IMG/VR virus record: IMGVR_UViG_3300038565_000004
Location: 1 to 27,505 of that record
Length of the DNA stretch: 27,505 nucleotides
From: a virus
Direction: 5' to 3' (one strand)
Part shown: positions 1 through 27,505 of the stretch, one piece after another
Numbering within the stretch: position 1 is the first letter of the stretch
How the letters are laid out: every line of letters starts with the position of its first letter
Position numbers and translations under genes: made by a program
Notes under the pieces: model-generated
Seen by the model: the letters and a program-made list of their open reading frames with translations, nothing else
The model's database searches: none
Told to the model about the DNA's origin: nothing

Positions 1-269
1 TTAGGATTACAGAAAGCAGAACCTAACAGACTAACAAAGAAAGTCTTCATTGATTTTGGTGGAGCTTGTACGAAGCTAAAGTTGCCATAAGTACCTATAG
101 CATTAGGAAAGCTCTTTAATCCATCTTTAGTTGAAACTTCTTTTGTCTTAAAGCTAATTGCAACTGGTGGATGTTCTATCTTTTTATTTATATCTATTAC
201 ACATTCCTCTTCTATGGATTGCATAAACATTAAGTGGTCATTCTGGTCTCGTAGCTCTTGTTCTGTCAT
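1..269 (-). CDS. P-loop ATPase-like protein, N-terminal part (cut by window edge)
   Basis: An open frame starts at the ATG at 267-269 and runs leftward off the window, giving 89 residues. The N-terminal ~60 residues are charged and followed by GTYGNFSFVQAPPKSMKTFF. This looks like a divergent Walker A loop of the GNFS-x-x-x-x-PKSxKT kind found in AAA/RepA-like ATPases of Bacteroidetes phages and mobile elements. It lies last in a leftward cluster with ERF and an OB-fold protein, so a role in replication (helicase or primase-associated ATPase) is likely. That is inference: Walker B and the rest of the fold are outside the window. A terminator-like hairpin lies just upstream of the start, so its expression may depend on read-through. 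Confidence 0.6.
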   Translation of the reverse strand, partial: MTEQELRDQNDHLMFMQSIEEECVIDINKKIEHPPVAISFKTKEVSTKDGLKSFPNAIGTYGNFSFVQAPPKSMKTFFVSLLGSAFCNP

Positions 270-288
270 TTGTTTTGTTTTTGGTGGT

Positions 289-318
289 AAAAAAAGGGAA
301 GCTCATTACACTTCCCTT
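289..318 (-). terminator. Rho-independent terminator between DUF3127 gene and ATPase gene
   Basis: Read on the minus strand, AAGGGAAG pairs perfectly with CTTCCCTT (8 bp, 9-nt loop, arms at 311-318 and 294-301) and runs into seven T residues (plus-strand A at 289-295). It lies between the stop at 344 and the next start at 269. Confidence 0.8.
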
Positions 319-343
319 ATGAAAAATAATCTAATCTAAATAC

Positions 344-682
344 TTAGAATGGTAAATCATCTGTAGCAAGTTCTTCTACTGGTACTCCAATATCAGTTGC
401 AGGCTTATTAGCATCCGATTTAAAGACTTTCCAAGCAGATAGACTCACGTAATACTTACTATTGTATTCGTTACCTCTAACGTTAAAATCTACGTCTACA
501 GAAGCACCTACCTTATTGTACTTAATAAAGTCATCTACCTTGTCTTGTACGATTTCAAACTTCACATCTTGTGGATACTTCTCGTCATTTGTAGTTATTA
601 CAAATTCTACTTTTCTAAAACCAGAGTCAAATGTTTGTACATCTCCGATTAATTTAATTGTTCCTGTTAATTGTAAGCTCAT
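344..682 (-). CDS. DUF3127-family OB-fold, SSB-like protein
   Basis: A 112-residue protein matching the DUF3127 family. It starts with a short beta strand (LTGTIKLIGDVQTF), has the family signature FRKVEFVITTNDEKYPQDVKFE near residues 22-43, and a second half with VGASVDVDFNVRG and YYVSLSAWKV. The tail is acidic and ends DDLPF, like the C-terminal tip of bacterial SSB that recruits partner proteins. DUF3127 members are predicted OB-fold ssDNA-binding proteins that stand in for SSB in Bacteroidetes elements. It sits directly downstream of the ERF annealing protein, so the pair probably handles ssDNA during phage replication and recombination. Family assignment is strong; the SSB role is inferred. 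Confidence 0.85.
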   Translation of the reverse strand: MSLQLTGTIKLIGDVQTFDSGFRKVEFVITTNDEKYPQDVKFEIVQDKVDDFIKYNKVGASVDVDFNVRGNEYNSKYYVSLSAWKVFKSDANKPATDIGVPVEELATDDLPF

Positions 683-711
683 AATTTATTGTATTTAGTT
701 ATTAATTATTA

Positions 712-1269
712 TTAAAATTTTAATGATTTCTCTACTTCTGCAAATACGTTATACTTTAACTTTACTTTAGCTAATTCTCCTCCCTTAGACATAAAATCAA
801 GAACCTTATTGTATTCTGGACTACCTACCTTTAATATTGGCTTAGGAGATGACTGAGCTACCTTACCGTGTGTGTTTGTAGCATCACTATCTTTATTATC
901 GTCTATTAATAATAAGTTACCTAAAGCGTATTTCTTAGCGTAACTACTTGCAGCACCTGTTCTTTGTGGCATTTGCATACCTTTAGCACTAAAGTCTATA
1001 ATAGCTTGTGCAGTAGATGATATTGAACTCTCTCTGTCTGTAGATTCTGTATCAATTACTTTAGCTTCTGAGTCTACGTAAACGTGTCCTGCTAACTCTT
1101 TTAACTCGTCTGTAATCTTAAAGACTACTTTGTACTTATCTTCAAAGGGTTTAACTGCTTCTAAGATGTCTTCTGCTGAACGATACTTGTACTTACCGAA
1201 AGCATTTGTTTGATTCTTTGTGACTTTTAATTCAACTTGAATCTTCTGTAATTTTTCTAAAATTGTCAT
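712..1269 (-). CDS. erf: ERF-family single-strand annealing protein
   Basis: A 185-residue protein with both hallmark regions of the ERF superfamily: FGKYKYRSAEDILEAVKP at residues 24-41, and TGAASSYAKKYALGNLLLI at 104-122 followed by an acidic DD. ERF proteins form rings that anneal complementary ssDNA, and act in phage recombination and genome circularisation. The C-terminal ~60 residues (from about 125) form a variable, probably flexible tail. The gene lies between small genes and the DUF3127 ssDNA-binding-like gene in one leftward unit. The length is typical for short ERF proteins. Confidence 0.9.
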   Translation of the reverse strand: MTILEKLQKIQVELKVTKNQTNAFGKYKYRSAEDILEAVKPFEDKYKVVFKITDELKELAGHVYVDSEAKVIDTESTDRESSISSTAQAIIDFSAKGMQMPQRTGAASSYAKKYALGNLLLIDDNKDSDATNTHGKVAQSSPKPILKVGSPEYNKVLDFMSKGGELAKVKLKYNVFAEVEKSLKF

Positions 1270-1272
1270 AAT

Positions 1273-1446
1273 TTAATCTGTTTTTAATAATTCGTTTTTA
1301 ACTATTCCTTTGTACTCTTCTGGGCAATCCTTATCAATCAACTCAAAAATATAAGTCTCTAAAGTTAATATTTTTCTATCTTGTTCAGATACTTTGTTCT
1401 GTAAAGCTTCTATTTGATAATTCTTAAAATCTACTAAGTCTTTCAT
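1273..1446 (-). CDS. Small helical protein, 57 aa
   Basis: Starts ATG at 1444-1446 and ends TAA at 1273-1275, 3 nt before the ERF start. The protein (MKDLVDFKNYQIEALQNK...) is charged, predicted helical, with heptad-like spacing of hydrophobic residues over residues 5-38, so a short coiled coil is likely. It has no motif I recognise. Tight spacing to erf suggests co-transcription and translational coupling. Confidence 0.6.
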   Translation of the reverse strand: MKDLVDFKNYQIEALQNKVSEQDRKILTLETYIFELIDKDCPEEYKGIVKNELLKTD

Positions 1447-1464
1447 AATGATTATTTGTTTTTA

Positions 1465-1472
1465 CAAATGTA
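1465..1472 (-). promoter_or_regulatory. Possible -7 promoter element ahead of the 57-aa/ERF genes
   Basis: The minus strand reads TACATTTG, an exact match to the Bacteroidetes -7 form TAnnTTTG, about 19 nt upstream of the ATG at 1446. No TTG lies at the expected 19-21 nt upstream, so this is weak and may be chance in AT-rich DNA. Confidence 0.3.
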
Positions 1473-1480
1473 TAACAATT

Positions 1481-1636
1481 TTATTTAATAATTGCATTAA
1501 ATGTTAATATATTTTTTGATTTAGTTGTTTCCCTTACTTGATAATTGATTATTACGTTAGTAATATTAGAATCTTTCTGTAAAGATAATTCTATTTTTTC
1601 TCTTATCTCTTCCCAACTTGCTTTGTTTATATTCAT
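1481..1636 (-). CDS. Small protein, 51 aa
   Basis: ATG at 1634-1636, TAA at 1481-1483. The product (MNINKASWEEIREKIELSLQ...) begins with an amphipathic helix and continues with a probable beta strand (ITNVIINYQV). No recognised family. It abuts the next upstream gene (stop of that gene at 1639) in the leftward cluster of tiny genes, which supports it being real. Confidence 0.5.
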   Translation of the reverse strand: MNINKASWEEIREKIELSLQKDSNITNVIINYQVRETTKSKNILTFNAIIK

Positions 1637-1638
1637 AA

Positions 1639-1803
1639 TTAAAATGCTTTTAGTTGGCTAGAATCTAATTTTTCATAAAACTGTATATTACTTTTAATAT
1701 CTACAATCTTTTCATTTAATTCTTTTCTTTCTATCATTAAGTCATATAAAATTGTTTTTAATCTATTTACATTACTTTCAATTTCTTTTTGTGTATATTT
1801 CAT
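1639..1803 (-). CDS. Small coiled-coil protein, 54 aa
   Basis: ATG at 1801-1803, TAA at 1639-1641. The sequence is almost entirely helical with hydrophobics every three to four residues (VNRLKTILYDLMIERKELNE, then KIVDIKSNIQFY), so a two-stranded coiled coil or a helical hairpin is expected. Function unknown. It starts 2 nt after the stop of the upstream Cys-rich miniprotein. Confidence 0.5.
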   Translation of the reverse strand: MKYTQKEIESNVNRLKTILYDLMIERKELNEKIVDIKSNIQFYEKLDSSQLKAF

Positions 1804-1805
1804 AT

Positions 1806-1904
1806 TTATTCTATTTCTTCTAATAAGATACAGTTAGTGCATTGTTTATCACATCTACATAACTCGTCTTTGTTTAAGTATTCGTTTTCGCAATGGAAAT
1901 CCAT
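1806..1904 (-). CDS. Cys-rich miniprotein, 32 aa, possible zinc knuckle
   Basis: ATG at 1902-1904, TAA at 1806-1808. In 32 residues there are four Cys in the paired pattern C-x-C-x3-C-x2-C (CRCDKQCTNC), plus an N-terminal HC (FHCEN). This spacing could bind one zinc or form a redox-active cluster. The gene sits tightly between two other tiny genes. No family is recognised. Its very small size keeps confidence moderate; the Cys pattern and the tight packing argue for a real gene. Confidence 0.45.
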   Translation of the reverse strand: MDFHCENEYLNKDELCRCDKQCTNCILLEEIE

Positions 1905-1906
1905 AA

Positions 1907-2011
1907 TTAGTTTTTTAATATTGCATCTATTAAAGCTAAAACCATTAAAAAGGTAAAAAAGCCTATAAAAATGAATTGAAGGATTACTAATGTTTTTTGT
2001 TTGTTTTTCAT
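1907..2011 (-). CDS. Small single-span membrane protein, 34 aa
   Basis: ATG at 2009-2011, TAA at 1907-1909. A short basic N-terminus (MKNKQKT) is followed by one hydrophobic helix of about 23 residues (LVILQFIFIGFFTFLMVLAL) and a short polar tail, so the N-terminus is predicted cytoplasmic. It is the first gene after the promoter and leader at 2040-2154. Function unknown; early phage membrane peptides often act on the host envelope or superinfection, but nothing here shows that. Confidence 0.5.
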   Translation of the reverse strand: MKNKQKTLVILQFIFIGFFTFLMVLALIDAILKN

Positions 2012-2039
2012 AATATCTGTTTTTAGATTTTAATAAAGC

Positions 2040-2097
2040 GATGTAGCTATACTTATTTGTTCACCAGCGACAGTTAATATTAAAAGTCAGCTACACC
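2040..2097 (-). promoter_or_regulatory. Structured 5' leader of the left early cluster
   Basis: On the minus strand GGTGTAGCT (2097-2089) can pair with AGCTACATC (2048-2040): 9 bp with one G-U pair, closing a 40-nt loop. It lies between the predicted promoter -7 box (2120-2127) and the first start codon (2011), so it would be in the mRNA leader. No start codon lies inside it. Function unknown. Confidence 0.4.
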
Positions 2098-2119
2098 TAC
2101 TTTGTTATTAATTACAATG

Positions 2120-2154
2120 CAAAACTATAAATACTTTTTATATTATAATGTTAA
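2120..2154 (-). promoter_or_regulatory. Promoter for the leftward replication/recombination cluster
   Basis: The minus strand has -7 TAGTTTTG (2127-2120), matching TAnnTTTG, and TTAACATT (2154-2147) 19 nt upstream at the -33 position. A second TTAACATT copy lies 11 bp further up (2165-2158), giving a phased direct repeat. The same TTAACATT-N19-TAnnTTTG arrangement occurs on the plus strand at 2932-2966. The -33 element lacks the usual TTG. Confidence 0.5.
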
Positions 2155-2180
2155 AGAAATGTTAAAATAATTATAAAGGC

Positions 2181-2212
2181 AAAAAAAGAGGAAAGCTTTT
2201 TAAACCTTCCTC
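2181..2212 (-). terminator. Terminator of the M15-like gene
   Basis: Minus strand: GAGGAA (2212-2207) pairs with TTCCTC (2193-2188), extended by one pair after a mismatch, followed by seven T residues. It lies about 25 nt after the stop at 2237 and just upstream of the promoter of the next leftward cluster. Confidence 0.75.
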
Positions 2213-2236
2213 CTAAAAACAATCAAAACAAAATAA

Positions 2237-2680
2237 TCAAAAACAAATGAATAATGGCTCTTTAAGGTAGTTGTCAGTATCAAAATATATAAATTCATTT
2301 GATACTTGTATTCTTTCTATTCCGTATTGAATAAGACCCTTAATTATCTTAAACCTTTTTATCTTATTAATACATCTAACTTTTATAGCTTTACCAACTC
2401 TATGGCTACTATTACTTGGTAATGCTGTTTTATCTGCATAAGATTTACTAACATAACCTATCATAATAAAAGCATTAATTCTTTCTTTCCTTAATACTTC
2501 ATCCAATATAAATACTGGTTCACTCTCCATAAAATACTTACCACTACCTAACTTATCTGGACTATCAAACATACTCCATTTAAGTATTGTTAATCCTTCC
2601 TTATCCATCTCTTCAGTATAAGTATCTGTATATTCTACAGTATGTAAAGATGAACTATATTTCTTACGCTTATAAGACAT
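2237..2680 (-). CDS. Degenerate M15-fold (D-Ala-D-Ala peptidase-like) protein, probably non-catalytic
   Basis: Starting at ATG 2680 gives 147 residues (an upstream TTG at 2686 also exists). The layout follows the M15_3 peptidase family: FDSPDKLGSGKYF (38-50, the family F-x-S-P-D-x-x-G-S-G region), then IMIGYVSKSYADK (family SGYR-x-x-x-x-N region), SNSSHRVGKAIKV (89-101), and FIYFDTD (130-136). Active M15 enzymes need His...Asp (H-x6-D) and a later His. Here His93 is kept, the Asp position is Lys100, and the later His is Tyr132; the usual Arg of SGYR is Val. So the fold is probably kept but zinc catalysis lost. It is far from the lysis genes and has its own terminator. It may bind peptidoglycan or an envelope target. 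Confidence 0.7.
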   Translation of the reverse strand: MSYKRKKYSSSLHTVEYTDTYTEEMDKEGLTILKWSMFDSPDKLGSGKYFMESEPVFILDEVLRKERINAFIMIGYVSKSYADKTALPSNSSHRVGKAIKVRCINKIKRFKIIKGLIQYGIERIQVSNEFIYFDTDNYLKEPLFICF

Positions 2681-2802
2681 ACTCAAAGATAATCATAAAT
2701 ACATATAAAATACTTACTTTTTAAATATATTTACTTTTTTTTATTGACAAATATGCCTAAATCTTATATTTATTATTATATGTTTATTATTATTATTCTC
2801 AA

Positions 2803-2828
2803 CAATAATATTTTTAAGAATATTATTG
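2803..2828. repeat. Perfect inverted repeat, 10-bp arms, 6-nt spacer
   Basis: CAATAATATT (2803-2812), spacer TTTAAG, AATATTATTG (2819-2828). It could be an operator or a weak hairpin; AT-only arms make chance palindromes more likely. Confidence 0.5.
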
Positions 2829-2899
2829 GTTTACTATGATTACTTAATTAATAAATTACAAAGGTATATAAAAAAAGCTGAAATAAAAAATTAAATGTG

Positions 2900-2920
2900 A
2901 ATTATTATTAAATAATAATT
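2900..2920. repeat. Perfect 21-bp palindrome (10-1-10)
   Basis: AATTATTATT, central A at 2910, AATAATAATT. It ends 11 bp upstream of the TTAACATT element of the plus-strand promoter, a position suitable for an operator or activator site. Confidence 0.5.
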
Positions 2921-2931
2921 AATCGTATAAT

Positions 2932-2966
2932 TTAACATTTACTTATTAAATTATTTTGTATATTTG
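2932..2966 (+). promoter_or_regulatory. Promoter for the 56-aa plus-strand gene
   Basis: TTAACATT (2932-2939), 19 nt, then TATATTTG (2959-2966), matching the Bacteroidetes -7 TAnnTTTG. The start codon is 63 nt downstream. The arrangement mirrors the promoter at 2120-2154. Confidence 0.55.
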
Positions 2967-3028
2967 CTTAACGTACTTATTTGTGTATGATTAGTAGTGG
3001 AAAATAGAAATAACTTAATAAATAAACA

Positions 3029-3199
3029 ATGAATATTTTACATAAAACATCAAAAGACTTTGAAGATTACCTTAAAACCTATAAAGAATCATTAAATAAA
3101 GCATTAAGCACTTTAGATGAACTGGAAAAAGCTATTAATTATACACGTTGTTGTACGGAGTTAAAGCAAAAATACACTAAAGAAATAAATAACCTTTAA
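3029..3199 (+). CDS. Small helical protein, 56 aa (lone plus-strand gene)
   Basis: ATG at 3029 and TAA at 3197-3199, with its own promoter upstream and tandem hairpins downstream, so it is a self-contained transcription unit against the flow of its neighbours. The protein is helical and charged (FEDYLKTYKESLNKALSTLD) with an adjacent Cys pair (RCCTE at 40-44) and no recognised DNA-binding motif. Its isolated position in a control region would suit a small regulator or anti-host factor; this is inference only. Confidence 0.6.
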   Translation: MNILHKTSKDFEDYLKTYKESLNKALSTLDELEKAINYTRCCTELKQKYTKEINNL

Positions 3200-3215
3200 T
3201 TACTTACAACACCAA

Positions 3216-3270
3216 GATAAGAAAGCGTCTACTGCTTCTTATCAACTGTTGACCCACGTTTTAATGTGGG
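3216..3270 (+). terminator. Tandem hairpins between convergent genes, plus-strand terminator
   Basis: First hairpin: GATAAGAA (3216-3223) pairs with TTCTTATC (3236-3243), with a further 2 bp after a bulged A. Second: CCCAC (3253-3257) pairs with GTGGG (3266-3270), then GTTTACTTTTT. The T-rich tail is on the plus strand, so it should end the 56-aa transcript. It abuts the stop of the leftward holin gene (3273) and may also block late transcripts. Confidence 0.6.
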
Positions 3271-3272
3271 GT

Positions 3273-3659
3273 TTACTTTTTATATTCTTTCATTACTTTC
3301 TCTGCACTTCTACCAACTACATAACCACCAATACCTAAATTAAGTAAACTCCAGAATTGGTCTTCTAAAGGTGGTATAGGTAAACTAAACATAGGTGCAA
3401 TAAATTTTACATAAATAACTATAAAGCCAAAAGAAAGCATTAATATTGGTCTCCAGCTTCTTTGTAACCAATTACCATTTGCTTCTGCTAATATTATTTC
3501 TGTTTGTAGTTTTTGTAATTCTAATTGTTGTTCTTTAAGTACTTTAAATACTTCGTTTTTAGCTTTTATACGCTCTTCATCAGTAGTAAATAAATTATCT
3601 ATTACTTTACCTACTTCTTTAATTACACCACCGCTAAACCAATCTAATATCTTTTTCAT
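3273..3659 (-). CDS. Holin of the 3TM / GTA-holin type
   Basis: A 128-residue protein. It has an amphipathic N-terminus (1-20), a charged coiled-coil stretch (26-60, starting TTDEERIKAK), then the signature EANGNWLQRSWRP (59-71) and hydrophobic segments at about 72-91 and 103-116. The acidic/Gln-rich helix followed by EA-x-x-x-W-x-x-x-WRP and C-terminal membrane spans matches holins of the 3TM family (Pfam GTA_holin_3TM). Such proteins permeabilise the inner membrane so endolysin can reach the peptidoglycan. It is the last gene of the lysis cassette, three genes after the M15 endolysin. Confidence 0.75.
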   Translation of the reverse strand: MKKILDWFSGGVIKEVGKVIDNLFTTDEERIKAKNEVFKVLKEQQLELQKLQTEIILAEANGNWLQRSWRPILMLSFGFIVIYVKFIAPMFSLPIPPLEDQFWSLLNLGIGGYVVGRSAEKVMKEYKK

Positions 3660-3678
3660 TTTAATTGTACCTTTTTAA

Positions 3679-3704
3679 GTTTACAAAATAATTTAATTGT
3701 AAAC
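3679..3704. repeat. Inverted repeat between lysis genes
   Basis: GTTTACAA (3679-3686) and TTGTAAAC (3697-3704) form a perfect 8-bp stem in the 53-nt gap upstream of the 3TM holin gene. No T-run follows on the minus strand, so it may be an mRNA processing or attenuation hairpin rather than a terminator. Confidence 0.4.
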
Positions 3705-3712
3705 AGATGAGT

Positions 3713-3847
3713 TTACCAACGTATTTGTATTTGTCCAAAGAATAAAAATAGATTCACTTCTGAAAACTCAAAACCTTTCTCTGGTTTATGATACTGCCAT
3801 CCTAATATCATTGCATCTGGCATTAATAAAATTAAATTTATATCCAT
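3713..3847 (-). CDS. Small lysis-cassette protein, 44 aa
   Basis: ATG at 3845-3847, TAA at 3713-3715; the start overlaps the end of the upstream membrane-protein gene by 10 nt. The protein begins MDINLILLMPDAMILGWQYH, has a charged middle (KPEKGFEFSE) and ends in a hydrophobic, probably beta-rich stretch (NLFLFFGQIQIRW). It resembles no lysis protein that I can name. The overlap and position between endolysin and holin suggest a lysis or envelope role. Confidence 0.5.
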   Translation of the reverse strand: MDINLILLMPDAMILGWQYHKPEKGFEFSEVNLFLFFGQIQIRW

Positions 3848-3978
3848 ATTATTAAAAATATTGTAATAATTACTCTGTTAATTAACATTAGTATATTAGG
3901 ATAGTTAATACTATCTATTCTTATTATTGCACCACATAAAAACATTATAAAATGTAATAAGTCTTTTAATAGCTTCAT
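3838..3978 (-). CDS. Small two-segment membrane protein, 46 aa
   Basis: ATG at 3976-3978 begins 1 nt after the endolysin stop; TAA at 3838-3840. Two hydrophobic stretches (LLHFIMFLCGAII and LMLINRVIITIFLIIWI) are separated by a polar turn (RIDSINYPN), giving a hairpin in the membrane with a basic N-terminus (MKLLKD). The size and topology suit a small holin, antiholin or pinholin. It is one of several membrane proteins here, so its exact role cannot be set from sequence. Confidence 0.55.
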   Translation of the reverse strand: MKLLKDLLHFIMFLCGAIIRIDSINYPNILMLINRVIITIFLIIWI

Positions 3979-3979
3979 A

Positions 3980-4363
3980 TTACTTTCTATAATCCCAACG
4001 TGCTTTTATTTTACGTATATCGTAATGTGTGAATGAATTGTAATTACCAATACCTCCTTGCAACATCTCACAATCGTTTATAAACAAATCAATTAAATCA
4101 AATGTTATACTTGGCTCAACTCCTTTAACTACAATATCTGCTGCTTTACCTAAAATATGTTGTGATGAATCTACTCCACCAATAGCTTTATTATGCTTTA
4201 CACACCTATAAGCACTATTAACAGTAATTGACTTACCAGTTGCATCTCTTAATATTTGCAGTTGATTAGCGACCTTTTGAATATTGTGAAACACTTCCAA
4301 AGGCATTTCACATCCACAAGAACATTCAAATTCTGACTTACTAAAGTTCTTTGTTATTTTCAT
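3980..4363 (-). CDS. M15-family endolysin (D-Ala-D-Ala carboxypeptidase-like)
   Basis: A 127-residue single-domain M15_3 peptidase. Zinc and catalytic residues are all present: SAYRC (Arg53), SSQHILGKAADI with His69 and Asp76, and FTHYDIR with His113. The N-terminus has a C-x-C-x-C cluster (FECSCGCEMP) common in these phage enzymes. The protein cleaves the peptide part of peptidoglycan during lysis. It has no signal peptide, so release depends on a holin, matching the membrane-protein genes around it. Its start lies inside the end of the upstream holin-like gene (23-nt overlap). Confidence 0.9.
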   Translation of the reverse strand: MKITKNFSKSEFECSCGCEMPLEVFHNIQKVANQLQILRDATGKSITVNSAYRCVKHNKAIGGVDSSQHILGKAADIVVKGVEPSITFDLIDLFINDCEMLQGGIGNYNSFTHYDIRKIKARWDYRK

Positions 4364-4505
4364 TCTTATTACTCATCTTAAATATTTTCAATACAGTATA
4401 CGCAATAGAAACAACTAATAAAGCTATTTTTAGCCATTGTTCAATGTTTGAAAAGCTAACGGTAAACGTTAGTAGATTAATTGCTCCTATTTTTATATCT
4501 TGCAT
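4341..4505 (-). CDS. Small holin-like membrane protein, 54 aa
   Basis: ATG at 4503-4505, TAG at 4341-4343; the end overlaps the endolysin start by 23 nt, a typical holin-endolysin coupling. The N-terminal part (IGAINLLTFTVSF) is moderately hydrophobic, then IEQW and a clear membrane span (LKIALLVVSIAYTVLKIF, 25-42), ending with a polar, charged tail (KMSNKNENNKEL). This architecture occurs often just upstream of M15 endolysins in Bacteroidetes phages, as I recall. Holin is the best guess; antiholin is possible given the second holin at 3273-3659. Confidence 0.65.
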   Translation of the reverse strand: MQDIKIGAINLLTFTVSFSNIEQWLKIALLVVSIAYTVLKIFKMSNKNENNKEL

Positions 4506-4513
4506 ATCCAACT

Positions 4514-4918
4514 TTAGAATTTTAAAGAATCATAACTCAATCCAAAGAAAGCGTGAACACCATCTCCATCAATATCAACTGCATAAGATTTCCAACCATA
4601 AGGATGGTCGTATGATACAACTTCTGGAGTTACAATGTTTCCATCTTGGTCAATTACCGCTTCTTCATCAACGCTTTTAATTTGCTCTTCTTGCCATAAA
4701 ACATCTAAATGCCATTTGTCAGATAATACTGGAGCAGTAATTTCTTCGCCCTCTTCATCATATTCTCCTTGTTCTAACACAATGTTACCTAATTGTACAA
4801 TAGTACTTTTGTGAGTTGGATATTCGTTTCCATCTTCATCTGTTGCAGTACCTAATGATGCAATCTTTGAAATCACTTGTTCTCTTGAATCAAATTCGTA
4901 TTTGGCTATTTTAATCAT
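4514..4918 (-). CDS. Conserved phage protein between fibre and lysis genes, 134 aa
   Basis: The protein is acidic and probably beta-rich, with a long EDGNEYPTHKSTIVQLGNIV region, an aromatic core (DKWHLDVLWQ) and a C-terminal motif HPYGWKSYAVDIDGDGVHAF followed by FGLSY. I recognise this pattern as recurrent in Bacteroidetes phages between tail-fibre genes and lysis genes, but know no function. It could be a fibre-associated chaperone or baseplate decoration. It is followed by the holin-like gene after 8 nt and preceded by a 69-nt gap after the last fibre gene. Confidence 0.6.
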   Translation of the reverse strand: MIKIAKYEFDSREQVISKIASLGTATDEDGNEYPTHKSTIVQLGNIVLEQGEYDEEGEEITAPVLSDKWHLDVLWQEEQIKSVDEEAVIDQDGNIVTPEVVSYDHPYGWKSYAVDIDGDGVHAFFGLSYDSLKF

Positions 4919-4987
4919 AATTTTATATTTTACTCTTGTTGGTTTAATGTGTGTATTTGTTACCCTTATGGTTATAACTATTAGTGA

Positions 4988-6034
4988 TTAGTTGCTTGTT
5001 AATGCTTGTAATTCAGCGTTTGATAATCTTGTGTTGTAAAGTTTAATATCTTTAATACTCATTCCAAGAGCATCGTTTTTTATTGTTTCTAAATTAGCGT
5101 TTAAACCACTTCCACTTGAAAGTAAGGAACCATTTTTATAAAAACTATAAGAGCCATCAGAACCTACTGATAAAGCAAATTTGTTAAATCCAATAGTGTT
5201 AGTGGCACTATAAATACCACTTCCTACGCTTATTGAATTACCAACTCTAAAAATGTAAGATATTGATGTTTCTTGTCTAAACTGAAATTGATTATATTCA
5301 GTTAAACTTAATGTTTCGTGTTCTAAATACAATGTATAATCTCCACTATAATCAACATTTAAGTTTTCATTACTACAAGCATCAGCAACCCTCGTCACAA
5401 CACTCCCTTGCGTTGGTATGTACGAAGTAGCGTAGCTTCCTTGTTCTAATTGTGCTCCGTATATTTCAAAATCACTTACCCCAGTTTGTTGTTCTATTTG
5501 AAAATTCGAAATAGTAGCATTAAAGTTTAATTCATACCTAACCCATTCATTCGTTAGAGTTACATCTTTTAAACCAGTTGATGTATTGTCTCTTAATCTA
5601 ATTTGCCCAACACCTTTTAAATAAACAGTAAAAGAAATATCCCCACTTGATGCAACGTTGATGTAAATTTTATCAGAAGCATTCATTTGCAGCCTTGAAC
5701 TATTTTGTGTTCCGTCTGGAGAAACACCATAATTAGAGGTTATGGTAGCAGTTCCTATTTTAAACCAATTACTAAAATCCTCACTATAAGTAACCAAATT
5801 AGTCCTCTGTGGTTCAAGTTTTAAAGCACCTTTAGTATTTCCTAAAAAGTCAATTCTTGGTTCTCCACTACCAACAGTTTCAATTAAACCAGCTTTGTTT
5901 ACAACCGTAGCACTTGATGCTCTGTCAAAGCTAAAAGGTAATGGCTTGAAATTAGAATTTTCATCATTATACGCAAGGATAGTATCTTTCTTACCATACC
6001 ATTCTCCGTTACCAAATTTTAATGTATTACTCAT
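4988..6034 (-). CDS. Tail-fibre/adhesin-like protein, paralogue 3 (jelly-roll plus LamG-like)
   Basis: A 348-residue protein with the same plan as the two genes upstream. Residues 1-80 hold the FGNGEWYGKKDTILAYND and SSATVVNKAGLIETVGSG segment typical of phage spike/fibre N-termini. A carbohydrate-binding-like jelly roll runs from TNLVTYSEDFSNW to about residue 200, ending in the hallmark QLEQGSYATSYIPT, then VTRVADAC. The C-terminal ~125 residues fit a concanavalin/LamG fold, with SIKDIKLYNTRLSNAELQAL near the end. It probably contacts host surface glycan. It is shorter than its paralogues because its LamG part is reduced. Confidence 0.7.
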   Translation of the reverse strand: MSNTLKFGNGEWYGKKDTILAYNDENSNFKPLPFSFDRASSATVVNKAGLIETVGSGEPRIDFLGNTKGALKLEPQRTNLVTYSEDFSNWFKIGTATITSNYGVSPDGTQNSSRLQMNASDKIYINVASSGDISFTVYLKGVGQIRLRDNTSTGLKDVTLTNEWVRYELNFNATISNFQIEQQTGVSDFEIYGAQLEQGSYATSYIPTQGSVVTRVADACSNENLNVDYSGDYTLYLEHETLSLTEYNQFQFRQETSISYIFRVGNSISVGSGIYSATNTIGFNKFALSVGSDGSYSFYKNGSLLSSGSGLNANLETIKNDALGMSIKDIKLYNTRLSNAELQALTSN

Positions 6035-6035
6035 A

Positions 6036-7259
6036 TTATAGTGCGTTTAAATTTAATTCTGTTACCATTTCGTTTAATGAACGATAGCTTGTAAGTGTTT
6101 CTAATTCTAAATCTGTGAGAATTTCATCGTAGTATGCAATTTCTTTTGTTTTTCCGTAGAAATTTTCTGTTCCAGTTGCGTTTGTAAAATCAAATGTATC
6201 AAGTCCTATAATACTATCTGTGCCTATTGCATTATCAACTAAAAACCCATTAAGATACATTTTGTAATTAAAAGAACTATCGTAGTAAATAGCTAATTTA
6301 ATAACTATTTCGGTATCACTAACAACATTAGTTAAATCAACTGATGCTGAATTATTACCCTCAATCCTTGCAAATACTTGATTACTCGAAGCCCTATAAC
6401 CAAATAAAACTCTATTGTCATTTGAGCCATCTGTTAAAGAAATAAACCTATTTGTTCCATTATCAGACAACGCTGATATATTAGCAAACAACACCCCTTG
6501 ACTATCATTAAACACTTCACTATTACCACTTCCATTACAAGTTTCAGCAGCACGTTGGACTGTTGAGCCATTGGTTGGGATATAGGAAGATGCTACTTGA
6601 TTTTGTTCGAGCATAGCACCCCAAATGTAAACAGTTCCAATGCTTGAGCCATCTCTTAAAGGATAAGTTCTGATAGATGTACAACCAGATGGTGTTGTAA
6701 ATTCAACAGATATTCTTGTCCAATCTGTATCAGATATTTCGTTAAAATAAGATGTAGTATTAACAATGTTTGTAAAATTTGTTGCATTTAATATACTATA
6801 TGAAACATCTGTTGCAGTACCTTTTTTTACATAAAAAGTAAATGTATAATTAGTTGATGCACTTACTGAAATTGTATCAAATAGATAATGAGCATTTGCA
6901 GTTGTTATATCTACTTCATCAGCATTTAAACCGCCATATGGAGATGTTATTTGATTTACATTAACTGTTAATCCAGTTTTAACCCAATCTGACTGACTAA
7001 AATCTTCTGAATAAGTAATCAAGTTAGTAGCACTATTCTCTAACAACAAAGCACCCTCTGTACTATCTGTATAATCTATTCTTGGTATATCATTACCAAC
7101 TACTTCAATTAATCCCTCTTTGTTTACTCTTGTTGCAATACTATTTCTTTCAAATGAAAATGGTAAAGGTTTAAAGTTATTATCTTCATCATTGTAAGCT
7201 AATGTAGAACCTTTCTTTGTTGCCCAAGTTCCGTTACCGAATTTATAAGTTTGTGCCAT
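6036..7259 (-). CDS. Tail-fibre/adhesin-like protein, paralogue 2 (jelly-roll plus LamG-like)
   Basis: A 407-residue protein. The N-terminus (YKFGNGTWATKKGSTLAYND, then SIATRVNKEGLIEVV) is clearly homologous to that of the 4988-6034 product. Next comes TNLITYSEDFSQSDWVKTG and a beta-sandwich ending GAMLEQNQVASSYIPTNGST and VQRAAETCNG. The C-terminal LamG-like domain (about 255-395) carries NENFYGKTKEIAYYDEIL-type signature residues (seen as TENFYGKTKEIAYYDEIL). The start is 1 nt after the neighbouring stop. Likely a surface adhesin or receptor-binding component; the receptor is unknown. Confidence 0.7.
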   Translation of the reverse strand: MAQTYKFGNGTWATKKGSTLAYNDEDNNFKPLPFSFERNSIATRVNKEGLIEVVGNDIPRIDYTDSTEGALLLENSATNLITYSEDFSQSDWVKTGLTVNVNQITSPYGGLNADEVDITTANAHYLFDTISVSASTNYTFTFYVKKGTATDVSYSILNATNFTNIVNTTSYFNEISDTDWTRISVEFTTPSGCTSIRTYPLRDGSSIGTVYIWGAMLEQNQVASSYIPTNGSTVQRAAETCNGSGNSEVFNDSQGVLFANISALSDNGTNRFISLTDGSNDNRVLFGYRASSNQVFARIEGNNSASVDLTNVVSDTEIVIKLAIYYDSSFNYKMYLNGFLVDNAIGTDSIIGLDTFDFTNATGTENFYGKTKEIAYYDEILTDLELETLTSYRSLNEMVTELNLNAL

Positions 7260-7260
7260 A

Positions 7261-8559
7261 TTATTCTATTGTGTATAATTGTCCGTTAGCCATATCTGAA
7301 AAAGATACCCAACTCGTTAATGTTTCTAAATCTGAATCGTTTAATGCTGAATCGAAGTATTGAATTTGTTTAGTGTTTCCGTACCAATTAGCAACTCCGC
7401 TACCATTTGTGTAAGATAAATCATTAAGCGATGTTGGAACACTTCCTATGTTGTCAGTAACTACTTTAAATCCATTAACCCATAGAGAAAAATCATTTAA
7501 TTTATATCTAATAGAAACTTTATTGTTAGCAGTTCTATCTTCTAATGTATAATCCATTGACGCTTGATTAACTCCTCCAACAACACATTGCCCAACAACA
7601 TTATTAAGAGAAGATGTATTTCTTAAAGTTATTCTATTTGACACTCCGTTATTAACACTTATATAAATATCCTCTCCACTTGATTGTAATGTAGAAATCT
7701 CCATCATCAAAACACCCTCTGAATCATTAAACGTAGAAGCATCTCCAGCACCGTTAGCAGTTTCAGCTGAACGAGTAATACCAGCAGAAGTTCCGTAGTT
7801 GGGAATGTAGGAAGTTGGATAAGAACCTTGTTCTGTTTGTGCTCCGAATATGTAGATACCGCTTGTTCCGTCTCCTTGATATGATGGTTTTCTTGTTGCA
7901 GATATAGAATTTACTAAACAAGAAAAAATACTTGCAATGGTCGAACTTGCATTAGCAGCAGCCGTATAGGTACATCTGTAATATCCGCTACTTAATAATG
8001 TTATTGTACCAGAAGCACTTCCAGAACCAGACAAGTCCATAGTGCCATTGTTTAAATCGTAGTTTATATAACTTTGAACAAAAGCAACAGATGGAGTTAT
8101 TTGTAAAAATCTTCCGTTTGGTTTCGCAAATATGCTTATAGTATATTCTTGTCCATTAACAACTGAAAAATTAGATGTTTTAATAGATTTACTACTTGAA
8201 ATACTATCCTCAACCAATTTAAAAGCACTTGTATCTCCACTTGGCGAAACAAATCCACTTACTACACTTGCTCCACTCTTTGTCCAATAAGCATTATCAA
8301 ACGCTTCTGAATACTGTATTTTCTGCAATCTCTGTGGCTCTAAAATATGACTTGGACATCCAACAACCTTACCATCAATTAAAGGATAGTTTAATCTTGA
8401 AACACCACTTGCAACTGTTTCAATTAGTCCTTGTGCGTTTATTCTTGTAGCTGATGAACCTCTTGAAAAAGTGAAATCTCCTACACCATCTGCTGGTAAT
8501 ACGGAATACAACTTGCTTCCTTGCGTTGCTGGTATTAATGCTAATTTTGGTTTTGCCAT
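7261..8559 (-). CDS. Tail-fibre/adhesin-like protein, paralogue 1 (jelly-roll plus LamG-like)
   Basis: A 432-residue protein, the first of three tandem paralogues. Its N-terminus differs (MAKPKLALIPATQGSKLYSV), but the shared block starts at SRGSSATRINAQGLIETV and continues with LEPQRLQKIQYSEAFDNAYW, a jelly roll, GAQTEQGSYPTSYIPNYGTS and TRSAETANGAG. The LamG-like C-terminus contains ANWYGNTKQIQYFDSALNDS. The blocks are the same as in the two downstream genes, pointing to duplication. The distinct N-terminus may set where it attaches to the virion. Probable receptor-binding or glycan-binding role. Confidence 0.7.
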   Translation of the reverse strand: MAKPKLALIPATQGSKLYSVLPADGVGDFTFSRGSSATRINAQGLIETVASGVSRLNYPLIDGKVVGCPSHILEPQRLQKIQYSEAFDNAYWTKSGASVVSGFVSPSGDTSAFKLVEDSISSSKSIKTSNFSVVNGQEYTISIFAKPNGRFLQITPSVAFVQSYINYDLNNGTMDLSGSGSASGTITLLSSGYYRCTYTAAANASSTIASIFSCLVNSISATRKPSYQGDGTSGIYIFGAQTEQGSYPTSYIPNYGTSAGITRSAETANGAGDASTFNDSEGVLMMEISTLQSSGEDIYISVNNGVSNRITLRNTSSLNNVVGQCVVGGVNQASMDYTLEDRTANNKVSIRYKLNDFSLWVNGFKVVTDNIGSVPTSLNDLSYTNGSGVANWYGNTKQIQYFDSALNDSDLETLTSWVSFSDMANGQLYTIE

Positions 8560-8569
8560 TATCTTTGTT

Positions 8570-9115
8570 TTATATGTTTTGTAATCCTATTTTATGTATT
8601 GCATCAGCTAAACACTTACTTGCTTCTACTGTTGTTGCTCTTACTAATTTTACTGAAACGTTGTCTATTGATATATTCAAAGCACCTGAAAATCTTTTAA
8701 AAACAATAGATGTAGAATGTGCAACAAAATAATAAGTGTGAGTTCCAATAGTGGTTGGTATGCTTGCTGTTTGGTTTCCTGTTATTATAAAACCTAAACT
8801 ACCTCCATCAGATTCTAAAATTGTATATTGTAGTTTATATGATTTTGTAGCTATCGTTACGTTTGGTTGGTCAATCTGTGTATATGCTCCATCTGTTTTT
8901 ATTCTTGCATAACCATTTATTATTTCGCTTGCTGTACCTGTGTTGTTTACTATATTCCAATCACTATCAGTTGCAAAATTTCCGTTAACAACCTCTTCAT
9001 TCCCTAACTTCGTTAAGTTAAACTGCCCTTGTATCATCTCTGTTGACGTACCAATAGAAGATGCAGTATCAATTGTGTTTCCCCACCAAGTACTATCGTA
9101 AATTTCGTTTGCCAT
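8570..9115 (-). CDS. Structural protein with carbohydrate-binding-like module, 181 aa
   Basis: The first ~30 residues (MANEIYDSTWWGNTIDTASS) resemble virion-anchoring segments of phage fibre proteins. Residues ~38-152 (EEVVNGNFATDSDWN to NISIDNVSVKLV) have the look of a CBM4/9-type jelly roll: NG-x-F...W near the start and IDNVS-x-x at the end. The C-terminus (ATTVEASKCLADAIHKIGLQ) is helical. It is the first gene of the adhesin cassette and may dock or decorate the following fibres. Binding to sugars is inferred from fold type only. Confidence 0.6.
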   Translation of the reverse strand: MANEIYDSTWWGNTIDTASSIGTSTEMIQGQFNLTKLGNEEVVNGNFATDSDWNIVNNTGTASEIINGYARIKTDGAYTQIDQPNVTIATKSYKLQYTILESDGGSLGFIITGNQTASIPTTIGTHTYYFVAHSTSIVFKRFSGALNISIDNVSVKLVRATTVEASKCLADAIHKIGLQNI

Positions 9116-9215
9116 TTTTATCTTTTTTAGTTTCTTTTGTTACTTTCTCATAAAAAACTGATAACTTCACTATGTTAACCTCTTTTGTCTTATATGTCTT
9201 TTTTTTATTCCCCAT
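9093..9215 (-). CDS. Lys-rich miniprotein, 40 aa
   Basis: ATG at 9213-9215 overlaps the TAA of the adaptor gene (TAATG), and TAG at 9093-9095 lies 23 nt inside the next gene. The product is very basic (MGNKKKTYKTKEVNIVKLSV...TKKDKNGKRNLR), with one short hydrophobic strand in the centre. The coupling-type overlaps at both ends favour a translated gene; low complexity argues for caution. No function is known. Confidence 0.4.
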   Translation of the reverse strand: MGNKKKTYKTKEVNIVKLSVFYEKVTKETKKDKNGKRNLR

Positions 9216-9727
9216 TATAAAACCCAGCTTGAAAAAGTATCTACATCCTTATCTGGATACATTTCTCCATTCTGATTATTGGTATATTCTGGATACTTAG
9301 TGCTATTATCACAGATGTAATCTAAGAAACGTCTTGTATAAAACTCAGACCTATCATTTATCTTACTCATCATTCTGTCAATGTCTCCATAGTTAGCTAC
9401 GTCAGACTCTTCCCCTCTGTGCTTAGATACACCTCCATTATCTATTTTAAACATTGCAAAAGGGAAGTACTCTGACTGAGTGAACCATATTAGCATTGGT
9501 TTAACATAATCGTCTCTAAGGAGCTTATAATCAGCATTAATAGCCAACTCTATTTCATTTGAAATAACCAAAGCTTGCATCTTATCATATAACCTACCTC
9601 CTAAGTAGTTCTGTATGTGAATATCTTGAGCCACCTCTATAAAGTGAATCAATTTATCAGCATCTGTGTTTCCGCTTATGATTGATTTTGCCTTTAAATC
9701 TTTTACTGTTATGAATAGTGCTTTCAT
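9215..9727 (-). CDS. Head-tail adaptor / head completion protein (DUF6712-like)
   Basis: A 170-residue protein beginning MKALFITVKDLKAKSIISGN, then DADKLIHFIEVAQDIHIQNY and LGGRLYDKM. This helical opening is typical of gp6-like connector proteins next to portals in Bacteroidetes phages. The centre has long helices (YVKPMLIWFTQSEYFPFAMF), and the C-terminus (MYPDKDVDTFSSWVL) resembles the end of DUF6712 proteins. Its start overlaps the portal stop (TAATG). It probably sits under the portal ring in the neck. The family call is from memory and position. Confidence 0.7.
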   Translation of the reverse strand: MKALFITVKDLKAKSIISGNTDADKLIHFIEVAQDIHIQNYLGGRLYDKMQALVISNEIELAINADYKLLRDDYVKPMLIWFTQSEYFPFAMFKIDNGGVSKHRGEESDVANYGDIDRMMSKINDRSEFYTRRFLDYICDNSTKYPEYTNNQNGEMYPDKDVDTFSSWVL

Positions 9728-11493
9728 TATTGTCCTAATATTTTTCTGATTCTACTTAACACACTTGGGTATGCTCCTTTGTCTCCCCTACTTATCATTG
9801 ACTCTCCCATTTCAGAAGGATTGACAGGTTCTTTAAGACCTTTATTGTAAGCTTCTTCAGAATTAACCTTTCTTCCACTTGACTTCTTGTAGACCTGTAA
9901 TGACCAATAATGATGACAGTTCTTACCGCCCTTAAATTTTAGCAAACTATAATTCTGTTTGTTATGACCTAATACATTATTAACACCTCTAAAAGACATC
10001 ATATTAATATCTTCTTTTCTAAACACAACCTTACTACTTGTTAAAGACTCCATCTTCTTGCAGAAGTCTCTACTGTTGTCAGACTTTCTAACTGGTTCGT
10101 AAGAGTATCTAACTTTATAGATAGCATCATCTTCTTTTGATGTTTTATCAGAATACTTGATTTCAGCCATTTTAACGGACTCATCTTCCTCTTGGTATAT
10201 CTCACTATGGATTAACTCCCAATCATCGCTTAAAACCTCTCCTAAGCCTTCTAATTGAGAATACAAGTCTTCGCCTTCTTCATCTGAAAAGTCTCCAGTT
10301 GGTTCATCAGCAGATAACTTCTCTCCAGTTTCTTCTTCTCTCTTTATTTTAGTTTCTATATTATCTAACTCTGTAAACTCAATAGGTTGTAATGTTGTAA
10401 AGTATAAGTCTTGGTGTATATTGTTAAATTCAAGTATCTCTGTTAAGCCATAAATAACACCATCTTGTAACGGTCTTATAATAACATTATCCATTAATAC
10501 TGAAGCTGTACGTAATTCCTCTGCATTGTTACCAAATCCTGTATTATCTTTAATACCTAGTAAGATAGGAGAAACAATACCGTGTCCTAACATTATCTTT
10601 TCTCTTGCTTCATCAGATAAGAACTGATATTGAGCGTGAGCATCTGGTAAGTGAATAGCCTCTATATCTGCTTTTGTTTCAGCAGACTCATTAAATGCAA
10701 TAATAGCTTTACCTGTGTTTGAACTACCAGAAAACTTTTGGTTTATCTTAGACTCTATAGATTGTTGTGTTTCAGCATTTGGAATACCATTATTAAAGTT
10801 TACGAATAAACTTGGTTGTAATCCGTTTTGTATATTAGAGATATGATAGTTAGAAACCTCAGACTCTAATTCAGCATATTGTAGACAAGCTTGGTAATCT
10901 ACTGTAGAGTAGTAGTAAAAACCACTTCTATAAGGTTTGAAGATATAAAGTTCATTTAGTTGTGTTTTACTACCTCCTCCAAATGTAGGTATTCTCTTAG
11001 GATTATCTGAGTTTTTACAGTCCTTCCAAGATGGGTGGTAGTAATAAGCTTGAATCTTTCCTTTAGTTGCTTTTTCAGCTCTCAATGTTTCCATAGGAAA
11101 GTGAGATACCTTTAGTATTTTAGTCTTAGCTTTATTGTATGTTAATTGTAAAGCACCTTGACCTAATAACTTATAATCGTTAACCAATCTCTTAACCTCT
11201 CTTGGTCTCAGTAATTGTTTCATTTTAATATAATCAGCAGGAAATACAGATGAATTAGTAGATTCTAATCCTCTACCATAAATCATATCAACAATACCAT
11301 TAATACACCTACCATTAGTAGGACTATCAAGATACCTTTCAATTAAGTTATCGAAGTAATCATTGTTATCTCCAAAAGAAACCCATTCTTTATTATGAAC
11401 TTCCTTTATTGAAGGCACTTGGTAAGAAGACATATTAACAACTCTTATGCTGTCTTTGTACTCTCTGGTTATGTTATTTTTCTTTGTACTCAT
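9727..11493 (-). CDS. Portal protein with extra C-terminal Cys/His domain
   Basis: A 588-residue protein. Portal features are seen in the first ~380 residues: WVSFGDNNDYFDNLIERYLD, then PTNGRCINGIVDMIYGRGLE, a clip/stem region, and TGFGNNAEELRTASVLMDNV, which is the typical Bacteroidetes-phage portal segment before the last stem helix. After an acidic linker (~395-440) a separate domain follows, with FCKKMESL (Cys478) and GGKNCHHYW (Cys526, His527, His528, Trp530). Such C...CxHxW patterns recall the C-termini of MuF-type minor head proteins, and no separate MuF gene is visible here. The portal forms the dodecameric DNA entry ring. It overlaps both neighbours by 1 nt. Confidence 0.85.
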   Translation of the reverse strand: MSTKKNNITREYKDSIRVVNMSSYQVPSIKEVHNKEWVSFGDNNDYFDNLIERYLDSPTNGRCINGIVDMIYGRGLESTNSSVFPADYIKMKQLLRPREVKRLVNDYKLLGQGALQLTYNKAKTKILKVSHFPMETLRAEKATKGKIQAYYYHPSWKDCKNSDNPKRIPTFGGGSKTQLNELYIFKPYRSGFYYYSTVDYQACLQYAELESEVSNYHISNIQNGLQPSLFVNFNNGIPNAETQQSIESKINQKFSGSSNTGKAIIAFNESAETKADIEAIHLPDAHAQYQFLSDEAREKIMLGHGIVSPILLGIKDNTGFGNNAEELRTASVLMDNVIIRPLQDGVIYGLTEILEFNNIHQDLYFTTLQPIEFTELDNIETKIKREEETGEKLSADEPTGDFSDEEGEDLYSQLEGLGEVLSDDWELIHSEIYQEEDESVKMAEIKYSDKTSKEDDAIYKVRYSYEPVRKSDNSRDFCKKMESLTSSKVVFRKEDINMMSFRGVNNVLGHNKQNYSLLKFKGGKNCHHYWSLQVYKKSSGRKVNSEEAYNKGLKEPVNPSEMGESMISRGDKGAYPSVLSRIRKILGQ

Positions 11494-11855
11494 TATATTA
11501 TGTATGTATTATCGTCTGAATCACTAAAAGGTTTATAGATTGTACCGTTACCTATTTCATATTTATTCGTTTCTCTTTCTATACTTGTTTGAGATGTAAC
11601 ATATATTTTGTCTCTATACCACAGTTCGCTATCTTTAGTTATCTCCATATAGTAAGTAGAGTCCTCTTCAAGAATATTTGACTGAAATGTAACCTCTGTG
11701 AAGTTAACTATATTATTAAAAGAAGCATTTGTAATAATTTGCTCTTTTCCATCCCCATCTCTTCTAATATTCAATACAATAATGCCTGTAAAGTTCCCAC
11801 TTCTTGGTGCGATTACTATAGTTTGATTTACTGTTGTTGGTTGTAGTATTAACAT
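11493..11855 (-). CDS. Small beta-rich structural protein, 120 aa
   Basis: The protein consists of alternating strands (TIVIAPRSGNFTGIIVLNIR, NFTEVTFQSNIL, STYYMEITKDSELWYRDKIY), consistent with an Ig-like sandwich. It lies between the tail tube and portal genes, and its TAA overlaps the portal start. Proteins of this kind next to Bacteroidetes-phage portals are usually unnamed virion proteins. A head decoration or neck role would fit; nothing here decides. Confidence 0.6.
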   Translation of the reverse strand: MLILQPTTVNQTIVIAPRSGNFTGIIVLNIRRDGDGKEQIITNASFNNIVNFTEVTFQSNILEEDSTYYMEITKDSELWYRDKIYVTSQTSIERETNKYEIGNGTIYKPFSDSDDNTYII

Positions 11856-11898
11856 ATTGAGATAACTAAAAATTAATATTTTGTTTTAATTAATAAGA

Positions 11899-11922
11899 AA
11901 ACCCCACCAAATGGCAGGGTTT
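11899..11922 (-). terminator. Terminator after the tail tube gene
   Basis: Minus strand AAACCCTGCC (11922-11913) pairs with GGTGGGGTTT (11908-11899) over 10 positions including two G-U pairs, with an ATTT loop, then TTTCTTATT. It lies inside the late operon, 26 nt after the tail tube stop. Confidence 0.75.
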
Positions 11923-11947
11923 AATAAGTTAAAGTATACACATACTG

Positions 11948-12511
11948 TTAAACTACAGTTGTAGCAAACCCAGCATTTAATAAGTCAACAGCAATAGTGT
12001 TAGTATACACACCAGAAGTAGAAGGTCTGTTTATGAAATTAGCAGGTGCTTTTTCCATACCTGTAAAACTTAAAGTATATCCACTCATATCTCCCATAGC
12101 ACCACCAGTAACGATTGTACCACCAGTTACATCAGCACCGTGTTCAGCTCCAGATAACAGTAAGTTTCCGTTATTGTCTTCAATGATTATGTTTGGTCTA
12201 CCAAAAGATAATAACTTAATTGTCTTATGGTCTTCCTTACTTAATTTTTTAAGAGATAATTCTAGCACTTGCTCGAAAGCAGTAGTTCCGTTTTCTCTAC
12301 TTGATTGAATGCTTTCTGAATAGGTAGAACTACCTCTAACCTCATACCTATAAGCCATAGGAGACCCTAAAACTGCATCAATTACATCTACATCAGTAGA
12401 GTCATAAGTAATACCAGTTATATCTCCGTAGTTAACAATCCATACTGCGTTAATCCCTCCAACGCTGTCTTTACAAGGTTCTGCCCTTGCAGTTGTGATA
12501 TCACAAGCCAT
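11948..12511 (-). CDS. Major tail (tube) protein
   Basis: A 187-residue protein starting MACDITTARAEPCKDSVGGI, with SYSES-type and SSRENGTTAFEQVLELSLKK segments, then GRPNIIIEDNNGNLLLSGAE, HGADVTGGTIVTGGAMGDMS and GYTLSFTGMEKAPANF. I recognise this pattern from probable tail tube proteins of Bacteroidetes siphophages: a beta-barrel core with a long loop and the conserved DVTGGT-x-x-TG-x-x-x-GDMSGY-x-x-x-x-x-G block. Its own terminators before and after it suggest high, separate mRNA levels, as expected for a protein present in hundreds of copies. Confidence 0.75.
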   Translation of the reverse strand: MACDITTARAEPCKDSVGGINAVWIVNYGDITGITYDSTDVDVIDAVLGSPMAYRYEVRGSSTYSESIQSSRENGTTAFEQVLELSLKKLSKEDHKTIKLLSFGRPNIIIEDNNGNLLLSGAEHGADVTGGTIVTGGAMGDMSGYTLSFTGMEKAPANFINRPSTSGVYTNTIAVDLLNAGFATTVV

Positions 12512-12537
12512 ATTTTATATTTTTATATTAGTTAATA

Positions 12538-12576
12538 AAAAAAGAGGTAGGCAGTTATTCTGACTACCTCTTTTTT
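12538..12576. terminator. Strong bidirectional terminator after the capsid gene
   Basis: AAAAAAGAGGTAG (12538-12550) pairs perfectly with CTACCTCTTTTTT (12564-12576), with a further CAG/CTG stem inside and a 5-nt loop. A-tract and T-tract flank the GC core on both strands. It lies 14 nt after the major capsid stop, within the leftward late operon. Confidence 0.9.
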
Positions 12577-12589
12577 AGTTTATTTGTTA

Positions 12590-13516
12590 CTATGCAATTC
12601 CGTAGGTTACGATATCTTCAGCAACTCCGTATTGAACACCTGCAGTAAATCTCATAATTACTCTTACATTTTGAGAACCATCAAGGTCAGCCATATCTAA
12701 AACTCTAACTTCTTGAGAATCTGATAATAATCCAGTTCCAAACCATAAATTGTCTTTAGTAGTAGCTACCATCTTGTCAGAAGCTAAACCGTTAGCCATA
12801 AATATTTTTACTCCGTCAAAGAATAAAACATTAACGTCTTGGTTGTTTCCTTGTGCCATATAACCAGCAGCTCCTTGACCTCCACTTGCGAATCCACCTA
12901 AGCTACGTTTGTAAGCTCTGAATACGTTTTGTGCAACATAAATGTGTAAATCTTCTCTTCCGTATAATGCAGAAGGAATAGCATCTACAACTTTACCTAA
13001 TTCTGCAACAACGTTTGCAGCAGTTACGGTAGTTCCAGTTACTTCAATTTTAGCAGCATCAGCAGCTAATAAAGTAGCAAATCCATCAAATGAACCTTCA
13101 GCCTCAGCTCCTGCCCAAATGTTTTGTTCGTTCTTTTGTGCAACTTTAGAAGCAACATAACCGATTAAATACTCTTGGAAAGAGCTTGGTAAGTTGTCAA
13201 AAGCAGAGTATCCCATTTGGATAGCATCCCAGTCAGAACGGAAATCCTTCTTACATAACTCTAAGTTAACTTGTAACTCTTTAGGTTGTAAGATTCTTTC
13301 AGTTAATGTTAAAGTAGATGTATCAGCGAAATCACAAGAACCGTCTTTTACGATACCGTCTAATTCCAATCTTTTTACAACTTCTTTGAATTTCACATTT
13401 GGTCTGATAGTTAATCCTCCATTTGCGATTGTGTTACCTGCTAAAAGTGCAGCAGAAATAAATTTTCCTGCAGATTCTCCAGCATAAGTAGTAGTAATAC
13501 TTGTAGTAGTAGCCAT
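12590..13516 (-). CDS. Major capsid protein (HK97-fold)
   Basis: A 308-residue protein. The N-terminal part includes FISAALLAGNTIANGGLTIR and a probable E-loop. Then come ELQVNLELCKKDFRSDWDAI and the spine-helix region LPSSFQEYLIGYVASKVAQK, a P-domain with LHIYVAQNVFRAYKRSLGGF, and a C-terminal beta region ending NVRVIMRFTAGVQYGVAEDI. This order matches HK97-fold capsids of Bacteroidetes phages. It follows an acidic scaffold-like gene and an XkdF-like protease gene and is followed by a strong terminator. The N-terminus may be processed, as in related phages, but no clear cleavage site is visible. Confidence 0.9.
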   Translation of the reverse strand: MATTTSITTTYAGESAGKFISAALLAGNTIANGGLTIRPNVKFKEVVKRLELDGIVKDGSCDFADTSTLTLTERILQPKELQVNLELCKKDFRSDWDAIQMGYSAFDNLPSSFQEYLIGYVASKVAQKNEQNIWAGAEAEGSFDGFATLLAADAAKIEVTGTTVTAANVVAELGKVVDAIPSALYGREDLHIYVAQNVFRAYKRSLGGFASGGQGAAGYMAQGNNQDVNVLFFDGVKIFMANGLASDKMVATTKDNLWFGTGLLSDSQEVRVLDMADLDGSQNVRVIMRFTAGVQYGVAEDIVTYGIA

Positions 13517-13528
13517 TTTTATATAGTT

Positions 13529-13996
13529 TTAATTGAATAACATTCTATTGACTCTTTGTTCTGTAGTCATAGATTTGTTTGGGTTTGATAATAAACTTTT
13601 TTTAGTTTCGATTGCTTCTTCTGGAGAATGTATTACTTCTTCAGATAATTCAACCTCTTCTTGTGATGATAACTCTTGAGGAACTTCTTTAATATCTGCA
13701 GATGATTTATCTTCTATTAAAGCGTTAATCATAGATAGTAATTCTAGTTTAAGTGCTGATAATTCTTCAGATGTAGCGTAACTTGCTATTGGTGCTTCTG
13801 CTACCTCGTCAACAATCACTTCTTCTTTAGGTTCTTCAGCAAGGATAACTTCCTTTACTTCTTCTTCGATAGTCTCAATCACTTCTTCGGTAGATAATTC
13901 TACCACTTCCTCTGCAATAACGTCTTCAACTTTTACCTCTTCTTTAGAAAGGTTTAAAAGCTCTTTTACGCTATTAAGGATTTCTGTTGCTTTCAT
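13529..13996 (-). CDS. Putative scaffolding protein
   Basis: A 155-residue, very acidic protein rich in Glu and Val with repeated E-E-V-x-E-x patterns (STEEVIETIEEEVKEVILAE) and a helical centre (TSEELSALKLELLSMINALI), ending SMTTEQRVNRMLFN. Small acidic helical proteins between the protease and the major capsid gene usually guide procapsid assembly and are then cleaved or released. The basic C-terminal tip could be the capsid-binding end. The role is inferred from position and composition. Confidence 0.65.
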   Translation of the reverse strand: MKATEILNSVKELLNLSKEEVKVEDVIAEEVVELSTEEVIETIEEEVKEVILAEEPKEEVIVDEVAEAPIASYATSEELSALKLELLSMINALIEDKSSADIKEVPQELSSQEEVELSEEVIHSPEEAIETKKSLLSNPNKSMTTEQRVNRMLFN

Positions 13997-14046
13997 ACTT
14001 ATTGATTTATATTAATATAACTATTCACACATTTAATGTCTTGTTT

Positions 14047-14178
14047 TTACTCCTCAGTCTCTTTGTATATCGAGCCTATTCCTTGCTTCCAATACTCATC
14101 AGACTTACATTTCTTACCATCCTTATCGCAATCAATAGAGTAGGTGTTCTTACACTTGCAATATACTGCTCTAGCCAT
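14047..14178 (-). CDS. Cys-rich miniprotein inside the head module, 43 aa
   Basis: ATG at 14176-14178 overlaps the protease stop by 8 nt; TAA at 14047-14049, 51 nt before the scaffold start. The protein (MARAVYCKCKNTYSIDCDKD, then GKKCKSDEYWKQ) has four Cys as C-x-C-x7-C-x6-C, which could bind one metal ion as a small zinc ribbon or knuckle. Translational coupling to the protease supports expression. No family is recognised. Confidence 0.55.
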   Translation of the reverse strand: MARAVYCKCKNTYSIDCDKDGKKCKSDEYWKQGIGSIYKETEE

Positions 14179-14758
14179 CCGATAATAGTTTTTTAAGTTC
14201 ACTTAATATACTTTCAGCTTCAACCTCTTCAACATCTTCTGCCTTATCGCTAAACATACCTTCAATACTTAATCCTAAGTACTTTCCAGACTTAACATCT
14301 TTCCATACCTCATCGTTATCTATCTTCATAGTTACTGCCCAAGCACCTACCACAGCGTTTAATCCATATAAAGCAGTCTTATCTTTCTCTGGGTCTTCTA
14401 CTATCCAAGACTCTATTACAGATACACCATTTGTCATTTGCTCATCGTGTTCTAATGTAGCATTGTTAAGTTTAAGACGTTTTAAGTATAGCTCAGAAGC
14501 CTTTCTTACAGTTTCCTTAGAGAATATAATATTGTACTCAGTCTTACCATTACGTCTATAAATAGGCTTATCTGGAACTAAAGCAAGACCAACTATAATC
14601 CTTTTCTCGGTATCTACTGTTTTAAACTCTACCTTGTGTTTACTTAGTGCAACAAAGTTTTCTTCTATTGCAGGGAATTCAACTAAAGAGATAGCTTCTA
14701 TGCCATCTTCTTCTCTAGAATCATCTATAAATAGTTCAAAAGTTTCTAATTCGTTCAT
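14171..14758 (-). CDS. XkdF-like prohead protease
   Basis: A 195-residue protein with the XkdF pattern: VGLALVPDKPIYRRNG (56-71), TLEHDEQMTNGVSVIESWIV (101-120), GAWAVTMKIDNDEVWKDVKS (138-157) and GKYLGLSIEG (158-167). Likely catalytic residues are His104 and Ser164, corresponding to the His and Ser of HK97-type prohead proteases. The acidic C-terminus (DKAEDVEEVEAESILSELKK) may be removed on maturation. Such proteases process scaffold and capsid proteins inside the procapsid. Its place right before the scaffold and capsid genes fits. Confidence 0.8.
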   Translation of the reverse strand: MNELETFELFIDDSREEDGIEAISLVEFPAIEENFVALSKHKVEFKTVDTEKRIIVGLALVPDKPIYRRNGKTEYNIIFSKETVRKASELYLKRLKLNNATLEHDEQMTNGVSVIESWIVEDPEKDKTALYGLNAVVGAWAVTMKIDNDEVWKDVKSGKYLGLSIEGMFSDKAEDVEEVEAESILSELKKLLSDG

Positions 14759-14807
14759 ATTTATTATTTTATATTATGTTAACTTAGTTTGTATTATTTG
14801 TTTTATT

Positions 14808-16931
14808 TTAAAGACTTGAAGAGCTTACAATAACTCTATCTAATTGCTGTTGATTAGTTACGTCTCCAGAGACAACATAAGCTTTTATTGGTTGGTCAAA
14901 CTTAGCCTGTATTGCACCTAATAATGCATCTTCTTTAGTTCTACCACCTACTATATTAAAAGAAGCTTCTGGTCGCTCACTTGAACCTCCTACACCACTA
15001 CCCCCACTACTAGTTGTGCTTATCGGAGTCTTAGATGCTGATGATTGAAACTTCTGTCTTGATATAGTAGCTACTTGAGCTAAACCAAAAGCTATTGTTG
15101 GTAGAGCATTAGCTAGCCTCGCAAGGAAGCCCCCTTTAGAATCAGCCATAACACCAATAGCAGCAGAAGCGGTGTCCATTAATGCATTTGCAATTCTAGC
15201 TGCCTTATTCATTTTAAACTTCTTTTTCTCTATGGCATCTTGTTTTACTCTTAATTTCTCATCATTTTGTGCTATTTGTAACTGAATAGATGCTCTTTGC
15301 TCTTTAGATAGGTTTTCATTATTTAACCTATTATTAAGCTCTGTATTTAAGGCATTAGTTTTGTTTTGCTCGATAGTTAATTCCCTGTCAAACTCAGCGT
15401 TTGCGAAATCAGTCATAGCACCTAATATCTCTTTGCTTTTATCTACAAAATCCTTCGCATCCTCTAATTTAGAGTCTAGCATTAGATTATCTAAATCACT
15501 TTTTAGTTTATCTGCTATTATCTTCTTAGCTTCATCACTTAGCTCTAAGTCAATGTTTGTATCTATCTTTAAAGGGTCTTTCTTTAAGTCTACACCTACA
15601 GCATCCGCTACAGCATCTAAGACTTTCTTCATCTTCTTTTTATTTTCCCCTATATCAACAGAATCTAACCCAAGAACATCTACTTTCTCTCTATTAATTT
15701 TCTTGTCTTCTTCTCCTTTAAATAAATCATCTATGTTAGGTATAGTTTCTATTAATTCATCTATATCTCTCTTAATGCCATCTATTTTGCTTTTAGTGAA
15801 ATTAGCTTGATTAAGAACCCCAGTAACATAACCTTTTTCAGCAGTAAACTTTTTGTCATCAGCAATAGCTTGAGCCTCTTTAATACTGTTAATTCCTTTT
15901 ATTCTAAGTTTTACTAATGCCTCTTCCTCTTGTGTCTTTAATTTGTTTTCTAAAGGTATTAATTTTGCGAACTTCTCTTCAACTAAACCTTGAAGTGCTG
16001 TTGCTCTAGCTAAATTCTCTAAAGAAGTAATTTTTCTATTAATAGCCAACACGCTCTCGTCAGTTATTTTTCCATTTTTACCTACCTGTATGTTTAAGTC
16101 TTTATATTCTGAATTAGCTTTTTTTACTGCTTTAGCTGTTTCTTCCGTAGACATAGTTCCAGAGTCATTAGCTTTGACAAGTATTTTAAGTGCAGATGCT
16201 GATTTTGCAGCAGATTCAGCAACACTATTTATTGACTTATCAGCCTTTGTGGCAGCTCCGTAAAAGTAATCTAATGCAGATACTGCTGCGGTAATAAGGA
16301 ATACGATACCAAGAGGACCCATAAGTTGTTTTCCCATTAGTTTCAAAGCACCACCTAATCCACCTGCTTTCTTAGAAGCAGAGCCTAGTTGAGAAACTAA
16401 TTGAGTAATGTTATTCGCCATACCACGAATACCATAAGGAGCATCAGATACAACTCTACTTAATTCCATAGTAGCTGCAGTAGCACTACCTGTAGCGTCA
16501 TTCTGTTTGTTTAATACATTTATTGAGTCTTTGGTAGAGGTTGCGAATCCATTAACACCTTTTTTAGCAGTTTGTAATTTCTGTTGAAGCAATGAAACTT
16601 TATTACCCATTTCAACATAGCCTTTAGAGGCGGTATCCATAGTAAATCTCAAAGAATTAAGCCTTGCTATTTCGAGCTGTATGGCTTTTTCAGAATTTTT
16701 ATGTGCTAAAACTGTAGCTTTAGTGGCTTGAATAGATTCGCCTTGTATAGCTGTCCTTTTAGACTGTATTTTAGATAGCCTATCTTCCTGTATCGCTATT
16801 TTCTTTACGACTAACTCATATTCCTTTGACCCTTCCGTTAATTTACTTAACTTATTATTAAGGCTTACGATTTGAGCTTCCGCACCTGCTTCCTGTACGT
16901 CTAATTTTATTATTACCGTCTTATCTGCCAT
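14808..16931 (-). CDS. Tape measure protein
   Basis: A 707-residue protein. It has an N-terminal coiled coil (about 15-125), a segment RVVSDAPYGIRGMANNITQL (159-178) that is characteristic of Bacteroidetes-phage tape measures, a hydrophobic stretch (LMGPLGIVFLITAAVSAL, 203-220), long charged helices through the middle, a second Ala-rich region (AARIANALMDTASAAIGVMA) and a Ser/Gly-rich linker near the end. It sets tail length and helps DNA ejection. At about 0.15 nm per residue it would give a tail near 100 nm. The start overlaps the upstream 50-aa gene by 11 nt. Confidence 0.85.
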   Translation of the reverse strand: MADKTVIIKLDVQEAGAEAQIVSLNNKLSKLTEGSKEYELVVKKIAIQEDRLSKIQSKRTAIQGESIQATKATVLAHKNSEKAIQLEIARLNSLRFTMDTASKGYVEMGNKVSLLQQKLQTAKKGVNGFATSTKDSINVLNKQNDATGSATAATMELSRVVSDAPYGIRGMANNITQLVSQLGSASKKAGGLGGALKLMGKQLMGPLGIVFLITAAVSALDYFYGAATKADKSINSVAESAAKSASALKILVKANDSGTMSTEETAKAVKKANSEYKDLNIQVGKNGKITDESVLAINRKITSLENLARATALQGLVEEKFAKLIPLENKLKTQEEEALVKLRIKGINSIKEAQAIADDKKFTAEKGYVTGVLNQANFTKSKIDGIKRDIDELIETIPNIDDLFKGEEDKKINREKVDVLGLDSVDIGENKKKMKKVLDAVADAVGVDLKKDPLKIDTNIDLELSDEAKKIIADKLKSDLDNLMLDSKLEDAKDFVDKSKEILGAMTDFANAEFDRELTIEQNKTNALNTELNNRLNNENLSKEQRASIQLQIAQNDEKLRVKQDAIEKKKFKMNKAARIANALMDTASAAIGVMADSKGGFLARLANALPTIAFGLAQVATISRQKFQSSASKTPISTTSSGGSGVGGSSERPEASFNIVGGRTKEDALLGAIQAKFDQPIKAYVVSGDVTNQQQLDRVIVSSSSL

Positions 16932-17073
16932 TTGTTAGTTTTTTTCTTTTAATAATTGTTTTTACTTCCTTAAACGATGAAGGTAATTCGTGTAATCCTT
17001 TTGCTATATTGATATCCATATCATCAATTAGCCATTCCTTGTCTCTTAGTAGTTCTAAAGTCTCTCTTACCAT
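16921..17073 (-). CDS. Small protein between hub and tape measure genes, 50 aa
   Basis: ATG at 17071-17073 overlaps the stop of the 694-aa tail gene (TAATG), and TAA at 16921-16923 overlaps the tape measure start by 11 nt. The protein (MVRETLELLRDKEWLIDDMD, then INIAKGLHELPSSFKEV) is helical with a basic C-terminus (IIKRKKLTNGR). Double coupling makes translation likely. A small tail chaperone or assembly factor would fit the position, but no homology is recognised. Confidence 0.6.
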   Translation of the reverse strand: MVRETLELLRDKEWLIDDMDINIAKGLHELPSSFKEVKTIIKRKKLTNGR

Positions 17074-19157
17074 TATATGTCGTTTAATAATTCTATTTCA
17101 GATTTTCCAGTATCCAAATTAGTTGTTATACTATTTATTTTATATTTATTTCCACTTATCACGAACCTGTCTGATAAATTGTAATTAACTAATATCCTTA
17201 AAGGTAAATATGCAGTTACTTTTATAAGCCTACTACTAATATCAAAAATGTTAGTAATGTATTTATCGTAGTAATCATTATAAAGCGTACCATCAAAATC
17301 ACTATTTAATGTCCATTCACTTATCTCATTAAAGAAGCTTAATTGACTTGCATCTGTAGCTGGCACTTTAGAAACACTATTAAAAGGCATATTTACGCTT
17401 GAAACAGAGGTATGACTCGTTGCCACGTTATCTGAATTAACTTGGTCTACGAAAGAAATAATAGTAGTTGTATTAATAGGATAGAATAATAAAGGGCTTC
17501 CTAAGTATGCGTTTTGAGATTTATCTACATTCCATCCCCATTGTATAAAAGTTTCCTTGTTAAAAACATTGGCTTGGTTTGTAAGTCTTTCAAATAACAT
17601 CTTTCCGAAAGGAACTTCAATTTTATATTGACTACCAGATAGCTTGATTTCATTATTTTCAATAATAGCAGTACTTTCTCCCCAAGCACGATTCTGTATT
17701 TCCCCAAACTTATTAGCCAAAAAAGTCTTTGTATCCTTAAACTTAAATAGAATATCATTGTAAATTAATGGAACATCTACAGAGGTTGTATCAACATCAA
17801 TATATTTTGTTATATCGTAAGCCTCTGTTGTATTATCTGCACCTTTACCAGATTCATAAAAACTATCTAATGTTTCTACTTTTATAATATCATTTTCAAT
17901 ATAAGCAGTTAAATTAAATGTTCTAAACAAACCACTTAAGAAATCTATTATTTTTATTTCTGGCATTTGCTTTGAAATATTAAACACAAATATTGCATCT
18001 ATATTTATACTTGAAGAAGTCAAAGTACCTGTATAAGAACCTTCGTTTTGCACACTTGAAAAAGCCCAAGAAACATCTGTAAAACTATTTGCAGCTTCGG
18101 TTTCTAATGTTATTGTCCAAGTTCCATTTGGCATATTGTTTAAATCAAAAGTATAGTTATTTACTTTACCTGTTTCTGTTTGGTAAGTACTACCGTTCAA
18201 TCTTACCACTACGTTATAAGTAACTCCAGAAGTACTACTTACTGTAACTGTTGAGTCTGTAACTGGTGTAGCACCTCCTTGATTATAGACAAATAAACCA
18301 ACAGTTGTTCCGTTGTTGTTTATGTTTGGTATAAAAGTACCAGTTGGTGCAAATGAATTAATTAATTTAGAATACGTTACATTTTCAACTCCAGAAAGGT
18401 CTTCAACTGCTCCAGACTTTCTGTGTAGCCATAAGAACAAGTTATTAAACTCATCTACATTAGTATTCTTAAAAAAGTCTGAACTAAATTCCAATCCATA
18501 GTCAAACTCTATTGCTTCAATTATTTTATTTACTCTTAAAGCGTATTTTAATTCATTCCATTTAACTCCGTGTACATATTGACTACCAGAGTTATTAAAA
18601 TAATGCAAGTCTCCACTATCAGCTTCGTCATTACCTGTGGTGCTATCATAATAAAGCCTCTGTGTATGCGTTATTAAAGGTGCTATAACGTGGTTTGTTG
18701 AGCTTGGTGGGCTTTCTAATTTACCTTTAACGCTTGCTGGACTGTAGCCTAAATCATACTGACTCAAGCTAACTAAGTCATTTAACTTATCTTCTCCTAA
18801 CAAATCCTTTAAAGTTACAGTACTACCAAAAAAAGTAACCCTGTATGTATGAGGTTGATTGTTCTTTAAATCAACTCCTTCAAGCTTTATTTTACCAGTT
18901 CTAAATGGTGTGTTGTTTAGTTCTATATTTGCACTTTTTTTTGTCCTTGCATCAAAACCATTAACAATATCAAAATTATAATAGTGTCTAAAAATCTTAT
19001 TATTTGTTTTTGAAGCTGGTACGCTAAAAGTTCTTGAGAAATCCGTAAATACCTTTGATATGTCTTTTATGTTCTGGATTGTTTGCGTAATTGTAACGCT
19101 TTCATCTTCAAACATATCAACTCTTTCCCCTTGAATGTATAACTGTATTTTCTGCAT
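17073..19157 (-). CDS. Tail tip / baseplate hub-like protein
   Basis: A 694-residue protein. Its N-terminus (IQLYIQGERVDMFEDESVTI, then KVFTDFSRTFSVPASKTNN and KIFRHYY at residues 36-60) is a signature I associate with large tail proteins of Bacteroidetes phages. A beta-rich insertion at about 275-390 looks like an Ig or jelly-roll module, and the C-terminal half (IKIIDFLSGLFRTFNLTAYI and a final NKYKINSITTNLDTGKSEIE) resembles hub or receptor-complex proteins. It is coupled to the tape measure through the 50-aa gene. The exact role (hub versus distal tail) is inferred. Confidence 0.65.
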   Translation of the reverse strand: MQKIQLYIQGERVDMFEDESVTITQTIQNIKDISKVFTDFSRTFSVPASKTNNKIFRHYYNFDIVNGFDARTKKSANIELNNTPFRTGKIKLEGVDLKNNQPHTYRVTFFGSTVTLKDLLGEDKLNDLVSLSQYDLGYSPASVKGKLESPPSSTNHVIAPLITHTQRLYYDSTTGNDEADSGDLHYFNNSGSQYVHGVKWNELKYALRVNKIIEAIEFDYGLEFSSDFFKNTNVDEFNNLFLWLHRKSGAVEDLSGVENVTYSKLINSFAPTGTFIPNINNNGTTVGLFVYNQGGATPVTDSTVTVSSTSGVTYNVVVRLNGSTYQTETGKVNNYTFDLNNMPNGTWTITLETEAANSFTDVSWAFSSVQNEGSYTGTLTSSSINIDAIFVFNISKQMPEIKIIDFLSGLFRTFNLTAYIENDIIKVETLDSFYESGKGADNTTEAYDITKYIDVDTTSVDVPLIYNDILFKFKDTKTFLANKFGEIQNRAWGESTAIIENNEIKLSGSQYKIEVPFGKMLFERLTNQANVFNKETFIQWGWNVDKSQNAYLGSPLLFYPINTTTIISFVDQVNSDNVATSHTSVSSVNMPFNSVSKVPATDASQLSFFNEISEWTLNSDFDGTLYNDYYDKYITNIFDISSRLIKVTAYLPLRILVNYNLSDRFVISGNKYKINSITTNLDTGKSEIELLNDI

Positions 19158-20705
19158 CTATCTAATATTGTTTATAGTATCAAATGATTTGTCAAATTCT
19201 ATTGTGTATTCTACCAACTTGTTATTTAAAGAAGTCTTGTAAGTAATGTCACTTGTCTTAACATTTATTGGCAATACCTGTTCTCCTGTTTCTAATATGT
19301 TTGTTACCCAAACTTTTTCAGATAACATCATTTGCTTAAACACTTCATTGTACTCTTCACTTAAAAATCCACTACTTAAAGTGATTGATTCTTTTCCAAC
19401 TACATTAAAATCTCTATTAACGTGGTTATAACTATTGTAAGTACCTAAAGAAGATATTATGTTAGACTTGTAAGATTCTTTCTCAATAGTCATTTGCTCA
19501 ACTGCTTTCTTGAAGAAGTACATATCTTGTAAAGCACCAAACTTATTTATAAATGTTACCTTCTTTGGTTCGTATTTACATTCTTCTATTACGTTTACTT
19601 TTATAGTTTCTGTTTTAATACCATAATATTCTCTTGAAGATGGTAAAGAAATATCAACATCTCCAGTATATAGATTATCTTTAGTTATAACTAATATTGG
19701 AGGATTTCCATCATTTTCATTAATACCAGTCAAAGTGTATTCAGTTAAAGTACTTGTTAATGCTATTGTTCTACTTGCGTATTGTGTAAAATTACCACCA
19801 TTTTCTTGCAACCTTAAAACAATAGTTCCAGTTCCTTTTAAGTAAGCAGATATATTAATTTCTTGACCTTGAGTTGTTCCACTTATACTTGGAGAAGCCA
19901 CATACCCAGAATTATTAGCACTTGATAATCTATAAACATTATCTCCTAATGAAGTAATTAACGCATCTCCACCTTTAAACCAAGAACTACTTGATATATC
20001 TATATTTGAAATTAATTCATCTCCGTAAGAACCAGCTGAAACAGTTATTTTGTCTACTGCACCAATAGAATAACTATTTAAAAATGATTGTAAGCAATTG
20101 TTTAATTCGTAAGAACCACCACCCTCTACAACTCTTTCTTGGAATGTATCATAGTTTGTATCATCTCCATAAATAGAAACGTACTTTATTTGGTTAGAAC
20201 TCAAGTCTTCTTTATCAAATGCTTCCGATGCTATTACTTCTCCATCTTTATAGAAAACAACTGATGGACTATTAGTGGTATGAATAGGTATTCTGAAAAC
20301 ATTGTCTTCTAATACAAATAGTTCTCTATTGTTAATAAATAAAGAATCATTACTTGGAGATAAAGTTGGCTCTTCAAAATAGGAATATCCATCAAAGGCT
20401 GATTGTGTATTAGTAAACACTTGAAGTGGTGCATCAGATGAATCGTAAGCAGTTTTAACAGTCTTAACCCATACTGATTGACCACTATAATCTCCATCAA
20501 AAGTAACATCTACATAATCTCTAACAAGTTCTGATATCTCAAAAAGAACATCTACACTTGCTCCTATTACATTCTTTCGTAAACTATACTGTGCAGTTAC
20601 TGGTGTGTTTCTATCTCCATTCCATATAGATATATCCAATGTAGTGTAAGCAGTATTTGCTACTGATGTACTTGTGTAATATGGACTCCTTAAATTTATT
20701 GCCAT
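19158..20705 (-). CDS. Tail protein with embedded carbohydrate-binding-like module, 515 aa
   Basis: The N-terminal ~225 residues are beta-rich (MAINLRSPYYTSTSVANTAY...). Residues about 232-352 (NIDISSSSWFKGG, then INISAYLKGTGTIVLRLQEN) form a jelly-roll module like those of the fibre cassette at 4988-9115. The C-terminal part holds CKYEPKKVTFINKFGALQDM (376-395), recurrent in this tail family, and ends ITYKTSLNNKLVEYTIEFDK. The stop is directly followed by the hub-like gene. It is probably a distal tail or tail-tip protein in which a sugar-binding domain has been inserted; the surrounding segments would then be the conserved tail part. Confidence 0.6.
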   Translation of the reverse strand: MAINLRSPYYTSTSVANTAYTTLDISIWNGDRNTPVTAQYSLRKNVIGASVDVLFEISELVRDYVDVTFDGDYSGQSVWVKTVKTAYDSSDAPLQVFTNTQSAFDGYSYFEEPTLSPSNDSLFINNRELFVLEDNVFRIPIHTTNSPSVVFYKDGEVIASEAFDKEDLSSNQIKYVSIYGDDTNYDTFQERVVEGGGSYELNNCLQSFLNSYSIGAVDKITVSAGSYGDELISNIDISSSSWFKGGDALITSLGDNVYRLSSANNSGYVASPSISGTTQGQEINISAYLKGTGTIVLRLQENGGNFTQYASRTIALTSTLTEYTLTGINENDGNPPILVITKDNLYTGDVDISLPSSREYYGIKTETIKVNVIEECKYEPKKVTFINKFGALQDMYFFKKAVEQMTIEKESYKSNIISSLGTYNSYNHVNRDFNVVGKESITLSSGFLSEEYNEVFKQMMLSEKVWVTNILETGEQVLPINVKTSDITYKTSLNNKLVEYTIEFDKSFDTINNIR

Positions 20706-20706
20706 T

Positions 20707-21192
20707 TTATATTTCTTTTAATTTTACTATTATATCTAGTTTATATGCTTCTGCTATCATATCTGTTACATTTTTTACTACATCTTTCTTTATCTCTTCA
20801 AGGAATCCACTACCTTGATATCCAAATCTCTTTGATATACCTTTATTCCTAATGCTAAAAGCAATAGCTAGAGCCATTTTATCAGCACTAATAAATCTAC
20901 CACTTTTATTATTTCTTGGAGTAATTCCCCTTGAACTTGCCCATTTCTTTATACTAGCTACTTTTGAGTCAAATTCAGCTTTACCACCTTTACCTCTGTT
21001 TTTTATACCTTCAGAAAGAGCCTCTATGTACTTATTAGCCTCTACTGTAACGATATTACCTTTAACTTCATAAGATATAGACCTATCTAAGTCTCCAGAA
21101 GCCTTAAAACCATCTCTCTTGATAGCTAACCTCTTTACCTCAGAAACAATCTTAGCACCAACATCATTTAAAGCCTTATCTAAATTCTCCAT
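20707..21192 (-). CDS. HK97 gp10-like tail completion / neck protein
   Basis: A 161-residue protein fitting the HK97-gp10 family. A helical N-terminus (LDKALNDVGAKIVSEVKRLA) leads to GDLDRSISYEVKGNIVTVEA, the typical segment preceding NKYIEALSEGIKNRGKGGKA. Next is SADKMALAIAFSIRNKGISK and the C-terminal helix. Members complete the neck or tail end at the head-tail interface. The start immediately follows the upstream stop, so it is part of the tight late operon. Confidence 0.75.
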   Translation of the reverse strand: MENLDKALNDVGAKIVSEVKRLAIKRDGFKASGDLDRSISYEVKGNIVTVEANKYIEALSEGIKNRGKGGKAEFDSKVASIKKWASSRGITPRNNKSGRFISADKMALAIAFSIRNKGISKRFGYQGSGFLEEIKKDVVKNVTDMIAEAYKLDIIVKLKEI

Positions 21193-21651
21193 TTAACAGA
21201 TGCTTATGCCATTAGGAATCTCTATTGATATGTCAGTACTCCATCCTGCTAGTTCGTTGCTAAAACGCTCTTTAAATGGCTGTGCTGAAGGTTGTGTTGT
21301 AACTTGATAGTTAGCTTCAAACAAATCTCCTCTCATCAACTTAGAAATTAAACTGTTTATTACTTGGAATTGGGTGTTTAATATGTCGTGTAGGTTATCA
21401 TTACCGTAAAACAAATCAAAATCAGCCTTTTCTTTATTGTAATCCACTATATCAGCACATAACAGTTTTATATTGAAAACTACCGTTCTTTCATTGTAAT
21501 TTACACTATCTATTAATAAGTGTGATAAAGGGAACATAGTTGTCTTATCTAGGTCTACATCTGCTATATCTCCGTATGTTACGGTATTTACAGAAGGACT
21601 TAGTAGTAATTCCTCTTTTAATTTATCTAAAATGTCGTAAACGTGTGTCAT
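21193..21651 (-). CDS. Putative tail terminator / completion protein, 152 aa
   Basis: Starts ATG at 21649-21651, overlapping the stop of the frameshifted chaperone as ATGA. The protein has a helical start (VYDILDKLKEELLLSPSVNT), FPLSHLLIDSVNYNERTVVF in the centre and ends ELAGWSTDISIEIPNGISIC. The final GW-x-x-x-I-x-I-x-IPN pattern recurs in small proteins beside HK97 gp10 homologues of Bacteroidetes phages. A tail terminator or completion role is likely from neighbourhood; motif evidence is limited. Confidence 0.6.
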   Translation of the reverse strand: MTHVYDILDKLKEELLLSPSVNTVTYGDIADVDLDKTTMFPLSHLLIDSVNYNERTVVFNIKLLCADIVDYNKEKADFDLFYGNDNLHDILNTQFQVINSLISKLMRGDLFEANYQVTTQPSAQPFKERFSNELAGWSTDISIEIPNGISIC

Positions 21652-22426
21652 CTTGTTTGTGCTTTAAGCATTCTTTCTTCTAATTCTGATTTCTCTTTAA
21701 TAAATTCCAAGTACATTAAACATTGGTGTACTGGAAGTTCTGTAACTTCTCCAATTCTTCTGACATCTTCTCCAGCGAGTGTAAATATTGCTTGATAGTT
21801 TCCCCACTTTTTACCGAATGCTTGTCCTTGCGACCTTCCTGCTTCTGCTGAAGCTCTTTGAGTGTATAAGCCATCGTAAAGTTGGATAATTTTGTCGCTA
21901 AACGATAAAAAAAAACCCTTGCGGCTAATGCAACATCGAGTGGAGTACTTTTCATAACCTCTGCGAGATACTCTGTTCCTTTGTAGTCGTGTATAAGGTA
22001 ACTGCCTTTACTCTTGAGTTTAACAGGTCTGTACATAACAGCCATTGCTCTATGAAAGTCTTTATCTACGAAGAGGTATTTCTCTAAATCCACAAATTCT
22101 CCATAACTCATCTTATCAAAGTTAGGTATTAAGCCAAATTCAACAGTAACTCCATCAGTACCTTCCATTCTAAAGGTCTTTACAAGCTCTGGTTTGCTGT
22201 TTAAAACATTAGATAAGTGTTGTATGGTATTATCAAATACACTTAATCCTATCCTGTCTATGTCTTTAAGCTCTACTTCACAAAATATTCCAAGTAGCTT
22301 CTTCTCTAAAAATCCTGTAAGTTCTGCATCCTTGTTTTTCTCCAAGATTTCAATATACTTCTGCCATTGGCTTAGTTTAATGTCTCTTAGAGTTTCTGGT
22401 ATTGTAAAGTTAAAATCGTTATCCAT
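21648..22426 (-). CDS. Tail assembly chaperone, -1 frameshift fusion product (about 259 aa)
   Basis: Codons 1-173 are shared with the 236-aa product. A -1 shift on T-TTT-TTT (21914-21908) leads into an open frame of 86 further codons ending at TGA 21650-21648, which overlaps the next ATG. The extension reads ...SDKIIQLYDGLYTQRASAEA..., then GQAFGKKWGNYQAIFTLAGE, VRRIGEVTELPVHQCLMYLE and a charged helix. K-K-W-G-x-Y and LPVHQCLMYL look like a conserved tail protein rather than noise. The alternative explanations are a miscounted homopolymer, or transcriptional slippage, either of which would also join the frames. Confidence 0.75.
21716..22426 (-). CDS. Tail assembly chaperone, zero-frame product (236 aa)
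   Basis: First gene of the late operon. The protein starts MDNDFNFTIPETLRDIKLSQ and contains FGLIPNFDKMSYGEFVDLEK (97-116) and YRPVKLKSKGSYLIHDYKG (132-150), features of the first tail chaperone of Bacteroidetes phages. At residues 171-173 (Val-Phe-Phe) it crosses a run of nine T residues; after that the zero frame continues for 63 codons (rich in Gln, Lys and Glu) to the stop at 21716. A -1 shift at the same place opens a longer frame that ends precisely on the next start. The two products are expected to act together on the tape measure protein, as G and G-T do in phage lambda. Confidence 0.75.
   Translation of the reverse strand: MDNDFNFTIPETLRDIKLSQWQKYIEILEKNKDAELTGFLEKKLLGIFCEVELKDIDRIGLSVFDNTIQHLSNVLNSKPELVKTFRMEGTDGVTVEFGLIPNFDKMSYGEFVDLEKYLFVDKDFHRAMAVMYRPVKLKSKGSYLIHDYKGTEYLAEVMKSTPLDVALAARVFFYRLATKLSNFTMAYTLKELQQKQEGRKDKHSVKSGETIKQYLHSLEKMSEELEKLQNFQYTNV
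21907..21915 (-). promoter_or_regulatory. Slippery site for -1 frameshifting (T9 run)
   Basis: In zero frame the codons are GTT TTT TTT TAT, giving the heptamer T-TTT-TTT. A weak stem (ATCGT ... ACGAT, loop of about 24 nt) can form right after it. No strong pseudoknot was recognised by eye. Confidence 0.65.
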
Positions 22427-22480
22427 AAATCTCTTTTATTATATTAAGATAACTTTTTTGTATATTTTTGTGTTAATTAT

Positions 22481-22511
22481 TTGCGAGTTAAATATAATTC
22501 ATATATTTTTG
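22481..22511 (+). promoter_or_regulatory. Promoter of the rightward gene block
   Basis: TTG (22481-22483), 20 nt, TATTTTTG (22504-22511): full agreement with the Bacteroidetes form TTG-N19/20-TAnnTTTG. The ATG follows at 22529. A possible upstream TTG start at 22481 would be the -33 element itself, so the ATG is preferred. Confidence 0.7.
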
Positions 22512-22520
22512 ACAAAAATA
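22504..22520. repeat. Palindrome carrying a -7 promoter element on each strand
   Basis: TATTTTTGACAAAAATA is a perfect 8-1-8 palindrome, and each arm reads TATTTTTG on its own strand. The minus-strand copy points to the late operon (start 22426). It has TTG only 15 nt upstream, so the leftward promoter would be weaker or need an activator. Confidence 0.6.
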
Positions 22521-22528
22521 AGATAATT

Positions 22529-22771
22529 ATGACACCAAAAGAAAAAGCATTAGAGTTAGTAAGTAAAATGTGTTTATTAGATTGTAGAGATGAAAACATT
22601 ACAATCGCCAAACAATGTGCATTAATTTGTGTAGATGAGGTATTAGAATCAAACGAAAAAATATCATTAAAAGATTTAAGAGAAACAATGGAAACAAATG
22701 ATATACTTTGTCAATTGACAGATAATGCTATGTATTGGCAAGAAGTTAAAGAAGAAATAAATAAATTATGA
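22529..22771 (+). CDS. Small phage protein, 80 aa
   Basis: Begins ATG at 22529 (MTPKEKALELVSKMCLLDCR), continues ITIAKQCALICVDEVLESN and ends in a helical region with MYWQEVKEEINKL. Proteins with the T-P-K-E-K-A-x-E-L-V start and A-K-Q-C-A-L-I-C-V-D-E centre are common as single small genes in Bacteroidetes phages, by my recollection, with no known function. Four Cys are present but not in metal-site spacing. It is first in the rightward block and overlaps the next gene by ATGA. Confidence 0.7.
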   Translation: MTPKEKALELVSKMCLLDCRDENITIAKQCALICVDEVLESNEKISLKDLRETMETNDILCQLTDNAMYWQEVKEEINKL

Positions 22772-23013
22772 ACATTATAAACGATAAAAACGGTATTAGG
22801 TTCGGTAGCTTTAAGTGCTTAGATACTAATAAGGTTTATACGGTAATGTCTACTCGTTCAACTTTTGATTTAAGCCAACCTCATTATAAAGATAGTGCTT
22901 TAAAGTCTGAGGATATTATTGAAAGAGAAGATGGTATGAGAAGAACGTTAATGAGAAGTCAATTAAAGAGTAGATTTACAAATATAGAAGAGTATAAACA
23001 AAAACCAAGATAA
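22768..23013 (+). CDS. Hypothetical protein, 81 aa
   Basis: Coupled to both neighbours (ATGA at 22768, TAATG at 23011-23015). The N-terminal half is beta-rich (GIRFGSFKCLDTNKVYTVMS), the second half helical and basic (DGMRRTLMRSQLKSRFTNIE). It is unrecognised. Basic residues near the C-terminus could contact nucleic acid, but this is a guess. Confidence 0.6.
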   Translation: MNIINDKNGIRFGSFKCLDTNKVYTVMSTRSTFDLSQPHYKDSALKSEDIIEREDGMRRTLMRSQLKSRFTNIEEYKQKPR

Positions 23014-23516
23014 TGATTGAATTTAAAATAGAGAATGACATTGTCGAGTATGCATTAGGTAAATTAAATAAAGTTGATTATTGTATCAATGTTAATCCGA
23101 GTAAGTTTGGATTCGAAAGAAAAAGAATATTTGAGGGTTACTTAGGGGAAAGAATTATTATGAAATTTTTAGGAATCAGCAAGGATATTGATTGTTTTGA
23201 ATATGATTTACTGTCAAATAAAGGAAAGAAGCTGGAGGTAAAAACAATAAGTTGTAAATTTAAACCAATAGATAGCTATTTATGTACAGTTAATTCACAT
23301 AAAGTTGATGGAGTTCATAAACAGAAAGCAGATTATTACATTTTTTTAAGAATATTAAACGATTACAGCTCATCTTGGATTCTTGGATGGATTCCTTGTG
23401 ATGAGTTCTTTAAGAAAGGTAGTTTCATACCTAAGGGAAAAGATTTCGGTAAGTTTAAGTTTGTAAAAGCAAACGCTACGGTTTTAGAGATTAGTAAATT
23501 AAATAAATTTAAATAG
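23013..23516 (+). CDS. PD-(D/E)XK nuclease-like protein
   Basis: A 167-residue protein with the layout of a small restriction-endonuclease-fold domain. A helix with RKRIFEGYLGERIIMKFLG (37-54) contains the N-terminal Glu of such folds. Then come YDLLSNKGKKLEVKTIS (64-80) with Asp65 and the E-V-K core (Glu75, Lys77), and beta/alpha elements YLCTVNSHKVDGVHKQKADY and YIFLRIL. This D-x9-E-x-K pattern after a conserved helix matches PD-(D/E)XK enzymes such as phage resolvases and restriction-like nucleases. The substrate is unknown. Read-through from the previous gene by TAATG. Confidence 0.6.
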   Translation: MIEFKIENDIVEYALGKLNKVDYCINVNPSKFGFERKRIFEGYLGERIIMKFLGISKDIDCFEYDLLSNKGKKLEVKTISCKFKPIDSYLCTVNSHKVDGVHKQKADYYIFLRILNDYSSSWILGWIPCDEFFKKGSFIPKGKDFGKFKFVKANATVLEISKLNKFK

Positions 23517-23522
23517 ATAATT

Positions 23523-23891
23523 ATGAATAAACAAGAGCAGATTACAGCAGAGCAGGTAACGTATTTAAAGTCAATAATACTAGCTCAATTATTATTAGAG
23601 GCTAACGAGTCTTTAGTTAACACAACAGTCTATAAGCAGAGCTTAAAGCAACAGATAAACAGGATGAATGGTATATTAGAACCTATCGTTAGACAGGAGT
23701 TTGATGGTGTTTACAATTCAGACCCAGAGATGACTACAAATATCTTAAACAAGATAGAATCACTTGTAGATAAGATTTCTTCTTACCAAATAGAAGAGTT
23801 AGTAATATTAGAAGCAGTTGTAGATAAGTATGAGAACAATAAGGAATGGTTCTTAGAGCATACAGCTTCTGATTTCTTAAAGATAGATTAG
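23523..23891 (+). CDS. Helical hypothetical protein, 122 aa
   Basis: Nearly all helical: ITAEQVTYLKSIILAQLLLE, then VYKQSLKQQINRMNGILEPI and a C-terminal acidic helix pair (VDKISSYQIEELVILEAVVD). It resembles no named family. It has predicted coiled-coil propensity around 40-60. It starts 6 nt after the nuclease gene, is followed by the 66-aa gene after 1 nt, and so belongs to the same transcript. Confidence 0.6.
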   Translation: MNKQEQITAEQVTYLKSIILAQLLLEANESLVNTTVYKQSLKQQINRMNGILEPIVRQEFDGVYNSDPEMTTNILNKIESLVDKISSYQIEELVILEAVVDKYENNKEWFLEHTASDFLKID

Positions 23892-23892
23892 T

Positions 23893-24093
23893 ATGAAACT
23901 AAACTCAATGGATAATATAGGTAGAAAAACACACATAGCAACACAGGATTGGTGTTTGTCAGAATGGAAAGCATTTAGAAGTAGTGTAAAAGACTACTAC
24001 ACTTTAAAGGACAAAGCATATAGCTCTGGAGATTATAGTCTTATAACAGAGTTTAGAGAGCTTAAATTAGAACTAATATTAAAACACAAATAA
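23893..24093 (+). CDS. Hypothetical protein, 66 aa
   Basis: Begins MKLNSMDNIGRKTHIATQDW; a second Met at residue 6 is a possible alternative start. The protein is helical with two aromatic-rich segments (DWCLSEWKAF, DYYTLKDKAY) and a basic end (LILKHK). Unrecognised. It is the last gene before the structured RNA element at 24098-24188, whose left arm starts 5 nt after the stop. Confidence 0.55.
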   Translation: MKLNSMDNIGRKTHIATQDWCLSEWKAFRSSVKDYYTLKDKAYSSGDYSLITEFRELKLELILKHK

Positions 24094-24097
24094 AAAC

Positions 24098-24188
24098 AAC
24101 CCTTAGCTTAGAGAGAAGGCACGACAATAAAGAGTTTAAATGAATAGGGGTATTCGTCTTTAGTGTTACTAAATCTAAGTTAAGGTTT
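24098..24188 (+). ncRNA. Structured RNA element / leader with three nested stems
   Basis: Outer stem: AACCCTTAGCTTAGA (24098-24112) with TCTAAGTTAAGGTTT (24174-24188), 15 positions with one mismatch and one G-U. Middle stem: GACAATAAAGA (24123-24133) with TCTTTAGTGTT (24157-24167), 11 positions with one mismatch and one G-U. Inner hairpin: GAATA-GGGG-TATTC (24142-24155). It occupies the only sizeable gap in the block and ends 12 nt before the HTH gene start, with TTAAGG buried in the outer stem. No T-run, so not a terminator. Strand is assumed from the neighbours. Confidence 0.5.
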
Positions 24189-24199
24189 AATTAAACAGT

Positions 24200-24601
24200 A
24201 TGAGTAACTGGAATACAGAAGACTTAATGCATTTAAAAGAATTAACTAACCATAAGGTAATCTATGATGGTTATGAGTTTGTGTGGATGCATAGACTGTA
24301 TGGAGAATGGAATAGACATTACGTAAATAACTTTGAAGATTATAATAAACCTATGTCTTGGATACATCATAACATCTATAACTGGGGTAAAGAGTATAGA
24401 GAAAGACAAGCAAAGTACTTAGAGGATATGCGTAAGAGCTTAGACATAGATATTAAGATAAGAGAGATAAGCAGAGAAGCTAATATAAAGACTAAACAAA
24501 AGGTATTAGAAGTAATAAGCTTACGACCAAGTATAAGTAATAAAGAGATATCAGATATACTAGATGTAACCATAAGGTCAGTAGAAAGACATAGAAAGTA
24601 A
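24200..24601 (+). CDS. C-terminal helix-turn-helix protein, 133 aa
   Basis: The N-terminal ~85 residues are rich in Trp, Tyr and His (WMHRLYGEWNRHYVNNFEDY, SWIHHNIYNWGKEYRERQ). A charged linker follows, and the last ~35 residues (TKQKVLEVISLRPSISNKEI, then SDILDVTIRSVERHRK) form a clear winged-helix or MarR/Crp-like HTH, with ISNKEISDILDV-x-x-x-SVERH as turn and recognition helix. It may be a phage regulator, a replication initiator or a small-terminase-like DNA binder. Its leader is the structured RNA at 24098-24188, suggesting post-transcriptional or autogenous control (inference). Confidence 0.6.
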   Translation: MSNWNTEDLMHLKELTNHKVIYDGYEFVWMHRLYGEWNRHYVNNFEDYNKPMSWIHHNIYNWGKEYRERQAKYLEDMRKSLDIDIKIREISREANIKTKQKVLEVISLRPSISNKEISDILDVTIRSVERHRK

Positions 24602-24605
24602 AAAG

Positions 24606-24633
24606 TGTCGCAGGTTATCGAAAAGTAGCGACA
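24606..24633. repeat. Inverted repeat after the rightward block
   Basis: TGTCGC (24606-24611) and GCGACA (24628-24633) form a 6-bp stem with a 16-nt loop, 5 nt after the HTH stop. On the minus strand it is followed by ACTTTTTAC, a weak T-run. It could be a poor terminator or a protein-binding site. Confidence 0.4.
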
Positions 24634-25071
24634 ACAATTATTTACCAGCTATTAGTTATCAGTTAGTTACAAAATGCAAAAACACCTCTATAAGACTATA
24701 TTTAGTATTGGACTATTTTTTATATTTTCAAATTTGGTTTGTCAGTTTTATTCGAAAAGATATTTGACTTTTGCTTGAATTTATTTAATTGGACTACTTA
24801 CCTTAACCACTTCTCATTTTACGTTGATTTCATTAAATTGGACTACTTACTATAACCATTACTTATATTACGTTAATTCTTCATAGACAAACCTTATACC
24901 TTACTCAAGGTATCTAATAGCCTATCTAATCAATAGTTATTCTTTGTAGTACGTTGGTATGACTGGGTTTAGTTAGTTGTTTAGTGGTTTTATTTATGCG
25001 GTTTAATTTCCTAAACCATATCATACAACAATATCAATACCTTACTAAAATACTCGTTAACTATTAGACAC
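24634..25071. other. Gene-free region between convergent blocks
   Basis: No convincing gene. It contains three copies of ATTGGACTA (24707-24715, 24788-24796, 24837-24845), two of them inside 49-bp direct repeats, and three ACGTT motifs in similar contexts (about 24822, 24871, 24951). A region that is free of genes, lies between converging transcripts and carries iteron-like repeats could be an origin or partition site, or an attachment region. Confidence 0.4.
24787..24884. repeat. Two imperfect tandem direct repeats of 49 bp
   Basis: Unit 1 spans 24787-24835 and unit 2 spans 24836-24884. Both start AATTGGACTACTTAC and share TAACCA and TTACGTT in the same positions; by eye roughly three quarters of positions agree. 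Confidence 0.65.
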
Positions 25072-25096
25072 AAAAAAACCCGCAATTAAGCAGGTT
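25072..25096 (-). terminator. Terminator of the leftward accessory block
   Basis: Minus strand AACCTGC (25096-25090) pairs with GCGGGTT (25083-25077) over 7 bp with one G-U pair and a TTAATT loop, then runs into T residues (plus A at 25072-25078). It lies 35 nt after the stop at 25131. Confidence 0.75.
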
Positions 25097-25130
25097 ATTT
25101 GTTTGGTTAGTATGTTAGTATTAATTTGTT

Positions 25131-25340
25131 TTAATAGTTGTTTAAATAGCTTATAATTGCATCGTACTCACTTATATTTTCATCGTTATAATTAGATATA
25201 AAAAACTCATTATAATAATTACTTATTAAACTAAATGCTAAGTCATATTCTAAATTAGTTAATGGGTGTTTACTATTATCTATTAACTGAGTTAAATTAT
25301 AGAATAAGAATTCATTGTAATTTATTGTTGCTTCATTCAT
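25131..25340 (-). CDS. Hypothetical protein, 69 aa
   Basis: The product (MNEATINYNEFLFYNLTQLI, then NLEYDLAFSLISNYYNEFFI) is acidic, and very rich in Asn and Tyr. Predicted helical. It has no known motif. It is last in the leftward accessory block, followed by the terminator at 25072-25096, with 1 nt between it and the upstream gene. Confidence 0.6.
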   Translation of the reverse strand: MNEATINYNEFLFYNLTQLIDNSKHPLTNLEYDLAFSLISNYYNEFFISNYNDENISEYDAIISYLNNY

Positions 25341-25341
25341 A

Positions 25342-25698
25342 TTATATTGTTGTTACATTTAATAGGTTTCTTTGTTGTTCTGTTAACTCATCCCATTCCT
25401 CTAATAGTATTATTTTAGTTTCTATTAAACTGTCATAGTCTTGATATGCTCGCATTAAAGAGTTAGCTAATTGTTGTATCTCGCTAAACTTTGCACCGTG
25501 TGGGTTTTCATCCCAACCCAAAGAAATAGTTTGTACTGGTATCTTATTCTTATACACTTCAATAGTATATTGACCTCCAATACTATCTTTGTTTTGTGCT
25601 TCAGATAAAGACCTTTGCATCCAATCCAAAGACTGTATTAATTCCTTTTTAGTTTGTTTCTTATAATTCTTAATTTGATATTCTGTTAAATTATTCAT
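25342..25698 (-). CDS. Hypothetical protein, 118 aa
   Basis: A helical N-terminus (YQIKNYKKQTKKELIQSLDW, MQRSLSEAQ) is followed by a beta segment (GGQYTIEVYKNKIPVQTISL) with GWDENPHGAKFSEIQQLAN, and C-terminal acidic helices. I do not recognise a family. It is in the accessory block of small genes read from the promoter at 26879-26908; such early blocks in phages often encode host-takeover or anti-defence proteins, but nothing specific is visible. Confidence 0.6.
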   Translation of the reverse strand: MNNLTEYQIKNYKKQTKKELIQSLDWMQRSLSEAQNKDSIGGQYTIEVYKNKIPVQTISLGWDENPHGAKFSEIQQLANSLMRAYQDYDSLIETKIILLEEWDELTEQQRNLLNVTTI

Positions 25699-25710
25699 TT
25701 CTTATTTGTT

Positions 25711-25902
25711 TTATATTGTTATAAATTCATTTTCTTTTTGTACTGTAGAAATTACCCTAAATGCTTGAAACTCTTTTTTTCTCTTAAAATCATTCGTTAA
25801 AATATAGTTTGTTACTTTATTATTTTCGTCTATATCATAAAAGAAAAAATCTTTTTTACTGTTTACTATTTTACTAACTATTGATGTTTTTATTTGTATC
25901 AT
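25711..25902 (-). CDS. Hypothetical protein, 63 aa
   Basis: A small basic protein, mostly beta (IQIKTSIVSKIVNSKKDFFF, YDIDENNKVTNYILTNDFKR, EFQAFRVISTVQKENEF). It could form a small barrel. No motif recognised. It is separated from its neighbours by 12 nt on each side, in the leftward accessory block. Confidence 0.55.
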   Translation of the reverse strand: MIQIKTSIVSKIVNSKKDFFFYDIDENNKVTNYILTNDFKRKKEFQAFRVISTVQKENEFITI

Positions 25903-25914
25903 ATCGTTTATTTA

Positions 25915-26211
25915 TTAGTTTATGTTTATTAAATTACCGTTCCATTCATTACCATTTAAATACCAAATAAAGTTTTTTTGTTGTATTGAAACATTAGGTA
26001 AACCGTTTAATCTTTCTTTTGTTGTATTGCTGAACCATCCGCAATTAGTTATACTTAAAGTTTTTTTAGGGTCGTTATATCTATATGCTATCTCATTACC
26101 TTGATATTTTAAGACTGTTACATTTGGAAATACTTCTACTTGCATATTTGATTTTTTAAATTTCTTTGCACTTAAAAAAGCGTTAATACTTTCTATTGTT
26201 ATATTTCTCAT
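25915..26211 (-). CDS. Conserved accessory protein of phages and conjugative elements, 98 aa
   Basis: It starts with a helix (ITIESINAFLSAKKFKKSNM), then beta strands, and carries the pattern LSITNCGWFSNTTKERLNGL (69-88) followed by VSIQQKNFIWYLNGNEWNG. The set I-x-x-x-G-W-x-S-x-T-T-K-x-R-L-N and a final W-x-L-N-G recurs in small proteins of Bacteroidetes mobile elements and phages, in my memory, without a known function. Position in the early-type block suggests a role soon after infection. Confidence 0.6.
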   Translation of the reverse strand: MRNITIESINAFLSAKKFKKSNMQVEVFPNVTVLKYQGNEIAYRYNDPKKTLSITNCGWFSNTTKERLNGLPNVSIQQKNFIWYLNGNEWNGNLININ

Positions 26212-26222
26212 ATATTTATTTA

Positions 26223-26558
26223 TTAATCGTTAAAAATTTCTTCTACTTGTTCGCTTATTTCATACCATTGATTCGTTAAATTTTGTTGGTATAATAAAGT
26301 AGCTAGTAATTCACTATTTAAGTTTTCAGTAGTATAACCAAATTCGCTAGCAATTTCTAAACTTTGATGTAAAGAATTATCATTATCACTTAAATAAGCC
26401 ATAGCCTTACTGTAATAAATTATTTCAGATTCTTGAATGTATTGCATAACATTTTCTTCTAGTTCGTTAAATTCTTCGTTTTCATTGTATAAATACTTGA
26501 CGTCAATATCTAAATTATTAGCACTTACTAATTTTAGGAATCTTTCTAATTTATTCAT
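26223..26558 (-). CDS. Acidic hypothetical protein, 111 aa
   Basis: A strongly acidic helical protein: LERFLKLVSANNLDIDVKYL, then an acidic stretch ending VMQYIQESEIIYYSKAMAYL, SDNDNSLHQSLEIASEFGYT and a C-terminal ELLATLLYQQN helix with EQVEEIFND. The AMAYL-x-x-x-D-x-SL-x-x-SLEIA-x-x-x-G-Y pattern recurs in Bacteroidetes phage genomes as I recall. Small acidic phage proteins include DNA mimics that block host enzymes; that is only a possibility here. Confidence 0.6.
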   Translation of the reverse strand: MNKLERFLKLVSANNLDIDVKYLYNENEEFNELEENVMQYIQESEIIYYSKAMAYLSDNDNSLHQSLEIASEFGYTTENLNSELLATLLYQQNLTNQWYEISEQVEEIFND

Positions 26559-26562
26559 TTTC

Positions 26563-26676
26563 TTAATTGTTTAATTGATTATTAATTTGTTTTTCTAGTA
26601 AGATAATTTTATTTAATAAATAAATGTTATCGGTTGCAGTTGCAAAGTCTCTTATTTGTTTTATAGTTTCTAACAT
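26563..26676 (-). CDS. Small helical peptide gene, 37 aa
   Basis: ATG at 26674-26676, TAA at 26563-26565, 4 nt before the next start. The product (MLETIKQIRDFATATDNIYL, then LNKIILLEKQINNQ) is one amphipathic helix or a short helical hairpin. No function known. The tight spacing supports it. Confidence 0.45.
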   Translation of the reverse strand: MLETIKQIRDFATATDNIYLLNKIILLEKQINNQLNN

Positions 26677-26682
26677 AGTTGT

Positions 26683-26751
26683 TTATTTAATTGAATGAAT
26701 AGCCTGTGCAAATAATTGTAATTCTTTTAATACTTTTTTAAATAGTTTCAT
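26683..26751 (-). CDS. Possible 22-aa peptide gene
   Basis: ATG at 26749-26751, TAA at 26683-26685. The peptide MKLFKKVLKELQLFAQAIHS plus IK is amphipathic and basic at its N-terminus. Its size makes it uncertain, but it fills an otherwise empty gap between two small genes with a 6-nt spacer. Confidence 0.3.
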   Translation of the reverse strand: MKLFKKVLKELQLFAQAIHSIK

Positions 26752-26752
26752 A

Positions 26753-26842
26753 TTATATATTTATAGTTATTAATATTATTATTATAAAAGTCATTAGTAC
26801 TAAATAAATTTGTTTTGATAATACTTTATTATTGTTTTTCAT
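26753..26842 (-). CDS. Small membrane peptide, 29 aa
   Basis: ATG at 26840-26842, TAA at 26753-26755. A polar basic N-terminus (MKNNNKVLSKQ) precedes one membrane span (IYLVLMTFIIIILITINI). It is the first gene after the promoter at 26879-26908, like the 34-aa membrane protein that opens the left cluster (1907-2011). Confidence 0.45.
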   Translation of the reverse strand: MKNNNKVLSKQIYLVLMTFIIIILITINI

Positions 26843-26878
26843 TTTGTTTATTTTAAGTGTGTAATTAATTTCGTTATA

Positions 26879-26908
26879 CAAATATAATACTTTTTTTTAA
26901 TTAAACAA
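26879..26908 (-). promoter_or_regulatory. Promoter of the leftward accessory block
   Basis: On the minus strand: TTG (26908-26906), 19 nt, TATATTTG (26886-26879), an exact match to the Bacteroidetes consensus TTG-N19-TAnnTTTG. The first ATG is 37 nt downstream. Confidence 0.8.
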
Positions 26909-27103
26909 TACTTTTTATTAAAAACTTGCATTTTTTTATTTTTTAGATATTATAAAGCGTTATAAATTTACAGTATTAAAACAAAGTTCTTTATTTAGTG
27001 TTAATAGAATGAACGCACACGAATAACATAATTAATTTAATACGCAAACAAATAGTGTTAAAGTTTTATTATTTATTTTCATTCTTAATAAGGCAAAAAA
27101 CCA
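26909..27103. other. AT-rich gene-free region upstream of the accessory promoter
   Basis: No gene, RNA or clear terminator is visible. It contains runs of A/T and two TAGTGTTAA-type repeats in direct orientation (about 26997-27004 and 27053-27060). With the repeats at 27104-27268 it makes a gene-free gap of more than 400 bp. Confidence 0.4.
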
Positions 27104-27268
27104 AATTTTACCCCCATAACAAAGACGGAGACCTCCATAACAAAGACGGATTTTACCCCACCATATTAAACACAGCCCCATAACAAAGACGGAATTATTT
27201 TTTACCCCACCATATTAAACAAAAAAAAAGGGAGACAAAATTAATTGACTCCCTCCCCATATTAAACA
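27104..27268. repeat. Compound direct repeats next to the terminase gene
   Basis: Repeat A, CCATAACAAAGACGGA, occurs exactly three times (27114-27129, 27135-27150, 27178-27193). Repeat B, ACCCCACCATATTAAACA, occurs exactly twice (27155-27172, 27204-27221), each preceded by TTTT, and once in part as CCCCATATTAAACA (27255-27268). A and B alternate. The cluster is non-coding and lies at and beyond the terminase terminator. The bases are much richer in C and G than the surroundings. Confidence 0.85.
27221..27253 (-). terminator. Terminator of the large terminase gene
   Basis: Minus strand GGGAG (27253-27249) pairs with CTCCC (27234-27230), and after one mismatch CAA pairs with TTG; nine T residues follow (plus A at 27221-27229). 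It lies 25 nt after the terminase stop and overlaps the end of repeat B. Confidence 0.8.
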
Positions 27269-27278
27269 TTTTATTATT

Positions 27279-27505
27279 TTATCTTATCACATAAACTCCA
27301 GAGTTAACTCCTTGAACTAAATACATCATTCCGTATCTAATCGCATCCACAAAGTGATTGAACTTATCAATAGGTGCTTCCCCTTTATCTTTCCATACAT
27401 AGTTGTTAAGCTCTCTTATAACACCGTGAGAACCTCTATCTACTATTATCTCATAATCCTGCATCAATGCAATACCAGACAATATACTACCTTTCTTCTT
27501 AATAG
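27279..27505 (-). CDS. terL: Large terminase subunit, C-terminal nuclease segment (cut by window edge)
   Basis: The frame is open to the right edge, giving 74 visible residues (an internal TTG at 27482 is not a real start). The segment YEIIVDRGSHGVIRELNNYV (minus-strand frame) is followed by WKDKGEAPIDKFNHFVDAIR and YGMMYL. The D-x-x-N-H-x-x-D-A-x-R-Y-G motif is the C-terminal catalytic motif of the RNase-H-like nuclease of phage large terminases, which cuts concatemers during packaging. The ATPase domain would lie outside the window to the right. Confidence 0.85.
   Translation of the reverse strand, partial: IKKKGSILSGIALMQDYEIIVDRGSHGVIRELNNYVWKDKGEAPIDKFNHFVDAIRYGMMYLVQGVNSGVYVIR

Follow-up and report, generated by a model that had tools for sequence, protein, structure and literature searches.

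A single gene of a virion morphogenesis operon very probably encodes two proteins that have a domain of about 173 residues in common and carry alternative C-termini, the choice between them being made by a frame switch at a run of nine T's. The gene lies on the minus strand of the window, by which we mean the whole 27,505-nucleotide stretch that was analysed (positions 1 to 27,505 of IMG/VR virus record IMGVR_UViG_3300038565_000004). Most of the product would remain in the zero frame for 63 more residues to give a protein of 236 residues, and a fraction, read in the −1 frame at T9, would acquire a predicted helical end of 86 residues (259 residues in total). The switch itself may occur in either of two ways, with RNA polymerase adding one U at the run or the ribosome slipping by −1 on U_UUU_UUU, and both would yield the identical peptide V-F-F-L-S. 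What the sequences themselves show is a pair of open frames, selection on each of them and an invariant T run, and the reading is built on these.

Gene layout and slip site

The zero-frame codons around the run (GCA AGG GTT TTT TTT TAT CGT) place T_TTT_TTT in the zero frame, and after the slip the −1 frame continues as TTA TCG TTT AGC ... for 86 codons to a TGA at 21650–21648 that overlaps the ATG at 21651 of the next gene (Table 1). The initial annotation had proposed this arrangement, and both the exact phase of T9 within GTT TTT TTT TAT and, to the base, the 86-codon −1 frame with its overlapping TGA are confirmed; the pair of 236 and about 259 residues that it put forward is recovered from the sequence as 236 and 173 + 86 = 259 residues. 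Since the −1 frame runs 64 nt beyond the zero-frame stop and finishes on the next start, the frame switch may also bring about translational coupling to the next gene.

Table 1 Window coordinates of the frame-switch gene and of genes in its neighbourhood
Feature	Position	Strand	Remarks
Zero-frame ORF, 236 aa	22426..21716	minus	ATG 22426, stop 21716; N-domain ~1–173 plus 63-residue extension
T9 slip site, zero frame GTT TTT TTT TAT	21907..21915	minus	A-run; reading order 21915 to 21907
−1-frame extension, FFLSFSDK...KAQTR	21648..21914	minus	86 codons past the slip
Dual-coding stretch, about 189–190 nt	21719..21906	minus	Purifying selection in both frames
Next gene, 152 aa	21193..21651	minus	Downstream position conserved in relatives checked (141–156 aa)
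161-aa gene	20707..21192	minus	Weak neck1/HK97-gp10-like match: phrog_5 E=0.0096; PF04883 E=0.17, below cut-off
Tape-measure-like protein, 707 aa, coiled-coil	14808..16931	minus	phrog_30292, unknown; phrog_226, minor tail, E=0.042

A separate start that would make the −1 tail a sizeable gene of its own is unlikely. The ORF list of the window holds no ORF of at least 50 aa that begins at ATG, GTG or TTG and ends at 21648, and in 206 of 253 relatives the −1 frame contains none of these three codons between its 5′ stop and the 25th codon after the slip. When the window sequence was synonymously re-coded so as to keep the −1 protein, the zero frame stayed open this far in 0.75% of re-codings; the same test on eleven divergent relatives gave 0–3.3%. 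The two-frame arrangement is not due to chance, nor is it a sequencing error. A second A9 run, at window positions 27221–27229, lies close to the end of a fragment of the terminase large subunit (27279–27482), and no listed ORF of at least 50 aa crosses it.

Conservation across relatives

Among 30 close relatives in IMG/VR, both frames are kept in all 28 that reach far enough, and a near-invariant block surrounds the T run. Scans of IMG/VR yielded 183 relatives for the zero frame, 210 for the −1 tail and 163 for a version like that of Nonlabens phage P12024, with at least 590 −1 tail stretches; the arrangement is kept across hundreds of virus genomes, mostly marine. A scan of genome contigs with the zero-frame alignment gave no relatives. 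Of the IMG/VR loci in which the two domains occur together, 370 of 370 carry the tail in −1, with no fused locus and none in the +1 frame; many of these loci overlap, and the count includes some contigs more than once.

The T run measures 9 in 208, 10 in 42 and 12 in 3 of 253 distinct copies and is never shorter, with the caveat that one scan pattern began with FF and would preferentially recover copies that have the run; three other scans used N-domain patterns alone. All 253 copies hold the T_TTT_TTT heptamer, of the X_XXY_YYZ form, in phase. Every complete copy has a zero-frame extension of at least 53 codons except three P12024 copies with 25 codons, which show that this extension can be short. 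Nonlabens phages P12024L and P12024S are isolates that resemble the window gene in the N-domain, T9, its identical phase and the −1 tail, at ~26% identity; they differ in their shorter zero-frame extension and in their annotation, where the N-domain and −1 tail halves appear as separate hypothetical genes (P12024L_40/_41 and P12024S_38/_39). Judging from the hosts of P12024, the hosts of the wider family would be flavobacteria.

The counts above also bear on an assembly or sequencing artefact, in which the true DNA would have T10, joining the two frames into one. Homopolymers are prone to error, and BFVD contains a single chain of 258 aa, A0A516L611, that both the N-domain and the tail match; against these stand the 0 fused of 370 loci and the natural T10 and T12 copies, in which the two domains remain separate and the tail is in the −1 frame. 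The two-frame state conserved at several run lengths refutes the artefact, to which we give practically no weight. The initial annotation had itself raised two contrary outcomes, a single fused frame, and relatives with only one of the frames and no slippery run; no relative was fused, and none lacked either frame or the T run.

Both frames of the overlap are under selection

The overlap differs from its surroundings in the substitutions that it tolerates. In 41 disjoint pairs, pS is 0.438 in the zero frame upstream and 0.410 in the −1-only end, compared with 0.144 (zero frame) and 0.177 (−1 frame) inside the overlap. Over 90 pairs, the zero-frame pN/pS is 0.59 in the overlap versus 1.31 for the virtual zero frame of a −1-only control, that is, the zero phase carried across the −1-only end, where the zero frame codes nothing. 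Changes that are silent in the −1 frame gave rise to 0 zero-frame stops in the overlap where 7.7 were expected (90 pairs), and to 15 in the control against 11.6 expected. Simulations with selection on the −1 frame only predict a zero-frame identity of 0.737, below the 0.818 observed, and introduce a zero-frame stop in 62% of simulations per pair; the per-pair probabilities of an open zero frame have a product of 1.4e-18.

It is conceivable that the −1 frame alone matters and that the zero-frame extension is a passenger left open by chance. Such a passenger would fit with the better conservation of the −1 tail than of the zero-frame extension among close relatives, with the 25 zero-frame codons after the slip in P12024L/S, and with the poor prediction of the extension (pLDDT 35–58 from residue 181 on). 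It does not fit with the lowered pN/pS, the missing stops, the minimum of 53 codons in all complete copies outside P12024 or the vanishing open-frame product, and the −1-only simulation and the −1-only control lead us to reject it as highly improbable. The ~190-nt dual coding is real, because pN/pS and stop counts place both frames under purifying selection, which upholds the initial annotation's proposal of a zero frame open for 63 codons past the slip and about 190 nt read twice. Taken together with the simulation, these values identify the zero-frame end as a selected alternative C-terminus.

Mechanism of the switch

The initial annotation had described a −1 frameshift site. The in-phase heptamer and the −1 tail stand, and the ribosomal step is less secure, as the absence of runs below nine T's and of the doubly silent T-to-C change fits transcriptional slippage at least as well. 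A serious candidate, which we place a little short of an even chance, is programmed −1 ribosomal frameshifting of the classical lambda G/G-T kind on U_UUU_UUU, with nine T's present only through the need of the flanking codons for T. Ribosomal slippage is viable because the perfect heptamer is kept in phase in every one of the 253 copies. Motifs of the type H_HH.U_UU.Y are efficient in E. coli (PMC4066793), and known tail-chaperone switches are ribosomal (PMC5009743). The T's that flank the heptamer occupy codon positions favoured by hydrophobic residues anyway, which explains them in part.

Several observations weigh against the ribosome as the sole agent. The floor of nine T's has no exception, and in two lineages (L229/L260; L344) a loss of flanking T is offset by a gain of T on the opposite side, so that the run stays at 9–10. 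The last T of the heptamer is never C in 253 copies, though in most of them C would leave both proteins unchanged and TTC makes up 25% of Phe codons; on the same tree, conserved Phe/Tyr/His codons show 17–44 T/C changes and conserved N-domain Leu codons 11–40 TTR/CTN changes, giving a range of 11–44 at control sites. In E. coli, U_UU.U_UU.C occurs naturally as a site of ribosomal slippage and is efficient (PMC4066793), which may not hold for Bacteroidota; since C is nevertheless never seen here, a ribosomal mechanism alone is not obviously enough. Downstream folding energies gave no sign of a conserved stimulatory structure, the 60- and 90-nt windows being near shuffled sequence in most of 37 diverse copies with no consistent excess. 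Many lambda-type sites function without strong RNA structure.

For the polymerase, A9/T9 runs cause slippage in bacteria (PMC5009743). On balance we lean slightly towards transcriptional slippage over ribosomal frameshifting. In its fullest form, this proposal is that a large unannotated phage family makes a G/G-T-like pair through slippage of RNA polymerase at a T run that must be nine or longer, and that the shared ~190 nt encode two different, selected C-terminal domains; it is put forward tentatively, at somewhat under even probability. The third (+1) frame is closed by a stop 0–3 codons 3′ of the T run in 252 of the 253 copies, mostly through TTTAG or TTTAA, which could serve as a fail-safe; such a stop would suit bidirectional polymerase slippage and is not counted here, since the two coding frames are a confounding factor.

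Protein families, predicted structure and role

The zero-frame ORF belongs to PHROG family phrog_32199, of unknown function; phrog_32199 and phrog_38404, both listed as 'unknown', are apparently the two halves of one frame-switch gene. Sequence searches of Pfam, NCBIfam and PDB gave no usable match for either product. The N-domain is predicted with a pLDDT of about 90 for most of residues 11–175, and the −1 tail is predicted to be helical (pLDDT about 84 over its residues 41–88). Foldseek matches are to uncharacterised phage proteins, including the P12024S protein, with one weak hit (E=0.51, prob 0.60) to a 'tail assembly chaperone'. VIA-align matches involve the coiled-coil of C-terminal helices alone, with Z below 8, and were treated as uninformative. 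A weak structural relative of the N-domain is gp10 of Flavobacterium phage 6H (L194 10000–10927, minus strand), which has T_TTT_TTC at the equivalent FFY; in that phage an unannotated −1 reading that resembles the tail fills the ~300-nt gap to gp09, with a TAG directly after the heptamer in that frame.

By analogy with lambda gpG/gpGT, we infer that the pair would serve in tail or neck assembly as one major and one minor form kept at a constant ratio. Of the initial annotation's G/G-T-like 'tail chaperone', the two products with a shared N-terminus hold, and the name itself finds no sequence match to a named family and no place beside the tape-measure-like gene; it is an inferred label, with the assembly role suggested by neighbourhood and analogy. 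The 707-residue protein is itself called tape-measure-like from a reading of its sequence, without a family match. Between it and the slip gene lie genes of 152, 161, 515, 694 and 50 aa, and because these five genes intervene, the positional hallmark of G/G-T, a location immediately before the tape-measure gene and behind that for the major tail protein, is absent. In the relatives checked, the downstream order is a gene of 141–156 aa, usually one of 148–188 aa, and then a large one.

The position lends some support to a two-form neck or virion protein in place of a tail chaperone, in the manner of T7 10A/10B, a two-form capsid protein. The gene is first in its operon, follows directly after the terminase gene in P12024L, and is near a neck-like gene and several genes from the tape-measure-like one. 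The pair has no structural-protein match either, and its helical −1 tail resembles a chaperone extension, by analogy alone; a neck or virion role is less likely than not, though it deserves real weight. The virion genes of window 9215–22426 (minus strand) are in an unusual order, with the tape-measure-like gene before the protease, capsid-like, portal and connector-like genes. Further along, three adjacent minus-strand ORFs in window 4988–8559 (432, 407 and 348 aa) have the look of tandem paralogues: all of them contain a stretch resembling 'FSF.R.S.ATRVN..GLIE' and a C-terminal motif similar to 'LETLTS', and the one of 348 aa matches PHROG tail proteins.

Relation to known frame switches

The lambda G/G-T tail assembly chaperones (Levin 1993 and Xu 2004, as cited in PMC5009743) are alike in their common N-terminus, a longer product made by a late −1 switch, a major/minor logic and a place in a virion morphogenesis operon, features that are read here from the sequence. 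They are unlike the present pair in using GGGAAAG-type heptamers where we find a run of at least nine T's; here, in addition, the zero-frame end is a selected alternative domain, the gene does not adjoin the tape-measure-like one, and no sequence similarity was found. The distance from slip to stop averages 26 nt (SEA-PHAGES) and 36 nt (Xu set) in the tail-chaperone sets quoted by PMC10885494, compared with ~189 nt here. Bacterial transcriptional slippage in Shigella spa13/mxiE and Thermus dnaX, as described in PMC5009743, likewise involves A9/T9-type coding runs, needs no strong RNA structure and adds a C-terminal extension; here, in contrast, the gene is from a phage, both frames are selected over ~190 nt, and slippage is a candidate. 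Passages from openly accessible papers that mention both tail assembly chaperones and transcriptional slippage, among them PMC5009743 and PMC10885494, describe tail-chaperone switching as ribosomal frameshifting, and we make no claim of priority.

Known phage tail-chaperone switches are ribosomal frameshifts with short overlaps, whereas the family described here is widespread and has ~190 nt of dual coding. Gene callers break the frame-switch gene into two unknowns that seem unrelated (PHROGs 32199 and 38404). Were the polymerase to make the switch, transcription would determine the proportion of the two forms.
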